This document shows positions 1-64,000 of a DNA stretch of 64,000 nucleotides, in pieces. The DNA is from Neptuniibacter halophilus (lineage in GTDB: Bacteria; Pseudomonadota; Gammaproteobacteria; Pseudomonadales; Balneatricaceae). The notes under the pieces are model-generated. The model saw only the letters and a program-made list of their open reading frames with translations, did not search any database and was not told where the DNA came from. A program made the translations under genes and the position numbers. How positions within the stretch are numbered: the first letter of the stretch is position 1; every line of letters starts with the position of its first letter. Location: NCBI RefSeq assembly GCF_030295765.1, contig NZ_AP027292.1:2542001-2606000 (forward strand), in the 5' to 3' direction.

Positions 1-531
1 ATCAGGCAATTATCGTTGTTCATGGTGCTGTCGTTCAGTTTGTTAAGCGGCGGTGTTCAGGCGGCTTCCAGCGCCGAAATCAATGCGAAATCTGCGGAAG
101 CATTAACACAATTTTTTAAGCACAGTCCGGCCGGGAAACGGCTCTATCAACAGGCCAGAGGGGCATTGATCTTCCCTGAGGTCTATAAAGCCGGATTTGG
201 TATCGGCGGTGAATACGGTGAAGGTAAGCTGATTGAAGGTGGGAAAACCACGGGGTATTACAGCATTGCGGCCGCTTCGATAGGTTTTCAGCTCGGAGCT
301 CAGATTAAAACTGAGATCATTCTGTTCATGACCGATAAGGCGTTACGTCAGTTCAAGAACAGTGATGGCTGGGAAGCCGGCGTGGATGGCAGTGTTGCGG
401 TGATCAATCTGGGAGCCGGGGCCGAGATTGATACCAGCAATATCAGGGATCCGATCATCGGCTTTATCTTTTCCAATAAGGGACTGATGTATAACCTGTC
501 GCTGGAAGGCTCAAAAATTACCAGGAAGTAG
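1..531 (+). CDS. SYLF/YSC84-domain exported protein, 5' end cut
   Basis: The frame is open from the first base to a TAG stop, so the true start probably lies before the window. The TTG at 16 and ATG at 22 are possible but sit inside the hydrophobic stretch. The visible N-terminus is the end of a signal peptide (SLLSGGVQA, then AS). The rest matches the SYLF (YSC84, DUF500) domain: an ARGALIFPEV motif, a Gly-rich GFGIGGEYGEG segment, and a C-terminal DGSVAVINLGAGAEID region. SYLF domains bind phosphoinositides in eukaryotes, but the bacterial exported versions have no firm role. The product is probably periplasmic. A CigR-like gene follows 9 bp downstream, so the two are probably cotranscribed. 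Confidence 0.8.
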   Translation: MRQLSLFMVLSFSLLSGGVQAASSAEINAKSAEALTQFFKHSPAGKRLYQQARGALIFPEVYKAGFGIGGEYGEGKLIEGGKTTGYYSIAAASIGFQLGAQIKTEIILFMTDKALRQFKNSDGWEAGVDGSVAVINLGAGAEIDTSNIRDPIIGFIFSNKGLMYNLSLEGSKITRK

Positions 532-540
532 GAATCTGAT

Positions 541-1131
541 ATGAAGAAGCTAATACTCGCAGCCTGTCTCGCAGGACTGGCGTTTAACTGTTATGCAGAG
601 AAGCCAGAGTGGGCTGGTAATAAGGGCGGCAAAAATGCGGCCCACGCTGAAAAAAACGATAAAAAGCAGAAAAAAGAGAAGTACAAAGATAAACAGGAGC
701 GTCAGGAACGGGATGATGACGAGCGCAATTTCGTCAGTGACCGGGAGTTACTGGATGATCTGTTTTCAGACCGCCAGCGCGATCTGATCCGGGATTACTA
801 CCGCCGCTATCCTGACTCGGGAACCGGTGATTATCGGGGACAGAAAAAGTCCCTGCCATACGGTTTGCAGAAAAAACTCGCCCGTGACGGACAGCTACCG
901 CCGGGCTGGCAGAAGAAACTGACCCGTGGCGAAATTCTTGACGGCGACCTGCTGGATCAGGCCGAACTACTGCCGGATGAGCTGCTCGACCGGCTGCAGG
1001 GGCGGGACCTTGCCTCTGAAATTATCCGTCTGAAAGACAAGGTGGTTCGCGTGGGTAAGGGCGAAGGTACGATTATTGATGTGATCGATATCGCTGATAT
1101 TCTGACTGGACGTCGCAGCGACAATTATTAA
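541..1131 (+). CDS. CigR/RcnB-like periplasmic protein
   Basis: A 196-aa exported protein with a clear signal peptide (MKKLILAACLAGLAFNCYA). A highly charged Lys/Glu/Asp-rich segment spans about residues 25-60. The conserved C-terminal part has a repeated pattern (LPYGLQKKL, then LPPGWQKKL) followed by VVRVGKGEGTIIDVIDI. That layout is typical of the RcnB/CigR-like family, some members of which are described as anti-virulence regulators in Salmonella. A function cannot be assigned here. An AGGA Shine-Dalgarno lies 8 nt before the ATG. The gene follows the SYLF gene closely and is ended by a clear hairpin terminator. Confidence 0.75.
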   Translation: MKKLILAACLAGLAFNCYAEKPEWAGNKGGKNAAHAEKNDKKQKKEKYKDKQERQERDDDERNFVSDRELLDDLFSDRQRDLIRDYYRRYPDSGTGDYRGQKKSLPYGLQKKLARDGQLPPGWQKKLTRGEILDGDLLDQAELLPDELLDRLQGRDLASEIIRLKDKVVRVGKGEGTIIDVIDIADILTGRRSDNY

Positions 1132-1148
1132 AATACTCTCAGCAGCGA

Positions 1149-1172
1149 AGCCGGCGACAGCCGGCTTTTTTA
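1149..1172 (+). terminator. Rho-independent terminator after the CigR-like gene
   Basis: The 6-bp stem AGCCGG (1149-1154) pairs with CCGGCT (1161-1166) and runs into a T tract. It closes the SYLF/CigR-like pair. Confidence 0.8.
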
Positions 1173-1211
1173 TGCCGTAATTTTTGAAACCCACAGAGAC
1201 AGGTTCTGCCG

Positions 1212-1685
1212 ATGACCCCAGCTATCAACATGGCGAAGAAAGCGAAAGTAGCGTTCACTGTGCATGAATATGAACATGATCCGTCGGCCGAGTCTTATGG
1301 TGAGGAAGCTGCTGATGCGCTGGGGCTGGACCCGGCTCAGGTTTTTAAAACCCTGCTGGTTGCGCAAAACGGTGACAACAAAAAGCTCGCTGTTGGTGTA
1401 GTGCCGGTTTCCGGTCAGTTAGATCTGAAAGCAATGGCCAGCGCATTGAAGGTGAAGAAGGTCAGCATGGCGAACCCTCAGGATGCCGAGCGGGCAACCG
1501 GCTATGTGGTCGGGGGAATCAGCCCGTTGGGGCAGAAGAAACGTCTGCCACTGGTTCTGGACAGCAGTGCCGGGAATTTTCCCAGTATCTGTATGAGTGC
1601 CGGAAGGCGAGGTCTGGAGATCGAAATGAGCGCGGCTGACCTGCTGCGGCTGACGCAGGGCACACTGGCGCCGATCGGCCGCTAA
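1212..1685 (+). CDS. ybaK: YbaK-type Cys-tRNA(Pro) deacylase
   Basis: A 157-aa protein of the YbaK/EbsC group within the YbaK/ProRS editing-domain superfamily. These free-standing enzymes hydrolyse Cys-tRNA(Pro) made in error by prolyl-tRNA synthetase. Visible family features are the conserved Lys46 in VFKTLLV, the strand with VGVVPVSGQLDLK, the YVVGGISPLGQKK loop and the C-terminal SAGRRGLEIEMSAADL. The length is normal for the family. The protein is cytosolic. The gene stands alone after the terminator at 1149-1172. Confidence 0.93.
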   Translation: MTPAINMAKKAKVAFTVHEYEHDPSAESYGEEAADALGLDPAQVFKTLLVAQNGDNKKLAVGVVPVSGQLDLKAMASALKVKKVSMANPQDAERATGYVVGGISPLGQKKRLPLVLDSSAGNFPSICMSAGRRGLEIEMSAADLLRLTQGTLAPIGR

Positions 1686-1856
1686 ATCTCTGACAGTGAT
1701 TCTCCGGGGCTGCACAGAGGTCATGCCGCAACCTTTCCCTTTTCGCTGACCGGCGAAATATCTGATAGCAATTGACCCGCCCGGATCACCGCTTATCTCA
1801 GGTTTCGTTGTAGTACAGACAAGAAATTTCACTGCTGAATTGATTTAAGTTGTACT

Positions 1857-2411
1857 ATGTGGGACAGCAATTTTCAGGAGATCAGGACCATCGCTGCGCC
1901 AGGTAATCCCTATATCATCGACCTTGAAGCGTCAGGGTTTGGTGCCGACAGCTACCCGATTGAGGTGGGGCTGGCGCTGGATCCGGGGGAGCGCTTCTGC
2001 AGCCTGATCCGGCCTAAACCGGACTGGACTCACTGGTCTGATGAAGCGCAGCATTACCACGGTATCTGTCGCGACAGCCTGCTCGAACATGGTCGGGAAG
2101 CCGAAGAGGTGGCCGCCGGGCTGAACCGTCGTTTGCACAACCTGACGGTATACAGCGATGGCTGGGTGGTGGATCAGAGCTGGCTGATTAAGCTGTTTTA
2201 CCGGGCGGGTTTACCGATGCAGTTTCGGGTCAGCCCGCTGGAGATGATTCTGAAAGAAGCTCAGATGGAGATCTGGCACGAGGTTAAGGCTCAGGTGCTG
2301 GAGGAGCTGAATCTGCAGCGCCACCGAGCCAGCAATGATGCGCTGGTGATCCAGATCACTTATGCCCGGACGCTGGCGCTGAGCGAGTCTGCATCAGCCG
2401 TCAGGCCTTAA
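1857..2411 (+). CDS. DEDD-superfamily 3'-5' exonuclease-like protein
   Basis: A 184-aa protein with the spaced acidic motifs of DnaQ/RNase T-type exonucleases. There is a D-x-E pair at residues 22-24 (IIDLEASG), an Asp in YSDGWVVDQ near residue 98-104, and a C-terminal HRASNDA with His and Asp near residues 155-160. This pattern predicts a DEDDh-type Mg2+-dependent 3'-5' exonuclease fold. The substrate is unknown. No strong Shine-Dalgarno precedes the ATG, so the start is uncertain. The 3' end overlaps the convergent DUF3549 gene by 4 bp. Confidence 0.75.
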   Translation: MWDSNFQEIRTIAAPGNPYIIDLEASGFGADSYPIEVGLALDPGERFCSLIRPKPDWTHWSDEAQHYHGICRDSLLEHGREAEEVAAGLNRRLHNLTVYSDGWVVDQSWLIKLFYRAGLPMQFRVSPLEMILKEAQMEIWHEVKAQVLEELNLQRHRASNDALVIQITYARTLALSESASAVRP

Positions 2412-3463
2412 TTGAAGTTGCCACCAAACATCTCGCCGATCGCCTTGCTCAGGGCTTCACTGCGCTGCTGATTACGGAACTGCATCAGAATCAGTGCCCG
2501 CATGACCGGCATAAACATCAGGTCGGAAAGTATGCGTGAAAAGCCCGCTTGCCCGGCCTTGTTGATCGCCAGTTTTTCCAGAAACCGTTGCAATATTTCC
2601 GGCTCCTGCAGGCTTTCAGTGCAGCGTGTGGCCACCGCGACAATCACTTCCGGCTCAAGCGCGTAGTCGCTTTCCAGAATCTGGCGCATCAGTTGCTGTT
2701 TGCGATCACCGTTACGGCCATTGGAGAGACCCCGGGTGATGGCTGCGACATGATTGCTGCTGGCGGTTCCGCGTTGCAGAGTCTGTTCTGCACGCAGGCA
2801 GAGCGCGCTGAACAATGTGTGATCCGGCTCAATACTCTCGATGCAGGTGCAGAGCACTTCAAACGGTGCATCCGGCAGCAGTGGGATCGCTTTACTCAGA
2901 ATCTCACTGTTTTTGCCTTTGCCGTGGCGTACCACCAGATCGGCAATGCCCTGATAGCCAAGCGATTGCCACTGATCGAATCCGATCTGGCCGGCAAAGT
3001 ACTGCTGGGCGTGTTCATAATATTGTGATGCGGGCTGCGCGGACGCGAGGGTGGAGTAAGCATGAAACAGCGCCATCTTCTCCTGATCCGGTTTGAAGGA
3101 GAACGGATTGTCCTTCAGCGCATCTTCCGGCATCTCACCACTTTCTTCATGCTGCAGGATCGCACCTGCATTTTGCAGCAGGCGGTTCAGCAGATCATCG
3201 CGCACCGCCTGAATCAGAAAGCCCTGCTCGTCCAGTGGTAACTTAAGGAACCAGGCCACGCCCTGTGTTTTGTTTTTCGGGTTCCACAGCATCAGCGCTA
3301 TCCAGGCATGCTGCAGATAGGGATATGGGTAAGGTGTCTGCTGATTCTCGATCTTTTCGAACAGCTCGGCAGAGAGTTTCTGGACCCGGCGGCCCATATC
3401 AAAAAAACGCACCTGGCCGCCACTCTGGCGAAGTAACTGAGTAAGTGAAGAGAATTCAGACAT
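2408..3463 (-). CDS. DUF3549 family protein
   Basis: A 351-aa soluble protein matching the DUF3549 family found in Pseudomonas and Oceanospirillales. The N-terminus (FFDMGRRVQKL, QTPYPYPYLQHAW) and the helical C-terminal half ending GEMFGGNFN are characteristic. No catalytic motif or membrane segment is visible, and the function is unknown. The gene is monocistronic as far as can be seen and converges on the exonuclease-like gene. Confidence 0.8.
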   Translation of the reverse strand: MSEFSSLTQLLRQSGGQVRFFDMGRRVQKLSAELFEKIENQQTPYPYPYLQHAWIALMLWNPKNKTQGVAWFLKLPLDEQGFLIQAVRDDLLNRLLQNAGAILQHEESGEMPEDALKDNPFSFKPDQEKMALFHAYSTLASAQPASQYYEHAQQYFAGQIGFDQWQSLGYQGIADLVVRHGKGKNSEILSKAIPLLPDAPFEVLCTCIESIEPDHTLFSALCLRAEQTLQRGTASSNHVAAITRGLSNGRNGDRKQQLMRQILESDYALEPEVIVAVATRCTESLQEPEILQRFLEKLAINKAGQAGFSRILSDLMFMPVMRALILMQFRNQQRSEALSKAIGEMFGGNFN

Positions 3464-3585
3464 GATGGGCCCCTGTAAAAACTGGGCGCAATTCTACCAG
3501 CTCTGGAATCAGGGGCAATAAGACCAGTGGTCAGGGCCGATTGTTGATATCTGTCCGGGCCGATGCGGCAGTTAAGTAAAACGGT

Positions 3586-4197
3586 TCAGTTGGGGGCGCC
3601 GCGATAGTAATGCCAGAGAAACAATGAACCGACACTGCGCCAGGGGGCCCAATGGGCGGTCAGTTCGCGGGCCAGAGCCGGACGGGGGCGTTGTTCAAGT
3701 CCTTTGAGTCGGCCCAGTGCAACCTGAAGAGCCAGATCATCGGCGGGAAATATATCCTCCCGGCGCAGCGAAAACATCAGATAGATCTCGGCGCTCCAGC
3801 GACCGAAGCCGCGTAATCTGGTAATCGCGTCGATGGCTGCCTGATCGCTCAGTGCGGGTAGTTGATCGGGGAGGAAATCCCCGCTCTGAATCGCTGCTGC
3901 CAGCCCCTGCGCGTACTCCACTTTGCGGTAAGAGAGGCCTGCGCCGCGCAGGGCTTCCCGGTCGAGTTGCAGCAGCGCCTGCGGGGTCAGGTCAGGCAGC
4001 AAGGCTCTGACCCGGGTCATAATGGCCCGGGCGACTTCGGTTGAAAGCTGCTGACTGACGATGGTGGAGAGAAAGGTTTCAAATCCGGCCGGGCGCAGTC
4101 GTGGAGCTGGTGGGCCTAACAGGGCAACAGCCTGTTGCAGGTCAGGGTCGACCTGGCACAGGTAGTCGATTCCGCTGGCAATCGTTTGCTGATCCAT
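3586..4197 (-). CDS. HhH-GPD DNA glycosylase (AlkA-like 3-methyladenine DNA glycosylase II)
   Basis: A 203-aa base-excision-repair glycosylase. The helix-hairpin-helix is at about residues 128-142 (LRGFGRWSAEIYLMF). The expected catalytic Asp lies in FPADDLA near residue 150, giving the HhH-GPD signature. The N-terminal FETFLSTIVSQQLST helix is typical of AlkA/MAG proteins. It lacks the N-terminal domain of E. coli AlkA, as short MAG-type homologues do. It should release alkylated purines from DNA. The start is the only ATG that keeps the fold complete. Confidence 0.88.
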   Translation of the reverse strand: MDQQTIASGIDYLCQVDPDLQQAVALLGPPAPRLRPAGFETFLSTIVSQQLSTEVARAIMTRVRALLPDLTPQALLQLDREALRGAGLSYRKVEYAQGLAAAIQSGDFLPDQLPALSDQAAIDAITRLRGFGRWSAEIYLMFSLRREDIFPADDLALQVALGRLKGLEQRPRPALARELTAHWAPWRSVGSLFLWHYYRGAPN

Positions 4198-4232
4198 GAC
4201 TGCGTCCTCACTGCCTGTGGGATTGTGCGCAT

Positions 4233-4277
4233 AAAAAAGGCCGGGCGCAGCGGGTGATCTCTCCGTTGCGCCCGGCC
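4233..4277 (-). terminator. Terminator of the RND efflux operon
   Basis: A perfect 11-bp stem: GGCCGGGCGCA at 4239-4249 pairs with TGCGCCCGGCC at 4267-4277. Read on the minus strand, a run of T residues (4238-4233) follows the stem. It lies 20 nt beyond the tolC stop, so it ends the leftward efflux operon. Confidence 0.9.
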
Positions 4278-4297
4278 CTGATTCTGAAACAGACGGC

Positions 4298-5581
4298 TTA
4301 CTTCAGCCAGCCATCCAGTTCGTTGATATCTTCAGGGCTGAGTGTACCCAGTTGTTGTTTGAAGGTAATCAGGTTCTGTACGTAGTCAAACCGGGCATTG
4401 GCATATTCCAGTTTAGCTGCATACAGCTGCTGCTCGGCCTGCAATACATCAACCACGTTACGGGTGCCCACTTTGTAACCCTCTTCTGTCGCCTGCAGGG
4501 CTGCTTCTCGGGAGCGGATGCTCTGTTTCAGTGCCTGAACGCTGAGCGAGCCGGTGCGCAGGTCACGCAGCAGACTGCGGGTAGACTGGGTAATCTGGCG
4601 CAGAATATCTTCACGGTTGTGATGACTCTGGGTCAGACGCTGCTCCAGCTCACGGGATCTGGAACTGACTGAACCACCGGAGAAGATCGGCATTGACAGG
4701 GTCAGCCCGATGGCTGAGGTATCGGAACCGATGTCGTTGCTGACGGTGCCTTCATCGTAATCGTAGCTGGCGCTCAGACTCAGGGTCGGGTAGTGGCCGG
4801 CACGTCCGGCCTGTGCCGCACGGCGAGCGGCTTCTGAAGAGTAATCCGCCAGTTTCAGGTTCAGGTTACCCTGCCAGGCTTTTTCCAGCCACGGCTGGGC
4901 TGTCGTCGGCGTGGGTTCTTCGATCGGATAGTCTTCAGCCAGCAGGCTGACTGCGCTGAAGTTCTGTCCGGTCAGACGTTCCAGCGCTTCGTAGCTGTTA
5001 TCCAGCTCGCCTTCCGCACTGATCCGGGCAACCCGGGCGTTGTCGTAGGAAGCCTGGGCTTCCTGCACGTCGGTGTTGGCGATCAGGCCCACTTCAAACT
5101 GTGCGTTAACCTGATCAAGACGACGCTTGATGGCACGCTCCTGTGCTTCGGCGGTCTGCAGTGCGCTGCTGGCACGCAGCACCCCGAGGTAGGCCTGTAC
5201 GGTACGCTGGATCAGGTTTTGCTGTTCCAGATCAAACTGAACCGCAGCCTGTTCGGAGAGCACTTTACCCTGTTTGAAACTGAACCATGCGGCTGCATCG
5301 AAAACCGGCTGACTCAGGGAGAGGGTGTAGCCATGGTTATTGAAATCAGCGCTGTCAGTGTCATAGGCCGTGGTGTTGGCGTTCAGGTTGATGCTGGGCA
5401 GCAACGCCGCACGGTTCTGTACTTCGATCTCCCGATCCGCATTGTAAGAGGCTTCTGCCGCTTTAAGCTGGGGGTCGTTTGCCAAAGCCAGTTGATAGAT
5501 GTCTGCCAGTTCTCCTGCCGTGGCTGCGCTGCTGACAGCCAGGGTGAGGTAGGATACATGGAAAAGCTTTTTCAGATTCAT
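4298..5581 (-). CDS. tolC: TolC-family outer-membrane efflux channel
   Basis: A 427-aa outer-membrane factor with a signal peptide (cut near AATAG). It has the duplicated TolC repeat: ELADIYQLALANDPQLKAAE in the first half and NLKLADYSSEAARRAAQAGR in the second. The LPSINLN and YPTLSLSASY strands begin the beta-barrel segments. It would trimerise to give the exit duct of a tripartite pump. The gene follows the RND pump by 6 bp, so the whole pump (adaptor, permease, channel) is encoded in one operon. It is of TolC type and could also serve other exporters. Confidence 0.9.
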   Translation of the reverse strand: MNLKKLFHVSYLTLAVSSAATAGELADIYQLALANDPQLKAAEASYNADREIEVQNRAALLPSINLNANTTAYDTDSADFNNHGYTLSLSQPVFDAAAWFSFKQGKVLSEQAAVQFDLEQQNLIQRTVQAYLGVLRASSALQTAEAQERAIKRRLDQVNAQFEVGLIANTDVQEAQASYDNARVARISAEGELDNSYEALERLTGQNFSAVSLLAEDYPIEEPTPTTAQPWLEKAWQGNLNLKLADYSSEAARRAAQAGRAGHYPTLSLSASYDYDEGTVSNDIGSDTSAIGLTLSMPIFSGGSVSSRSRELEQRLTQSHHNREDILRQITQSTRSLLRDLRTGSLSVQALKQSIRSREAALQATEEGYKVGTRNVVDVLQAEQQLYAAKLEYANARFDYVQNLITFKQQLGTLSPEDINELDGWLK

Positions 5582-5587
5582 TGATGT

Positions 5588-8500
5588 TTATCCTGCAACC
5601 TGTTCCGGTTCTGGTTGTACTTCTTTAAAGGTCCGTTTACCCAGATAACTATAAACTGTCGGGATGACAAACAGTGTCAGTAGTGTACCAAAGGTCATAC
5701 CGCCGACAATAACCCAGCCGATCTGCTGACGGGATTCTGCACCGGCACCCAGCGCCATCGCCAGTGGTAATGCACCGAGTACGGTTGCCCCGGTAGTCAT
5801 CAGGATCGGACGCAGACGCAGCGTTGCGGCTTCTGTAATCGCACTGTGCAGATCCCGTCCCTGTTCCTGTAGCTGGTTGGCAAACTCAACGATCAGAATG
5901 CCGTGTTTGGTTACCAGACCGATCAGGGTAATCAGGCCGATCTGACTGTAAACGCTGAGTGATCCGCCACTGTAATAGAGGGCACAGAGCGCACCAAAGA
6001 CGGCCGGCGGTACCGAGAGCAGAATGATCATCGGGTTTTTGAAACTTTCGAACTGTGCCGCCAGTACCAGAAATACGATGATCAGAGCCAGTGCAAATGT
6101 TGTCTGCATGCTGCTGCTGGAAGTTTTAAATTCCCGCGACGGGCCTGAGTAATCATAGCTCGCTTTTGGTTCGATCTCCTGCAGGCTTTGCTCAAGGAAG
6201 CTGAGGGCTTCGCCAAGGCTGTAACCCGGTGCCAGTTGTGCCTGGATCTTCACCGCCTTCATTTTGTCGAAGTGGTTCAGTTCACGTGGCGCAACGGTTT
6301 CCCGTACCTCTACCAGATTGGAGAGCTGGACCATTTCGCCGTTGCTGTTACGCATATACAGGTTGGTCAGATCGCTCGGATCGCGACGCTGCTGGTCATC
6401 GACCTTGAGGATAACCTCGTACTGCTCACCGGCCTGCTTGTATCGGGTGACTTCGCGACCGGCCATGTAGCTCTCCAGAGTACGGCCGAGATCATCAACA
6501 TCGACCCCGCTGGCTGAAAGTTTGTCACGCTTCACATCGATCTGCAGTTCCGGCTTGTTCAGCTTAAGGTCGTTCTCAGGCTGAGCAAAACCCGGGTTAG
6601 CGTAGATCTTCGCCATCAACTGGTCGGTGAGTTGCTTAAGGTCATCATAGGTGCCGTTACTCTTGACGATGAACTCCACCGGACGGGAGATAAAGCTCTG
6701 GCCCAGTGAGGGCAGGTTGAGCGAGAAGCTCATGATGCCCGGAATACCGCCATAGAGTTTCGGTGTCTGTTCGGCGGAGATTGCCTGCTGTTTACGTTCA
6801 CGCTCCTCCCAGGGAACCAGCCCCTGAAACACCATCGCATTGGTTTCCGAAGGGAACCCGACTACGGCAAAATAGCGGTTAGTCTCCGGGGTCTGGCTGA
6901 TGGTGGCTTCGATCTGTCGGGTGTAACGGTCGACGTAATCAACTGAGGAGCCGTCCGGTGCCAGAGCAAAGTTGAGAATTGTGCCGCGATCCTCGTAGGG
7001 TGCGAGCTCCTGCGGAAGCTGCGTGTAATAGTACGCCGCACCACCGAGGCTGATGAGCATAATGGCCAGCGTCAGGACACGGGAGCTGAGCAGTTTGTTG
7101 AGCAGCTTCTGGTAGCCGTTTGTGATCCCCTGCAGGAAACCTTCAATCAGGTTGAAGATCGCGCTGTGCCGGGTCTCATGTCTGAGCAGGCGTGACGACA
7201 TCATCGGCGACAGGGTCAGGGCGACAAAAGTCGAGACGATGACCGCGCCTGCCAGTGTCAGGGCAAACTCGGTAAACAGTTTGCCGGTCCGGCCTTCGGA
7301 AAAGGCAACCGGGGCGAAAACGGCAACCAGTACAGCGGTGGTGGCGAGTACTGCAAAACCGATCTCCCGTGCTCCCTTAAAGGCAGCCTGAATCGGGTTG
7401 AGGCCTTCCTCTACATGACGGTAGATGTTCTCCAGCATAACGATCGCATCGTCCACCACCAGACCGATTGCCAGTACCAGTGCCAGCAGGGTCAGGGTGT
7501 TAATACTGAAGCCGAACCAGTACATCATGGCAAACGCCCCCACCAGTGAGAGCGGGATGGTGACAACCGGAATCAGGGTGGCGCGAATGTTACGCAGGAA
7601 GAAAAACAGCACCAGTACGACCAGCAGACCTGCCAGTGCCAGTGTGCTGTATACGGATTTGATCGATTCATCGATAAAAATAGAGGAGTCGTATGCGACC
7701 TCAACATTCATACCGTCGGGCAGTGTCGGGCGTACAGCGTCCAGTTTATCCCGGATACCCTGAGAGACATCCAGCGGGTTGGCTGTGGACTGTTTAACCA
7801 CGCCCAGTGCCACCGCGCTTTCACCTTTGAACCGGGTGATTCGGCGGGTGCTTTCCGGGGCAATCTCGACCCGGGCGACATCCTGAATACGTACCGGGTA
7901 GCCGGCATCATTACGGATAATCAGGCGTTTAAAGGCTTCGATATCATTGACGTCGGTCTTCGCCAGCAGGGTGAATTCACGCTCCTTACTCTCGATACGA
8001 CCCGCCGGGATCTCAATATTCTGCTGGTTCAGAGTATCTTCGATATCCTTAGGAATCACCTTATAGGCGGCCATCCGCGCCGGATCCATCCAGATCCGCA
8101 TAGAGTATTTGCGGTCACCAAAGATCATTACGTTGGCAACACCGGAAACCGTCTGAAGCTGATCTTTAACCTGCTGGTCAGCAATGTCGCTGACCTCCAT
8201 AATGCTGTGACGATCCGAGTTGAACGCCAGCCAGATGATCGGTTGGGCATCTGCTTCGGTCTTGGCTACCACCGGAGGATCTACATCTTCGGGCAACTGG
8301 CCGATGACCCGGCTGACCCGGTCGCGCACATCCGCTGCGGCGTTGTCCGGGTCACGGTCAATCTTAAAGGTGACACTGATCTGAGAACTCTCGGTACGGC
8401 TGATCGAATTCATGAAGTCGATCCCCTCGATGCCGGAGAGGGAGTCTTCAATAATCTGCGTGACCTGAGTTTCAATAATGGACGCGCTGGCACCGGGGTA

Positions 8501-8650
8501 GGTGGTTTCTACCGTTACCACCGGCAGATCAATTTTAGGGTATTCGCGTACGGTCAGGCGGTCATAGGAGATCAGGCCTACCAGAAAAACCAGTATGCTC
8601 ATCACGATCGCCAGAACCGGGCGCTTAATGCTGATGTCGGATAAAACCAT
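5588..8650 (-). CDS. RND (HAE1) multidrug efflux permease
   Basis: A 1020-aa inner-membrane pump of full HAE1-family length. It starts SDISIKRPVLAIVMSILVF. TM4 carries the proton-relay Asp pair (GLVVDDAIVM, near residue 399) and TM10 the partner Lys (GLVTKHGILIV, near residue 914). The N-terminal REYPKIDLPVVTV and YPGASASIIETQVTQ are typical of this family. It exports hydrophobic or toxic compounds by proton antiport. It is translated just after the adaptor gene (2-bp gap) and before tolC. The substrate cannot be told from sequence. Confidence 0.95.
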   Translation of the reverse strand: MVLSDISIKRPVLAIVMSILVFLVGLISYDRLTVREYPKIDLPVVTVETTYPGASASIIETQVTQIIEDSLSGIEGIDFMNSISRTESSQISVTFKIDRDPDNAAADVRDRVSRVIGQLPEDVDPPVVAKTEADAQPIIWLAFNSDRHSIMEVSDIADQQVKDQLQTVSGVANVMIFGDRKYSMRIWMDPARMAAYKVIPKDIEDTLNQQNIEIPAGRIESKEREFTLLAKTDVNDIEAFKRLIIRNDAGYPVRIQDVARVEIAPESTRRITRFKGESAVALGVVKQSTANPLDVSQGIRDKLDAVRPTLPDGMNVEVAYDSSIFIDESIKSVYSTLALAGLLVVLVLFFFLRNIRATLIPVVTIPLSLVGAFAMMYWFGFSINTLTLLALVLAIGLVVDDAIVMLENIYRHVEEGLNPIQAAFKGAREIGFAVLATTAVLVAVFAPVAFSEGRTGKLFTEFALTLAGAVIVSTFVALTLSPMMSSRLLRHETRHSAIFNLIEGFLQGITNGYQKLLNKLLSSRVLTLAIMLISLGGAAYYYTQLPQELAPYEDRGTILNFALAPDGSSVDYVDRYTRQIEATISQTPETNRYFAVVGFPSETNAMVFQGLVPWEERERKQQAISAEQTPKLYGGIPGIMSFSLNLPSLGQSFISRPVEFIVKSNGTYDDLKQLTDQLMAKIYANPGFAQPENDLKLNKPELQIDVKRDKLSASGVDVDDLGRTLESYMAGREVTRYKQAGEQYEVILKVDDQQRRDPSDLTNLYMRNSNGEMVQLSNLVEVRETVAPRELNHFDKMKAVKIQAQLAPGYSLGEALSFLEQSLQEIEPKASYDYSGPSREFKTSSSSMQTTFALALIIVFLVLAAQFESFKNPMIILLSVPPAVFGALCALYYSGGSLSVYSQIGLITLIGLVTKHGILIVEFANQLQEQGRDLHSAITEAATLRLRPILMTTGATVLGALPLAMALGAGAESRQQIGWVIVGGMTFGTLLTLFVIPTVYSYLGKRTFKEVQPEPEQVAG

Positions 8651-8652
8651 GT

Positions 8653-9720
8653 TTATTCGCCCTTAGATGCGGCAACGGTTTCGGCAGGCTTTTGCTGACT
8701 GCCGTCCGTAAAGATCGGGGTCACCGGCATGCCCGGGAACAGTTTGATCTGGCCTGCGGTAATCAGCACCTGACCTGCGCTCAGGCCTTCGCTGATCTGA
8801 ACGACGCCGGGACGACGCTGGCCCAGTTTGACCGGATTCATCGCCACCTTGCCCTCTTCAACCGTCATCACGAAGAAGCTGCCATCCTGCGGTACGATCG
8901 CCTGCTCAGGAATGACCACACTCTCTTGCTGTTCGATCAGGATCTCCGCCTTAGCGAACAGTCCGGGCCGCAGTCGACCCTCTGTATTCGGGATCGTGGC
9001 TCGTACTTCGATGTTATGTGCGTTCTGATCAGAGCTGGGGGAAACCGCCATAATGGTGCCGCTGAGGGGCTCACCCGGCAGGGCGTCAACCTGAACGCGG
9101 ATTTCACGGCCCGGACGCAGCTCGGCGAGGTAGATTTCCGGTACCCGGAAGTTCATTTTCATGCGGCTGAGATCGGTCAGTTCAACCAGATCTTCGCCCT
9201 GATTAACATAGTCGCCGGGGCTGACCAGTCGCAATCCGGTGTAACCGCTGAAAGGCGCTTTAATTGTCATCTTATCGAGCCGGGTCTGCGCCAGTGCTTC
9301 CTGCGCCTGATTCACCCGTAACTGAGCCAGACTGCTGTCTCGTTCCTGCTCGGAACCGACGCGCTTCTTCAACAGGCTGCGGGCCCGTTCATAGTCTGTG
9401 CGGCTGAGCTGCACCCGTGCCCGGGCTTCCTGCAGTTCAGCGCGGTAGATAGCGCTGTCGAGCTGGAACAGGGTGTCGCCCTGTTTAACCTGCTCGCCTT
9501 CGCTGAAGAGAATTTTTTCGATGCGTCCGCTCTGTTCTGGGCGCAACATGATCGACTCATTAGCGCGAAGGGTACCCACCGCGGCGATGGTACGGTCCAG
9601 AATCTGGCTCTTTACAGTAATAACTTCGGCAGGCAGGCCCTGAGCCCGGGCAGGTGATACAGCAAAAACCGAAAGGGATGCCAGCATCACGGCGAGATAA
9701 GTACTTCTTAGCGCACGCAT
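8653..9720 (-). CDS. RND periplasmic adaptor (membrane fusion protein)
   Basis: A 355-aa HlyD/MexA-type adaptor that bridges pump and channel. I place the start at the ATG at 9720, which gives MRALRSTYLAVMLASL, a normal signal peptide cut near ARA. The longer frame to 9792 runs through the promoter and would add a poly-Ile stretch. Visible are the lipoyl half (IMLRPEQSGRIEKILFSEGE), the coiled-coil hairpin (about residues 90-140) and the second lipoyl half (TIKAPFSGYTGLRLVSPGDYV). It is the first gene of the efflux operon. A Fur-box-like sequence lies just upstream. Confidence 0.92.
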   Translation of the reverse strand: MRALRSTYLAVMLASLSVFAVSPARAQGLPAEVITVKSQILDRTIAAVGTLRANESIMLRPEQSGRIEKILFSEGEQVKQGDTLFQLDSAIYRAELQEARARVQLSRTDYERARSLLKKRVGSEQERDSSLAQLRVNQAQEALAQTRLDKMTIKAPFSGYTGLRLVSPGDYVNQGEDLVELTDLSRMKMNFRVPEIYLAELRPGREIRVQVDALPGEPLSGTIMAVSPSSDQNAHNIEVRATIPNTEGRLRPGLFAKAEILIEQQESVVIPEQAIVPQDGSFFVMTVEEGKVAMNPVKLGQRRPGVVQISEGLSAGQVLITAGQIKLFPGMPVTPIFTDGSQQKPAETVAASKGE

Positions 9721-9735
9721 CGTGTTTACTCGAAT

Positions 9736-9772
9736 GATAATGATAATTATAAAAGGGGAAAGATATTGTAAA
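9736..9772 (-). promoter_or_regulatory. Efflux-operon promoter with Fur-box-like operator
   Basis: On the minus strand, TTTACA (9772-9767) and TATAAT (9751-9746) form a sigma-70-like promoter with a 15-bp spacer. It lies upstream of the adaptor start. On the plus strand, GATAATGATAAT (9736-9747) plus the next bases match the classic 19-bp Fur consensus at about 15 of 19 positions and overlap the -10. Iron-dependent repression of the pump is inferred. Confidence 0.55.
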
Positions 9773-9869
9773 CTGAACGGTGTACTTAGCAACGGCTTAT
9801 TATGTCAAGAAATGCAACAATCTGTTGAGAAATAGCGCTGCTACAGGAAGTCTGCGGGGGTTGGGCGAT

Positions 9870-10796
9870 TCAGGCTTCGCTGTCGTCGCCTTTAAGGTTA
9901 CGCTGCTCGGTTTGCATCTCGTCCAGAATCCAGTCGCGAAAAGCCTGCATGCTTTCGGTCAGCGGGCGGCTCTTCTGGTAGACCAGATAGAAGGCTTTCT
10001 GAGTGTTCAGGGTAATGTCCAGCGGGCATATCAGTTGTCCGTATTCCAGTTCGCGCACCGCCAGTCCCCGGTCGGCCAGCGCAATGCCCAGCCCCTCCAT
10101 CGCCGCTCCAAGTGCCAGCGAGGTGTTAGAAAAGGTCATATTGCGTGCGGTGTCGATCCGGCTGACGCCCTCCTGACGGAGCAGGGATTTCCATTCGGTA
10201 TCGCGTTTAGATACATGAATCAGGGTGTATTTCAGCAGATCCTCTGCGGTTTTTATGTCCGGTTTGCCTTCAAGTAGTTTAGGGCTGCAGACCGGCACGG
10301 AGTGGACGTTACGCAGATGGTGGGTATGCAGATCCGGCCAGTTTCCATCGCCGAAGAACACGGCCATATCCATATCGCTGTAGCGAAAATCGATCTGGCT
10401 CATGGATGCCGTGAGGCGCAGCTCTACTTCAGGGTTATGGTTCTGGAAATGGTTAATGCGCGGAACCAGCCAGCGGGTCAGGAAGGCCGGCGCTACGCTC
10501 AGGTTGACCACGCCGCTGTTTGGTGTGGTCATTAACCGCCGGGTGGCATCGTCAATTTCATCCAGCGCTGTCTGGACCGATATCAGGTAGCGCTCGCCGG
10601 GGGCGGTCAGTTCAACCCGGCGCTTGATCCGTTCGAACAACTGGACACCCAAAAATTCCTCAAGCCCCTTGATCTGATGGCTGACCGCAGAAGGGGTCAC
10701 AAACAGTTCATCTGCGGCTTTATTAAAACTGCGCAGACGGGCGGCCGCTTCAAAACTGCGCAGCGCATTAAGTGGGGGCAGGCGTCGGATGGTCAT
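9870..10796 (-). CDS. LysR-family transcriptional regulator, GcvA-like
   Basis: A 308-aa LTTR. The N-terminal winged HTH (about residues 7-65) reads PPLNALRSFEAAARLRSFNKAADEL and continues TPSAVSHQIKGLEEFLGVQLF; this is the GcvA subgroup pattern. A linker helix and a periplasmic-binding-like effector domain follow (residues 95-295). It lies 149 bp upstream of the efflux operon on the same strand, so it may regulate that operon, but this is inference. LTTRs are often autoregulated from an upstream divergent region, here 10797-11026. The effector is unknown. Confidence 0.9.
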   Translation of the reverse strand: MTIRRLPPLNALRSFEAAARLRSFNKAADELFVTPSAVSHQIKGLEEFLGVQLFERIKRRVELTAPGERYLISVQTALDEIDDATRRLMTTPNSGVVNLSVAPAFLTRWLVPRINHFQNHNPEVELRLTASMSQIDFRYSDMDMAVFFGDGNWPDLHTHHLRNVHSVPVCSPKLLEGKPDIKTAEDLLKYTLIHVSKRDTEWKSLLRQEGVSRIDTARNMTFSNTSLALGAAMEGLGIALADRGLAVRELEYGQLICPLDITLNTQKAFYLVYQKSRPLTESMQAFRDWILDEMQTEQRNLKGDDSEA

Positions 10797-10921
10797 TCTC
10801 CTGACATTGATTAGATAAATTCATCTTTTAAGTGAAAAACAGTCGTTTGTGCAACTGCTGCATAGACTTTAGTATACGCCTTATCGTTAATCAACAAATG
10901 ATTGATTTCACAGAATTTACC

Positions 10922-10940
10922 GATAGTTAGCTTAACTATC
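10922..10940. promoter_or_regulatory. Perfect 8-bp inverted repeat, possible operator
   Basis: GATAGTTA (10922-10929) and TAACTATC (10933-10940) are separated by GCT. It sits in the 230-bp region between the divergent LysR gene and the small gene at 11027. It is a candidate binding site for the LysR protein or another dimeric regulator. Confidence 0.4.
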
Positions 10941-11026
10941 AGCCTTCTTTGGATCGTTGATCTGTTTGTTCGAGTGGCGGGACTTCTTTTTTGTTTTAGT
11001 TTTTGTTGATTTTAATTGGTGTGTGA

Positions 11027-11221
11027 ATGAACGAAGAACGGTTTGATGATGTGCGTCTTGATGCCTTCGGAAATGTAGATACTGCTTACTATATCGCGCA
11101 GGCTAAGCAGCAGCGTGGCGAGGTGTTTGCAGCGATCTTCCGGGGTCTGGTGAAAGCCGTCAAGTCTCCATTATCTGCCTTCAGCTTTGTTCGTCAGGTT
11201 CGCCCTGCATACAGCAACTAA
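11027..11221 (+). CDS. Small conserved protein, RSP_7527-like
   Basis: A 64-aa protein: an acidic N-terminus, then FGNVDTAYYIAQAKQQRGEVF, then a hydrophobic or amphipathic C-terminal part. The pattern (VD-x-YY-hydrophobic-x-A-x-x-x-R) resembles the small RSP_7527-type proteins, whose function is unknown. It is followed at once by a strong terminator, which supports a real single-gene transcript. The ATG has no clear Shine-Dalgarno. It could be an amphipathic membrane-associated peptide. Confidence 0.65.
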   Translation: MNEERFDDVRLDAFGNVDTAYYIAQAKQQRGEVFAAIFRGLVKAVKSPLSAFSFVRQVRPAYSN

Positions 11222-11250
11222 TCCTCGACTTTGTAACATCCTGTTATTTT

Positions 11251-11275
11251 GCCCGCTCCCTGAGCGGGCTTTTTT
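11251..11275 (+). terminator. Terminator of the small gene
   Basis: GCCCGCTC (11251-11258) pairs with GAGCGGGC (11262-11269) through a CCT loop and is followed by six T residues. Confidence 0.9.
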
Positions 11276-11290
11276 ATGTCTGCAGGAAGC

Positions 11291-11752
11291 TCAGGCCGAG
11301 GGTTTGAGGGCTTTGCGAACATAGAGAGTCTTCTTAACCCGGGCGATCAGGGTCTGGTCGCTGTCATAGAGCAATACTTCGAACTCCGGCAGGTACTTTT
11401 CGCCGTTGGCGGTCTGCCTTCGGATCTCATCGATCTGCTGCTGGCTGAGGCTGATTCGGGCGGTGAGGGGCTTGCGTGTGGCTTTAATATAGTCGATCTC
11501 GGCAGCCTGATCCCAGACCCGGTAGTCCTTGCCGAGCCTGTTCATCAGCATCAGCATGAGGTGGGGATCGATCATGGAGTAGATGCTGCCGCCAAAATGG
11601 GTGCCAACCGCGTTTCGGTTGTACCAGCGAACCTTGAGGCTGACCACCGCCTCACTCCAGTCACTACTGATCTGTTTCACCCGTATGCCTGCGCCGAGGT
11701 AGGGCGGATAGAGGTTAAGCAGGCGTTTCATGGTATTGGCTGAGAGGTTCAT
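11291..11752 (-). CDS. DUF4442 hotdog-fold protein (thioesterase-like)
   Basis: A 153-aa protein of the DUF4442 family, which adopts the hotdog fold of acyl-CoA thioesterases such as PaaI. Family marks are NLYPPYLGAGIRV, the central HFGGSIYSMIDPHLMLML helix (the hotdog sausage helix) and the YIKATRKPLTARI strand. The substrate is unknown; acyl-CoA hydrolysis is the likely chemistry. An upstream GTG at 11764 is an alternative start; I chose the ATG. The gene follows dsbB by about 95 bp on the same strand and may share its transcript. Confidence 0.82.
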   Translation of the reverse strand: MNLSANTMKRLLNLYPPYLGAGIRVKQISSDWSEAVVSLKVRWYNRNAVGTHFGGSIYSMIDPHLMLMLMNRLGKDYRVWDQAAEIDYIKATRKPLTARISLSQQQIDEIRRQTANGEKYLPEFEVLLYDSDQTLIARVKKTLYVRKALKPSA

Positions 11753-11849
11753 AAGATGCTGCACGTTTGTTTATTCAGGAAGCAACATCATTACCTCTGC
11801 AGCCTGAACTGTCAGTGACAGATCAGGCTGTTATTGCTGGCGATATCGA

Positions 11850-12356
11850 TCAGTGGCGGCGGAATTGTAAAGCCGAAAACAGAAGGCTGGCGATACAAAG
11901 CGCAACGGAGAAGGCGACCAGACCCTCTGCCATCGTAATCCGGAACAGTAATTCCGGGGTATATCCGCAGGGTTCCCATGGCTCAAAAACAGCGGGCAGC
12001 CAACTGTCCAGAGCAAACCAGTCCGGCAGGCCGCTATCCATGCTGCAGCTATCAATGACCCAGCCACGTTCCACGGCGAGGGTCTGCCAGGATCGCTCCA
12101 GCAGGCCGATCCCGGTGACCAGCGTCAGCAGATGAGTTAGCTTGCTCAGGCCGGAATGCTTACGTCCGAACAGGCCGGGAATTGCGACCAGCAGCAGGCC
12201 GAAGATCCAGATCCGGATATGGATACAGAGTACACAGGGGCCGTAATCCAGTACGTACTGATAATAAAGGGCAATGGCTTCCATTCCTGCAGCCAGCAGA
12301 ATCAGTGTCAACCAGTACCAGGCTGACCGGCTCAGACAGGTGAGTTTATCCAGCAT
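11850..12356 (-). CDS. dsbB: Disulfide bond formation protein DsbB
   Basis: A 168-aa four-helix inner-membrane protein that reoxidises DsbA and passes electrons to quinones. The two redox Cys pairs are at the same positions as in E. coli: Cys41/Cys44 (GPCVLC) and Cys104/Cys130 (DSCSM, EPCGY). The Arg after the first pair (CIHIR) and the C-terminal ITMAEGL helix fit the family. No dsbA is nearby. A short gap separates it from the terminator that ends the aminotransferase gene. Confidence 0.92.
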   Translation of the reverse strand: MLDKLTCLSRSAWYWLTLILLAAGMEAIALYYQYVLDYGPCVLCIHIRIWIFGLLLVAIPGLFGRKHSGLSKLTHLLTLVTGIGLLERSWQTLAVERGWVIDSCSMDSGLPDWFALDSWLPAVFEPWEPCGYTPELLFRITMAEGLVAFSVALCIASLLFSALQFRRH

Positions 12357-12422
12357 TAAATGCTCTCCATGAAATGAGGGTATCCCTCTGATTACTGAAT
12401 TGGAGTCAGGTTCCTTCAGTTG

Positions 12423-12454
12423 AAAAAAAACCGGGCAGGAGGCCCGGTTTTTTT
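12423..12454 (-). terminator. Bidirectional-looking terminator after the aminotransferase
   Basis: ACCGGGC (12430-12436) pairs with GCCCGGT (12442-12448). An A run is on the left and a T run on the right, so it works on either strand. It ends the leftward aminotransferase gene. Confidence 0.85.
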
Positions 12455-12467
12455 CGCTGCTGGAAGA

Positions 12468-13655
12468 TTAGCCTTCCAGTGCGTTGCGAATCCGGCCCAG
12501 AGCGTCTTCCAGCACTTCCATGCTGGTTGCAAAGGAGAGACGCATGTTGCCCGGTGCACCGAATGCGGAGCCGGGAACCAGTGCTACGCCCGCTTCGTTA
12601 AGCAGGAACTCCGCCAGTTCGATATCATCGCTGAAGCGCGGGTCGTTATCGATCGCTTCCTGGAAGCTCGGGAACGCGTAGAAGGTACCGTCAGCCGGGA
12701 TGCAGTTCACCCCCTTAATGCTGTTCAGGGTCTCAACTACGTACTCATGGCGTGCTTTGAACGCGACAACCATTTCAGCGACGCAATCCTGAGAGTTTTC
12801 CAGTGCCGCCTGCGCCGCCACCTGAGCAATAGAGGTCGGGTTGGAGGTGCTCTGAGACTGGATCTTCTTCATTGCGCCGATTAACTGCGCAGGACCTGCG
12901 GCATAGCCGATACGCCATCCGGTCATGGAGTAGGCTTTGGAGACACCGTTGAGAACGATCGTACGTTCATACAGTTCCGGGCAGGCGTTGAGAATGTTGA
13001 CGAACGGTGCATCGTTAAAACGGATGTGCTCGTACATGTCGTCAGTCGCTACCAGTATCTGAGGGTGCTGCTGCAGTACTTCAGCCAGCGCTTTCAGTTC
13101 ATCCAGTGTGTAAGCAACGCCAGTCGGGTTAGACGGGCTGTTCAGCACGACCAGACGGGTTTTATCGGTGATCGCTGCCTGCAATTGAGCGGCAGTCATC
13201 TTGAAGCGCTGTTCCTGCGTAGTGCTGACAATCACCGGAGTGGCATCAGCCATCTTGACCATGTCCGGGTAGGATACCCAGTAAGGTGCCGGGATGATCA
13301 CTTCATCGCCTTCGTTCAGCAGGGCCAGAGACAGGTTAAAGAAGCTCTGTTTACCGCCGCAGGAAACCAGAATCTGGTTCGCTTCGTAGTCCAGACCGTT
13401 ATCGGTCTTGAACTTGCTGATAATTGCTTTCTTTAATGCCGGCGTGCCATCTACAGCGGTGTATTTGGTGAAACCTTCGTTTAGCGCCTGGATGGCAGCC
13501 TGTTTGATGTGATCCGGAGTATCAAAGTCGGGCTCGCCAGCACCCAGGCCAATAATGTTCTTACCTGCCGCGCGCAGTTCTGCCGCACGGTTAGTTACCG
13601 CCAGCGTTGGAGAAGGTTTGATGTTGTTAACGCGGTCTGAAAGTTGAACGTTCAA
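12468..13655 (-). CDS. Aspartate-type PLP aminotransferase (class I)
   Basis: A 395-aa class I/II aminotransferase close to prokaryotic (Ib) aspartate aminotransferases. Visible are GLGAGEPDFDTPDHIKQAA at the N-terminus, NSPSNPTGVAY, and the PLP-binding Lys in NGVSKAYSMTGWRIGYAAGP near residue 237. LSFATSM near the C-terminus holds the carboxylate-binding region in which RLSF carries the Arg. I set the start at TTG 13655 because GAGGAA lies 7 nt upstream and it gives the usual family start (MNVQLSDRVNNIKPSPT). The longer ATG frame adds 79 residues with no family match. The likely reaction is aspartate plus 2-oxoglutarate to oxaloacetate plus glutamate. Confidence 0.9.
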   Translation of the reverse strand: MNVQLSDRVNNIKPSPTLAVTNRAAELRAAGKNIIGLGAGEPDFDTPDHIKQAAIQALNEGFTKYTAVDGTPALKKAIISKFKTDNGLDYEANQILVSCGGKQSFFNLSLALLNEGDEVIIPAPYWVSYPDMVKMADATPVIVSTTQEQRFKMTAAQLQAAITDKTRLVVLNSPSNPTGVAYTLDELKALAEVLQQHPQILVATDDMYEHIRFNDAPFVNILNACPELYERTIVLNGVSKAYSMTGWRIGYAAGPAQLIGAMKKIQSQSTSNPTSIAQVAAQAALENSQDCVAEMVVAFKARHEYVVETLNSIKGVNCIPADGTFYAFPSFQEAIDNDPRFSDDIELAEFLLNEAGVALVPGSAFGAPGNMRLSFATSMEVLEDALGRIRNALEG

Positions 13656-14047
13656 GCCTAAGTTCCTCGATTTAGCAGATCCGCAAGCGGCGGATCGCGA
13701 CATTAAATCAGCAGAAAAGCCTGTTTTGCTCAGAGTTGGCAGGGCTTTTCCAAACCTGACAATGATACAGCAAAGAAATGCCCGCATGAATCCTGTTTCG
13801 AGCAAAAGTTGCCTTTTATGATCAATAAATTGCCTATTGGAAACTTTTTGTCGGATCAGCCCTGACAGCCTGCGATTAAACCCGCTCCGCACACTGGCTT
13901 CTGTGATGATTCACGATCAGGTAAGTCCTGTGCAGTCATATTGAGGTCATGTAAAAAGCAGCGCCGCGGGTTTGCGTGGTTTCGGCAGCAGGTCAAATTC
14001 CCCGTGACTGGGTTATAATGGCGGTTTTTCTCCGGTTTGGATGGGTT
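13656..14047. other. Intergenic region between divergent aminotransferase and uvrB genes
   Basis: This 392-bp stretch holds no convincing gene. It contains a good -10 hexamer for uvrB (TATAAT, 14014-14019) with only a weak -35 about 17-18 bp upstream. I looked for a LexA box (CTGT-N8-ACAG) for uvrB and found only CTGT-N8-ACGA near 13902, which I do not accept. Confidence 0.5.
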
Positions 14048-16069
14048 ATGAAAGAGCGCTTTAAGGTTCACTCTCCGTTCTCCCCTGCAGGTGATCAGCC
14101 GCAGGCGATTCGTGAGCTGGTAGAGGGTATAGAATCCGGTCTGGCGGCCCAGACGCTGCTCGGCGTTACCGGTTCGGGTAAGACCTTTACCGTGGCTAAT
14201 GTGATTGCTCAGGTGCAGCGCCCGACCATTATTATGGCGCACAACAAAACACTGGCTGCCCAGCTTTACGGTGAGTTTAAAGAGTTCTTCCCGAATAACG
14301 CCGTGGAATACTTCGTTTCCTACTATGACTATTACCAGCCGGAAGCTTACGTTCCCTCCTCTGATACCTTTATCGAGAAGGATGCTTCGATAAACGATCA
14401 TATTGAACAGATGCGTCTGTCAGCGACCAAGGCGCTGCTGGAACGGGAAGATGCGATTATCGTGGCCACCGTTTCTGCCATCTATGGTCTGGGTGATCCT
14501 AAGTCCTATCTGGGCATGATGCTGCACGTTGATCGTGGCGATATTATCGATCAGCGCGGGATTTTGCGCCGCCTGGCGGAACTGCAGTACACCCGTAATG
14601 ATGTGGAACTGCATCGTGGTACTTACCGGGTGCGCGGCGATGTGATCGATATATTCCCGGCGGAGTCCGAGAAAGAGGCGATCCGCTTAGAACTGTTTGA
14701 TGAAGAGATCGAAGAGATCAGTAGCTTTGATCCGCTGACCGGTGAAGTCCTGAAACGAATGCCCCGGGCAAGCATCTACCCTAAAACTCACTACGTAACC
14801 CCCCGGGAAACCCTGCTGCAGGCGGTGGAAAAAATTAAGGATGAGCTGCATGGCCGACTGCAGCAACTGCGCGAAAACAACAAACTGGTTGAGGCGCAGC
14901 GTCTGGAGCAACGCACCCTGTACGATATGGAGATGATCATGGAGCTGGGTTACTGCTCCGGGATCGAGAACTACTCCCGTTATCTTTCCGGGCGCCAGCC
15001 GGGAGAGGCACCGCCAACCCTGTTCGAGTATCTGCCGGATAATGCCCTGCTGGTGATCGATGAATCCCATGTCACGGTGCCGCAGATCGGCGCCATGTAT
15101 CGTGGTGACCGTTCGCGTAAGGAAACGCTGGTGGAGTATGGCTTCCGTCTGCCGTCGGCGCTGGATAACCGGCCGATGAAGTTTGAGGAGTGGGAGCGGG
15201 AATCGCCGCAGATGATTTTTGTCTCGGCCACCCCGAGCCGTTACGAAGCGGAAAATCAACAGCAGGTGGTGGAGCAGGTAGTTCGGCCGACGGGTCTGGT
15301 TGACCCGGTGGTGGAGGTGCGCCCTGCGACGACTCAGGTGGATGATCTGCTGTCTGAAATTCAGAAAACTGTGGCGAAAAAAGAGCGCGTGGTGGTCACT
15401 GTGCTGACCAAGCGAATGGCTGAAGATCTGACCGAGTATCTGGATGAGCATGGCGTTCGGGTACGTTACCTGCATTCGGATATTGATACGGTAGAGCGGG
15501 TAGAGATTATCCGTGATCTGCGTATCGGTGAATTTGATGTGCTGGTGGGGATCAACCTGTTGCGTGAGGGGATCGATATGCCGGAGGTGTCTCTGGTGGC
15601 GATTCTGGATGCGGATAAAGAGGGCTTCCTGCGTTCAGATACCTCGATGATCCAGACCATCGGCCGGGCCGCGCGAAATGTGAACGGTAAGGCTATCCTT
15701 TATGCAGACCGGGTGACCGGGTCGATGCAGCGGGCGATGGATGAAACCGAAAGGCGCCGGCGTAAGCAGATCGAGTTTAATGAGGCTAACGGCATTGTGC
15801 CGAAGGGCATCAGTAAGTCGGTGGCGGATATTATGGAAGGTGCCAGCACCATTCCGGGCCGTAAGGCGAATAAGAGCAGCCGTAAGGTGGCTGAACCGGC
15901 TACAGAGTATCAGACCGATCCGGCGCAGATGTCGGCCAAAGAGCTGGCTCGCCTGATGACTCAGATGGAAGACAAAATGTACGAAGCGGCCAAAAATCTG
16001 GAATTTGAACAGGCGGCGAAATACCGGGATGAGCTGGAGAGTCTGAAACAGCACAGTTTTATTAACTAG
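14048..16069 (+). CDS. uvrB: Excinuclease ABC subunit B
   Basis: The 673-aa UvrB helicase-like subunit of nucleotide excision repair. It takes the damaged site from UvrA and presents it to UvrC. Walker A is GVTGSGKT at residues 39-46, the damage-binding beta-hairpin is [20 protein letters not shown] (about residues 92-111), and the DESH box is near residue 337. Helicase motifs V-VI include [20 protein letters not shown], and a C-terminal UVR domain ([14 protein letters not shown]) binds UvrC. I chose ATG 14048 ([11 protein letters not shown]); the longer frame adds 24 residues unlike UvrB. Full family length. Confidence 0.97.
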
Positions 16070-16101
16070 TGAGGCCCGCAGGGGGCTCTGGAGTCAGTTG
16101 A

Positions 16102-16893
16102 GTGTTAAACCGATGGTTATGCCTGTTGACCCTGATGATACCCGTGGGGTTACAGGCCGCGGAACAGGCGGGTAAGGTCGTGCTCAGTGTAGGTAAAAAC
16201 ACTGCGCAACTGGATGCGCAGCCGCCACGCGCGTTGAAGCGCAACGGCCCGGTTTATGTGCGAGACCAGATCAGCACCGGCGAGCGTGGTCAGTTGCAGT
16301 TGCGTCTGAGCGATGGTTCCCGGGTGTCTCTGGAAAACAATACCCTGTTTACCCTTGAGCAGCACCGTTATCCGGAGGATAGCCCGCAGCAGGGGCGTGC
16401 GGTTTATCAACTGATTAAGGGTGGTTTACGCACCATCACCGGGGCGATCAGCGCAGCGGAGCCGGATAATTACGCACTCAAGACACCGATCGCGACGATC
16501 GGTGTGCGCGGTACCCATTACAGTCTGTTCTTCTGCGACCAGAGTTGTTCTGAGAGCAGTGGTCGTCCGCGCGGACTCTGGGGGCAGGTGCTGGAAGGCA
16601 CCATCGTTGTTAAGGTTGCGGAGCATCAGAGCGATGTGCCGGCAGGCAAACATTTCTTTCTTGAAGCCGGCCAGCGTCAGCCTCTGATTCAGTCTGAGTC
16701 GTTTACCGCTGAACAGTTGCAGTCCCGGACTGCGGTACTGGATACAGTGCCCGACGCTGCGCTGCCGGATCTTGACCGCCAGCCGCTGTCACTGGAGCAG
16801 GAAGTACAGCGGATTACTATCGACCCCGATCTGAAAATGGATCGTGTGCCGGCACAGACAAGTCCGCTGGATGCCAGCCCGAACAACTATTAG
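16102..16893 (+). CDS. Exported FecR-domain protein, first copy
   Basis: A 263-aa protein with a signal peptide (ending GLQA) and a single FecR domain at about residues 35-185: LSDGSRVSLENNTLFTL, then TPIATIGVRGTHYSLFF. A CDQSC pair follows, and the C-terminal tail is Pro/Asp-rich. This is the free-standing FecR domain, not the FecI-linked antisigma type, since no sigma factor or TonB receptor is nearby. The GTG start has TGGAG 8 nt upstream. It is probably periplasmic or cell-wall-facing. It pairs with the second FecR protein at 18386 around the Slam-like barrel gene. Confidence 0.82.
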   Translation: MLNRWLCLLTLMIPVGLQAAEQAGKVVLSVGKNTAQLDAQPPRALKRNGPVYVRDQISTGERGQLQLRLSDGSRVSLENNTLFTLEQHRYPEDSPQQGRAVYQLIKGGLRTITGAISAAEPDNYALKTPIATIGVRGTHYSLFFCDQSCSESSGRPRGLWGQVLEGTIVVKVAEHQSDVPAGKHFFLEAGQRQPLIQSESFTAEQLQSRTAVLDTVPDAALPDLDRQPLSLEQEVQRITIDPDLKMDRVPAQTSPLDASPNNY

Positions 16894-16933
16894 CCGACGG
16901 CTGGCGCTGCTATCACAGTAAGCTCTGTTGCGG

Positions 16934-16962
16934 TTGACCGATCAGGGAATAATCGTTTTAAA
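16934..16962 (+). promoter_or_regulatory. Candidate sigma-70 promoter for the Slam-like/FecR pair
   Basis: TTGACC (16934-16939) and TTTAAA (16957-16962) are spaced by 17 bp. They lie 114 bp upstream of the TTG start at 17076. Confidence 0.4.
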
Positions 16963-17075
16963 CGCCACCTAATTCCCCTTTTAGGCGTAAGGGCTAAGTT
17001 CTGGATTGGCAGTTCAGCAAAAGGCTGTTAAGTTGCATTAATCAGGACTGAGGAATATGTACAAGGGGAGTTGCA

Positions 17076-18377
17076 TTGAAAACCCTGACCCGATGTTGTC
17101 TAGTAGGGCTGATGAGTGTTGCGCCGTGGGTGCAGGCGGATCCGGTAACGGATATTCAGGCATTACTTGATCAGGCAGAATACAGCCGCGCCTATCAGGT
17201 TGCGCTACAGCACCTGGATCAGTATGAGGGGGATCCGGCGTTTGATCTGCCCTATGCCGTTGCGGCCATCGACAGTGGCCACCCGAGTGAGGGGATCTTT
17301 GCTCTGGAGCGGGTGTTATTCCTGCAACCCAACCATCAGTTGGCACGCCTTGAACTGGCACGGGCTTACTTCCTGCTCGGGCAGATGGCTCAGGCGCGCA
17401 GTCTGTTTGAACAGGTCAGACAAAGCCAGCCGCCCGCCAACGTCATCAGCCGTATTGATCTTTTTCTTGCCCGCATAGATAACCGGGAACGTGCCTCACA
17501 GACACGTTTCAGCGGGTTTGCAGAGCTCTGGGCGGGCTACGACAGTAATATCAACTCCGGCCCGGGTGGGCAGACCCAACTGGTTACCCTCAGTGATAGT
17601 GCACTGGGCCGTGATGATCAGTTTAATCTGCTGCGTCTGGGCGGTCGGGTCGAGCATCATTACTCAAAGCGCGGTGCGCTGCAATTTGATGCCAGCAGTG
17701 ATCTGCGTTACTACCACACGGAGCCGGAACAGGATTACAAACGTTTTCGCGTCTCCGGAGGTCACCTCTGGAAAAACTCTCACTCGCAGTACCTGCTTCA
17801 GTTCAGTTACGACAAATACCAGTTGGATCGTGAAGATTACCGGGATCAGGTCGGGGCCAAACTGGTCTGGAGTCAGCAATTGACGGGCCGCTCGGTGATC
17901 AAGAGTTTCGCTGCAATCAACGGGCTGGATTACGTCGATAACAACTGGAAAGACGCAACGCTGTACACCCTGGGCAGTAATTACTTTTATGCTGCTGATG
18001 GTGGCTGGAAACCACTCTATTTCATGGGTGGTTTTATCGGTGCCCAGAAACCGGAAAATGGCGGTATTCTCGCCGACGGGCAGGTTGATCAGACCTTTTA
18101 CGGCGTGAGTGCCGGGGCGCAGTTCAGCCCGTCTGAAAGCCTTCGGTTTACTCCTGCACTGACCTACCAGAGCAGTGACTATCAGGGTGAAGACTGGCTC
18201 TACGGAATTAAACGCAGCGATGATTTCCTGCTTCTGAACCTGAATATGGAGTGGCGATTTAATCCATCCTGGAGTCTGCAGGCGAACTACAGTTTCACGG
18301 ATGTCGACTCCAATATTGAACTTTATGAATATGATCGTCAGCAGGTGATGCTGGGTCTGCGCTACAACTTTCAGTGA
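17076..18377 (+). CDS. Slam-like outer-membrane protein (TPR plus beta-barrel)
   Basis: A 433-aa protein with a signal peptide (ending WVQA) and TPR-like helices at about residues 22-135 (SEGIFALERVLFLQPNHQLA, then RLELARAYFLLGQMAQA). An all-beta C-terminus of about 290 residues has alternating aromatic strands and ends in YNFQ, typical of an outer-membrane barrel. This order matches surface lipoprotein assembly modifiers (Slam/NMB0313), which move proteins to the cell surface, but family membership is a pattern call. The TTG start has AAGGGGAG just upstream. The stop overlaps the leader of the second FecR gene, so the two are translationally linked. Confidence 0.72.
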   Translation: MKTLTRCCLVGLMSVAPWVQADPVTDIQALLDQAEYSRAYQVALQHLDQYEGDPAFDLPYAVAAIDSGHPSEGIFALERVLFLQPNHQLARLELARAYFLLGQMAQARSLFEQVRQSQPPANVISRIDLFLARIDNRERASQTRFSGFAELWAGYDSNINSGPGGQTQLVTLSDSALGRDDQFNLLRLGGRVEHHYSKRGALQFDASSDLRYYHTEPEQDYKRFRVSGGHLWKNSHSQYLLQFSYDKYQLDREDYRDQVGAKLVWSQQLTGRSVIKSFAAINGLDYVDNNWKDATLYTLGSNYFYAADGGWKPLYFMGGFIGAQKPENGGILADGQVDQTFYGVSAGAQFSPSESLRFTPALTYQSSDYQGEDWLYGIKRSDDFLLLNLNMEWRFNPSWSLQANYSFTDVDSNIELYEYDRQQVMLGLRYNFQ

Positions 18378-18385
18378 GGTCTGAG

Positions 18386-20086
18386 ATGATTCTACGTTTT
18401 ACAACTGCCTCCCTGTTGCTGATTCTGACCACACTGGTTCAGGCGGCCCCGGAGAGTATCGGCAAAGTAATCCTCAGCTTCGGTCAGAATATGGCGGTGG
18501 CGGCTGATGGTTCAGAGCGGGAGCTGAAGCGCCAGTCTGAGCTCTATGCGGAAGATCTGCTTAAGACCGGCGCGAAAGGCCGGCTTCAGGTGCGTTTCAG
18601 CGACGGCTCGCGGCTCTCCCTGAAACCCGGCACCGAGTTCAAAATCGAGCAATACCAGTTTGCCAGCGAAAACCCGGAAGAGGGAAAAGCGCTGTATAAG
18701 TTGCTGAAAGGCGGGATGAGAACGCTCTCCGGCCAGATCGGCAAATCCGATCCCGAAGCCTATCAACTGGATGCCGTCGTGGCGACGATCGGTATTCGTG
18801 GCACCGATTTCAGCATTACCCGTCGGGGTGACAAGCTCAGCGGTTCGGTGACGGATGGGCGGATTAATGTTCAGCCACGTCAGGGTGATGACCGGGATAT
18901 TCCTGCGGGCCGATCCTTTGAGCTGCTCGGTGCGGCCGGCAGTATCAGAGTATTTGATACCCCGGTGAGTGCGCAGGGTTCTGATGAATCCGGCGATGAA
19001 GAAACCGATGAAACGCAGAATGAAGAAGAGGAAGAGAGCACCGATGCCGACGAATCTCAGGCAGAGGAGGAACCTTCAGCCTCTGATGAATCCTCTGCCT
19101 CTGAAGAACCTTCAATATCTGAACAATCTTCAACGTCCGAATCAGGCGCTACCGCTGTAACCCAGCTCACCGCAGAGAACACCACGCTGACCACGTCAGT
19201 GGACAGTACTACCGACAGTGCGCTGGTCCCGACCACTGATCCGGTTACAGGTGGTACGGTCAGCGAGTCAACAACCGCACCCAACCCTACCGGCACCGGT
19301 ACGGTGGCAGCCAGAGGTACCGTAGCGGGTGTCGCCTTTTTCGACAAAGACAGTCTGCTTGGGCTGAAGGCGAACAGCGGTTCACTGATGCCGGACGGCC
19401 AGACCCAGTTGGTGCTGGATAACAACAGTCTGACCGGGATCTATTTTGTCGAGACCCAGACCAATGGCGGTGACTGTAATCCCTGTACCTTCTCGGCAGA
19501 AAATGCCTCGCTGAAAGACAATGGCAGTTTTGCTACCTCAGACAACGCCAATATCTACTGGGGACGCTGGGATGGCGATTTCCAGTTGCTTGAGAATGGC
19601 GTGCTGCAGGATACCGATCAGTCCTTCCTGTTTATCTACAGTGACCGCCTGACCCCGCTCAGCGTGCTGCAGAACAAAACCGGTACATATACGTATTCTG
19701 CTGTCAGTGGCAAAGGCTCAGTGCAGACCGAAAGTGGTCTCTACGGCAGTATCGATTATTTCTCCACGATCAGCGTGGACTGGAACAATCAGAAAGTTAC
19801 TTCTGCCAGTCTGGATCTGAACGGCTTCTCCGATTCGCGCAGTTATGACCTGAACAGCGCGGAAGCGATGGGAATTGAGGAGCTGTATAACGGTAAAGAG
19901 CTGAATATTACCGGCAGTTGCAGCGGCGGAGGCTGTATTGGTTCCTCAGAGCTGGAAGGGCATATGTCGGTGAACTTTGTGGGTGATTCCGCAAACAGCA
20001 TCATCAGCAGCTTCAGTGCCTCGGAGAAGGGTGTCGCGGGCGCGGTGTCGGATGTGGGTGTCACCGGGACGGCGGTATTCCAGTAA
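18386..20086 (+). CDS. Large exported FecR-domain protein with acidic linker and beta-rich C-terminus
   Basis: A 566-aa protein. A signal peptide (ending LVQA) precedes a FecR domain (about residues 20-180; FSDGSRLSLKPGTEFKI, VVATIGIRGTDFSIT). A strongly acidic, low-complexity linker of Glu/Asp/Ser spans about 195-250, then a Thr/Ser-rich spacer to about 310. The C-terminal 250 residues are beta-rich, with YWGRWDGDF and Cys pairs CNPC and CSGGGC. No lipobox is present. I chose ATG 18386 because GAGGT lies 5 nt upstream. As the gene directly follows the Slam-like barrel, it is the obvious candidate cargo. The C-terminal domain is unassigned, with a loose look of the small beta-barrels of Slam clients. 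Confidence 0.75.
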   Translation: MILRFTTASLLLILTTLVQAAPESIGKVILSFGQNMAVAADGSERELKRQSELYAEDLLKTGAKGRLQVRFSDGSRLSLKPGTEFKIEQYQFASENPEEGKALYKLLKGGMRTLSGQIGKSDPEAYQLDAVVATIGIRGTDFSITRRGDKLSGSVTDGRINVQPRQGDDRDIPAGRSFELLGAAGSIRVFDTPVSAQGSDESGDEETDETQNEEEEESTDADESQAEEEPSASDESSASEEPSISEQSSTSESGATAVTQLTAENTTLTTSVDSTTDSALVPTTDPVTGGTVSESTTAPNPTGTGTVAARGTVAGVAFFDKDSLLGLKANSGSLMPDGQTQLVLDNNSLTGIYFVETQTNGGDCNPCTFSAENASLKDNGSFATSDNANIYWGRWDGDFQLLENGVLQDTDQSFLFIYSDRLTPLSVLQNKTGTYTYSAVSGKGSVQTESGLYGSIDYFSTISVDWNNQKVTSASLDLNGFSDSRSYDLNSAEAMGIEELYNGKELNITGSCSGGGCIGSSELEGHMSVNFVGDSANSIISSFSASEKGVAGAVSDVGVTGTAVFQ

Positions 20087-20094
20087 CGGCTTGT

Positions 20095-20853
20095 TCAGAG
20101 CTGGATCAGATCGCCGTGGTGCAGCCGGTCGATCTGCCATTGGGGCAGAATCTGCCGGCACTGCTGCATGATCAGATCTTCAAACCCGGGCTTGAGGTGA
20201 GTGATCATGATCCGGGTGGGGTGTTGTAACAGGCTTAGCTGTTGCGCCAGATGGCTGGGGGTCAGGTGACCGCTGAGACGGGCCAGTTCATCGACTTCAT
20301 CGGTAAAGGAAACGTCGATGATAAGCAGATCGGGCTGATGCTGGTTGAGGATCGGCCACAGCGGATCATTAATACCGTTGTCACCGGTAAATGCAAAAGA
20401 GCTGTTCTGGTCAGCAATCAGATAACCCGCCGTTGGCGTTGGGTGGCTGGCGGGCAGAACCCGGATCTGTTTACCCTGCAGGCTCAGTTCGTCGCCAACC
20501 TGAACCTTGTGCAGGCGAATGATCGGCTCTGCCTCGGGCAGGCAGGTGTAGTCCGGCCAGACCGTCCAGTTAAAAATATGACTCTGCAGAGCGTCGATGA
20601 CTTCAGGCAGAGCATAAACATCAATCGGGTGGCGGTGCTGGTCGTAGATGGTTGCCAGCATCAGGGGTAATCCGGCGATGTGGTCGATGTGTGCGTGGGT
20701 GATCAGCACATCACGGATCTGCAGCATCTGCTCCATTTTCAGCAATTCAACGCCGGTGCCGGCGTCCAGCAGAAGGGTTTCGTCCAGAAGGAAAGTCGTT
20801 GTTTTCAGGCCGTGGCCGATGCCACCGCTACAACCAAGAATTTCGATTTTCAC
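20095..20853 (-). CDS. Metallo-beta-lactamase-fold hydrolase, probable class II cyclic-nucleotide phosphodiesterase
   Basis: A 252-aa MBL-fold enzyme. The metal motif is THAHIDH (His53, His55, Asp57, His58). The Asp in FTGDNG (near residue 156) and the His in MITHLKPG (near 219) complete the two-metal site. The N-terminal start MKIEILGCSGGIGHGLKTT and the HAHIDHIAGLP context resemble class II cAMP phosphodiesterases (PDEase_II, yeast PDE1/Vibrio CpdP type) more than RNase Z or glyoxalase II. It lies opposite a cyclase-containing operon, which supports cAMP or cGMP hydrolysis. It converges on the FecR gene with an 8-bp gap. Confidence 0.72.
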   Translation of the reverse strand: MKIEILGCSGGIGHGLKTTTFLLDETLLLDAGTGVELLKMEQMLQIRDVLITHAHIDHIAGLPLMLATIYDQHRHPIDVYALPEVIDALQSHIFNWTVWPDYTCLPEAEPIIRLHKVQVGDELSLQGKQIRVLPASHPTPTAGYLIADQNSSFAFTGDNGINDPLWPILNQHQPDLLIIDVSFTDEVDELARLSGHLTPSHLAQQLSLLQHPTRIMITHLKPGFEDLIMQQCRQILPQWQIDRLHHGDLIQL

Positions 20854-20916
20854 TTCTCACCCCGGCGGACGCTATCTAAAATCAGAATCGTAACAGGTAC
20901 ATTATGGTAGTTGTGC

Positions 20917-23169
20917 ATGACAAAATCGACTGAGAGCGAAACCCAGCAGTTCTACTCCGGGCTGACCAAAGTCCTGAGTAAAATCCATCAGGCCCGCAGT
21001 TTTGAGCAGGCTTATCCACTGGTTGAAAAAGCCTTGCTTGCCCTGTTCCATGCGCAACGTATGACCGTATATCAACGTAACCGCAGTAGCAAGGATATTG
21101 TCTCCCGCTTCAAAACCGGTGATGACCTGACCGAAATCCGAGTCCCGGTCAGCGCAGGTTCGATTGCCGGTTATGTGGCCCTGAGTCGGCAGCCTTTGAT
21201 CATCGCGGATGTGCATAATGCTGAGGAGCTGAAAAAGATCCATCCGGAACTGCGCTTTAACGGTTCTTTTGAAAAAGATATCGAGTTTAAAAGCCGGTCA
21301 ATGCTGGTGCTGCCGATTCTGTTTAACGAAGTATTGCTGGGTGTGATTCAGATTATCAATCGCCGCGATGGTCAGCCTTTCACCGATTCAGATCTGAAGC
21401 GCGGCGAACAGTTTGCCGAGTTACTCGGGCAAAAATTCCGCTACGATTTCGGCTGCACTGAAGGCCCCTATGATTACCTGCTGCAGCAGAACCTGATCGA
21501 TGAAAAACGTTTTCAGCAACTAGAGCAGCGGGCGGATGCGAGAACGCCGTTAAGTCGCCTGCTGCGAGAACAGGCCCGGCTCAGCAGCAGTCAGATAGGC
21601 GAGTCTCTGGAGTGTTACTATCAGGTACCGTTTGTCGCTTACAATCCGGAAAAATACTATCTGCATCCCATTTGCGAACAGGTGAATAAAGCCTACCTGC
21701 GGAACAACAATGTTGTGCTGCTGGCGGAGCAGGGCGGAGATAATCTGCTGATCCTGATCGATGATCCGAACGACAGTCAGCGCCTGATGGAGATTAAAAA
21801 CGTAGCCTCCGGTCAGGAGACGCAGATCTGTGTCGGTTTGCTGGATGATATCCATCAGTATCTGGGGGTCAGCGTCGGTAGTGTGCAGCAGGAAGGTGCG
21901 AATCTCAGCTCTCTGCTGGATGAGCTGGAGGATGCTCAGGAACTGGACGCGGATGAGGTGGCTGAAGGCGATGAGGTCTCCGAAGAGGATTCCACCGTGG
22001 TGCGGCTGGTTAACCGGGTGCTGCTGGATGCCAAGCGCTTAAGGGCTTCGGATGTGCATATCGAACCGGGTAAGGGGCGTACACCCACCAGCGTCAGGAT
22101 GCGTATTGACGGGGTCTGTCAGGAGATTATTCAGATACCGGCGAGTCATGCCCGGGCAACCGTCTCCCGGATCAAAATCATGTCGCGGCTGGATATCGCC
22201 GAAAAACGCCTGCCGCAGGACGGCAAGTTTGCCGTGCGTCTGCAGGGGCAGCCGCTGGAGGTGAGGGTGGCGACCATCCCGACCGTGAATGGTGAAGGGG
22301 TGGTGATGCGTCTGTTGCAGAGCGGCGAGCCGGTACCTTTTGAGCAACTGAATTTTTCCTCACGAAATAAAAAACAGACGGAAGCGTTGTTGCAGAACCC
22401 GCACGGTATTTTGCTGGTGGTCGGGCCGACCGGTTCAGGTAAAACCACCACCCTGCATGCTTTGCTGGCTACCCTGAACACGCCCGATCGAAAGATCTGG
22501 ACCGCAGAGGATCCGGTTGAGATTACTCAGCCCGGGCTGCAGCAGGTGCAGATTCAGCCCAAAACCGGCTTTACCTTCGCCGCTGCGTTGCGGGCATTCC
22601 TGCGTGCTGACCCGGATGTGATTCTGATCGGTGAGATGCGTGATCAGGAAACGGCGCATGCGGCGGTCGAGGCCTCGTTAACCGGCCACCTGGTGCTCTC
22701 AACCCTGCATACTAACTCGGCCCCGGAAACCATTACCCGGTTGCTGGATCTGGGGATAGACCCGGTGAGCTTTGCCGATGCCCTGCTCGGCATACTGGCG
22801 CAACGTCTGGTCCGTACGCTCTGTCCGAGTTGTCGTAAGCCCTATCGTGCCAGCGAAGAGGAGGCCGCTTTTCTCCAGCGCCGTTATGGGCAGCGCGCGG
22901 CCGAGCTGAAGTGGGATAAGCTGAAGCTTTATCGTGCTGAAGGCTGCGAAGAGTGCAACCAGACCGGGTATCGGGGCCGGACCGGTATCCATGAACTGCT
23001 GGTTTCCACACCGGCCCTGTGTGAACAGATTAACCGCGGCGGCTCGATTGCTGAGATCCGTGCTCAGGCGGAGAAGGATGGCATGCGCAGTCTGCAGCAG
23101 GATGGCATCTACAAAGTGCTGAAAGGGGATATCGATTTTGATCAGTTACGTCGCGTGGTGTCGGAATAA
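20917..23169 (+). CDS. GAF-domain GspE/PilB-family secretion ATPase
   Basis: A 750-aa ATPase. A GAF domain spans about residues 20-175 (SAGSIAGYVALSRQPLIIAD, VLPILFNEVLLGVIQIINRR). A GspE N-terminal-like domain follows (about 180-330), then an acidic linker (330-355) and the catalytic core. The core has ASDVHIEP, Walker A GPTGSGKTTT at about 503, the Walker B/Asp box DPDVILIGEMRDQETA, the His box STLHTN and a tetra-Cys zinc motif (CPSC, CEEC). This is the PilB/GspE family that powers type IV pilus or type II secretion assembly. No other pilus or secretion gene is nearby. ATG 20917 was chosen over TTG 20911. The cyclase gene starts 3 bp after its stop. Confidence 0.9.
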   Translation: MTKSTESETQQFYSGLTKVLSKIHQARSFEQAYPLVEKALLALFHAQRMTVYQRNRSSKDIVSRFKTGDDLTEIRVPVSAGSIAGYVALSRQPLIIADVHNAEELKKIHPELRFNGSFEKDIEFKSRSMLVLPILFNEVLLGVIQIINRRDGQPFTDSDLKRGEQFAELLGQKFRYDFGCTEGPYDYLLQQNLIDEKRFQQLEQRADARTPLSRLLREQARLSSSQIGESLECYYQVPFVAYNPEKYYLHPICEQVNKAYLRNNNVVLLAEQGGDNLLILIDDPNDSQRLMEIKNVASGQETQICVGLLDDIHQYLGVSVGSVQQEGANLSSLLDELEDAQELDADEVAEGDEVSEEDSTVVRLVNRVLLDAKRLRASDVHIEPGKGRTPTSVRMRIDGVCQEIIQIPASHARATVSRIKIMSRLDIAEKRLPQDGKFAVRLQGQPLEVRVATIPTVNGEGVVMRLLQSGEPVPFEQLNFSSRNKKQTEALLQNPHGILLVVGPTGSGKTTTLHALLATLNTPDRKIWTAEDPVEITQPGLQQVQIQPKTGFTFAAALRAFLRADPDVILIGEMRDQETAHAAVEASLTGHLVLSTLHTNSAPETITRLLDLGIDPVSFADALLGILAQRLVRTLCPSCRKPYRASEEEAAFLQRRYGQRAAELKWDKLKLYRAEGCEECNQTGYRGRTGIHELLVSTPALCEQINRGGSIAEIRAQAEKDGMRSLQQDGIYKVLKGDIDFDQLRRVVSE

Positions 23170-23172
23170 GCG

Positions 23173-25365
23173 ATGAAACAGAGACGGATTCGCACCCTGC
23201 TCGGATTAGTGCTGAGCCTGCTGATGATGCTGCCCCTGTTTCAGGGGGAGCGACTGGCACTGCTGGACCGGTTCGAATATGACCTCTATGACCTGCGTCT
23301 GAGACACTTTGCGCGCTATGCCCAGGATCCGCGGATTGTGATCGTAGATATCGATGAAAAGAGTCTGGCGGAGGAGGGACGCTGGCCGTGGAGCCGGGAT
23401 CGGCTGGCACTGATGCTGGATCAGCTTTTTGATAATTACGGCGTGGCCATTGTCGGCTTTGATATGGTCTTCTCTGAAGCGGATCGCAGTGTCGATCTGC
23501 AGCGGCTTCAGGCTTTAAGGTTGCAGCAGCAGGAGGCTGATCTGGATAGCCTGCTGGCGCAACTGGACTCCGATCAGCTTTTCGCACAGGCATTGACTGA
23601 TCGCCCGGTGGTACTGGGTTACCTGTTTGACCGCAGTGCAAAGCAGCTACAGGTGGGTGATCCGGGTATACCTGTACTGGAGGCGTCCGGGGTGCTGCAG
23701 CGGCTGCCCATCCCTCAGGCCAGCGGTATTATCTCCAGTCTGGACCAGTTGCACAGTGCCAGTGTCTGGAACGGTTTCTTTGATAATCCGATGGTAGACC
23801 CCGACGGTGTCTACCGCAGGGTTCCGTTGCTGCAACGCTACCAGAGTAATTACTACCCCTCGCTCTCCCTGTCGATGCTGCTGGCACTGTTTGGCGAGCA
23901 GGAAGTGCAGCCGGTTCTGGAAAGTGATGCCACCGGAGAGCGTCAGGCGCTGGTGGCTGTTGAGGCAGCCGGGATTCGAATTCCTGTGGATCAGTACGGG
24001 GCTGTGCTGGTGCCTTATCGCGGCCCGCAGGGCAGTTTTCCCTACGTTTCGGCCAGTGATGTGATCTCGGGGCGGGCTGACCCGGCACAACTGGAAGGAA
24101 CCGTGGTTCTGGTCGGCACCAGTGCGGCGGGGCTGCTTGATCTGCGGGTAACGCCGATGAGCAACCGCTATTCAGGGGTTGAGGTGCACGCCAATATTCT
24201 CTCCGGAATGCTGGATGAACGGATTCTGCATCAGCCGGATTACACGCAGGGGGTTGAACTGGTGCAGCTTCTGATCAGTGGTCTGTTGCTCTCGCTGCTG
24301 ATTCCCCGGGTGTCGGCACTGACTTCGACGCTGATTACCCTGGGCTGGATTGGTCTGTTGCTGGCTTTCAATCTTTATGCCTGGGAGCATCTGCTGTGGG
24401 TGATACCGATCGGTTATACCCTGGTCACGGTGATGCTGCTCTATCTGTTTCAGCAGACCACCGGTTATTTCTTTGAAACCCGCAATATTACTCAACTGGC
24501 CGGCCAGTTCGGCCAGTATATCCCGCCGGAAGTGGTGGCGGAGCTGAGCCGGCAGAATCAGTCGGTGCAGCTGAGTGGGGAAAACCGCGAGATGAGCGTG
24601 TTTTTCTCGGATATCCGTGGTTTTACCAGTTTATCGGAGCAGCTTAATCCGCAGCAGCTTACCCGGTTGATGAATATCTACCTGACCGGGATGACCCGGG
24701 TGATTCACGAGCAGCGGGGCACGGTGGATAAGTACATCGGTGATGCGGTGATGGCCTTCTGGGGGGCACCTCTGGAAGATCCGCAGCATGCACGGCATGC
24801 GTTGCTGGCGGCGATGGAGATGCTACGGGTACTGCCGGAACTGAATCAAACCCTTCGGGATGAAAATCTGCCTGAAGTTCAGGTGGGGATGGGGATCAAC
24901 TGCGGCCCGATGAATGTGGGTAACATGGGGTCTTCATTCCGTATGACTTACACGGTGATGGGCGATGCGGTGAACCTCGCTTCCCGGCTGGAGGGGCTGA
25001 CCAAGTATTACGATACCCCGTTACTGGTGAGTGGTGAGCTGGTGGCTGAAGTCCCGGATTTCCTGTTCCGGCATCTGGATCGGGTTCAGGTTAAGGGGCG
25101 CAGTGAGCCTGTGGATATCTATCAGCCGTTGCTGCCGCTGGATCAGGCCAGCGCAGAACAAAAGCGTGATGTGCAACAGTTCGGGCAGGCGATTGCGCTC
25201 TATGCCGGGCAGCAATGGACGGAGGCAGATGCGCTCTTTGCCGGGTATCTGCAGCGCCACCCGGGGGACCGGATGGCGCAGATCTATCGTCAGCGAATTG
25301 CAGAATTTACCTTGCAGGCGCCTGCCGACGACTGGTGCGGCGTGTTCAGCCACACCTCCAAGTAA
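23173..25365 (+). CDS. CHASE2-domain class III adenylate/guanylate cyclase
   Basis: A 730-aa membrane receptor cyclase. TM1 is at residues 6-24, a periplasmic CHASE2 domain covers about 35-340 (RIVIVDIDEKSLAEEGRWPW, GFDMVFSEAD) and three membrane helices lie at about 350-435. The cytosolic class III cyclase domain (about 465-620) has the first metal Asp in FFSDIRGFTSL (near 478) and the second in VDKYIGDAVMAFWGAP. The YTVMGDAVNLASRLEGL segment carries the catalytic Asn and Arg. ATP versus GTP preference cannot be fixed by eye. GGAATAAG precedes the ATG and the gene is tightly coupled to the GAF-ATPase. CHASE2 senses an unknown periplasmic cue. Confidence 0.92.
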   Translation: MKQRRIRTLLGLVLSLLMMLPLFQGERLALLDRFEYDLYDLRLRHFARYAQDPRIVIVDIDEKSLAEEGRWPWSRDRLALMLDQLFDNYGVAIVGFDMVFSEADRSVDLQRLQALRLQQQEADLDSLLAQLDSDQLFAQALTDRPVVLGYLFDRSAKQLQVGDPGIPVLEASGVLQRLPIPQASGIISSLDQLHSASVWNGFFDNPMVDPDGVYRRVPLLQRYQSNYYPSLSLSMLLALFGEQEVQPVLESDATGERQALVAVEAAGIRIPVDQYGAVLVPYRGPQGSFPYVSASDVISGRADPAQLEGTVVLVGTSAAGLLDLRVTPMSNRYSGVEVHANILSGMLDERILHQPDYTQGVELVQLLISGLLLSLLIPRVSALTSTLITLGWIGLLLAFNLYAWEHLLWVIPIGYTLVTVMLLYLFQQTTGYFFETRNITQLAGQFGQYIPPEVVAELSRQNQSVQLSGENREMSVFFSDIRGFTSLSEQLNPQQLTRLMNIYLTGMTRVIHEQRGTVDKYIGDAVMAFWGAPLEDPQHARHALLAAMEMLRVLPELNQTLRDENLPEVQVGMGINCGPMNVGNMGSSFRMTYTVMGDAVNLASRLEGLTKYYDTPLLVSGELVAEVPDFLFRHLDRVQVKGRSEPVDIYQPLLPLDQASAEQKRDVQQFGQAIALYAGQQWTEADALFAGYLQRHPGDRMAQIYRQRIAEFTLQAPADDWCGVFSHTSK

Positions 25366-25375
25366 CGGGCCTGAG

Positions 25376-26968
25376 TCAGTTCAGGCCGGGCAGGCTGGCC
25401 GGGTCAAACTGGTCGATCTGGCGTGGGGTCATGTGTTGCTGCGCATAGGCCAGATAGGTGCCGCTTTCGACAAACAGACGGAACAGGTCGGCATCCAGAT
25501 GATTATCCTCAACCATCCGCCCGAGGATGGTCATCGCCTGAGAGAGCAGCATCCCTTTCTTGTAGGGACGGTCCGGTGAAGTCAGGGCTTCAAAGACATC
25601 GGCAATACACATAATCCGGGCCCGCGTTGACAGGTCGTCTGCTTTCAGTCCGCGGGGATAGCCGCTGCCATCCATATGTTCGTGGTGATTACAGGCGATC
25701 TCCGGTACCTGACGCAGTTGGCGTGGGTAGTTGAGGGATTCCAGCATGTCGATCGATACTTTGATATGGTCACGCATCACCTGCCGTTCTGCATCGGTCA
25801 GGGTGCCTTTGCTGATGCAGAGGTTGTCGATCTCATCCTGTGTCAGCAGGTGACGGCTTTCACCGGTGTCATTGATCCAGCTAATTTCACCAATCGCCAT
25901 GATTCTGGCTTTATCCTCTTCGGCCATAAATTCTGAACCGGTATTGCTGCGGCGGATAAAAGCCAGTTCTTCATCCAGCCGTACAATCTGCTGTTGCAGC
26001 GCGTTCTGTGCCTTGTGCATCGCATCCGCGTCCAGTTCCCGGTGGCGGCGCAGCAGTTCCAGCTCAAGGTGTTGTTTGTATTCATAGAATCGCGCTTCCA
26101 CCAGATCGATCCGGTCAAACATGGTGTGCAGTTTGGTGGCTTTGTCGATGATGTATTCAGGCGTGGTGATCTTGCCGCAGTCATGCAGCCAGGCTGCGAT
26201 TTTCAGCTCATATAGCTCCTGTTCACTGAAACCCATCTCAGCAAACTGCCCCTCTTCGGCCTGATTGACGGCTCCGGCCAGCAGCATAGCGATCTCAGGC
26301 ACCTGCTCACAGTGTTTGCCGGTGACGGGGGATTTATGGTCAATCGCGCGGCCGATCAACTTGATGAAAGACTCAAACAGCAGGCGCTGTGAATCGATCA
26401 GGCGGCGTTTGGTGAGTACCGTCGCAGCCAGTGATGCCAGTGATTCGACCAGATGCTGCATGGTATCGGTAAAGGTGATGATGTTGCCCTGATCATCCTG
26501 ACAGTTGATTAACTGCAGCACCCCGATGACTTCCCCTTCATGGTCCTGAAGCGGAACGCAGAGGAAAGATTTGGAACGATAACTGAGCTGCTTATCAAAC
26601 TTGCGGGTACCGGAAAAATCAAACTCCTCACAGGCGTATGCGTCTGGGATGTTGATGGTCTCCTGCTGAACAAATGTTTGCACAACCACCAGTTTGGAGG
26701 ATTGTTGCTGTGCATTGAAAATCTCAATGCAGGAGAGCTCGCGCGGTTTGCTGTGCATTCCCAGTGACCGGTTGTGGAGAATGGTGAACAGCAGTTCGTT
26801 CTCATTCTCTTCGTTCAGGGTATACAGGGTTCCGCCGTCGGCATTGGTCAGGTACATACAGCCCTGAATAATCCGGTCAAGCAGTTGAATATGATCGCGC
26901 TCAGAGGTCAGGGCGCCGGTCAGGTCGGCCAGTTGTCTGACAACTTCCTGGGTGTCTAAATGGCTCAT
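25376..26968 (-). CDS. GAF-HD-GYP c-di-GMP phosphodiesterase
   Basis: A 530-aa protein: a GAF domain (about residues 15-190; FLCVPLQDHEGEVIGVLQLI) and a C-terminal HD-GYP domain (about 225-505). The metal-binding HD is in AAWLHDCGKITTPEY near 261 and the signature is HHEHMDGSGYPRGL near 426. A long charged helical segment of more than 100 residues separates the HD and GYP motifs, an insertion relative to minimal HD-GYP proteins. It should degrade c-di-GMP to pGpG/GMP. I used ATG 26968; the longer frame adds 28 unconvincing residues. It converges on the CHASE2 cyclase gene, 10 bp away. Confidence 0.88.
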   Translation of the reverse strand: MSHLDTQEVVRQLADLTGALTSERDHIQLLDRIIQGCMYLTNADGGTLYTLNEENENELLFTILHNRSLGMHSKPRELSCIEIFNAQQQSSKLVVVQTFVQQETINIPDAYACEEFDFSGTRKFDKQLSYRSKSFLCVPLQDHEGEVIGVLQLINCQDDQGNIITFTDTMQHLVESLASLAATVLTKRRLIDSQRLLFESFIKLIGRAIDHKSPVTGKHCEQVPEIAMLLAGAVNQAEEGQFAEMGFSEQELYELKIAAWLHDCGKITTPEYIIDKATKLHTMFDRIDLVEARFYEYKQHLELELLRRHRELDADAMHKAQNALQQQIVRLDEELAFIRRSNTGSEFMAEEDKARIMAIGEISWINDTGESRHLLTQDEIDNLCISKGTLTDAERQVMRDHIKVSIDMLESLNYPRQLRQVPEIACNHHEHMDGSGYPRGLKADDLSTRARIMCIADVFEALTSPDRPYKKGMLLSQAMTILGRMVEDNHLDADLFRLFVESGTYLAYAQQHMTPRQIDQFDPASLPGLN

Positions 26969-27025
26969 GATGATCCCGGTAATACAGTGTCTGTAGATAC
27001 TGTGGTCAGAAGCCGGGAGGGTGTC

Positions 27026-27053
27026 AAGAAAAATGCCCCCCGGGAGGGGCATT
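27026..27053 (-). terminator. Terminator of the MoxR-VWA operon
   Basis: AATGCCCC (27032-27039) pairs with GGGGCATT (27046-27053). On the minus strand a T-rich run follows. It lies directly after the VWA gene stop and upstream of the HD-GYP gene. Confidence 0.85.
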
Positions 27054-27056
27054 GAA

Positions 27057-28232
27057 TTACTTCGAAAGGTAGCGGATCGCCTGTTCCATGCCTTCCAGCG
27101 TCAGCGGATACATATGCCCGTCGAGCTGTTCGCGGATTGCCACGGTGCTCTGGGTATACTCCCAGGAGCGGGTGTGACTCGGGTTAAGCCAGATCGCCTT
27201 ATCCCAGGTATCGAGTACCCGTTGCAGCCAGACCTGACCCGTCTCCTCGTTCATATGCTCAACACTGCCGTAGCGGCTGAACAGTTCGTAGGGAGACATG
27301 GCGGCATCGCCGATAAAAATTACCCGGTAATCTTTGCCGTAGGTATGAAGTACATCCAGTGTGGAGACTGCTTCATCAAAGCGGCGGCGGTTATCTTTCC
27401 ACAGCTTCTCGTAGATGCAGTTGTGAAAGTAGTAGTACTCCAGGTGCTTGAATTCGCTGCGCGCTGCGGAAAACAACTGTTCGCAAAGATGGATATAAGG
27501 GTCCATGGAGCCGCCGATGTCGAGAAACAGCAGCACTTTAGCGGCATTATGCCGCTCCGGAACCATTTTAATATCGAGCAGGCCGGCGTTGTCTGCGGTA
27601 GAGCGGATGGTGTCGTTAAGATCCAGCTCTTCCGCTGATCCGGTGCGGGCAAATTTACGCAGTTTGCGCAGTGCAACCTTCATGTTGCGGGTGCCCAGCT
27701 CAACCTGATCGTCGAGATTTTTGAATTGCCGCTTCTCCCAGGCCTTAACCGCACGTTTGTGCTTGCTCTCGCCGCCGATGCGGATCCCTTCCGGGTTGTA
27801 ACCGCTGTGGCCGAAGGGGGAGGTGCCGCCGGTACCGATCCACTTGTTGCCGCCGGCATGCCGGTCATGTTGCTCTTTGAGCCGGTCATTGAGGGTTTCC
27901 AGCAGTTTATCCAGACCGCCCAGTGCCTCGATCTGAGCTTTCTCCTCGTCAGTCAGGTTTTTCAGAAACTCGGCCCGGAGCCAGTCCTCGGGTATCTGGT
28001 CATCGGGGAACAGTTTGAGGTCTTCGAGGCCTTTGAAATAATGGCCGAAAGCACGATCAAAGCGATCAAAGAATTTTTCGTCCTTGACCAGACAGAGCCG
28101 GGCCAGCAGGTAAAAGTCATCCAGACTGGCAAAAGCAACTTTGGCCTGCAGGGCTTCCAGCAGAGTCAGTAGTTCTTTGAGGGTAACCGGAACCTGGGCT
28201 TTGCGCAGGGTGGTAAAGAAATCGATCAGCAT
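27057..28232 (-). CDS. VWA-domain protein (CoxE-like), partner of MoxR ATPase
   Basis: A 391-aa soluble protein with a C-terminal von Willebrand A domain. The metal-site motif reads LFLDIGGSMDPY, with Gly at the first Ser position of the usual D-x-S-x-S. The N-terminal region is helical (FFTTLRKAQVPVTLKELLTL) as in CoxE-like proteins, and a Gly-rich patch (GTGGTSPFGHSGYNPEG) sits mid-protein. Together with the MoxR ATPase 13 bp upstream it forms a chaperone-like pair that remodels or inserts cofactors in unknown client proteins. ATG 28232 is chosen because it starts right after the moxR stop. Confidence 0.87.
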   Translation of the reverse strand: MLIDFFTTLRKAQVPVTLKELLTLLEALQAKVAFASLDDFYLLARLCLVKDEKFFDRFDRAFGHYFKGLEDLKLFPDDQIPEDWLRAEFLKNLTDEEKAQIEALGGLDKLLETLNDRLKEQHDRHAGGNKWIGTGGTSPFGHSGYNPEGIRIGGESKHKRAVKAWEKRQFKNLDDQVELGTRNMKVALRKLRKFARTGSAEELDLNDTIRSTADNAGLLDIKMVPERHNAAKVLLFLDIGGSMDPYIHLCEQLFSAARSEFKHLEYYYFHNCIYEKLWKDNRRRFDEAVSTLDVLHTYGKDYRVIFIGDAAMSPYELFSRYGSVEHMNEETGQVWLQRVLDTWDKAIWLNPSHTRSWEYTQSTVAIREQLDGHMYPLTLEGMEQAIRYLSK

Positions 28233-28245
28233 TGTCTGACAGGCC

Positions 28246-29091
28246 TCAACGCTGGGCGCGGCGAGCCATAAATGCCAGTCGCTCGAGCATGTGTACATCC
28301 TGCTCGTTCTTCAGTAGTGCACCATGCAGCAGTGGAACGGCGTCATTACTGTCGCTGTCACGCAGCACTTCGGCCGGAATATTGTCAGCCATCAGCAGCT
28401 TCAGCCAGTCGATCAGCTCAGAGGTGGAAGGCTTTTTCTTCAGACCGTTGACCGAGCGGACCTCGAAGAAAATCTCCAGTGCTTCCTTAACCAGCGACTG
28501 TTGCAGGTCAGGGTAGTGCACCTTGACGATATCCAGCATGGTCTCGCGGTCCGGGAACTGGATGTAGTGGAAGAAGCAGCGGCGCAGGAAGGCATCCGGC
28601 AGCTCTTTTTCGTTGTTGGAGGTGATGATAATGATCGGACGGTGTCTGGCTTTAACCTGCTCACCGGTTTCGTAAACGCTGAACTCCATCTTATCCAGCT
28701 CAACCAGCAGGTCGTTAGGGAATTCGATATCCGCTTTGTCGATCTCATCGATCAGCAATACTACCTGTTCATCCGCTTCAAAGGCCTGCCACAGCATCCC
28801 TTTTTTGATGTAGTTGGCGATATCGTGAACCCGCTCCTCGCCCAGTTGCGAGTCGCGCAGCCGGGAAACGGCATCGTATTCGTAAAGGCCCTGCTGGGCT
28901 TTGGTGGTGGATTTGATGTGCCAGCAGAGCAGCTTCTTGCCCAGTGCAGAGGCGACCTCTTCTGCGAGCATGGTCTTACCCGTGCCCGGTTCGCCTTTGA
29001 TCAGCAGAGGACGTTGTAGGGTGATGGCGGCATTGACGGCCATACGAAGGTCATCGGTGGCAACGTAATTATCGGTACCTTGAAACTGCAT
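28246..29091 (-). CDS. MoxR-family AAA+ ATPase
   Basis: A 281-aa AAA+ protein. Walker A is GEPGTGKT at residues 33-40 and Walker B LLIDEIDKAD begins near residue 112. Sensor 1 is IIITSNNEKELPDAFLRRC, which includes the arginine finger region. MoxR ATPases work with VWA-domain partners in assembling or activating metalloenzymes and surface complexes, and the partner gene follows directly. The client is not evident from the neighbours. It is the first gene of a two-gene leftward operon. Confidence 0.93.
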   Translation of the reverse strand: MQFQGTDNYVATDDLRMAVNAAITLQRPLLIKGEPGTGKTMLAEEVASALGKKLLCWHIKSTTKAQQGLYEYDAVSRLRDSQLGEERVHDIANYIKKGMLWQAFEADEQVVLLIDEIDKADIEFPNDLLVELDKMEFSVYETGEQVKARHRPIIIITSNNEKELPDAFLRRCFFHYIQFPDRETMLDIVKVHYPDLQQSLVKEALEIFFEVRSVNGLKKKPSTSELIDWLKLLMADNIPAEVLRDSDSNDAVPLLHGALLKNEQDVHMLERLAFMARRAQR

Positions 29092-29241
29092 TGGGTGCTC
29101 CTGTTGAAACCTGGCTCCGGCGGAGGATCGCCGCTGAATTGGCGGGTGCCGGAGTGAAAATCAGTATTTACCCTAATTTAAGCGAAATGAGCCGTGCTGA
29201 ATAGTGACGATTTTGTTCAGATTATCTGTTAAAGCCTGTTT

Positions 29242-29263
29242 CAGGGCCCTGGGCCCTGTTTTT
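29242..29263 (+). terminator. Orphan rightward terminator-like hairpin
   Basis: CAGGGCC (29242-29248) pairs with GGCCCTG (29252-29258) through CTG and is followed by five T residues. No rightward gene precedes it: the nearest gene upstream is moxR on the other strand. It may end a small RNA or be a leader attenuator. Confidence 0.6.
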
Positions 29264-29364
29264 CCGGCTTTGATTGTGGTCGGGCCTGACATCGCTTAGA
29301 GTGGCGATTGGCCGGAGGTTGATGCCGGCAGAGATGGTTTTTATTGATTTAATCAGGGTAGGTT

Positions 29365-29652
29365 ATGGTGTTTTCAAAACTGATGGGTGCGCTGTTTGGT
29401 AAGGGCGGCGAAAGTAAGCAGAGCGCTGTGGAGATGGAGTCTGTTGAGTATCAGGGGTATACCATCACTCCGGCGCCGATGCCTGATGCCGGTGGCTACC
29501 GAATTAACGGCACGATCACTCGGGGTGAGCGCAGTCACCAGTTTATCCGCGCGGATATCCTGCCCGGCAGTCAGAGTTGCGCTGATGAGATGATTCGCAA
29601 AGCGAAGCAACTGATCGATCAACAGGGGGCGGGCGAGGGCAGTTTCTGGTAA
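29365..29652 (+). CDS. HlyU-family protein
   Basis: A 95-aa protein of the HlyU family as defined by Pfam (not the ArsR-type HlyU of Vibrio). It reads MVFSKLMGALFGKG, then VEYQGYTITPAPMPDAGGYR, then the family hallmark HQFIRADIL and KAKQLIDQQG. Members are small and widespread in gamma- and alphaproteobacteria; they are labelled transcriptional regulators by name only, with no HTH visible here. The gene seems monocistronic. The family is certain, the function is not. Confidence 0.85.
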   Translation: MVFSKLMGALFGKGGESKQSAVEMESVEYQGYTITPAPMPDAGGYRINGTITRGERSHQFIRADILPGSQSCADEMIRKAKQLIDQQGAGEGSFW

Positions 29653-29675
29653 GTCAGGTTCTTCAGCGGATGGCG

Positions 29676-29704
29676 GGAACTTGAACGTCTGATTCAGGTC
29701 ATTA
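29676..29704 (+). promoter_or_regulatory. Candidate sigma-E (RpoE/AlgU) promoter for the DegQ-like protease
   Basis: GGAACTT (29676-29682) is an exact sigma-E -35. After 16 bp (29683-29698) comes TCATTA (29699-29704), a partial match to the -10 (TCTGA or TCNAA). It lies 120 bp upstream of a periplasmic protease, the classic target. Confidence 0.4.
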
Positions 29705-29769
29705 GCACGGATCTTCCTGTGGCTGTTTTTACAGCGGCAGGTGTGCTTGTCTGATATCGCTTTTGGTCA

Positions 29770-29804
29770 GGCTGTCTGTTGCCGGCAGGTTCCGGCTGAC
29801 AGCC
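29770..29804 (+). other. Two-part hairpin in the DegQ leader
   Basis: GGCTGTC (29770-29776) pairs with GACAGCC (29798-29804), and inside it GCCGG (29781-29785) pairs with CCGGC (29792-29796). No T run follows, so it is a leader structure and not a terminator. Confidence 0.4.
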
Positions 29805-29826
29805 GTGATGTGAACAGGAGTTGCTT

Positions 29827-31191
29827 ATGTTTTCTTGCCGATCTTTCCGTTATCTGACGGTCCTGCTTTTATTGCTTCTGGCGCCGCTCAGCAGGGCTGC
29901 GCTTCCTGCTCAGCTACCCGGTCAGCAACCGTTACCCTCGTTGGCGCCGATGCTCGAGCAGGTCAATCCTGCGGTGGTGAATATTGCCACCTATTCAACG
30001 ACTCAGAGTCGCTATAATCCACTTTTTAACGATCCCTTCTTTCGTCGCTTCTTTAATATTCCTGAGCAGGAACTGCCGCGTAAAGCTGAGCGTAAGCGCC
30101 AGCAAAGCGCCGGTTCAGGCGTTATTGTGGATGCCTCTGAAGGGATAGTGATGACTAACTATCATGTGGTGAAAGGTGCTGATGAAGTGCGCGTAGGTCT
30201 GGTTGATGGCCGCGGTTTTGATGCCCGCATTATCGGCACTGATCCGGCATTGGATATCGCGATTCTGAAGGTCGAAGCCGATGGCCTGACTGAGGTGAAA
30301 ATGGCCGATTCATCTCAGCTTCGGGTGGGTGATTTTGTCGTGGCGATTGGTAATCCGTTCTCTCTGGGACAAACCGTCACCACAGGGATTGTCAGTGCTC
30401 TGGGACGCAGTGGTCTGGGGATAGAAGGCTATGAAAACTTTATCCAGACCGATGCATCGATTAATCCCGGTAACTCCGGTGGGGCGCTGGTGAATCTGCG
30501 TGGCGAGCTGGTGGGGATCAATACTGCGATCATCGCACCGGCGGGTGGTAACGTCGGTATCGGTTTTGCGATTCCTGTGAATATGGCTCGTGCCAGCCTG
30601 CAGCAGATTTTACAGCACGGTGAGGTTAAGCGTGGCCAGATTGGCGTGTCGATTCAGGATATCAGTGCAGATCTGCGCGAAGCCTTTAATCTTGAAAACG
30701 GTCAGAAAGGGGTGCTGCTGACCCGGATCGAGGACGCTTCGTCTGCGGATCGGGCCGGGCTGGTACCGGGTGATATCGTTATCCGTGTGAATGATCAGAA
30801 CACCCTGTCTGCAGCGCAACTGCGCAGCCAGATTGCAATGATACCTCCCGGAGAGGAGGTGTCGCTGACCATTCTCCGTGAGGGGACTGAGATGCAGTTC
30901 AGGCTTCTGGTTGAAGAGATTGATCAGAGCGTACAAACCACCAGCATGCATCCTCTGCTTGAGGGCGCTGTTTTTGCCGATCACGAGGCGGGTGGTGTGG
31001 TTCTGGCGGCCCTGAAACCGGATAGCCGGGCAGCCTACAGTGGGCTGCGCCCGGGCGATCTGATCGTAAGCGCCAACAAGGTCAGGGTGACTGATCTGCG
31101 GGCCTTTCGCGAGGTTCTGAAACGTAGCCGGTCCTCTATTTTGCTGCAGATTCAACGCGGTAATATGACGTTGTATCTGGTGATACGTTAG
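29827..31191 (+). CDS. DegQ/DegP-family periplasmic serine protease (Do)
   Basis: A 454-aa HtrA-type protease. It has a signal peptide (LLLLLLAPLSRA), a trypsin-like domain with His in MTNYHVVKGAD (near residue 112), Asp in DPALDIAIL (near 142) and Ser in NPGNSGGALV (near 216), and two PDZ domains (about 255-345 and 370-454). It degrades or refolds misfolded envelope proteins. The ATG at 29827 has GGAG upstream; the TTG 6 bp earlier is less likely. The length and single short Q-loop suggest DegQ more than DegP. A sigma-E-like promoter precedes it. Confidence 0.93.
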   Translation: MFSCRSFRYLTVLLLLLLAPLSRAALPAQLPGQQPLPSLAPMLEQVNPAVVNIATYSTTQSRYNPLFNDPFFRRFFNIPEQELPRKAERKRQQSAGSGVIVDASEGIVMTNYHVVKGADEVRVGLVDGRGFDARIIGTDPALDIAILKVEADGLTEVKMADSSQLRVGDFVVAIGNPFSLGQTVTTGIVSALGRSGLGIEGYENFIQTDASINPGNSGGALVNLRGELVGINTAIIAPAGGNVGIGFAIPVNMARASLQQILQHGEVKRGQIGVSIQDISADLREAFNLENGQKGVLLTRIEDASSADRAGLVPGDIVIRVNDQNTLSAAQLRSQIAMIPPGEEVSLTILREGTEMQFRLLVEEIDQSVQTTSMHPLLEGAVFADHEAGGVVLAALKPDSRAAYSGLRPGDLIVSANKVRVTDLRAFREVLKRSRSSILLQIQRGNMTLYLVIR

Positions 31192-31589
<398 letters not shown>

Positions 31590-31604
31590 TTTAGTATTAC
31601 TAAA
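31590..31604. promoter_or_regulatory. Upstream ect operator-like palindrome
   Basis: TTTAGTA (31590-31596), a single T, then TACTAAA (31598-31604): a perfect 7-bp inverted repeat. As I recall, reported binding sites of the MarR-type regulator EctR have similar TTTAGT/ACTA half-sites. No ectR gene is in the window. Confidence 0.55.
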
Positions 31605-31690
31605 AATATTTTTATTTGTAACTCAAAGTAAATATTGGTGCATTTCGGGGTAATGAAACCGTGTTTTGCTGCTTTTTTGCGCAAAAGCGG

Positions 31691-31721
31691 TTGTTTTTGC
31701 TCCGATTAAATGCTTTATAAT
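31691..31721 (+). promoter_or_regulatory. Promoter of the ectABCD-ask operon
   Basis: A perfect -10 hexamer TATAAT (31716-31721) with a weak -35 TTGTTT (31691-31696, 19-bp spacer). The region is AT-rich. Transcription would start near 31728, inside or beside the downstream palindrome. Confidence 0.6.
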
Positions 31722-31729
31722 ATATAGCG

Positions 31730-31746
31730 TTACTAAAGATTAGTAA
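31730..31746. promoter_or_regulatory. Downstream ect operator-like palindrome
   Basis: TTACTAA (31730-31736), AGA, then TTAGTAA (31740-31746): a perfect 7-bp inverted repeat made of the same words as the upstream site in reversed order. It lies where the transcription start is expected, a position suited to repression. Confidence 0.5.
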
Positions 31747-31764
31747 GGCTAAATTTTATTTGTT

Positions 31765-32268
31765 ATGAGTATAAACTACAGGAAACCCCTAGTTTCTGAC
31801 GGCAGAGCGGTGTCAGCGCTGATCAGGCGTTGTCCGCCTCTGGATACCAATTCGCTCTACTGCAACCTGCTGCAGTGCCGGGATTTCAGTGAGACCTCAA
31901 TTCTGGCTGAAGGTCCTGATGGACAGGCGGTAGGTTTTATCTCTGGTTATATCCCTCCGGCGCGGCCGGATACGTTGTTTATCTGGCAGGTTGCGCTCGA
32001 CAGCAACTGGCGTGGGCAGGGGATTGCGCGAACCATGCTAAGTGAGTTGTTTCAACGGGTGGAGCAGGCTAAGTATCTGGAAACCACCATCTCACCAAGC
32101 AACGCCGCCTCCCGGAAGTTGTTCACCGGCTTCTTCAGCGAGCACTTTATGGAGTATGAGACCAGCCTTCTGTTCGAACGGGGTGATCACCTCGATGCCG
32201 ATCATGAAGATGAGGTGCTCTACCGGGCAGGCCCCGCCATCAGCTTCAAACCGATGATGGCCAGTTGA
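31765..32268 (+). CDS. ectA: L-2,4-diaminobutyrate N-gamma-acetyltransferase
   Basis: A 167-aa GNAT enzyme and second step of ectoine synthesis: it acetylates diaminobutyrate with acetyl-CoA. Family marks are CPPLDTNSLYCNLLQC, the acetyl-CoA loop in DSNWRGQGIARTML (about residues 85-95), and TTISPSNAASRKLF. The length is typical. No clear Shine-Dalgarno is seen before the ATG, and the predicted leader is short (about 37 nt). It is the first gene of ectABCD-ask, behind a promoter with two palindromes. The enzyme makes a compatible solute used against high salt. Confidence 0.96.
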   Translation: MSINYRKPLVSDGRAVSALIRRCPPLDTNSLYCNLLQCRDFSETSILAEGPDGQAVGFISGYIPPARPDTLFIWQVALDSNWRGQGIARTMLSELFQRVEQAKYLETTISPSNAASRKLFTGFFSEHFMEYETSLLFERGDHLDADHEDEVLYRAGPAISFKPMMAS

Positions 32269-32288
32269 GCGACGTTTTCTTTTTTTAA

Positions 32289-33623
<1,335 letters not shown>

Positions 33624-33633
33624 GAAGAGAATT

Positions 33634-34029
33634 ATGATTGTACGTACCCTGCAAGAAGCCGAAAAATCCGATCGTCGTGTTGTGTCCCCGGATAAGCACT
33701 GGGAGAGCACCCGATTGCTGCTGAAAGAAGACCAGATGGGGTTTTCATTCCATATCACCACGATCTATGCGGACACCGAAACCCATATCTGGTATCAGAA
33801 CCATCTGGAATCGGTTTACTGCATCAGCGGTGAAGGTGAGATTGAAACGCTGGATGATGCCGCTATCTACCCGATTAAACCGGGCACCATCTACATTCTG
33901 GATAAAAATGACGAGCACCTGCTGCGGGCTAAAACCGAGCTGAAACTCGCCTGCGTTTTCAATCCGCCTCTTAATGGTAAAGAGGTGCATGATGAGAACG
34001 GTGTCTATCCACTCGAAGAAACAGCCTGA
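33634..34029 (+). CDS. ectC: L-ectoine synthase
   Basis: A 131-aa cupin that closes the ring of N-gamma-acetyldiaminobutyrate to give ectoine. It starts [16 protein letters not shown] and contains [19 protein letters not shown], the family core with the metal and substrate residues, and [19 protein letters not shown] 33634 was chosen because it is preceded by GAGAAGAGA, gives the standard start and follows the ectB stop by 10 bp; the longer frame overlaps ectB. Confidence 0.97.
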
Positions 34030-34047
34030 GGGAGGATTCGGATCAGT

Positions 34048-34932
34048 ATGCAACAGGATAAGTATCCATCCCGGGTGAATCCGGAGCCGCAGGTACTGCC
34101 CCGGCTGGACCCGGTTATCTATCCTTCGTCGATTCGTGCCACGCATCTGACTGACGCACACCTGGAAAGCTTTGAGCGCAATGGCTACCTGCTGTTGCCG
34201 GGGTTGTTCAGTGCAGAGGAGGTCAGACAGTTCAGCGCAGAACTTCAGCGGATGCAGGTGGATTCTGAGTTGCTGGCGTCACCGCAGGCTATTACAGAGC
34301 CCGACAGTGGAGAGTTGCGTTCGGTTTTTCAGATCCATCGAAACCACCCGCAGTTCTCTGAGCTGGCGGCGGATCCGCGCATTGCAGACGTGGCGCGGAC
34401 GATTCTCGGTGGGGATGTGTATATCCATCAGTCCCGGCTGAATTTTAAGCCGGGCTATCGCGGACGTGAGTTTTACTGGCATTCGGATTTTGAAACCTGG
34501 CACACCGAAGATGGCATGTCACAGATGCGGGCGATTAGCTGTTCCATTCTGCTGACCGATAACGATGCGAAAAATGGTGCGCTGATGCTGATGCCCGGCT
34601 CTCATAAAGAGTACATCACCTGTGTCGGTGAAACGCCGGAGAATCACTACCTCTCTTCGCTGAAAAAGCAGGAGTATGGTGTACCCGGTGATGAAAGCCT
34701 GAAATACCTGAGTGATCGCTATGGCATTGATTGTGCCGAAGCGAAGGCGGGCTCCGTGTTGTTCTTCGACTGCAACGTGATGCACGGTTCTAACAGTAAT
34801 ATCACCCCGGAGCCGCGCTCCAACCTGTTCTACGTCTACAACCATATCGATAACCGGGTTGTTGAACCGTTTTGCGGGCAAGCACCGCGTCCGGAGTTTA
34901 TCTGCTCCCGGGAAACCATAGAAACCCTTTGA
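34048..34932 (+). CDS. ectD: Ectoine 5-hydroxylase
   Basis: A 294-aa Fe(II)/2-oxoglutarate dioxygenase that makes 5-hydroxyectoine. The EctD signature FYWHSDFETWHTEDGMSQMR is present; its His and Asp (near residues 145 and 147) plus the His in NVMHGSNSN (near 246) are the iron ligands. The gene follows ectC by 18 bp. Its presence means the cell can make both ectoine and hydroxyectoine, the latter linked to heat and desiccation protection. An intercistronic hairpin follows the stop. Confidence 0.96.
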   Translation: MQQDKYPSRVNPEPQVLPRLDPVIYPSSIRATHLTDAHLESFERNGYLLLPGLFSAEEVRQFSAELQRMQVDSELLASPQAITEPDSGELRSVFQIHRNHPQFSELAADPRIADVARTILGGDVYIHQSRLNFKPGYRGREFYWHSDFETWHTEDGMSQMRAISCSILLTDNDAKNGALMLMPGSHKEYITCVGETPENHYLSSLKKQEYGVPGDESLKYLSDRYGIDCAEAKAGSVLFFDCNVMHGSNSNITPEPRSNLFYVYNHIDNRVVEPFCGQAPRPEFICSRETIETL

Positions 34933-34937
34933 TTAAA

Positions 34938-34961
34938 CAGTGCCCGGGCAACCGGGCACTG
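34938..34961 (+). other. Intercistronic GCAA-loop hairpin between ectD and ask
   Basis: A perfect 10-bp stem (34938-34947 with 34952-34961) is capped by GCAA, a GNRA tetraloop. No T run follows. It ends 9 nt before the aspartokinase ATG, where a ribosome-binding site would be expected. Confidence 0.65.
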
Positions 34962-34970
34962 AATACTGAT

Positions 34971-36404
34971 ATGACTCATAGTGTTGAAAAGATTGGCGGC
35001 ACTTCCATGAGCCGCTTTGAAGAAGTTCTGAATAATATCTGGATGCGTCCGCAGGATGGCTCCATCTACAACCGGATCTTTGTGGTTTCTGCTTACGGCG
35101 GGATCACGGATCTGCTGCTGGAGCATAAAAAAACCGGCGAAGCCGGGGTCTATAGCTGCTTTGCTGAAGCGGAACAGGAGGACGCCTGGAAGCAGCGGCT
35201 GCAGGAGGTCGAGCAGAAACTGCTGGCGATCAATGCCGAGATGTTTTCTGGCCCTGTGCTGCAGCAGGCAAACCGTTTTATCCGTCAGCGGATCAGTGGT
35301 GCCGAAGCCTGTATGAACAGCCTGCACAATCTGTGCAGTTATGGCCATTTTCAGATGCAGCAGCATCTGGCGACGGTACGGGAGATGCTGGCTTCAATTG
35401 GCGAGGCGCACAGTGCCTTTAACTCGGTGCTGCTGTTGCAGCAGCACGGCGTAAAGGCGCGTTTTGTCGACCTGACCGGATGGAAAATGGAGCAGCCGTT
35501 ACCACTCGATGAGATGATCAATGAAGCATTTGACGGTCTTGATCCGGCAGCAGAGATGCTGATTGTGACCGGTTATACCCAGTGCGAAGAGCAACTGATG
35601 CGGACATTTGATCGGGGTTACAGCGAGATGACCTTCTCGAAGATCGCTTCAATCACTCAGGCAGAAGAGGCGGTTATCCACAAGGAGTTCCATCTGAGTA
35701 GTGCTGATCCGCGTATTGTGGGCGAGGAGCAGGTGGTGCCGATTGGTATGACCAACTTTGATGTGGCAGATCAGCTCTCGAATCTGGGCATGGAAGCGAT
35801 CCATCCTAAAGCTGCACAGGGGATTCGTAATGCAGGCATCCGCATTCGGGTGAAAAACACCTTTGAGCCGGAGCATATCGGCACCATTATCGATGCTGAC
35901 TACTGTAATCCGCGCCCCTGTGTGGAGATTATTGCCGGACGGCGTGATCTGTTTGCGATTGAAGTGTTTGACCAGGAGATGCTCGGTTCGCCGGAGTATG
36001 ACATCAACATCAGCCGGCTGATCAAAGAGCTGAAACTGCCGCTGGTGAACAAAGAGTCAGATGCCAACAGTATTACCTTCTATCTGGCAGGGAATCGCAA
36101 GAAGGTGAACCGTCTGGTACGCCTGATCGAGACCCAGTACCCGAGTGCGGCGGTAGAGCTGCACAAAGTAGCGATGGTGTCAGCGGTGGGCTCCGATCTG
36201 AAAGTGCAGGGTATTCTGGCGCGGGCGGTATCGGCACTGTCGGATGCGGGGATCAATGTATTGGCCCTGCATCAGACTATCCGTCAGGTCGAGATGCAGT
36301 GCATCGTTGCCGAAACCGATTATGAGGCGGCCATACGTGCCTGGCATAAGGCGTTGGTAGAAGATGAAAACCACGGTGCAGTGATCCGTCGCTGCGCGGC
36401 CTGA
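34971..36404 (+). CDS. ask: Ectoine-specific aspartokinase (Ask_Ect)
   Basis: A 477-aa aspartate kinase that feeds the ectoine pathway with aspartyl phosphate. The N-terminal kinase motif is VEKIGGTSMSRF (in place of the usual KFGGTS), with later GYTQCEEQLMRTFDRGYSEM. The C-terminal third holds ACT-like regulatory segments (SAVGSDLKVQGILARAVSAL). Ectoine operons of Oceanospirillales and many other bacteria carry this specialised form. ATG 34971 was chosen from the family start. No Shine-Dalgarno is visible; a hairpin sits just upstream. Confidence 0.94.
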   Translation: MTHSVEKIGGTSMSRFEEVLNNIWMRPQDGSIYNRIFVVSAYGGITDLLLEHKKTGEAGVYSCFAEAEQEDAWKQRLQEVEQKLLAINAEMFSGPVLQQANRFIRQRISGAEACMNSLHNLCSYGHFQMQQHLATVREMLASIGEAHSAFNSVLLLQQHGVKARFVDLTGWKMEQPLPLDEMINEAFDGLDPAAEMLIVTGYTQCEEQLMRTFDRGYSEMTFSKIASITQAEEAVIHKEFHLSSADPRIVGEEQVVPIGMTNFDVADQLSNLGMEAIHPKAAQGIRNAGIRIRVKNTFEPEHIGTIIDADYCNPRPCVEIIAGRRDLFAIEVFDQEMLGSPEYDINISRLIKELKLPLVNKESDANSITFYLAGNRKKVNRLVRLIETQYPSAAVELHKVAMVSAVGSDLKVQGILARAVSALSDAGINVLALHQTIRQVEMQCIVAETDYEAAIRAWHKALVEDENHGAVIRRCAA

Positions 36405-36424
36405 GCCGGCAAGGCTACCGCTGT

Positions 36425-36454
36425 AAATCACCTCCTTTGAAGGTGATTTCGTTT
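36425..36454 (+). terminator. Terminator of the ectoine operon
   Basis: AAATCACCT (36425-36433) pairs with AGGTGATTT (36441-36449), followed by a short T-rich run (TCGTTT). Confidence 0.7.
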
Positions 36455-36600
36455 AGTTGAGGCTCAGCCGAAGAGTGCGGTGCTGATTCCTGCGACGGGT
36501 TTCGCTTTGTTGGCGGGTTTTATAAATATACCGCCCCCGTGTTGCTGTTTCGTATAAGTAATGAAACAGCGTTCCATATAAAGTGAACCGAAATAATAAA

Positions 36601-36624
36601 GCAGCCTTAGGGCTGCTTTTTTAT
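36601..36624 (+). terminator. Second rightward terminator-like hairpin
   Basis: GCAGCC (36601-36606) pairs with GGCTGC (36611-36616), followed by TTTTTTATT. It comes 150 bp after the ectoine terminator with no gene between. It may be a backup terminator or the end of a short transcript. Confidence 0.6.
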
Positions 36625-36696
36625 TGGGCGTAGCTTTAGGGTATCCGGCGCACTGACAGGGGCATCCGGTGGAGGTCGCCATAACGGAACGAACTA

Positions 36697-37227
36697 CTAA
36701 AACTTGTTATGTAATGACCAGTCGTTGCGCGTCATTCGATATGCCCGCACAGAACGGCCATGGAACGCTTGGTGTGTGTAGTCTGCGAACCCGACTTTCT
36801 CCGTCACCCTAACCGAGGCAGTGTGTTCCGGCTCGATAATAACAATTACCGACCTGCAGTGTTTTTGGTCGAAAGCGTACTGGAGAACACCCTTGACAGC
36901 TTCTGTCGCATACCCCTGATGCCAGAACTTGCGTGCCAGTCGATAACCCAGGTTGATTTCTTCAACATCGTCAACCAATTCAGGCCCAACACCGCAGAAG
37001 CCGATAAGATGCCCAGATTCCTTCTTGCATATTGCCCACGGTCCTATGCCTTGAGAGGCGTAACACTCAAGGCACCAGTCAACAAACTGGCGGGTAGCAT
37101 CATCGTTGCAAACTCCACGAACAGAAAACTTCATGACTTCCGGATCACTGAGCATTTTGGTCAGCACTGGAACGTCTTGGTGGGATAGTTGTCTGGCAAC
37201 CAATCTCTCTGTTTCAAATAATGGCAC
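36697..37227 (-). CDS. RimJ/RimL-type GNAT acetyltransferase
   Basis: A 176-aa GNAT protein: PLFETERLVARQLSHQDV at the N-terminus (the RimJ/RimL pattern), LIGFCGVGPELVDDVEEINL in the middle and the acetyl-CoA loop region RKFWHQGYATEAVKGVL at about residues 98-114. It starts at GTG with GGGAGA upstream. The substrate is unknown. It lies in an AT-richer accessory patch, reads against the ectoine operon, and has ATAACAAG just at its stop codon, a motif shared with the border of the next gene; see the cassette finding. Confidence 0.87.
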   Translation of the reverse strand: MPLFETERLVARQLSHQDVPVLTKMLSDPEVMKFSVRGVCNDDATRQFVDWCLECYASQGIGPWAICKKESGHLIGFCGVGPELVDDVEEINLGYRLARKFWHQGYATEAVKGVLQYAFDQKHCRSVIVIIEPEHTASVRVTEKVGFADYTHQAFHGRSVRAYRMTRNDWSLHNKF

Positions 37228-37229
37228 CT

Positions 37230-37334
37230 ATCTCTCCCTGTGAATAACTTTAAGCGAAGCGGCGCATTTACATGGGGCATAATGACGAAGTCGCCCGGTG
37301 TAAATGAATCTGAATGACAGAAGGGAGCGTCTTG
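37230..37334 (-). repeat. attC-like imperfect palindrome between two small genes
   Basis: Read on the minus strand, it starts with ATATAACAAG at the stop of the upstream gene and ends with GTTATTC. Inside, CATTTACA and TGTAAATG pair around GGGC/GCCC, with GACTTCGTC in the loop. The layout (AAC ... central palindrome ... GTT) is that of integron attC or VCR-type sites, but the end motif does not fit the strict GTTRRRY consensus. Confidence 0.4.
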
Positions 37335-37847
37335 TTATATTTCCTTACAACTGTCGTCATTTAAATCCTCTACTTTAGAGTTGAACGCTTCTAGAAGATG
37401 TTTGAATTCTGGTGATGGTAAAATGTCGGACCTGAACACTTTTCTTAATTTGTCCCCATCCTCATGTTTAAGTGCGGTTCTAAACGAATCAACTTTTTCT
37501 AGAGCCTTTTTGAATTCCAGGTGTTTCTGACTTAGGTCTTCCTTTATCGCAGAGCTCAAAGTAACCCACTGGTTGATTGGTCTTTCTTTTTGGATTTTTT
37601 CAGGGGCAACCTTTAAGTAGATACTAAAGGCAGCAAACCTCTGTTGTATGAGAGCCAATTGGTGTTTTTGGTAGAGTACAGCAACATCACTTAGTTCTGG
37701 ATATTTAGAAGTAACAAGGTCGGTAGAATCGTTTTGCCATTGAGTTTGAAGATTGGTGTAAGTTTTAAATTTATGCTGTAAACACTCACTACCAAATACT
37801 TGTGTGGTGCAAAAAAAAGAAGTAATTAATAAAACCCAACTTTTCAT
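37335..37847 (-). CDS. Exported hypothetical protein
   Basis: A 170-aa protein with a signal peptide (MKSWVLLITSFFCTTQVFG) and a mostly helical mature part that contains two Cys residues, one near each end (SECLQH, DDSCKEI), possibly a disulfide. It is AT-rich and Lys-rich compared with neighbouring genes, suggesting recent gain. I do not recognise a family; the helical charged pattern (lysozyme-inhibitor-like size) is not enough for a call. ATG 37847 has GAGG upstream. The segment GTTATATTTC lies just upstream and its reverse complement is at the stop, as in an integron cassette. Confidence 0.6.
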   Translation of the reverse strand: MKSWVLLITSFFCTTQVFGSECLQHKFKTYTNLQTQWQNDSTDLVTSKYPELSDVAVLYQKHQLALIQQRFAAFSIYLKVAPEKIQKERPINQWVTLSSAIKEDLSQKHLEFKKALEKVDSFRTALKHEDGDKLRKVFRSDILPSPEFKHLLEAFNSKVEDLNDDSCKEI

Positions 37848-38279
37848 ACGATCCTCAAAGAAATATAACGCCTGCATAAGCGGTAAATCTGCAGTGTGAA
37901 GCAGGGGGAATTTTATGTACCGAAGAACACGGAAGTAGCAAAATCAACTCGGTCGTTTGGCGAGCGCAATGCGGCAAAAGAAAGGAAAAGACTTAGGGAG
38001 CATGGTCATCATCCTGATACATATCCGCCTGAACTTCCTGCACTGTGCGGGTGATCGAAATCACCGACTTTTTTCGGGTACTCCGGTTACCCAGCGCCTA
38101 GAACTATATCCCCCTCACGGATTGATTGCTACAGCGTCTCGATTCACTCAAGCTTTTCAAAGTGCGTATTGGATGAAGCCGAATCGTGAAAGGATTTCTA
38201 AAAAGCCATCTATTCAGGGGCGGTATAGTTAACTGAGTCAGTTGGCAGTGAGGTTTAAGTGGCACCCCCTTACCCTTCT

Positions 38280-38435
38280 GTGCAGCCGTGCATTTCAGAT
38301 TTCAAATGAGAAAGCGCGAGCACTGTTTGAGGTCGCTTGCGACCGAGTTTACTGACGCTGTGCGTCGGCCCTACGGGCCAGCTAAAGCTGTTCAAGCAGA
38401 GCTTGTCGCAGCGCCATTTGAAAACTGAAACGCGC
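38280..38435. repeat. Multi-branched inverted-repeat element, possible structured RNA
   Basis: A long closing stem pairs 38288-38308 with 38415-38435 (perfect blocks GTGC/GCGC with one wobble, TTTCAG/CTGAAA and TTTCAAATG/CATTTGAAA, with two mismatches between them). Within the loop lie five small perfect hairpins at 38331-38344, 38354-38366, 38367-38379, 38379-38390 and 38393-38405 (the middle two share one base). In addition, GTGCAGCC at 38280-38287 can pair with GGCTGCAC at 38610-38617. Confidence 0.6.
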
Positions 38436-38481
38436 AGGGAAGTGGGCGCAGCCAACCAAACAGCAGGGGCGGTTTTGGGTT

Positions 38482-38513
38482 GTCAGGGTATTTGGGAGTC
38501 CAAATACCCTGAC
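38482..38513. repeat. Perfect 14-bp hairpin with GAGT loop
   Basis: The arm GTCAGGGTATTTGG (38482-38495) is exactly complementary to CCAAATACCCTGAC (38500-38513). No T run follows on either strand, so it is not a terminator. Confidence 0.85.
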
Positions 38514-38831
38514 TCGCCAGCAAGGCGAAAAGCGGAATCGTAAGTTAAAACCTCGCTCTACAGGCAAAGCCTCGACAAAACGATCACCACTTCCACAGAA
38601 GCTGTTTAAGGCTGCACTACTCCGAATTAGGCAAGTCCGCTTCTGGCACATAGCACTCCCTAAGTCCTTTTCTTAATTCGTTTCACTATGTATGAGATTG
38701 CATGTCATTCGTTTCGCCTAGAATGAGATGTGCGCCTTCTGAAATGAGAGGGCAAAGCGAAACGGCACGCAGTGACGGGGGCTTCTATTTCATTAATTTT
38801 GAGAAGGGATACATCAGAGGGAGTACAACGC

Positions 38832-38866
38832 AAAGCCACCTGCGATGCAGGTGGCTTTATAATTTT
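38832..38866. terminator. Strong hairpin terminator after the NSS transporter gene
   Basis: A perfect 12-bp stem (38832-38843 with 38847-38858) with a GAT loop. The rightward side has ATAATTTTT after it and the leftward side only a short T run. It lies 20 bp from the NSS gene stop, so it likely ends that leftward transcript and insulates the island. Confidence 0.75.
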
Positions 38867-38878
38867 TGCTTTTACCGA

Positions 38879-40291
38879 TCAGGCCAGGTTGTAGATAAAT
38901 ACCACCAGAACCGCAGCCGGCGTGATGTAACGCAGGACAAACATAAACAGCCTGTAGCCTGCACCGTTGCCCAGATCCAGCTCATTTTCACCGGCCTGTT
39001 TCGACATAAACCAGCCGACAAACAGGGCGATAGCCAGACCGCCGAGCGGCATCATCAGGTTGGCGGTGACATAGTCGAACAGATCAAAGAAGGTTTTACC
39101 TTCAAAGCGCTCAAACATGCCCAGCGGGTAAACATCAGACCACTGGTTCAGGGAGAGGATCGTCAGAATACCCAGTGCCCAGATACTGATGCCGCCGATC
39201 AGCGTACCGCCGAAACGACTGATCCCTTTCTGTTCTTCCAGCCACTCCACAACCGGTTCCAGCAGTGAGATCGCTGAGGTTACAGCGGCCACAACAAGCA
39301 GAGCGAAGAACAGGCTGCCGAACAGCACACCGCCGGACATCTGGCCGAATGCCAGCGGCAGGGTCTGGAAGATAAGGCCGGGGCCTGCACCCGCTTCAAG
39401 ACCGTTGGCGAAGACCAGCGGGAAGATCGCCAGACCTGCAAGCAGAGCGACCGCGGTGTCGACCACAGATACGGTGACGGCGGTTTTAACGATGGATACT
39501 TTTTTCGGCAGATAGGAGCCATAAGCCATCATCACGCCCATTCCCAGACTCAGGGTGAAGAAGGCGTGGCCCAGTGCAGTGAGTACCCCTTCGGTGGTGA
39601 GTTTGCTGAAGTCAGGTTGGAACAGGAAGCTGAAGCCCTGAGCGAAGTTGCCGGTGTTCATGGCGTATCCCACCATCACCAGCAGCAGGACAAACAGCAG
39701 TGGCATCAGGATATTGATCGCTTTTTCCATACCGGAACTCAGGCCACGGGCGACGATAATGATCACCAGCAGCATAAATACGGAATGCCACAGCAGGAGG
39801 GCAATCGGATCAGCCAGCAGGCCACCGAACATGGCGCCGATGGTATCGCTGTCAGCACCTACAAAGGCACCCTGTGCGGCATTGCCCACATAGGAGAGGG
39901 CCCAGCCACCAATGACTGAATAGAATGAGAGAATCAGGAAGGAGGCAAGCATGCCCATACCGCCGATCCAGACCCAGCGTTTAGAGAGTCCGTCCCGCTG
40001 AGCCAGTTGGCGCATGCTGTTAATCGGGCTGCGACCACCGCGACGACCGATCGCAACTTCGGCGATCATGATCGGGATGCCAATCAGGGCAATACACAGA
40101 AGGTAAACCAGAACGAAAGCGCCGCCACCGTTTTCACCGGTGATGTAGGGGAACTTCCAGATATTTCCCAGGCCTACGGCAGAGCCGCTGGCAGCCAGAA
40201 TAAAGGCGAGGCGTGAGGACCACATCGGGTGGTCTTTGCGGCTGCTGTCTGCAGCCAGGTCTCCGGCTGCATTCTGAACCAGATCAGTCAT
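38879..40291 (-). CDS. Sodium-dependent neurotransmitter:sodium symporter (NSS) family transporter
   Basis: A 470-aa, roughly 12-helix inner-membrane Na+-coupled symporter of the LeuT/SNF family. The unwound TM1 signature with Na+ and substrate contacts is ASGSAVGLGNIWKFPYITGE at about residues 33-52. TM6-like SLGMGVMMAYGSYL follows. Bacterial NSS proteins mostly import amino acids (Leu, Trp, Tyr). It lies next to genes for a leucine-type dehydrogenase and an indolepyruvate oxidoreductase, which supports import of branched or aromatic amino acids for catabolism. Confidence 0.93.
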   Translation of the reverse strand: MTDLVQNAAGDLAADSSRKDHPMWSSRLAFILAASGSAVGLGNIWKFPYITGENGGGAFVLVYLLCIALIGIPIMIAEVAIGRRGGRSPINSMRQLAQRDGLSKRWVWIGGMGMLASFLILSFYSVIGGWALSYVGNAAQGAFVGADSDTIGAMFGGLLADPIALLLWHSVFMLLVIIIVARGLSSGMEKAINILMPLLFVLLLVMVGYAMNTGNFAQGFSFLFQPDFSKLTTEGVLTALGHAFFTLSLGMGVMMAYGSYLPKKVSIVKTAVTVSVVDTAVALLAGLAIFPLVFANGLEAGAGPGLIFQTLPLAFGQMSGGVLFGSLFFALLVVAAVTSAISLLEPVVEWLEEQKGISRFGGTLIGGISIWALGILTILSLNQWSDVYPLGMFERFEGKTFFDLFDYVTANLMMPLGGLAIALFVGWFMSKQAGENELDLGNGAGYRLFMFVLRYITPAAVLVVFIYNLA

Positions 40292-40324
40292 GACAATTCT
40301 CCAGATCTTATTTTTATGTGGCAG

Positions 40325-40356
40325 AGAAAAACTGCCCGCAGCACTGAACTGCGGGC
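40325..40356 (-). terminator. Terminator of the oxidoreductase-dehydrogenase operon
   Basis: GCCCGCAG (40334-40341) pairs with CTGCGGGC (40349-40356). On the minus strand TTTTT follows the stem. It sits between the dehydrogenase stop and the NSS gene start, so the transporter has its own transcript. Confidence 0.8.
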
Positions 40357-40367
40357 GGGATGGTGAT

Positions 40368-41420
40368 TTATTTCATAAAGCGTTCTTCGGCCAGTTCGTT
40401 GGCGACTTCGCCGGTCGGGCGATCCTGAGCATCGGCGCGGCGGAAGATCTCGCCCAGCGTGTCGGCGATGGTCTCGATATGGGCACGGACTTTAGTGTGC
40501 TCATGGCCGATCCGTTCATAGAAGATATCGATAATGCCGCCGGCATTAATGGCGTAATCCGGCGCGTAAAGAATGCCTCGTTCACGCAGCATCAGATCAT
40601 GGCGCTGCGATGCCAGTTGATTGTTGGCGGCACCGGCAATGACGCCGGCTTTAATGAGCGGGATCGATTCGTCGTTGAGTACGGCACCCAGTGCGCAGGG
40701 GGCAAGTACATCCACATCCAGTGACAGAATCTCGTTCTGGCTGACGGCGGTGGCGCCCAGTTCGCGCACCGCGCGTTCCACCTGTTCAGGATGGATGTCG
40801 GTCACAAACAGTTCTGCACCGGCATTGTGCAGCAGCTCGGCGAGACGGTAGCCGACGTTGCCGACTCCCTGAATCGCGACTTTGAGGCCGTTCAGGTCGG
40901 TACGGTCCAGTTTGTACTGAACGGCGGCTTTGAGGCCGACAAAAGTGCCGTAAGCGGTTGCCGGTGAGGGGTCGCCGTTACAGGGCTGGCCGTCTATGCC
41001 GGTGCGCTCGGTAATCCCGGCGACGTTGTTGGTGTGCTGATGCATCACTTTCAGATCCGGTACTGAGGTGCCGGAGTCTTCAGCAGCAATATACTGGTTC
41101 CCTGTACGTTCGAGGAAACGCCCCATGGCTTCCAGCAGCTCCGGGGTTTTATGTTTGCGCGGGTCGCCGATAATCACCGATTTACCGCCACCCAGATCCA
41201 GATTGGCGAGGGCGGATTTGTAGGTCATCCCCTTTGACAGGCGCAGTACGTCGTTGAGTGCTTCTTCGTCGCTGGCATAGTGCCACATGCGGCAGCCGCC
41301 CAGCGCCGGGCCGCGGTTGGTGTTGTGTATGGCGATAATCGCCTTGAGTCCGGTTTCCTGATCATGGCAGAACACCAACTGTTCGTGGTTATCAAATTCG
41401 GAATGGCTGAATACAGACAT
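40368..41420 (-). CDS. Leucine/valine-type amino-acid dehydrogenase
   Basis: A 350-aa Glu/Leu/Phe/Val dehydrogenase. The catalytic lysines match Bacillus leucine dehydrogenase in number: Lys68 (GMTYKSALA) and Lys80 (DLGGGKSVI). The NAD-binding motif is [18 protein letters not shown]. It would deaminate Leu, Val or Ile to the 2-oxo acid with NAD+. ATG 41420 is chosen with GGAAA upstream; it begins 14 bp after the oxidoreductase stop, so the two are cotranscribed. The C-terminus is normal length. Confidence 0.92.
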
Positions 41421-41434
41421 AGTGGTTTCCTGAA

Positions 41435-44400
41435 TCAAAGAGTCTGGGCAGTGGCCTGATCGTTAGCAGGCTGTGCTTCTTGAATACGGGCCAGCAACTG
41501 CTGGCGTTTCTGTTCGGCTTTAGCGTGGGCGGCATCTTTAACCGGGCCATAACCCCGGATGCTCGCGGGCAGGCTGAGCAGTTCGATGGCATCCGCCAGG
41601 TTTTCCCGGTTAAGCTGGCTGCACACGAGTTGTACATCCTGCTCGTACTCGCGGATCAGGCGGCGTTCGAGGCGACGGTCGGCGCTGTATCCGAAAGGGT
41701 CCAGCGGGGTGCCGCGCAGGCCGCGGAGTTTGCTCAGGGTGCGGAACAGCGGTAGTACCTTTTCGCTGAATTTACGCTTCTGCGGACGGCCGGTAGCCGG
41801 GTTAATCTTTGAGATCAGCGGCGGCGCGAGATTGAATTCCAGCTCAAAGTTGCCTTCGAACTGCTGTTCAAGCTGGGCACGGAATCGCTCAGAACTAAGC
41901 TGGCGCGCCACTTCATATTCGTCTTTATAAGCCAGCAGGCGGCTGTAGTTTTCAGCCACTGCCATGCTCAGGCGAGTACCGCCCACTGTTTTTTCTGCGT
42001 TCTGCATCTGGCTTACCAGCGCATGGTAACGCTCCGCCAGCGATGCGTTCTGGTACTCGCTCAGGTGTGCTTTCTCGCGACTGATTACTTCGTTCAGGCC
42101 AGGCATCAGTTGCAGTGTCTGAACCTCAGGTTCAGCCTGAGGCAGGGCGATCTGGCTAACCTGTTGCAGGTCATGTGCAGCCCGTCGTCCCCAGAGGAAA
42201 GCCTCTTTGTTGGCGTTAACGGATACGCCGTTCAGCTCAATCGCCTGTTCGATCGAACTGCGCTGCAAAGGAATCAGCCCCTGTTGCCAGGCGAAACCGA
42301 TGCAGAACAGGTTGACCGCCATGCCGTCACCGAGCAGGTTGGTGGCCAGTGTGGTGGCATCGAGAGAGAAGGTTTTATCCTCTTTGGCGGTTGCGCGGAT
42401 TACCGCTTCCATCTCGGCAGATGGAACCTGCAGGTCCGGGTCGCGGGTAAACGCCGCTGGCATGGTTTCGTGGTTATTAATCACGACCTGACTGCGATTT
42501 CGATCCAGTTTACCGAGGGCTTCCTCGCTGGCGCCGACCATCAGGTCAAAGCCGATCATCAGATCGGTTTCGCCGGCGGGAATGCGCACGGTGTGGATCT
42601 GTTCCTGAGTGTTGGCAACGCGGATATGGCTCATTACGGCGCCAAATTTCTGCGCCAGACCGATCTGATCAAGTACGCCAGCCCCTTTGCCCTCAATATG
42701 GGCAGCCATGCCGAGCAGGGCGCTGACCGTGACAACACCGGTACCGCCTACGCCGGTGAGCATAATGTTGTATGGGGTCTCGCAGGTTGGCAGTTGTGGT
42801 TCAGGAAGTGTCTGGAACTGGCTGCTCTGGCCCAGTGCCTCTGGTTTGCGCAGTTTACCGCCTTTGACGGTGACAAAGCTTGGACAGAAGCCGCGAACGC
42901 AACTGAAATCCTTATTGCAGGCAGACTGGTCGATCTCTCTTTTACGGCCGCGGCTGGTCTCTTTGGGCAGCAGTGACAGGCAGTTGGACTGTACGCCACA
43001 GTCGCCACAGCCCTCACACACTTCGCTGTTGATCACAACGCGCTGATCCGGGTCATGCATCTGGCCACGTTTGCGGCGGCGACGTTTCTCTGCCGCGCAG
43101 GTCTGGTCATAGATCATGGCTGTACAGCCCGGAATTTCGCGTAGTTCGAGCTGAACTGCCTGCAGGTCATCACGATGATGGAAGGTCACGCCGTCGGCAA
43201 AATCGGCCCGGCTCGGGTATTTGTCCGGTTCGTCACTGACCAGTGCGATGCGGCGGATCCCTTCACCATAGAGCTGGTGGGTGATCTGCTGGACGGTCAA
43301 CTGACCATCGATCGGCTGGCCGCCGGTCATGGCTACGGCATCGTTGTAGAGCACTTTGTAGGTGATATTGCTGCCTGCTGCGACCGCAGCACGGATCGCC
43401 AGCAGGCCGGAGTGGAAGTAGGTGCCGTCGCCGAGGTTCTGGAAAACGTGGTTGTTATCGGTAAAGGGTTGCTGGCCGATCCAGGTTGCGCCTTCTCCTC
43501 CCATCTGGGTAAAGGTGTCGGTGCCCCGGTCCATCCAGGTGGCCATATAATGACAACCGATGCCGCCGAGCGCACGACTGCCTTCCGGCACAACGGTTGA
43601 ACTGTTGTGCGGGCAACCGGAACAGAAGTGTGGGGTGCGTTCCAGCAGGGCGCGGGGCTGTTCCAGCTCGGCTTCTTTGTTGCTGAGAAAGTTGAGGCGG
43701 TGTGTGATCTGATCGCTGCTGTGGAACGGCGCGATACGTGCGGCAATCGCCCGGGCGATCATCGCCGGTGTCAGTTCGCTGAGGCTGGTCAGTAGTTCAC
43801 GCCCCTGTTCATCGCGTTTGCCGACGATGCGTGGGTGCTGACCGCGACGATCCTGCCAGCTATACAGTTGTTCTTTCACCTGATCTTCGATCAGACCGCG
43901 TTTCTCTTCGATGACGAGAATTTCGTCCAGATCGGTGGCAAATTCATACAGACCTTCCGGTTCCAGTGGCCATGGCATGGCGACTTTATACAGGCGGATA
44001 CCCAGATCTGCAGCCTGCTGGTGGCTGATACCCAGATCTTCCAGCGCCTGCAGAACATCCAGATAAGACTTGCCGGTAGTGACAATGCCGAATCGGGGAG
44101 CGCTTGGCTGGATAATGATCTTATCGAGACGGTTAGTCCGGCAAAAAGCCTGCGCCGCGCGGATTTTGTAGCGGTGCAGACGTTCTTCCTGCTGCAGCGG
44201 TTTATCGGGCCAGCGTGCGTTGAGGCCATCGGCGGGCAGGTCGAAATCTTCAGGCAGGAGGATCTGCAGGCGTTGCTGATTAATGTCGGCGGAGATTGCA
44301 GAATCCATCACTTCGGCCAGTGCCTTCATTCCGACCCAGCAACCGCTGAAACGGGACATCGCCCAGCCATACAGGCCGAAGTCGAGCATCTCCTGAATCC

Positions 44401-44950
44401 CGGAGGGGTAAAGCACCGGCATCATCGCATCCATAAATGCGTAGTCGCTCTGATGCGGTAGGGTTGATGATTTGCTGGCATGGTCGTCACCGGCGATGGC
44501 GAGCACACCGCCGTAGGGCGTGGTGCCAAAAGCGTTGGCGTGTTTGAATACGTCGCCAGTACGGTCAACGCCGGGGCCTTTGCCATACCAGAGGCCGAAC
44601 ACACCATCGTATTTTGCGCCTTCAAACAGGTTGACCTGCTGCGATCCCCAGACGGCGGTCGCACCCAGATCTTCGTTGACACCGGGCTGAAATTTAATGT
44701 TGTAACGGCTCAGGTAATCCCGGATCTGCCACAGGGTTTTGTCAAAATTCCCCAGCGGCGAACCGCGGTAACCGGAGATAAAACCTGCGGTATTGAGGCC
44801 AGCGCGCTGGTCTCGCTCAGCCTGCAGCATGGGCAGGCGTGCCAGGGCCTGACTGCCGGTGATGTAAACCCGGCCAGACTGTTTTTCCCACTTATCGTTG
44901 AGTGAGATCGGATCGGCAGCCTGGGTTGTTGGCGTTGAACGCTTAGTCAT
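41435..44950 (-). CDS. Fused indolepyruvate ferredoxin oxidoreductase (IorAB-type)
   Basis: A 1171-aa single-chain 2-oxo-acid:ferredoxin oxidoreductase. The N-terminal pyrimidine-binding domain (about residues 20-400) is followed by a TPP domain with [28 protein letters not shown] and GDGTYFHSG...[12 protein letters not shown] cluster-binding stretch with [18 protein letters not shown] and further Cys follows (near 660-720). The gamma-type domain starts at [20 protein letters not shown] (near 745). It decarboxylates aryl- or branched-chain 2-oxo acids to acyl-CoA. AGGAG lies 8 nt before ATG 44950. The fused form is common in Proteobacteria. Confidence 0.93.
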
Positions 44951-45532
44951 CTCTATCGCTCCTGGTTCTGAACGGCACAGCATTTCACTCCGGTTCAGAA
45001 CGAATCAGAAAAAGGGCTGGCTGTTGGAATCAGCAGTCGGTAATCGGTTGGAAACAGATACGGGTGACAGAGAACGGATCTGGAGAGAGCCGGGGGCTCA
45101 GAGTGAAGTGTGTCATTGCGCATTACCTTTGCCGCAGTTGGATCTCAACCGGGCTTTCTCTTGTTGTTATTGTGCCGACAGGTAAGTCGGAGTCGTTATG
45201 CCGGTTACCCCTTGTGAGGGTAAGCGGAATCCACATTAGTCCTGTGCTTTTACCAAGTCAACAGGGGTTATGGCTGGCTATAAGCTGTCGAGTTATTTTT
45301 TCAACTGAGTTGGTGTGCTTTTGTAGAATTAACCACTGCCGGGTTTGTTTGGTTAAAAACTGTGCAGTCCGCATCATTTATGGCCTGATCAGGTTAAACG
45401 AGCAGATATTGATTAGGGGAAAACCCTGAGAGAAGAATAAAAAAAATGGATTTCCTTTTTTCTGCGCGGTTGCGCAGCTTCAGGGCAGTCATTAGGCTGA
45501 ACCTGTCTTTGGTAATACCGCAGGGTGAGAAA
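44951..45532. other. Divergent intergenic region of about 580 bp
   Basis: No gene is supported. It must hold the promoters for the leftward oxidoreductase operon and the rightward methyltransferase-like gene. One small hairpin is visible (TTACCC and GGGTAA near 45205-45225). A GC-rich left half passes into an AT-rich right half. Confidence 0.5.
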
Positions 45533-45997
45533 ATGAGCAGCGATAAGGGGCCGGGTGTTCGGCTGCCACCTCCGTTAATTTTTATTTTCTTTATAGCCTT
45601 GGGGCTGCTTCTGGATCGTTACTGGCCGCTGCTCAAAGGCTGGCCCGCGTCAGGGCATATTCCGGTACTGGTGTTGCTGATCTGTGGCCTCGGTTTGCTG
45701 GCAGCGTCGTTATATCAGTTCTGGCGCCACAAAACCCACGTTGAGCCCTGGCAGCCGGCGAGCTCACTGATTTGTAATGGTATCTTTGCTTACAGCCGCA
45801 ACCCGATCTATCTGGGGTTTATTCTGCTGACGCTGGCGCTTGGGGGCTGGCTGGAGAGCGTCTGGGTCTGTCTCAGTAGTCTGCCCTCAACACTGACGCT
45901 GTACCGCTATGTGATTGTTCGTGAGGAGGCGTATCTGGAGCGGCGATTTGGCCAGCCTTATCTTGATTATAAGCAGCGGGTCAGACGCTGGCTTTGA
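45533..45997 (+). CDS. Isoprenylcysteine carboxyl methyltransferase-like membrane protein
   Basis: A 154-aa protein with three to four membrane helices. The C-terminal motif GIFAYSRNPIYLGFILLTLA followed by EEAYLERRFGQPYLDYKQRV is the hallmark of the ICMT/PEMT family of SAM-dependent membrane methyltransferases. Bacterial substrates are mostly unknown. ATG 45533 with GGTGAGAA upstream fits better than the longer frame from 45446. It converges on the GNAT gene with a 1-bp gap. Confidence 0.85.
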   Translation: MSSDKGPGVRLPPPLIFIFFIALGLLLDRYWPLLKGWPASGHIPVLVLLICGLGLLAASLYQFWRHKTHVEPWQPASSLICNGIFAYSRNPIYLGFILLTLALGGWLESVWVCLSSLPSTLTLYRYVIVREEAYLERRFGQPYLDYKQRVRRWL

Positions 45998-45998
45998 A

Positions 45999-46439
45999 TC
46001 ATCTCTGCCGAAGCTGCATCAGGTGAGTAGGGTTGCCCCGCTGATGGTAGTTACGCCAGCGCCGGTAAAGGGGTTCGGGGCACTCATCCTGCGTGCAACG
46101 GGTAAAGCCAAGCCCGGTATAAAAATCTCTGCTGGCGGAATAGGACAGGCAATAAAGGCCTTGGGGAGAGCCTGAATGCAGCGTCAGAACCGACGTCATC
46201 AGTTGTTTCCCCAGCCCGTTACCGCGCAGGTTTTTATCGACCCATACGCCTCTGAGTAAAGCGTAACCCTGCTCCGGATATTCGCTGATTCTGGCGGCTG
46301 CGATGATGTTTCCTTCTGCATCGCTTAACCAGAAACAGCGGTCGTCCGGCTGAATTTTGCCTTTGTGTCCATTGCGTTTGTAGAAGCGGCCCAGTGCCGG
46401 GGTTGTCAGTTCAGCTCCCGGGCCGTAGTGAAATGTCAG
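45999..46439 (-). CDS. GNAT acetyltransferase with apparent CTG start
   Basis: A 146-aa GNAT protein whose frame has no ATG, GTG or TTG before its acetyl-CoA loop. Translated on the minus strand it reads FHYGPGAELTTPALGRFY, then LLRGVWVDKNLRGNGLGKQL, then LYCLSYSASRDFYTGLGF and a C-terminal LM-rich end. The residues before the first ATG (46199) are clearly part of the fold. CTG at 46439-46437 overlaps the msrA TGA as CTGA, with GGGAAG upstream, so translation is probably coupled to msrA. Substrate unknown. A second CTG at 46448 is an alternative. Confidence 0.7.
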   Translation of the reverse strand: MTFHYGPGAELTTPALGRFYKRNGHKGKIQPDDRCFWLSDAEGNIIAAARISEYPEQGYALLRGVWVDKNLRGNGLGKQLMTSVLTLHSGSPQGLYCLSYSASRDFYTGLGFTRCTQDECPEPLYRRWRNYHQRGNPTHLMQLRQR

Positions 46440-46906
46440 ATCCCGCAGCTTCCCATACCTCGTTTCTGCAGATATTTCTGGTGATACTCCTCCGCTGGCC
46501 AGAAGGTAGCGGCGGGAATGATCTGGGTGACGATCGGGTTGGCGAAAACGCCGTTTTTCTCGAGTACGGCTTTGCTGGCTTCAGCCAGTTGATGTTGCAG
46601 TTCGTCATGGTAGAAGACGGCAGAACGGTACTGAGTGCCTACATCCGGGCCCTGCCGGTTGAGGGTGGTTGGATCGTGCATCGACCAGAACTGATTGAGC
46701 AGTACTTCATAGTCGATTAGCTGTTCATCATATTCCACCTGCACGACTTCGGCATGGTAGGTATCACCTCGGCAGACCTGCTCATAGCTGGGCTGATCCG
46801 TAGTACCGCCCATATAGCCTACTGCGGTGGCCGTGACACCTTCCATTTGTGAGAATTTCAGTTCAATTCCCCAAAAACAGCCTGCGGCAAATGTCGCTTT
46901 TTTCAT
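46436..46906 (-). CDS. msrA: Peptide methionine (S)-S-oxide reductase
   Basis: A 156-aa MsrA. The catalytic Cys10 is in AAGCFWGIELKF. GYMGGTTDQPSYEQVCRGDT, the HDPTTLNRQGPDVGTQYRS core and the C-terminal recycling Cys (GMGSCGI) are all present. It repairs methionine sulfoxide with thioredoxin. ATG 46906 has GGAGTG upstream; the longer frame (to 46990) adds a Cys-rich stretch unlike MsrA. Its stop overlaps the GNAT start. Confidence 0.95.
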   Translation of the reverse strand: MKKATFAAGCFWGIELKFSQMEGVTATAVGYMGGTTDQPSYEQVCRGDTYHAEVVQVEYDEQLIDYEVLLNQFWSMHDPTTLNRQGPDVGTQYRSAVFYHDELQHQLAEASKAVLEKNGVFANPIVTQIIPAATFWPAEEYHQKYLQKRGMGSCGI

Positions 46907-47116
46907 CGGTTTTTCACTCCGGCAGATCTTTTCGGGTGAGCAGTGTCGTAAAACTGTCACCTCCTGGTCATCTTTTGTGCATGTGCACAAAAATGTGTTC
47001 AGAAGCGGTGCGTCGCTCCGTTTTTATCTGACTAAAAGAGTAGACTATAAATTCAATTTTTTATTAGTGCATTGTTTTTATTAGTTATTTTCTCATATGG
47101 CATAAGCTATGCAGTG

Positions 47117-47153
47117 TACCCCTCAATGAGTTATTTCATTCTTTGAAGGGGTA
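47117..47153 (+). promoter_or_regulatory. Hairpin that covers the porin ribosome-binding site
   Basis: TACCCCT (47117-47123) pairs with AGGGGTA (47147-47153), extended by CAA (47124-47126) with TTG (47143-47145) and one bulged A. The AGGGG that would bind the ribosome is in the 3' arm, 5-6 nt before the ATG. Control by temperature, protein or small RNA is possible. Confidence 0.55.
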
Positions 47154-47157
47154 TAAG

Positions 47158-47787
47158 ATGATGAAATCAATGACTAAATCTCTGCTTGCTGCAGGTCTGC
47201 TGTCTGCTTCCGTCATGGCTGAAGCGGGTTTGTCCGCCAATATCGGTGCGATGAGTGACTACTATTTCCGTGGTGTTGATCAGGGCGTGAGCGGTGCCAG
47301 CATGATGGGGGGCGTCGACTATGAGGCGGATAACGGCCTTTCAGTGGGTACCTGGGCGGCTTCTCTGAACAATGGTGAGATCGAGTACGATCTGTACGGC
47401 GGTTACTCCGGTGAGTTCAGCGACTTCTCATACTATGTAGGTTACGCAGGCTACTTCTATACCGAAGACGGGGCTACCGACTTCCATGAGATCAACTTTA
47501 ACCTGGGTTACGGTCCGATCAGCTTTGAATATACCGTGGGTACTGAAGATGCAGAAGCGGGTGTTGAAGAGCTGGATTATACGTTTGCAGCCATTACCGG
47601 TGAATATGAAGGTGCTTACCTGACTTATGGTAGCTACGGCAACGATTATGACGGTGAATACTGGGAGATCGGTTACAACACCTCCTATGAAGGTCTGGAT
47701 ATGGGAGTCGCTTATGTTGATCCTGACAGTGAGATCGGCAGCGAAGAAACCGTGACCTTCTATATCAGCAAGACATTTGAATTCTGA
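47158..47787 (+). CDS. TorF-family putative porin
   Basis: A 209-aa outer-membrane beta-barrel. The signal peptide ends VMAEA. The mature part begins LSANIGAMSDYYFRGVDQG, the typical start of the TorF (gcw_chp) family, followed by tyrosine-rich strands (YYVGYAGYFYTEDG, YLTYGSYGNDYDGEYWEIGY) and a C-terminal Phe (SKTFEF), needed for barrel assembly. The mature protein is rich in acidic residues, as in marine porins. Two adjacent ATGs (47158, 47161) exist; I took the first. Two terminators follow. Confidence 0.9.
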   Translation: MMKSMTKSLLAAGLLSASVMAEAGLSANIGAMSDYYFRGVDQGVSGASMMGGVDYEADNGLSVGTWAASLNNGEIEYDLYGGYSGEFSDFSYYVGYAGYFYTEDGATDFHEINFNLGYGPISFEYTVGTEDAEAGVEELDYTFAAITGEYEGAYLTYGSYGNDYDGEYWEIGYNTSYEGLDMGVAYVDPDSEIGSEETVTFYISKTFEF

Positions 47788-47816
47788 TTCATTTCCATTG
47801 ATGTACTAGTGCCTGG

Positions 47817-47837
47817 CCCGTCGCTGACGGGTCTTTT
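47817..47837 (+). terminator. Porin gene terminator
   Basis: CCCGTC (47817-47822) pairs with GACGGG (47826-47831) through GCT, followed by TCTTTTT. Confidence 0.75.
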
Positions 47838-47847
47838 TACAGGCATG

Positions 47848-47875
47848 AAAAAGCCGCCTAATCTGGCGGCTTTTT
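47848..47875. terminator. Bidirectional terminator between porin and gatB
   Basis: AAAAAGCCGCC (47848-47858) and GGCGGCTTTTT (47865-47875) form a symmetric stem with an A run and a T run, so it serves both the rightward porin and the leftward gat operon. Confidence 0.9.
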
Positions 47876-47889
47876 GCGTTAGTTCGGGT

Positions 47890-49344
47890 TTAGCAGAGTG
47901 AATCCAGTTTCTGCTTCAGGACACCCTGAACCTGTCCCGGATTGGCTTTGCCCTGGGAGGCTTTCATCACCTGACCCATAAAGTAGCCGATCATCTTGCC
48001 GCGCTTGTCTGGCTCAGCATTGATGTACTGCTCTACCTGAGGGCCACTGTTGGCGATCACATCATCAACGATCTTTTCGATGGCACCGCTGTCGGTTACC
48101 TGTTTCAGACCTTTGGCTTCGATGATCTCGTCCGCGCTGCCGCCTTCGGCCCACATCACTTCGAACACCTGCTTGGCAATTTTGCCGGAGATGGTGTTGT
48201 CTTTGATCCGTTCCAGAAGACCGCCCAACTGTTCTGCTGTAACCGGACTCTGTTTGATATCCAGATCATTCTGGTTGAGCAGTTTGGACAGCTCGCCCAT
48301 GACCCAGTTAGCCGCCATTTTGGCGTCTTTGGCCGCTTTAGCCACGGTCTCAAAGTAGTCCGCCATCGGCAGGTATGCTGAGAGTACGCCGGCATCGTAA
48401 TCCGACAGTTGATACTCTTCGGCAAAGCGGGTTCTGCGCGCATCCGGCAGCTCCGGCAGTTCGCTACGAATCGCTTCGATGTAGCTGTCGTCAATCTCTA
48501 CTGGCAACAGGTCAGGACAAGGGAAGTAACGGTAGTCGTTGGCTTCCTCTTTGCTGCGCATGGAGCGGGTTTCGTTCTTGTCCGGGTCGTACAGGCGGGT
48601 TTCCTGAACGACAGTACCGCCATCTTCGATCAGGTCGATCTGGCGTGCCACTTCAGTGTTGATTGCACGTTCGATAAAGCGAAAGGAGTTGATGTTTTTC
48701 AGCTCAGTACGGGTGCCGAGTTTCTCTTCGCCTTTAGGGCGGATAGAGACGTTACAGTCACAACGCATGGAGCCTTCGGCCATGTTGCCGTCGCAGATTC
48801 CCAGCGTGGTCACGATGGCGTGAATCTTACGGGCATATTCGGCCGCTTCCTTCGCTGTACGCATATCCGGTTCAGAAACGATCTCGACCAGCGGCGTGCC
48901 GGCACGGTTCAGATCGATACCTGACATGCCGTGGAAGTCTTCATGCAGGGATTTACCTGCATCTTCTTCGAGGTGGGCGTGGTGGATTCGCACGCGGCGG
49001 GTTTCGCCGTCATCTGTGCTGATATCTACGTGGCCCGGGCCGACAATGGGCTGTTCCAGCTGAGTGGTCTGATAACCTTTTGGCAGGTCCGGATAAAAAT
49101 AGTTTTTACGTTCAAACACTGAGCGCTTACCGATCTCAGCATCGATCGCCAGACCGAATTTGACCGCCATGCGCAGGGCGTTTTCGTTAAAGACCGGCAG
49201 GGTGCCCGGCAGCGCCAGGTCGACCGCACAGGCCTGAGTATTCGGTTCGGCACCGAAGGCAGTGCTGGCACCGGAGAAAATCTTAGTGGCGGTGGAGAGC
49301 TGTACGTGAATCTCCAGGCCGATAACTGTTTCCCATTCCATCAT
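47890..49344 (-). CDS. gatB: Asp-tRNA(Asn)/Glu-tRNA(Gln) amidotransferase subunit B
   Basis: The 484-aa GatB subunit, which binds the mischarged tRNA and phosphorylates its Glu or Asp. It starts [20 protein letters not shown] and has [40 protein letters not shown] and [12 protein letters not shown]; the C-terminal YqeY-like domain ends [14 protein letters not shown]. Full length. It is last in gatC-gatA-gatB, with a 9-bp gap from gatA. MM at the start leaves the exact ATG open by one codon. Confidence 0.97.
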
Positions 49345-49353
49345 CTATTCCTC

Positions 49354-50805
49354 TCAGATACCTTGTGGAGCCTGTTTGTGCCAGTCGGTTGCCAACTGGA
49401 ACTGGTGGGCCACGTTCAGCAGTTTCTGCTCGGCGAAATAGTCGCCGATGATCTGCAGGCCGGTCGGCAGACCGTTCGCAAAACCACAAGGGATCGACAT
49501 GCCCGGCAGGCCAGCCAGGTTCAGGGAGATGGTGAAGATATCTTCCATATACATCGCCACCGGGTCGGAGGTTTTCTCGCCCAGTTTAAACGCCGGATGG
49601 GGTGTGGTCGGGCCCATAATGACATCAACGTCTGCCAGCGCAGCGGCAAAGTCATCACGGATCAGACGACGGATCTGCTGGGCTTTTTTGTAGTAGGCAT
49701 CGTAGTAACCCGCAGACAGGGCATAAGCACCAATCATGATGCGGCGCTTCACCTCGGTGCCAAAACCTTCGCCACGGCTGCGCTTGTACATATCTTCCAG
49801 ATCGACCGGGTCCTCACAGCGGTAGCCGTAGCGCACGCCGTCAAAACGAGACAGGTTGGAAGACGCCTCAGCCGGCGCGATGATGTAGTAAGCCGGAATC
49901 GACAGGGCGGTATTCGGCAGACTGATCTCTTTAACGGTGGCCCCGAGTTTTTCAAACTCTTTGATCGCAGCCTGTGTCTGGCTGGCGATCTCCGGGTTGA
50001 TGTCGTCAGAGAAGAACTCTTTTGGCAGACCGATCTTCAGACCGCTGAGCGGCTGGTTCAGTTCTGCGCTGTAATCGGGCACATCGCGCTCTACCGAAGT
50101 GGAGTCACGCTGATCAAAACCGGCCATGACGTTCAGCATCAGTGCTGCGTCTTCTGCGGTTTTGGTCATCGGGCCGCCCTGATCCAGAGAGGAGGCAAAG
50201 GCGATCATGCCGTAACGGGACACCCGGCCGTAGGTTGGCTTCAGCCCGGTGATACCGCAGAGTGCCGCCGGCTGACGAATCGAACCGCCGGTGTCTGTGC
50301 CGGTGGCTGCCGGGGCCAGTTGCGCTGCGACTGCAGCGGCAGAACCACCGGAGGAACCGCCGGGTACACACTCGGTGTTCCAGGGGTTTTTCGCGGCGCC
50401 ATAAAAGCTGCTTTCGTTGGATGAGCCCATAGCGAACTCATCCATGTTGGTTTTACCCAGCATCACGGCACCAGCGGCGTTGAACTTTTCAACCACGGTC
50501 GCGTTGTAGGGAGAGATAAAGTTGTCCAGCATCTTCGACGCACAACTGGTGCGGACACCCTGAGTACAAAAGATATCTTTGTGGGCGATCGGCAGGCCGG
50601 TGAAGACGCCTGCGCTGCCGCTGGCAATGGCTTCATCGGCGGCTTTCGCCTGAGTCAGCGCCTGCTCTTCGGTCAGGGTAATGTAGCTGTTGTATTTGCT
50701 GTCTTCAGCCTTAATTCTGTTCAGGTAGGCCTGGGTCAGCTCGACACTGCTGAATTCACCCGACTTCAGCCCCTGAGCCAGTTCGGCTAGTGTTTTCTCA
50801 AACAT
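49354..50805 (-). CDS. gatA: Asp-tRNA(Asn)/Glu-tRNA(Gln) amidotransferase subunit A
   Basis: The 483-aa GatA amidase that releases ammonia from glutamine. The Ser-cisSer-Lys catalytic set is visible: Lys in [10 protein letters not shown] near residue 77, Ser in [14 protein letters not shown] and the catalytic Ser in [15 protein letters not shown]. Full length. It lies between gatC (39-bp gap) and gatB. This supplies Gln-tRNA(Gln) and/or Asn-tRNA(Asn) when direct charging enzymes are absent. Confidence 0.97.
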
Positions 50806-50844
50806 GGATGCGTATCCTTTTAAATATTCCGGCGCGGGGTGCGA

Positions 50845-51132
50845 TCACTCAATTACTTTGGGTACCAGGAACAGGCCGTCTTCGACCTCAGGTGCCGCAG
50901 CCTGCAATTGCTCACGCTGATTTTCTTCGCTGATTACATCGCCGCGCAGGCGCTGTACTGCATCCAGCGGATGAGCCATAGGGGAAACATCGGTGGTGTC
51001 GATCGCCTGCATCTGATTGACCAGATCCAGAATATTTGACAGATTTTGCGCGTATTCAGGAGCGTCCTGTTCTTCAATTTGAAGGCGCGCCAGATGGGCT
51101 ATTTTATCCACATCAGAGCGATCCAGAGACAT
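50845..51132 (-). CDS. gatC: Asp-tRNA(Asn)/Glu-tRNA(Gln) amidotransferase subunit C
   Basis: The 95-aa GatC subunit, which stabilises the GatA-GatB complex. It begins [20 protein letters not shown] and contains [27 protein letters not shown], the standard family core. First gene of the leftward gat operon, divergent from mreB. Confidence 0.96.
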
Positions 51133-51269
51133 AATTTACTCTCGCTTGTTGGAGTGACTTTTCAGTAAAGTCGAAAGGGAAAAAACCAAGAGCTGTAAGG
51201 TATCACATCGGCACTCTATGCAGAAGGTCATTTGCGGGCGTTATTTCACTGGTTTTGCCTATTTACGCC

Positions 51270-51298
51270 TTGCCGAAACCGCTGGCCGTTGTTAGAGT
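51270..51298 (+). promoter_or_regulatory. Candidate mreB promoter
   Basis: TTGCCG (51270-51275) and TAGAGT (51293-51298) with a 17-bp spacer lie 57 bp before the mreB start in the gatC-mreB divergent region. Confidence 0.45.
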
Positions 51299-51342
51299 TA
51301 CGTGTTTTCAGGATATAGCGGCTATACCTGCAGATTTCTTAG

Positions 51343-52392
<1,050 letters not shown>

Positions 52393-52426
52393 ACCATGTC
52401 AGATCTCAATGTTGAAATAATCCCCG

Positions 52427-52465
52427 GTACCTCCTCTGGGTATGCTTCGGCATACCGGGAGGTGC
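52427..52465 (+). promoter_or_regulatory. Hairpin sequestering the mreC ribosome-binding site
   Basis: The inner stem GGTATGC (52439-52445) pairs with GCATACC (52450-52456) with a TTCG loop. The outer stem ACCTCC (52429-52434) pairs with GGAGGT (52458-52463), which contains the Shine-Dalgarno. Extra pairs at 52427-52428 lengthen it. No T run follows. Confidence 0.6.
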
Positions 52466-52468
52466 AGT

Positions 52469-53329
52469 ATTAAAACTATCTTTCGTGGCCGATCTTCCGG
52501 CCGCTTCTTCTTTTTCCTGCTGATTCTGGCGTTCCTGCTGATGGCGGCTGATCTGTACTCCGCTAAAGTGCGTGAAGGCCGTGCTTATCTTTCCCTGTTA
52601 CTGACACCGCTGCAGTGGGTCGTGGATGTACCGAGCCGTTTAGCCGGTGAGGTGTCGGATGTGGTGGTTGATCGTAGCCTGCTGCTGAAAGAGAACGCCA
52701 AACTGAAATCCGAAGCGCTGCAACTGGAGCGCAAAGCCCAGCAGAATGCCGCGCTGCGAGAAGAAAATGACCGCCTGCGCCTGCTGTTGCAGGGCAGTAA
52801 ACGGGTAGATGAAGAGGTGGTTCTGGTCGAGCTGATCGGCGTTAACCCCGATCCTTTCCAGCACCAGGTTATCATCAATCAGGGCAGCGAAAATCAGGTG
52901 AAACTGGGGCTGCCACTACTTGATGCCGGTGGTGTGATGGGGCAGATTACTGAGGTCTCGCATTACACCAGTCGGGCAATGCTGATCACAGATGCGCGGC
53001 ATGCTTTGCCGGTTGAGATCAATCGTAACGGTTTCCGCTCTATTGCCCTGGGTAAAGGTGAGCTGGAAGAGCTTGAGCTTGAGCATGTGCCGGATACCGC
53101 CGATGTGCAGGAGGGTGATCTGGTGATTACTTCCGGGCTGGGTGGGCGTTTCCCCCGTGGTTATCCGGTGGCGGTAGTTTCGGAAGTGATCCGGGACCCG
53201 GGGCAGCCGTTTACGCAGGTTAAGATCAAGCCCTCTGCGCTGCTGAATAAATCCCGCCATCTGCTGTTGGTGAAGATGCCTGAAGCTCCCCGTGAGCCTG
53301 AGCCGGTGGTTGCTGAGGTGGCGGAGTGA
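52469..53329 (+). CDS. mreC: Rod-shape determining protein MreC
   Basis: A 286-aa MreC with a cytosolic start, one membrane helix (FFFFLLILAFLLMAADLYS), a coiled coil (LLKENAKLKSEALQLERKAQ) and the beta-rich periplasmic domain (VDAP-like region; GLPLLDAGGVMGQITEVSHY, LVITSGLGGRFPRGYPVAVV). It links MreB to the wall synthesis machinery. The start is unusual: the best Shine-Dalgarno (GGGAGG, 52457-52462) is 6 nt before an ATT codon at 52469, giving MKTIFRGRSSG. The ATG at 52442 lies in a hairpin loop stem and has no ribosome site. Confidence 0.9.
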   Translation: MKTIFRGRSSGRFFFFLLILAFLLMAADLYSAKVREGRAYLSLLLTPLQWVVDVPSRLAGEVSDVVVDRSLLLKENAKLKSEALQLERKAQQNAALREENDRLRLLLQGSKRVDEEVVLVELIGVNPDPFQHQVIINQGSENQVKLGLPLLDAGGVMGQITEVSHYTSRAMLITDARHALPVEINRNGFRSIALGKGELEELELEHVPDTADVQEGDLVITSGLGGRFPRGYPVAVVSEVIRDPGQPFTQVKIKPSALLNKSRHLLLVKMPEAPREPEPVVAEVAE

Positions 53330-53826
53330 ACAGCGGTTCACCGGTCACTCCGGGTGGTGGCGGCTTTATCATCTTTGCGACGTTTCTGGTTGGCCTGATG
53401 CTCAGTCAGGTGCCGCTGCCCTACATGATCGAATGGGCGCGTCCTGAATGGGTGGCGATGATCCTGATCTACTGGGTTATGGCGCTGCCGCATCGGGTTG
53501 GCATGGGCATGGCGTTCTGTCTTGGGCTATTTCTCGATGTGATCAAAGGCAGTGTCCTCGGCCTGAATGCGCTGTCCCTGACGATTATCGCTTTCCTGAC
53601 CCTGTTGTTGCACCAGCGTCTGCGTATGTTCCCATTGGTTCAGCAGGCGTTTATGGTGATGGTTTTGGTAGGGATCAACCAATTGCTGTTCCACTGGATG
53701 CAGGCATTTACCGGCTATACCGGTGACAGCCTGATCTTTCTATTGCCCTGTCTCGTGAGTGCGCTGTTCTGGCCCTGGCTGTTCGTTATACTGCGAGGCA
53801 TCCGGCGAATGTTTCGTATTCGCTGA
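53326..53826 (+). CDS. mreD: Rod-shape determining protein MreD
   Basis: A 166-aa inner-membrane protein with about five helices (FIIFATFLVGLMLSQVPLP, WVAMILIYWVMALPHRVGMG, LGLFLDVIKGSVLGLNALSL). The LD-x-x-KGSVLGLNAL motif is typical of MreD. It belongs to the elongasome with MreB and MreC. The GTG start overlaps the mreC stop (GTGA), so it is translationally coupled. Confidence 0.94.
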   Translation: MNSGSPVTPGGGGFIIFATFLVGLMLSQVPLPYMIEWARPEWVAMILIYWVMALPHRVGMGMAFCLGLFLDVIKGSVLGLNALSLTIIAFLTLLLHQRLRMFPLVQQAFMVMVLVGINQLLFHWMQAFTGYTGDSLIFLLPCLVSALFWPWLFVILRGIRRMFRIR

Positions 53827-53841
53827 TAGCGGAGACCTCCT

Positions 53842-54420
53842 GTGAATCTGATTCTTGCTTCTGCATCTCCCCGGCGTAAAGAGCTTCTGCGCCAGATCGG
53901 AGTGCAATTTAATGTAAAGCCGGTTGATATTTGTGAAGATCTGCAGGAAGGTGAGGAAGCTGAGGCTTATGTCCGGCGGCTGGCACTGGAGAAAGCGGAA
54001 GCCGGGCTGGCGCATTGCGGCTCTGATGTGACGGTGCTGGGTTCTGATACTACGGTTGTTGTAGATGGTGAAGTGATGGGCAAGCCCCTTGACCGGGACG
54101 ATGCCGTCGCCACGTTACAGCGGTTGTCGGGGCGGAGTCATCAGGTGATGACCGCCGTTGCGCTGGTCAGCGCTGAACAAAGTCAGGTGGTTGTAGTCAA
54201 AACCGATGTCTGTTTTCGTCAACTGGATACGCAGGAGTGTCTCGATTACTGGGAGACCGGTGAACCTGCGGATAAAGCAGGTGCCTACGGTATTCAGGGG
54301 ATGGGTGCGGTTTTTGTGGAAAAGATAAAGGGTAGTTATTCAGCGGTTGTTGGATTGCCTTTAGCCGAGACAGCGGCGCTGCTTAAGCAGGCAGGTATAC
54401 CAATCTGGCATTCTGAGTAG
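53842..54420 (+). CDS. maf: Maf-family nucleotide pyrophosphatase
   Basis: The 192-aa Maf protein (dTTP/UTP pyrophosphatase YhdE type), which removes non-canonical or excess nucleoside triphosphates. The N-terminal signature is LILASASPRRKELLRQIG, followed by VLGSDTTVVVDGEVMGKPLD with the catalytic Asp, and ADKAGAYGIQGMGAVFVEKI. Starts at GTG with GGAGA upstream. Position between mreD and rng is conserved in gammaproteobacteria. Confidence 0.94.
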   Translation: MNLILASASPRRKELLRQIGVQFNVKPVDICEDLQEGEEAEAYVRRLALEKAEAGLAHCGSDVTVLGSDTTVVVDGEVMGKPLDRDDAVATLQRLSGRSHQVMTAVALVSAEQSQVVVVKTDVCFRQLDTQECLDYWETGEPADKAGAYGIQGMGAVFVEKIKGSYSAVVGLPLAETAALLKQAGIPIWHSE

Positions 54421-54435
54421 ATTTAAGGAAAAGTC

Positions 54436-55902
54436 ATGGGCGAAGAGATACTGATCAACTTTACACCAATGGAAACCCGGGTGGCGGTGATTGAGAACGG
54501 AATGCCGCAGGAAGTATATGTTGAGCGGGTTCATCGCCGGGGTATCGTCGGTAACATTTATCAGGGCAAAGTGGTCCGGGTGCTGCCGGGCATGCAGGCA
54601 GCATTTGTGGATATCGGTCTGGAGCGTGCTGCGTTCATCCATGTTGAAGACGTTCTGCCGCAGAGTGCGACCCACGAAGAGAAAAATAACACCTCGATTT
54701 CGCAGGTGCTGCGGGAAGGGCAGTCGCTGCTGGTGCAGGTGACCAAAGACCCGATCGGGACGAAAGGCGCCCGTCTGACGACTCACCTCTCTCTGCCTTC
54801 CCGATATCTGGTCTGCATGCCGGGTAACAGCCATGTGGGCGTTTCTCAGCGGATTGAAGATGTGGAAGAGCGTGACCGTTTGCGCTCGATCATTCAGGAT
54901 CTGGTTGGAGAGTCCGAAGATGAGCCCTCCGGTTTTATTCTGCGCACCGTCGCGGAAGGTGCCGCAGAAGCGGAACTGAAAGCCGATATCCAGTTTCTTC
55001 GCCGGCTCTGGAGTTCCATTAAAAGCAGGATCTCTACCGCCAAAGCGCCGAGTGTGATCTATGAAGACCTGCCCCTGAATATGCGCGCGCTGCGCGATAT
55101 GGCGCACAGTGGTCTGGAACGGATCCGGATCGATTCCCGTGAAACTTTTCAGAAGGCTGAGGCGTTTGTCCGGGATCTGGTACCTGAAGTGGCGGATACG
55201 CTGGAGTATTATCCGGGTGAGCGGCCTATCTTCGATCTGTTTAATGTCGAAGAGGAGATCCAGAAAGCGCTGGGGCGTAAGGTTGAACTCAAGTCCGGCG
55301 GTTACCTGATCTTTGACCAGACCGAAGCGATGACCACCGTGGATGTGAATACGGGGGCTTTTGTCGGTCATCGTAATCTGGAAGAAACGATCTTCAAAAC
55401 CAACCTTGAAGCGGCTACGGCGATCGGTCGGCAGCTTCGGTTGCGTAATCTGGGCGGCATTATCATTATCGATTTTATCGATATGGAAGATCCGGATCAC
55501 CAGCGTCAGGTGCTGCGCACGCTGGAGCGGGTGCTCGAGCGTGATCACGCTAAGTGTAAGGTCACCGGTGTTTCTGATCTTGGGTTGGTTGAGATGACGC
55601 GCAAGCGTACCCGTGAAAGCCTCGAGCAGGTGCTTTGCGATGTTTGCAGCGAGTGTCAGGGGCGGGGGTCTATTAAAACGCCGGAAACCGTCTGTTACGA
55701 AATTTTCCGGGAAATTCTGCGTCAGCATCGTGCCTACGATACGGACAGTTATCTGGTACTTGCGGCCCAGCCCGTGGTGGATTATCTGCTGGACGACGCT
55801 TCCAACCATGTGGCAGAACTTGAAGCCTTCATCGGTAAAACCATCCGTTTTCAGGTTGAGCCGATGTATAACGCTGAAAGCTTTGACGTTGTGCTGCGTT
55901 AG
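54436..55902 (+). CDS. rng: Ribonuclease G
   Basis: The 488-aa RNase G of the RNase E/G family, which matures 16S rRNA 5' ends and cleaves some mRNAs. An S1 domain lies near residues 35-120 (GNIYQGKVVRVLPGMQAAFV). The catalytic Asp residues are in TTVDVNTGAFVG (near 302) and IIIDFIDMED (near 345). The zinc-link CDVCSECQGRG is near 402. The C-terminal scaffold of RNase E is absent, as expected. Follows maf by 15 bp. Confidence 0.96.
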   Translation: MGEEILINFTPMETRVAVIENGMPQEVYVERVHRRGIVGNIYQGKVVRVLPGMQAAFVDIGLERAAFIHVEDVLPQSATHEEKNNTSISQVLREGQSLLVQVTKDPIGTKGARLTTHLSLPSRYLVCMPGNSHVGVSQRIEDVEERDRLRSIIQDLVGESEDEPSGFILRTVAEGAAEAELKADIQFLRRLWSSIKSRISTAKAPSVIYEDLPLNMRALRDMAHSGLERIRIDSRETFQKAEAFVRDLVPEVADTLEYYPGERPIFDLFNVEEEIQKALGRKVELKSGGYLIFDQTEAMTTVDVNTGAFVGHRNLEETIFKTNLEAATAIGRQLRLRNLGGIIIIDFIDMEDPDHQRQVLRTLERVLERDHAKCKVTGVSDLGLVEMTRKRTRESLEQVLCDVCSECQGRGSIKTPETVCYEIFREILRQHRAYDTDSYLVLAAQPVVDYLLDDASNHVAELEAFIGKTIRFQVEPMYNAESFDVVLR

Positions 55903-55911
55903 GAAATCACC

Positions 55912-58900
55912 GTGAAACGTCATGCCCATTCGTTTGTCTGGTTCCTGTTCTGGGGACTGGCGCTGCTGGCTGCACTCTGCGCGGCTGGCCTGCTTGGCTT
56001 AAAGCTGCTGATCAATGACCTGTCGAGCTATCGTACTGATATAGAAACCCGTCTGTCGCAAGCGCTGAATGCCGAGGTGCGTATCGCTGAAATTCAGGGG
56101 GGCTGGCAGGGTTGGCAGCCGGAGATTCGGCTTCGTGGGCTCTCAGTTACAGGGATTGAGGAGGCTGAAGGGGCGGCGCTGGCGTTGCTGGACGCGGATA
56201 TGGCGGTTGATCCACAGGCGTCACTAAAGGCGGGTACGCTGGTTTTTTCCCGGTTTGATCTCGATGGGCTTAAATTACGTTACATCCTGCCCGGATCACC
56301 TGAATCTGAATCGGCAGAACCGGCACCGGGCAAAGCGCAGGATCATGCTGCCAGCCAGGCTGGCAGCAACCTGCTGGCATTTCTGTTGCAACAGCGTGCA
56401 CTGAATATTCGCAATACCCGCTTCGAACTGCAGCAGCCGGATGGCGAGACCGTTTCGGTGTCTCCTGTGCAGTTGCAGTTGCAGAATGATGGCTTTATGC
56501 GACAGATGAAGATCGGTGCCGAACTGGTGACTGATCGGGGCCGGGCAACGATCAGCTTTGTCGCTGAAGTGGAGGGTAATCCGAGTGAAGATCCGGTTAA
56601 TTTTTATCTCCAACTCAACGGGCTGGACCAGCAACTGCTGAATCCCTGGTTGGGGCTGGCCGATATTGAGTTGGAGCGGTTTCAGGGCGAGCAGCAGATT
56701 TGGGGACGTTCCTATCGGGGTAAACTGGTCTATCTGAACGGTATTACCAGTATCGAGGGTTTCCGCTTTCGTGACTATTCGCTGGATCAGGCGCAATTGC
56801 ATACCGCTCTGGTGCGCCGTGATCGTGGCTATCAACTGCAGTTGACGGACCTGCGTCTGGATGCTGAGCAGCAGGCTATTGAGCTGCCGCGTATCAGCCT
56901 TGATCTGATCCGGCAGGGGCGCAGGATTCAGCCGCTTAAGCTGATGGTAGAGCAACTTGATCTGGATAAGCTCAGCGACTGGCTGGTCCAGCAGCCGGCG
57001 ATGCCGCCAAAGGTCGCAGAGATTGTGAAGACCCTGTCGCCTCAGGGAGCTTTGCAGAATCTGGCGATAAGCTGGTCTGAGTCCGCTGCGCTGAAAGATT
57101 TTAAACTCGAAGCAGATCTCCATGATGTAGGCATTAAGGCCTGGGACGATGTGCCGGAAATTGAAGGCATCAATGGCCTGCTTCAGGCCGATAGCGAGGG
57201 TGGACAGATTCATCTGGTCAGCCAGCGCTTTGCGATGCACTACCCGACCCTGTTTGATTACAAATGGCAGTATCAACAGGCAGATGGGGTGATTGGCTGG
57301 CGGATGGAGGAGAAAGGGGTTGTGGTTGCCTCACAGCTGCTGCACCTGAAAGATCCGCATGTATCGGCCTCAGGACGTTTCAGCATTTACCTGCCGTTCA
57401 GTCGGGATGAGCAGCCGTTGCTGAATCTGCAGATCGGGATGCAGCAGAGCGATGGTCTGCAGGCGAAATACTATATTCCACCGAAAGAGGTCGGTCAGGG
57501 AACATACGACTGGCTGGTCAGGGCGATTCAGGGCGGCCGGATCAGGCAGGCCGGGTTTATTCTTAACGGTGTGACCCGTTCACGACTGGATGATTACCAG
57601 CTACCTGCGGTACAGATGTTTTTCAATCTGGAACAGGCCAGCTTCGAGTATCAGCCGGGATGGCCGGCGGTGAAGGGGGCGGATGCGTTTGTCTTCTTCC
57701 GCAATGGTGAACTGGTGGCAGAAGCAACAGGTGGAAAGCTGTATGACTCGGGTATCGACTTTGCCTGGGTGCACCTGCCGCAGAAAGCTGATCGTTTACT
57801 GGTTGCCGGAGCGACCCGCGGTAATGCAGCAGATCTGCAGCGCCTGTTAAGCGAGAGCCCCCTGCGGGAAGAGGTGGGGGATGATCTCAATGTCTGGCAG
57901 ATGGCGGGAAGCGCCACGACCTTGCTGGATCTGAAGTTACCGCTCTATACCGGGAATATTCAGCCCCGGGTTAAAGTGACCTCGGTGATTCGGGATGGTC
58001 GGTTCCGTTCCGAAGTGGACCGGATCGATTTCACTGGAGTGACCGGTCAGGTTAACTTTGATTCGGCCACCGGTTTGTCAGCGGATAAGCTCAGCGCGCG
58101 GCTGTTTGAGCAGCCTGTCAGTGCATCGATCAATACCCGGGATAGGAAAACGCAGGTTTATATCGATGGCAGCGTGGAAGCGGATTATCTGCGGCGCTGG
58201 CTCGATCTTGAGCTGCTGCGCATTGCATCCGGTCATTTGCCATTTCAGGCGCGTCTCGATCTTTGTCCGGGTAAAACCTGTAACCAACTGGTGATCAACA
58301 GCCAGTTGCAGGGTGTTGCGCTGCAGGCCCCGGCGCCTTTGGGCAAAACAGCGAACGAGACCATGGAGTTTTCGCTGGTCAGTGATCTTGGCCGGCAATT
58401 CGCCGACAATCGCAGTGCGATACGGCTGAATCTGGGCGGACAGTTACGCGGTGTGCTGGTAACTGAAGGGCAGGCGGTTGAAAGAGCGCGCTTTACCCTC
58501 GGCGGCGAGCGCCCGGACCTGCCGGAAGAGCCGGGTATCTGGCTGGATGGTCGTCTGGCAGAGCTGGAGTATGAGCAGCTACAGCAGTTTCTGGTGGGTG
58601 CAGGTTTTGTTGCGGCTGAAGGTAAGTCTGATGCACAGTCTACGGATACCGCAGATAGCGGATTAGTTAAACAGATCGATCTGGATATTGGTCGTTTCCG
58701 TTTCGGCGATTTCGCGGTTGAGGGCGTCACGGCGTCACTGGCTCCCTTTAACCGGGACTGGTTACTGAGCCTGAAGAGTCAGCAGGTTGTCGGAACTTTA
58801 TTGTTGCCCGCTGATGATCAGCAGGCTTATCGGGCGGATCTGGCTTATCTGCGCCTGCAAACCCGTGAGGACACAGAGGATACGGCCGCTGAGCCGGCAG

Positions 58901-59802
58901 AGTCCGGGGAACGGCTGCTGGAGCCTGAGTCTCTGCCGAAGCTGGATTTCAGCGTTAAACGGCTGCAGTACAACGGCAAGCCCATGGGGCAGTGGCAGTT
59001 TCAGCTCCGTCCCGGTGAGAGCGGTGCTGAGGTCAGGGATATAAAGGCCGATATCGAAGGCTCAAAGCTGCTGGGGCAGATACGCTGGGATACGCGTGAG
59101 CAGGAGCAGTCGGAGCTGACCCTGAAGCTGACCGGGGACGATTTTGGTCGGGTTCTGGATCTGTGGGGAATATCGGACACACTGGAAACTAAAAGTCTGG
59201 ATGCCTATCTGCAACTGGCATGGCCCGGTGCACCCTGGCAGTTCGGGCTGTCCGGTGCGGCTGGAGAGCTCCAGTTTACCGCGGGGCAGGGGCGTCTGCT
59301 GGATGTGGGCAATTCCGGTAACTTCCTCAGGGTGTTTGGTATTCTCAATCTATCATCACTGGGGCGTCGCCTGAAACTGGATTTCAGCGACCTGCTGAAA
59401 ACCGGTGTCGCGTTCGACCAGATGAAAGCCAGTTATAACATCAGTAAAGGGATCGCCCGAACCCGTGATGATTTCGTTATGACCGGGCCCTCTGCCAACC
59501 TTGTGATGCGCGGGTCTCTGGATCTGGTGAACGAAACGGTAGATAAAGATATCGAGGTGGCCTTGCCGGTTACCGGCAATATTCCTCTGGTCAGTGTACT
59601 GCTGGGGGCGCCTCAGGTAGCCGGAGCGGTGTTCCTGTTTGATAAGCTGGTGGGGGATCCGCTGGCGAAATTTACCACGGTGAAATATCACCTCTCAGGG
59701 GATTGGGGCAATCCGGAAGTGGAGCTGTTCAGTGACAAGGCTAAAAGCAAAACTGAAACAGCGAAACCATCGAATCTTCTTGATCAGGAGATCAATCAGT
59801 AA
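55912..59802 (+). CDS. yhdP: AsmA-like lipid-transfer protein YhdP
   Basis: A 1296-aa inner-membrane-anchored periplasmic protein of the YhdP/DUF3971 AsmA-like family. One membrane helix lies at residues 9-35 and a long repeat of beta strands, predicted as a groove-shaped bridge, makes up the rest. The C-terminus has VRDDF-like TRDDFVMTGPSANLVMRG and VALPVTGNIPLVSVLLGAP, typical of the family. In E. coli, YhdP with TamB and YdbH moves phospholipids to the outer membrane. GTG start, 9 bp after rng; the stop overlaps the amidase start by one base. Confidence 0.93.
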   Translation: MKRHAHSFVWFLFWGLALLAALCAAGLLGLKLLINDLSSYRTDIETRLSQALNAEVRIAEIQGGWQGWQPEIRLRGLSVTGIEEAEGAALALLDADMAVDPQASLKAGTLVFSRFDLDGLKLRYILPGSPESESAEPAPGKAQDHAASQAGSNLLAFLLQQRALNIRNTRFELQQPDGETVSVSPVQLQLQNDGFMRQMKIGAELVTDRGRATISFVAEVEGNPSEDPVNFYLQLNGLDQQLLNPWLGLADIELERFQGEQQIWGRSYRGKLVYLNGITSIEGFRFRDYSLDQAQLHTALVRRDRGYQLQLTDLRLDAEQQAIELPRISLDLIRQGRRIQPLKLMVEQLDLDKLSDWLVQQPAMPPKVAEIVKTLSPQGALQNLAISWSESAALKDFKLEADLHDVGIKAWDDVPEIEGINGLLQADSEGGQIHLVSQRFAMHYPTLFDYKWQYQQADGVIGWRMEEKGVVVASQLLHLKDPHVSASGRFSIYLPFSRDEQPLLNLQIGMQQSDGLQAKYYIPPKEVGQGTYDWLVRAIQGGRIRQAGFILNGVTRSRLDDYQLPAVQMFFNLEQASFEYQPGWPAVKGADAFVFFRNGELVAEATGGKLYDSGIDFAWVHLPQKADRLLVAGATRGNAADLQRLLSESPLREEVGDDLNVWQMAGSATTLLDLKLPLYTGNIQPRVKVTSVIRDGRFRSEVDRIDFTGVTGQVNFDSATGLSADKLSARLFEQPVSASINTRDRKTQVYIDGSVEADYLRRWLDLELLRIASGHLPFQARLDLCPGKTCNQLVINSQLQGVALQAPAPLGKTANETMEFSLVSDLGRQFADNRSAIRLNLGGQLRGVLVTEGQAVERARFTLGGERPDLPEEPGIWLDGRLAELEYEQLQQFLVGAGFVAAEGKSDAQSTDTADSGLVKQIDLDIGRFRFGDFAVEGVTASLAPFNRDWLLSLKSQQVVGTLLLPADDQQAYRADLAYLRLQTREDTEDTAAEPAESGERLLEPESLPKLDFSVKRLQYNGKPMGQWQFQLRPGESGAEVRDIKADIEGSKLLGQIRWDTREQEQSELTLKLTGDDFGRVLDLWGISDTLETKSLDAYLQLAWPGAPWQFGLSGAAGELQFTAGQGRLLDVGNSGNFLRVFGILNLSSLGRRLKLDFSDLLKTGVAFDQMKASYNISKGIARTRDDFVMTGPSANLVMRGSLDLVNETVDKDIEVALPVTGNIPLVSVLLGAPQVAGAVFLFDKLVGDPLAKFTTVKYHLSGDWGNPEVELFSDKAKSKTETAKPSNLLDQEINQ

Positions 59803-60629
59803 TGGCGAAAGTAGCGGTTGCACAGATGCTCTCGGGTACCGATCTGGCGCAGAATCTGGCTCAGGTACGTGAGTTAACGGAGGCGGCGAGTGTTGCTGGT
59901 GCCTCAATGGTCTTGCTGCCGGAGAATCTGGCAATGCTCGATTCCCGGGCGCTGATTGGATTGGCCCGGGATGAGTCCCGTCAGCCAAAGGTCACCGCAA
60001 CGCTTTCGGCGCTGGCCGCCGAGTTCGGTATCTGGCTGGTGGCGGGCAGTGTGCCACTGCTATGTCAGCGCGACGGCTGTGAAGATAAAGTGTTTGCCAG
60101 TTGTCTGGTATATGACGATCAGGGTCGGGAGCAGGCCCGTTATGACAAAATTCATCTGTTTGATGTGGATGTGGCCGATGCTCATGCCGCTTACCGTGAA
60201 TCAGATTTTATCCAGCACGGTGATACGCTGAAAGTAGTGGATACCCCCTTGGGGCGGCTTGGCCTGACAATTTGCTACGATCTGCGTTTTCCTGAACAGT
60301 TTCAGCGCTTACGTGAGATGGGTGCCGAGTTGATCAGCGTTCCGGCCGCTTTTACTTATGTGACAGGTGAAGCCCACTGGGAGGTACTGTTACGTGCGCG
60401 GGCGATCGAAACCCAATGCTATCTGCTGGCACCGAATCAGGGAGGCGAGCATACGCCGACCCGTTCAAGCTGGGGCCATTCTATGATTGTTGATGCCTGG
60501 GGAGAGGTGCTGGCAGAGCGATCTGAAGCGGGGCCGGGACTGGTCTTTGCGGAGATCGACCTGAAGGCGCTCGAGCGGCGCCGTCAGGCGATGCCGGTGC
60601 AGCTGCACCGGCAGCAAGCCGGGTTTTAA
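59802..60629 (+). CDS. Nitrilase-family carbon-nitrogen hydrolase (Nit1-like)
   Basis: A 275-aa member of the nitrilase superfamily. The Glu-Lys-Cys triad is visible: Glu41 (LLPENLAML), Lys near 117 (RYDKIHLFDVDV) and Cys near 158 (LTICYDLRFPEQ). The closest group is NIT1/deaminated-glutathione amidase and omega-amidase. The ATG overlaps the yhdP stop (TAATG), so it ends the mre-rng-yhdP operon. In many gammaproteobacteria tldD follows here; it does not in this window. It converges on darP with a 4-bp overlap. Confidence 0.9.
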   Translation: MAKVAVAQMLSGTDLAQNLAQVRELTEAASVAGASMVLLPENLAMLDSRALIGLARDESRQPKVTATLSALAAEFGIWLVAGSVPLLCQRDGCEDKVFASCLVYDDQGREQARYDKIHLFDVDVADAHAAYRESDFIQHGDTLKVVDTPLGRLGLTICYDLRFPEQFQRLREMGAELISVPAAFTYVTGEAHWEVLLRARAIETQCYLLAPNQGGEHTPTRSSWGHSMIVDAWGEVLAERSEAGPGLVFAEIDLKALERRRQAMPVQLHRQQAGF

Positions 60630-61150
60630 ACCTCAGCGATATCGCGCAGATATTTAAACAATTTGCGCGCGGAAGCCGGTGGTTTCTCCTGCTGTTGCTC
60701 CTTCTGTGCGTTTCGGATCAACTGGCGCAGGTGCTGGACATCGGCACTCGGGTGCTCGTTTATATAGGCCTGCAGGGCGCTGTTTCCCTCGTTGATCAGG
60801 CGGTCACGCCATTGTTCGAGACGGTGGAATACCTGTGTGTGGGCCTGATGACCGGCCTCAAACAGGCCTATTCCCTGTTCGATCTGTTCCGCATCTTCGT
60901 TACGCATGACCTTGCCGATATACTGCAGATGGCGTTTACGCGCACCGTTGGATTTGATCCGGTGAAACTCTTCAATTGCGTTATGCAGCGTATCGCTGAG
61001 TTCCAGTTTACCTAGTTGATCTTTGTTCAGCCGGGTCAGTCGCTCACCCAGTTCCTGCAGGGCGTGCATCTGCCGCTTTACTTCGGTTTTGCTGGGCCAG
61101 TGTTCATCAAACCCTTCCGGGTTGCTGTCAAATTCTTCGTTATTGCTCAT
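60626..61150 (-). CDS. darP: 50S ribosome-biogenesis factor DarP (YjgA)
   Basis: A 174-aa helical, charged protein of the YjgA/DarP (DUF615) family that acts in late 50S assembly. Signature parts are WPSKTEVKRQMHALQELGE, the SNGARKRHLQYIGKVMR core and the C-terminal SARKLFKYLRDIAE. Full length, cytosolic. It lies 8 bp after mgtE on the same strand and is probably transcribed with it. Confidence 0.94.
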   Translation of the reverse strand: MSNNEEFDSNPEGFDEHWPSKTEVKRQMHALQELGERLTRLNKDQLGKLELSDTLHNAIEEFHRIKSNGARKRHLQYIGKVMRNEDAEQIEQGIGLFEAGHQAHTQVFHRLEQWRDRLINEGNSALQAYINEHPSADVQHLRQLIRNAQKEQQQEKPPASARKLFKYLRDIAEV

Positions 61151-61158
61151 GTGCTGCC

Positions 61159-62508
61159 TCAGGCATAAAAAATGGTGGCCAGGCCGAGAAAGGCAAAGAA
61201 GCCGACCACATCAGTAATCGTTGTCAAAAGTACGCTGCCGGCCAGTGCCGGATCGATGCCCATGGATTTCAGGCTGATCGGCAGCAGGGTGCCGGCTATA
61301 GCGCCCGCAACCAGATTGATCACTATCGCCAGGGCGATAATGATGCCGATGTTCATATCCTGGAACCAGATAACCGCGACTACGGCGATGACCAGAGCCC
61401 AGAGCAGGCCGTTCATGGCGCCGACGATGATCTCACGGTTCAGCAGCCAGCCGGCGTTAGATTTTTCTACATGGCCCAGAGCCTGCCCCCTGATAACCAG
61501 CGTCAGGGTCTGGGAGCCGGCAATGCCGCCCATCGAGGCGACGATCGGCATCAGAACCGCCAGTGCCACGACTTTTTCGATGGTCTCCTCAAACAGGCCA
61601 ATGACAGCGGATGCGATAAAGGCTGTCAGCAGGTTGATCCCGAGCCAGAGTGCCCGGCGGCGGGTGGTTTTCATGACCGGGGCAAAGGTATCTTCATCTT
61701 CGTCCAGACCGGCCATGCTCATCAGTGAGTGGTCGGCATCTTCACGGATCACATCAACCACGTCATCGATGGTGATACGGCCGAGCAGTTTGCCCTTGTT
61801 ATCGACCACCGGGGCGGAGACCAGGTCGTGCTCTTCAAACAGCTTTGCCACTTCATCATCGGGCATGCTGGCGTTGATCGGCTCGATATCGGTATTCATG
61901 ATCTCGCGGATGGTGATCGCAGGATCGGAGACCAGAAGTTTAGTCAGCGGTAGCAGGCCGATATAGGAATCTTTACGACTTACCACCACCAGACTGTCGG
62001 TCATCTCCGGAATCTCATTATGACGGCGGATATAACGCAGTGTTGTCTCAACGGTGATGTCAGGACGGATGGTGGTGGTATCCGTGTTCATCAGACCGCC
62101 GGCGGTATCTTCCGGGTAGGACAGCAGTTTCTCGACCCGACGCCGGTTCTGCTTGTCCATGATCCGCAGGGTTTCTTTCATCACCCGGTTAGGCAATTGC
62201 TGCAGAACGTCGACCATATCATCCGAATCGAGGGATTCGGTCAGGGCGAGTACCTCTTCTGAGTTCATCCGGCTGAGGATGTCAGCCTGAATGTCATCGG
62301 CCAGGTGTTGCAGTACCTCCGCTTCCAGATCGTGCGAGATAAGGTTCCACAGAATCTGACGCTCTTTTGGCGGTGACTTCTCTATCAGCCGGGCCACTTC
62401 TGTTGGACGCAGGGTATGGTTGAGGGTGAAGCGGATCTGGCGGAACTCACCGCTGTCCAGTGCTTCACTCAGCTTATCCAGATGTGATTTGGTCTCTGTC
62501 TGCGCCAT
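61159..62508 (-). CDS. mgtE: Magnesium transporter MgtE
   Basis: A 449-aa Mg2+ channel. An N-terminal helical domain (about residues 1-125) senses cytosolic Mg2+, two CBS domains follow (about 130-255; TVETTLRYIRRHNEIPEMTD), then five membrane helices (about 280-449) with GSQTLTLVIRGQALGHV, which carries the pore region, and a C-terminal TTITDVVGFFAFLGLATIF. ATG 62508 (MAQTETKSH) seems best; a GTG four codons earlier is possible. It lies downstream of ptsN-rapZ-ptsO, a common Pseudomonas-type order. Confidence 0.94.
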   Translation of the reverse strand: MAQTETKSHLDKLSEALDSGEFRQIRFTLNHTLRPTEVARLIEKSPPKERQILWNLISHDLEAEVLQHLADDIQADILSRMNSEEVLALTESLDSDDMVDVLQQLPNRVMKETLRIMDKQNRRRVEKLLSYPEDTAGGLMNTDTTTIRPDITVETTLRYIRRHNEIPEMTDSLVVVSRKDSYIGLLPLTKLLVSDPAITIREIMNTDIEPINASMPDDEVAKLFEEHDLVSAPVVDNKGKLLGRITIDDVVDVIREDADHSLMSMAGLDEDEDTFAPVMKTTRRRALWLGINLLTAFIASAVIGLFEETIEKVVALAVLMPIVASMGGIAGSQTLTLVIRGQALGHVEKSNAGWLLNREIIVGAMNGLLWALVIAVVAVIWFQDMNIGIIIALAIVINLVAGAIAGTLLPISLKSMGIDPALAGSVLLTTITDVVGFFAFLGLATIFYA

Positions 62509-62625
62509 AGCGTGCGTCACATGTACGATTGGAGGGGTGGAGTGCCGGAAATGCGCCGGCGGGTCGACAGGTCAATTATAGCGAATTGTCAGGTCTGGGA
62601 TAACCCGATGATAAGTAATAATTAT

Positions 62626-62895
62626 TTACTCATCTTCGTCGAAGCGGTTGTTGATAAGCTGTTCGATCGCGTCCAGAGCGGCCTGTTCATCGCTACCGTC
62701 GGCGCGAATGGTCAGGCTGGTACCTTTGCTGGCGGCCAGCATCATCACCGACATAATGCTTTTACCGTCCACCTCGCGACCATCTTTACCCAGCGTGATG
62801 GCTGAGGAGAAACGGGAGGTAACACCAATGAGTTTGGCGGCTGCGCGAGCGTGCAGACCCAGTTTGTTGATGATGAGTAGTTCTTTTTCCTGCAT
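62626..62895 (-). CDS. ptsO: Phosphocarrier protein NPr (HPr family)
   Basis: The 89-aa NPr of the nitrogen phosphotransferase system. The active His15 is in NKLGLHARAAAKL and Ser46 in GKSIMSVMMLAA. It passes phosphate from EI-Ntr to EIIA-Ntr (ptsN), which in turn acts on potassium and nitrogen control. It follows rapZ by 5 bp in ptsN-rapZ-ptsO. Confidence 0.95.
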   Translation of the reverse strand: MQEKELLIINKLGLHARAAAKLIGVTSRFSSAITLGKDGREVDGKSIMSVMMLAASKGTSLTIRADGSDEQAALDAIEQLINNRFDEDE

Positions 62896-62900
62896 CCTGA

Positions 62901-63758
62901 TTAACTCAGCTCCCGGTGACGTACCTGAACATTATCCATATGTTTGGAGAAATGAGAAGCTAACTGTTCACAGATAAAGACTGAGCGGTGCTGACCACCA
63001 GTGCAGCCGATGCCGATGGTGATATAGCTGCGGTTATTTTCGCCGAAGCGGGGCAGCCAGCGCTCCAGAAAGGTGGTGATATCTGCGATCATTTCGCCAA
63101 CCTCAGGCGAGTTGCCCAGGAACTCCTGAATCGGCTTTTCGCGACCGGTGAACCGGCGCAGTTCCGGGATCCAGTGCGGATTGGGCAGCGCACGGACATC
63201 GTAGACAAAATCCACATCCAGCGGCACGCCGTGCTTAAAACCGAAAGATTCAAACTGCACCGAAAGGGTCTGTTCTTTGCGTTGAGCGACCCTGAGTTTA
63301 ACCGTATCCCGCAGTTCGTAGAGTGACAGCCGTGTAGTGTCAATGCGGATGTCGGCCATACTGGCGATCGGTTCCAGCAGCTCCGATTCGGACTGAATCG
63401 ATTGCTGCAGGTTTTTATTCTCATCTGAAAGGGGGTGTTTGCGCCGGGTCGAACTGTAGCGTTTAATCAGGGTGGCTTCAGAGGAATCCAGATAGATCAC
63501 CTCATAATCCGCCCAGTGTTCAGCTCTGAGTTGTTGCAGTATCTCAGGAAATCGCGACAGGTTACTCAGCAGATTGCGGGCATCAATACTGACCGCAATC
63601 TGATTCGGATGGCTGGGGTCGCTGCTCATCTGCTGCACCAGATCGGGCAGCAGCATTGCTGGCAGGTTATCAATACAGTAGAAGCCGATATCTTCTAAAG
63701 CTTGCAGTGCGGTACTTTTACCCGAGCCCGATCGGCCACTTATCACAACCAGCTTCAT
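62901..63758 (-). CDS. rapZ: RNase adapter protein RapZ
   Basis: A 285-aa nucleotide-binding protein. Walker A is GRSGSGKST at residues 8-16. The C-terminal half has IGIGCTGGQHRSVFICEQLA and GVPLDVDFVYDVRALPNPHW, typical of the family. In E. coli, RapZ targets the small RNA GlmZ for RNase E decay and so controls amino-sugar synthesis; here that role is inferred. Cotranscribed with ptsN (11-bp gap) and ptsO. Confidence 0.96.
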   Translation of the reverse strand: MKLVVISGRSGSGKSTALQALEDIGFYCIDNLPAMLLPDLVQQMSSDPSHPNQIAVSIDARNLLSNLSRFPEILQQLRAEHWADYEVIYLDSSEATLIKRYSSTRRKHPLSDENKNLQQSIQSESELLEPIASMADIRIDTTRLSLYELRDTVKLRVAQRKEQTLSVQFESFGFKHGVPLDVDFVYDVRALPNPHWIPELRRFTGREKPIQEFLGNSPEVGEMIADITTFLERWLPRFGENNRSYITIGIGCTGGQHRSVFICEQLASHFSKHMDNVQVRHRELS

Positions 63759-63769
63759 GACATCTGCCC

Positions 63770-64000
63770 CTAACTGCTGAGTCGGTTAACGGTCTCAAAC
63801 AGGTCCTTGTCGTTCTGAACCTCGCGCAATGCTGCGCGAACCTCTTCCTGACTGAACAGCTCGGCGATGGAGGCCAGTGTCTGCAGGTGTTCGGAGGTGG
63901 CATCCTCCGGCACAACCAGTGCAAACAACAGGTCAACCGGCTTGCTGTCGATCGCATCAAAATCAACCGCTGCATCCAGCTTAATCAGGAAGCCGATGGC
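63770..64000 (-). CDS. ptsN: PTS IIA-like nitrogen-regulatory protein, C-terminal part
   Basis: The last 76 codons of ptsN, running off the right edge. On the minus strand the frame reads AIGFLIKLDAAVDFDAIDSK, then PVDLLFALVVPEDATSEHLQ and ends VNRLSS. The VDLLFALVVPE strand and EHLQTLASIAELF helix are diagnostic for EIIA-Ntr. The phosphorylated His and the start are outside the window. It heads the ptsN-rapZ-ptsO run. Confidence 0.92.
   Translation of the reverse strand, partial: AIGFLIKLDAAVDFDAIDSKPVDLLFALVVPEDATSEHLQTLASIAELFSQEEVRAALREVQNDKDLFETVNRLSS

Follow-up and report, generated by a model that had tools for sequence, protein, structure and literature searches.

The window analysed here is a stretch of 64,000 nucleotides from Neptuniibacter halophilus (contig NZ_AP027292.1, positions 2,542,001 to 2,606,000). 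It contains seven neighbouring genes that probably constitute a surface-sensing cAMP signalling module, in which an exported protein with its own pore would control a cyclase. The features, in positions of the window, are:

16102..16893, plus strand: fecR1, a FecR-domain protein of 263 aa (PF04773, E = 1.1e-11)
17076..18377, plus strand: TPR and beta-barrel outer-membrane protein of the DUF560/SlipAM (T11SS/Slam) type, 433 aa, TTG start
18374..20086, plus strand: fecR2, encoding a FecR domain (PF04773, E = 2.5e-13), a linker and a C-terminal cargo-like domain
19289..20083, plus strand: C-terminal domain of FecR2, predicted TbpB/HpuA/NHBA/fHbp-like (T11SS cargo) fold
20095..20853, minus strand: MBL-fold class II cyclic-nucleotide phosphodiesterase, probable cAMP phosphodiesterase (PF02112, E = 8.9e-16; PF12706, E = 5e-20)
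20911..23169, plus strand: GAF, MshEN-like and GspE/PilB-type ATPase (T2SSE, E = 2.7e-127; GAF, E = 3.3e-12; MshEN, E = 7.1e-06)
23173..25365, plus strand: putative class III CHASE2 receptor adenylate cyclase (CHASE2, E = 3e-59; Guanylate_cyc, E = 4e-22)
25376..26968, minus strand: GAF-HD-GYP protein, probable c-di-GMP phosphodiesterase (HD_5, E = 6.9e-39; GAF, E = 1.9e-13)

All seven genes listed by the initial annotation are open reading frames at these positions and strands, and each of its family assignments is backed by Pfam (FecR, TPR with SlipAM/BBP2_2, FecR, PDEase_II, T2SSE, CHASE2 with cyclase, and HD_5). The described coupling of ATPase and cyclase is indeed tight (3 bp from the former to the latter), and the opposite-strand genes lie end to end with their partners: fecR2 and the MBL gene converge across a gap of 8 bp, the cyclase and HD-GYP genes across a gap of 10 bp. 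The barrel gene and fecR2 overlap by 4 bp. Several HD-GYP orthologues start at the residue that corresponds to the end coordinate 26968. Autoregulation through CRP sites was considered and rejected: the window holds 22 CRP-like matches against 25.3 expected, and none falls in the gaps 16894-17075 and 20854-20910.

The FecR proteins and the outer-membrane barrel

The TPR-barrel protein combines two features of T11SS outer-membrane proteins, namely a C-terminal DUF560/SlipAM barrel and an N-terminal TPR region following a signal peptide. The barrel match is weak (PF04575, 25.2 bits against a cut-off of 22) and BBP2_2 scores higher; among 50 homologues, picked from 120 listed of 584, 42 match PF04575, likewise with weak scores. 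TPR_19 covers residues 64-120 (E = 2.1e-08), preceded by a start that is signal-like by eye; the database copy of the protein starts 12 residues later. Several homologues bear the NCBI name 'surface lipoprotein assembly modifier'.

FecR2 consists of a stretch that by eye resembles a signal peptide, a FecR domain (residues 62-164, about 18557-18865), an acidic linker rich in Ser, Thr and Glu, and a C-terminal domain. The AF2 model of the latter (pLDDT 90.7) has a predicted fold like that of TbpB, HpuA, NHBA and fHbp, the structural matches being many entries of a few proteins. The model thus predicts a type 11 secretion (Slam) cargo fold, in keeping with the C-terminal TbpB-type beta-barrel domain expected of T11SS cargo. 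The fold is visible solely in the predicted structure: Pfam gave no match to this domain in the six proteins scanned, and the PDB search gave no sequence relative (one match, E = 0.28). A sequence homology search with the domain returned three proteins, including FecR2 of the window itself. We note that this domain, which was absent from the initial annotation, is the most informative part of the locus. In some relatives FecR2 carries cargo-like domains in tandem (three in L070, two in L071 and seven in L083). An HMM of the domain matches 16 of 30 FecR proteins at barrel loci and 0 of 22 at loci without a barrel, a contrast that is partly built in, since the HMM comes from barrel loci. Fold and gene arrangement suggest that FecR2 is exported through the barrel. 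FecR1 also has a start that looks like a signal peptide by eye and lacks a cargo domain; among the 20 loci of relatives, 7 contain an orthologue of it, each beside uvrB and in a member of the same genus.

Cyclic-nucleotide enzymes and the GAF-ATPase

Six residues of the cyclase are invariant in all 16 rows of an alignment that leaves out the copies in L069 (broken) and L084 (cut off). We take them to be the metal-binding Asp pair (D480/D524), the substrate residues (K520/T594) and the transition-state residues (N601/R605). By K520 and T594 the protein is a putative cAMP producer, a class III cyclase of the adenylate type; the cGMP that the initial annotation had admitted as an alternative product is therefore unsupported and was discarded. 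Solved class III adenylate cyclases (CyaB 3r5g; 2w01, 1wc0) are among the best PDB sequence matches, for the catalytic part only, and the match list of the cyclase holds no solved relative of its CHASE2 part. Three of the four CHASE2 genes in this genome have a FecR gene no more than 5 kb away (chance about 8e-6). Among them are a CHASE2-GAF-HD-GYP fusion one gene away from a FecR gene (L215) and a LysM-FecR/CHASE2 pair (L216).

The MBL protein is probably a cAMP phosphodiesterase, as judged from its sequence. Its nearest solved chain is 3',5'-cyclic-nucleotide phosphodiesterase 1 (4ojv), and the THxHxDH motif is present in 14 of 14 rows; the NCBIfam model for cyclic-nucleotide phosphodiesterases falls far short of its threshold and is outscored by ribonuclease Z models. 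For the GAF-HD-GYP protein, c-di-GMP phosphodiesterase activity is likewise probable: it carries HDCGK and HHEHMDGSGYP, that is, both the HD and the HHExxDGxGYP signatures, and its best PDB sequence match is a metal-dependent phosphohydrolase (4mcw). HDxGK is found in 14 of 17 rows, the misses being two mis-cut frames and one truncated protein, and the strict HHExxDGSGYP in 9 of 17.

GAF domains that bind cyclic nucleotides carry the motif N[KR]xnFx3DE. It is incomplete here: the window ATPase keeps N, R, F and D and not E, and the HD-GYP proteins are without K/R in nearly all rows. Compared with the PDB, the GAF parts match cyclic-nucleotide phosphodiesterases best; in the case of the HD-GYP protein, adenylate cyclase 1ykd is among the top matches as well. 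These domains may bind cAMP.

The GAF-ATPase is an optional member of the module and outside the family mostly solitary. Nine of 12 homologues outside the family have no other module gene nearby, and a cyclase match at E <= 1e-60 is found in 6 of these 12 genomes. A tree of 43 rows (including 25 of 52 homologues and the window's ATPase) separates the window ATPase from 16 other ATPases by a 100/100 branch. The MshEN match had not appeared in the initial annotation. MshEN receptors of c-di-GMP carry tandem RLG-type motifs; the motif [RK]LGxx[LIV] occurs in 0 of 52 ATPase homologues in the stretch examined, and c-di-GMP binding by this part was rejected on that ground.

Linkage in relatives and distant lineages

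The initial annotation held that the cluster would be a product of chance if related genomes carried the FecR-Slam and the cyclase-ATPase genes at unlinked loci. The neighbourhood comparison found them linked: within the family, the barrel gene is linked to the ATPase orthologue in all eight genomes having both and to the cyclase in 13 of 16, and the GAF-ATPase and CHASE2 cyclase genes are neighbours in 13 of 14. A complete set in a different gene order is found in another family (G215, L188/L260). In Arcobacter (L151), an MBL-GAF-HD-GYP fusion adjoins a CHASE2 cyclase, and the locus also encodes FecR and a TPR protein that matches TPR_Slam. A chance neighbourhood was rejected in view of the recurrent linkage, the other gene orders and the proximity of CHASE2 and FecR genes elsewhere in the genome of the window. 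The window has the full set of seven; the notion of a seven-gene set is nevertheless too rigid, as fecR1, the ATPase, the FecR-barrel block and the MBL gene each vary among relatives. Some relatives have lost the ATPase and others the FecR-barrel block: G008 (L085) keeps the MBL, ATPase, cyclase and HD-GYP genes without a barrel match, and the loci of G002, G003, G004, G025 and G037 lack the ATPase and keep the barrel, FecR2, MBL, cyclase and HD-GYP genes. The MBL gene lies on a separate contig in G017, G018, G032, G044, G055 and G056.

A class-wide sample comprises 20 loci found with a FecR2-domain profile from the window's family (G286:C319 was left out). We consider it a fairer test of the association between FecR-cargo and barrel genes than the HMM contrast at barrel loci. 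The cargo genes lie near a barrel HMM match, the proximity expected of T11SS cargo, in 19 of the 20 loci; L253, L255 and L260 have a further FecR gene in the same row, and the reading frame at L259 gave no Pfam match. Nine of the 20 loci also contain a cyclase. At the level of genomes, all 20 (one with a partial match) have a cyclase match, against 121 of 369 overall (p = 6.6e-11, kinship ignored). Eight loci with long flanks contain the FecR-cargo/barrel pair without a local cyclase, and their scanned neighbours are mostly housekeeping genes. Two-partner secretion HMM matches, often together with FecR, occur near the same kind of cyclase in 19 of the best 80 of 579 loci, 25 of these 80 being shorter than 17 kb; assignments in Oxalobacteraceae loci are provisional HMM matches. 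An exported surface structure thus recurs beside the cyclase.

Interpretation and relation to known systems

An envelope-sensing module, as first suggested for this locus, is supported and is its best reading; it draws on computed gene content, linkage, domain fusions, the predicted FecR2 fold and the conserved cyclase residues. In the mechanism we propose, and about which our judgement is evenly divided, barrel and FecR2 report the state of the surface to the CHASE2 cyclase, with turnover of cAMP and c-di-GMP downstream. The Slam-like barrel would export FecR2, or thread part of it to the surface, and the FecR domain of FecR2, together with FecR1 where present, would signal the state of the surface structure to the periplasmic CHASE2 domain; both the contact and this direction of signalling are conjectural. 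The cyclase would produce cAMP, the MBL phosphodiesterase would degrade it, the GAF-HD-GYP protein would link the signal to the breakdown of c-di-GMP, and an accessory, replaceable output would be provided by the GAF-ATPase. A more specific version, that type 11 secretion is used for signalling, with a chimeric FecR-cargo protein that has its own Slam-like pore for export and whose exported or threaded state is read by the adenylate cyclase, is put forward only tentatively.

The locus could also consist of two independent neighbours, a T11SS exporter whose FecR-bearing cargo would be an adhesin or matrix protein, and a node of cyclic-nucleotide signalling made up of cyclase, phosphodiesterase, HD-GYP protein and ATPase that would be at most a general regulator of surface genes. 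The separate loss of the blocks, with G008 as an example, the eight long loci without a local cyclase and the adhesin-like tandem domains in some relatives agree with such a division, yet it leaves unaccounted for the cyclase match in every FecR-cargo genome, the linkage that recurs across differing gene orders and the two further CHASE2 genes of this genome with FecR nearby; we consider it possible and rather doubtful. That the FecR proteins, being members of the same Pfam family (PF04773), are classical cell-surface-signalling regulators that act together with an ECF sigma factor and a TonB receptor is highly improbable: ten proteins scanned between 13976 and 29091 contain no sigma-factor family match and no TonB-receptor match over cut-off (the barrel scores 25.1 bits where 27 are required), and FecR2 has its signal-peptide-like start and cargo-like domain. 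A dedicated pilus or type II-like machine, driven by the GAF-ATPase and switched on by the module, would suit the GspE/PilB-type catalytic domain and the Walker A and B motifs present in 52 of 52 homologues. It is unlikely, since both T2SSF genes of the genome adjoin other ATPases, no pilus gene is among eight scanned neighbours of ATPase homologues (L187, L191, L196, L198), and the loci of five of the genomes above lack the ATPase and keep the five genes named there. The 'secretion-type motor' of the initial annotation is accordingly an ATPase without a T2SSF/PilC platform gene of its own.

The module, first taken as possibly undescribed, is not wholly so, because one short account of its core appeared in 2022, for Campylobacterota: a cluster of CHASE2 adenylate cyclase, phosphodiesterase, FecR and TPR genes, reported from bioinformatics only (PMC9239204). 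The same four kinds of gene are clustered in the window, and the Arcobacter locus is comparable; section 9 of that paper is silent on a T11SS exporter, a cargo fold, an HD-GYP partner and a GAF-ATPase. As in the T11SS (Slam/TXISS) with TbpBBD-type cargo, insofar as the main texts of PMC8406197 and PMC12282271 describe it, a SlipAM-type barrel gene here overlaps a gene with a predicted cargo fold; the cargo of the window differs from theirs in its N-terminal FecR domain and in the cyclase match shared by all sampled genomes, and the words 'FecR', 'cyclase' and 'CHASE2' have no occurrence in those main texts. The BiofilmReg operon of Burkholderiales and P. aeruginosa, in the portion of PMC5192318 concerned with it, pairs LysM-FecR with a CHASE2 histidine kinase. 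It thus places a FecR partner beside a CHASE2 receptor as here, and L216 is a similar pair; unlike the window, its output is a histidine kinase, and exporter and cyclase go unmentioned in that portion. Open PMC text yielded no joint occurrence of CHASE2 with two-partner secretion or with FHA domain plus adenylate cyclase, nor, in five papers, of 'FecR domain' with T11SS terms. The exported-sensor part, a FecR-cargo protein with a SlipAM-type barrel, appears to be new.

If the more specific version, with type 11 secretion used for signalling, is true, it would constitute a trans-envelope route from the surface to cAMP and c-di-GMP without TonB, ECF sigma factor or histidine kinase, in which two-partner secretion would replace the Slam-like pore in other lineages. 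The stimuli of CHASE2 receptors were called unknown in 2016, in the part of PMC5192318 that treats them; the recurrent exported partner would offer a testable CHASE2 input, namely a secretion-dependent state of the cell surface.

Gene content and linkage of the cluster

All seven genes that the initial annotation had grouped into an envelope-sensing module were found in the window, each by reading-frame and domain search.

Genes of the cluster (window coordinates, strand, product)
16102-16893, +, fecR1
17076-18377, +, TPR-barrel outer-membrane protein (barrel)
18374-20086, +, fecR2
20095-20853, -, MBL-fold phosphodiesterase, predicted (MBL)
20911-23169, +, GAF-MshEN-T2SSE ATPase
23173-25365, +, CHASE2 cyclase
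25376-26968, -, GAF-HD-GYP protein

The cluster is flanked by uvrB upstream and a CoxE/MoxR pair downstream. This pair, a MoxR-type AAA ATPase and a CoxE-type VWA protein (27057-29091), adjoins the HD-GYP gene, and the same adjacency is found in two fetched loci (L066, L067). Farther along the window (38879-44983) lies a fused indolepyruvate ferredoxin oxidoreductase family protein of 1182 aa, neighboured by a sodium-dependent transporter and a dehydrogenase matching ScyB below cut-off.

The proposed co-conservation of the neighbourhood holds in family genomes. Barrel (E <= 1e-40) and cyclase (E <= 1e-90) are both present in 16 of 60 genomes and are linked in 13 of these; all 8 genomes that have both barrel and ATPase show them linked. 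Among 96 relatives, 14 (own genome counted) carry an ATPase orthologue of at least 57% identity, and the cyclase shares its locus in all except G029. Barrel and cyclase lie on separate contigs in genomes G015, G018 and G032. In G032 the contig bearing the cyclase ends beside a sequence that matches the C-terminal domain of FecR2, so the separation may reflect an assembly break. The cyclase, present in 24 of the 60 family genomes, is co-present with the barrel in 16 of 16, the ATPase in 14 of 14 and MBL (E <= 1e-80) in 20 of 21 cases, kinship ignored. Within the 17 fetched relatives' loci having the cyclase, HD-GYP occurs in 15 and MBL in 12, one of the misses (L084) being a 4.2-kb contig. In G001 the cyclase gene gives two separate matches (L069:5337-7845).

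The seven genes do not form a fixed unit. fecR1 occurs in 7 of 20 relatives' loci, every one of the same genus; the ATPase is absent from the loci of G002, G003, G004, G025 and G037; G008 is without the FecR-barrel block; and MBL is on a different contig in G017, G018, G032, G044, G055 and G056.

The FecR2 domain and the cyclase across the class

A profile of the cargo-like C-terminal domain of FecR2 (19289-20083) matches 20 of 369 class genomes, own counted. Twenty loci were fetched from the 19 other genomes (G150 contributing two; G286:C319 left out). The domain stands beside a barrel gene in 19 of the 20, the exception being a 3.7-kb contig (L262); the barrel reading frame of L259 has an HMM match and nothing in Pfam. 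In 18 of 20 loci the domain is within a FecR-domain reading frame (L257 is split, L262 short). In a relative (L083:2700-9545), a FecR protein of more than 2200 aa that adjoins a barrel gene carries the cargo-like domain about seven times.

Nine of the 20 loci also contain the cyclase. At the genome level, a cyclase match (E <= 1e-60) is found in all 19 genomes and our own (partial in G102, 75% complete), versus 121 of 369 class genomes, some of which match over the C-terminal half only (p 6.6e-11, kinship ignored). Eight loci with long flanks are without the cyclase; flanking genes, scanned in six, are mostly housekeeping.

Anchored on the cyclase, the best 80 of 579 loci, with partners scored by HMM match, contain MBL (36), HD-GYP (36), GAF-ATPase (27), FHA (26), FecR (24), PP2C (24), CHASE2-type Ser/Thr kinase (19), TPS (19), ShlB (19), cNMP-rhodanese (14) and barrel (6), and three layouts recur among them. 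One is a beta-proteobacterial operon of CHASE2-kinase, PP2C, FHA, cyclase and MBL, often with cNMP-rhodanese, GAF-ATPase and GAF-HD-GYP, assigned by HMM matches and, for parts of L091, L096 and L100, by Pfam. Another, in Oxalobacteraceae and assigned by HMM matches only, joins two-partner secretion genes and FecR to the HD-GYP and cyclase genes. The last is the barrel-FecR arrangement of the window, including L096 of a beta-proteobacterium. In Arcobacter (L151), PDEase_II, GAF and HD-GYP are fused in one 782-residue protein adjoining the cyclase; opposite them lie FecR and a TPR protein that matches TPR_Slam.

Some loci deserve separate mention. L091, L093, L096, L097, L100, L102, L112 and L125 each carry the first, beta-proteobacterial layout as a dense signalling island, with genes on one strand and MBL or barrel-FecR; a search of open PMC text found no paper joining CHASE2, FHA domain and adenylate cyclase. 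In L122-L147, mostly Oxalobacteraceae, ShlB/TPS and FecR lie near the HD-GYP/cyclase pair, as if substituting for the barrel-cargo pair (HMM).

Three of the four CHASE2 genes of our own genome (4.1 Mb) lie less than 5 kb from a FecR gene. In L215 (3005-7390, ~1.85 Mb) FecR is followed by an OmpA-family gene and then by a 1037-aa fusion of CHASE2, GAF and HD-GYP. In L216 (4010-6771, ~2.49 Mb) a LysM-FecR adjoins a CHASE2 protein with no output domain by Pfam.

The ATPase

The N-terminal part of the ATPase was found in 13 of 369 class genomes, own counted. Among the 12 other loci, one (L188) holds the entire gene set in an order differing from the window, one (L190) FecR and cyclase, and one (L198) MBL; nine are without any other module gene (L197 is only 9 kb). 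A cyclase match (E <= 1e-60) occurs in 6 of these 12 genomes, not much above the base rate across the class (121 of 369). Because most loci are without partners and the cyclase rate is near the base rate, the ATPase is an optional recruit to the module.

In a tree of 43 rows, a 100/100 branch separates 26 GAF-ATPases (25 of 52 homologues and the window's) and L020, which has no GAF by Pfam, from 16 other ATPases (one, own_L168, a long row). Walker A and Walker B are kept in 52 of 52 homologues and the RLG motif in none. No platform gene was found for the ATPase, which argues against the secretion-type motor initially proposed.

Possible mechanism and relation to known systems

Catalytic and adenylate-type residues of the cyclase are kept in 16 of 16 cases. 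The closest PDB match of the MBL protein is a cyclic-nucleotide phosphodiesterase; it also matches NCBIfam ribonuclease Z models, all far below cut-offs. The GAF domains of the ATPase and the HD-GYP protein are closest to phosphodiesterase GAFs, with an incomplete NKFDE motif, so that cAMP might conceivably feed back onto both. Judged by domain content, the proteins behind the seven cNMP-binding-domain matches in our own genome could act as cAMP readers. In the proposed scheme, FecR2 would be exported by the barrel, FecR2 and FecR1 would report to CHASE2, and changes in cAMP and c-di-GMP would follow. The computed support for the module consists of the predicted FecR2-domain fold, the linkage and the fusions; export, contact and signalling are what we infer.

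Campylobacterota CHASE2 cyclases are described as mostly clustered with cAMP phosphodiesterase, FecR and TPR genes, with a single pathway and horizontal transfer suggested (PMC9239204), LysM-FecR is reported together with CHASE2 histidine kinases (PMC5192318), and a FecR-domain protein is among the targets of the cAMP regulator Clr (PMC5498481). FecR, cyclase and CHASE2 are unmentioned in the main texts of two T11SS papers (PMC8406197, PMC12282271), and no T11SS paper mentioning 'FecR domain' was found in open PMC text. The core of the module is therefore already known in outline; as far as our searches reach, what appears to be new is the T11SS-type exporter together with the FecR-cargo chimera and the class-wide tie of this chimera to the cyclase.
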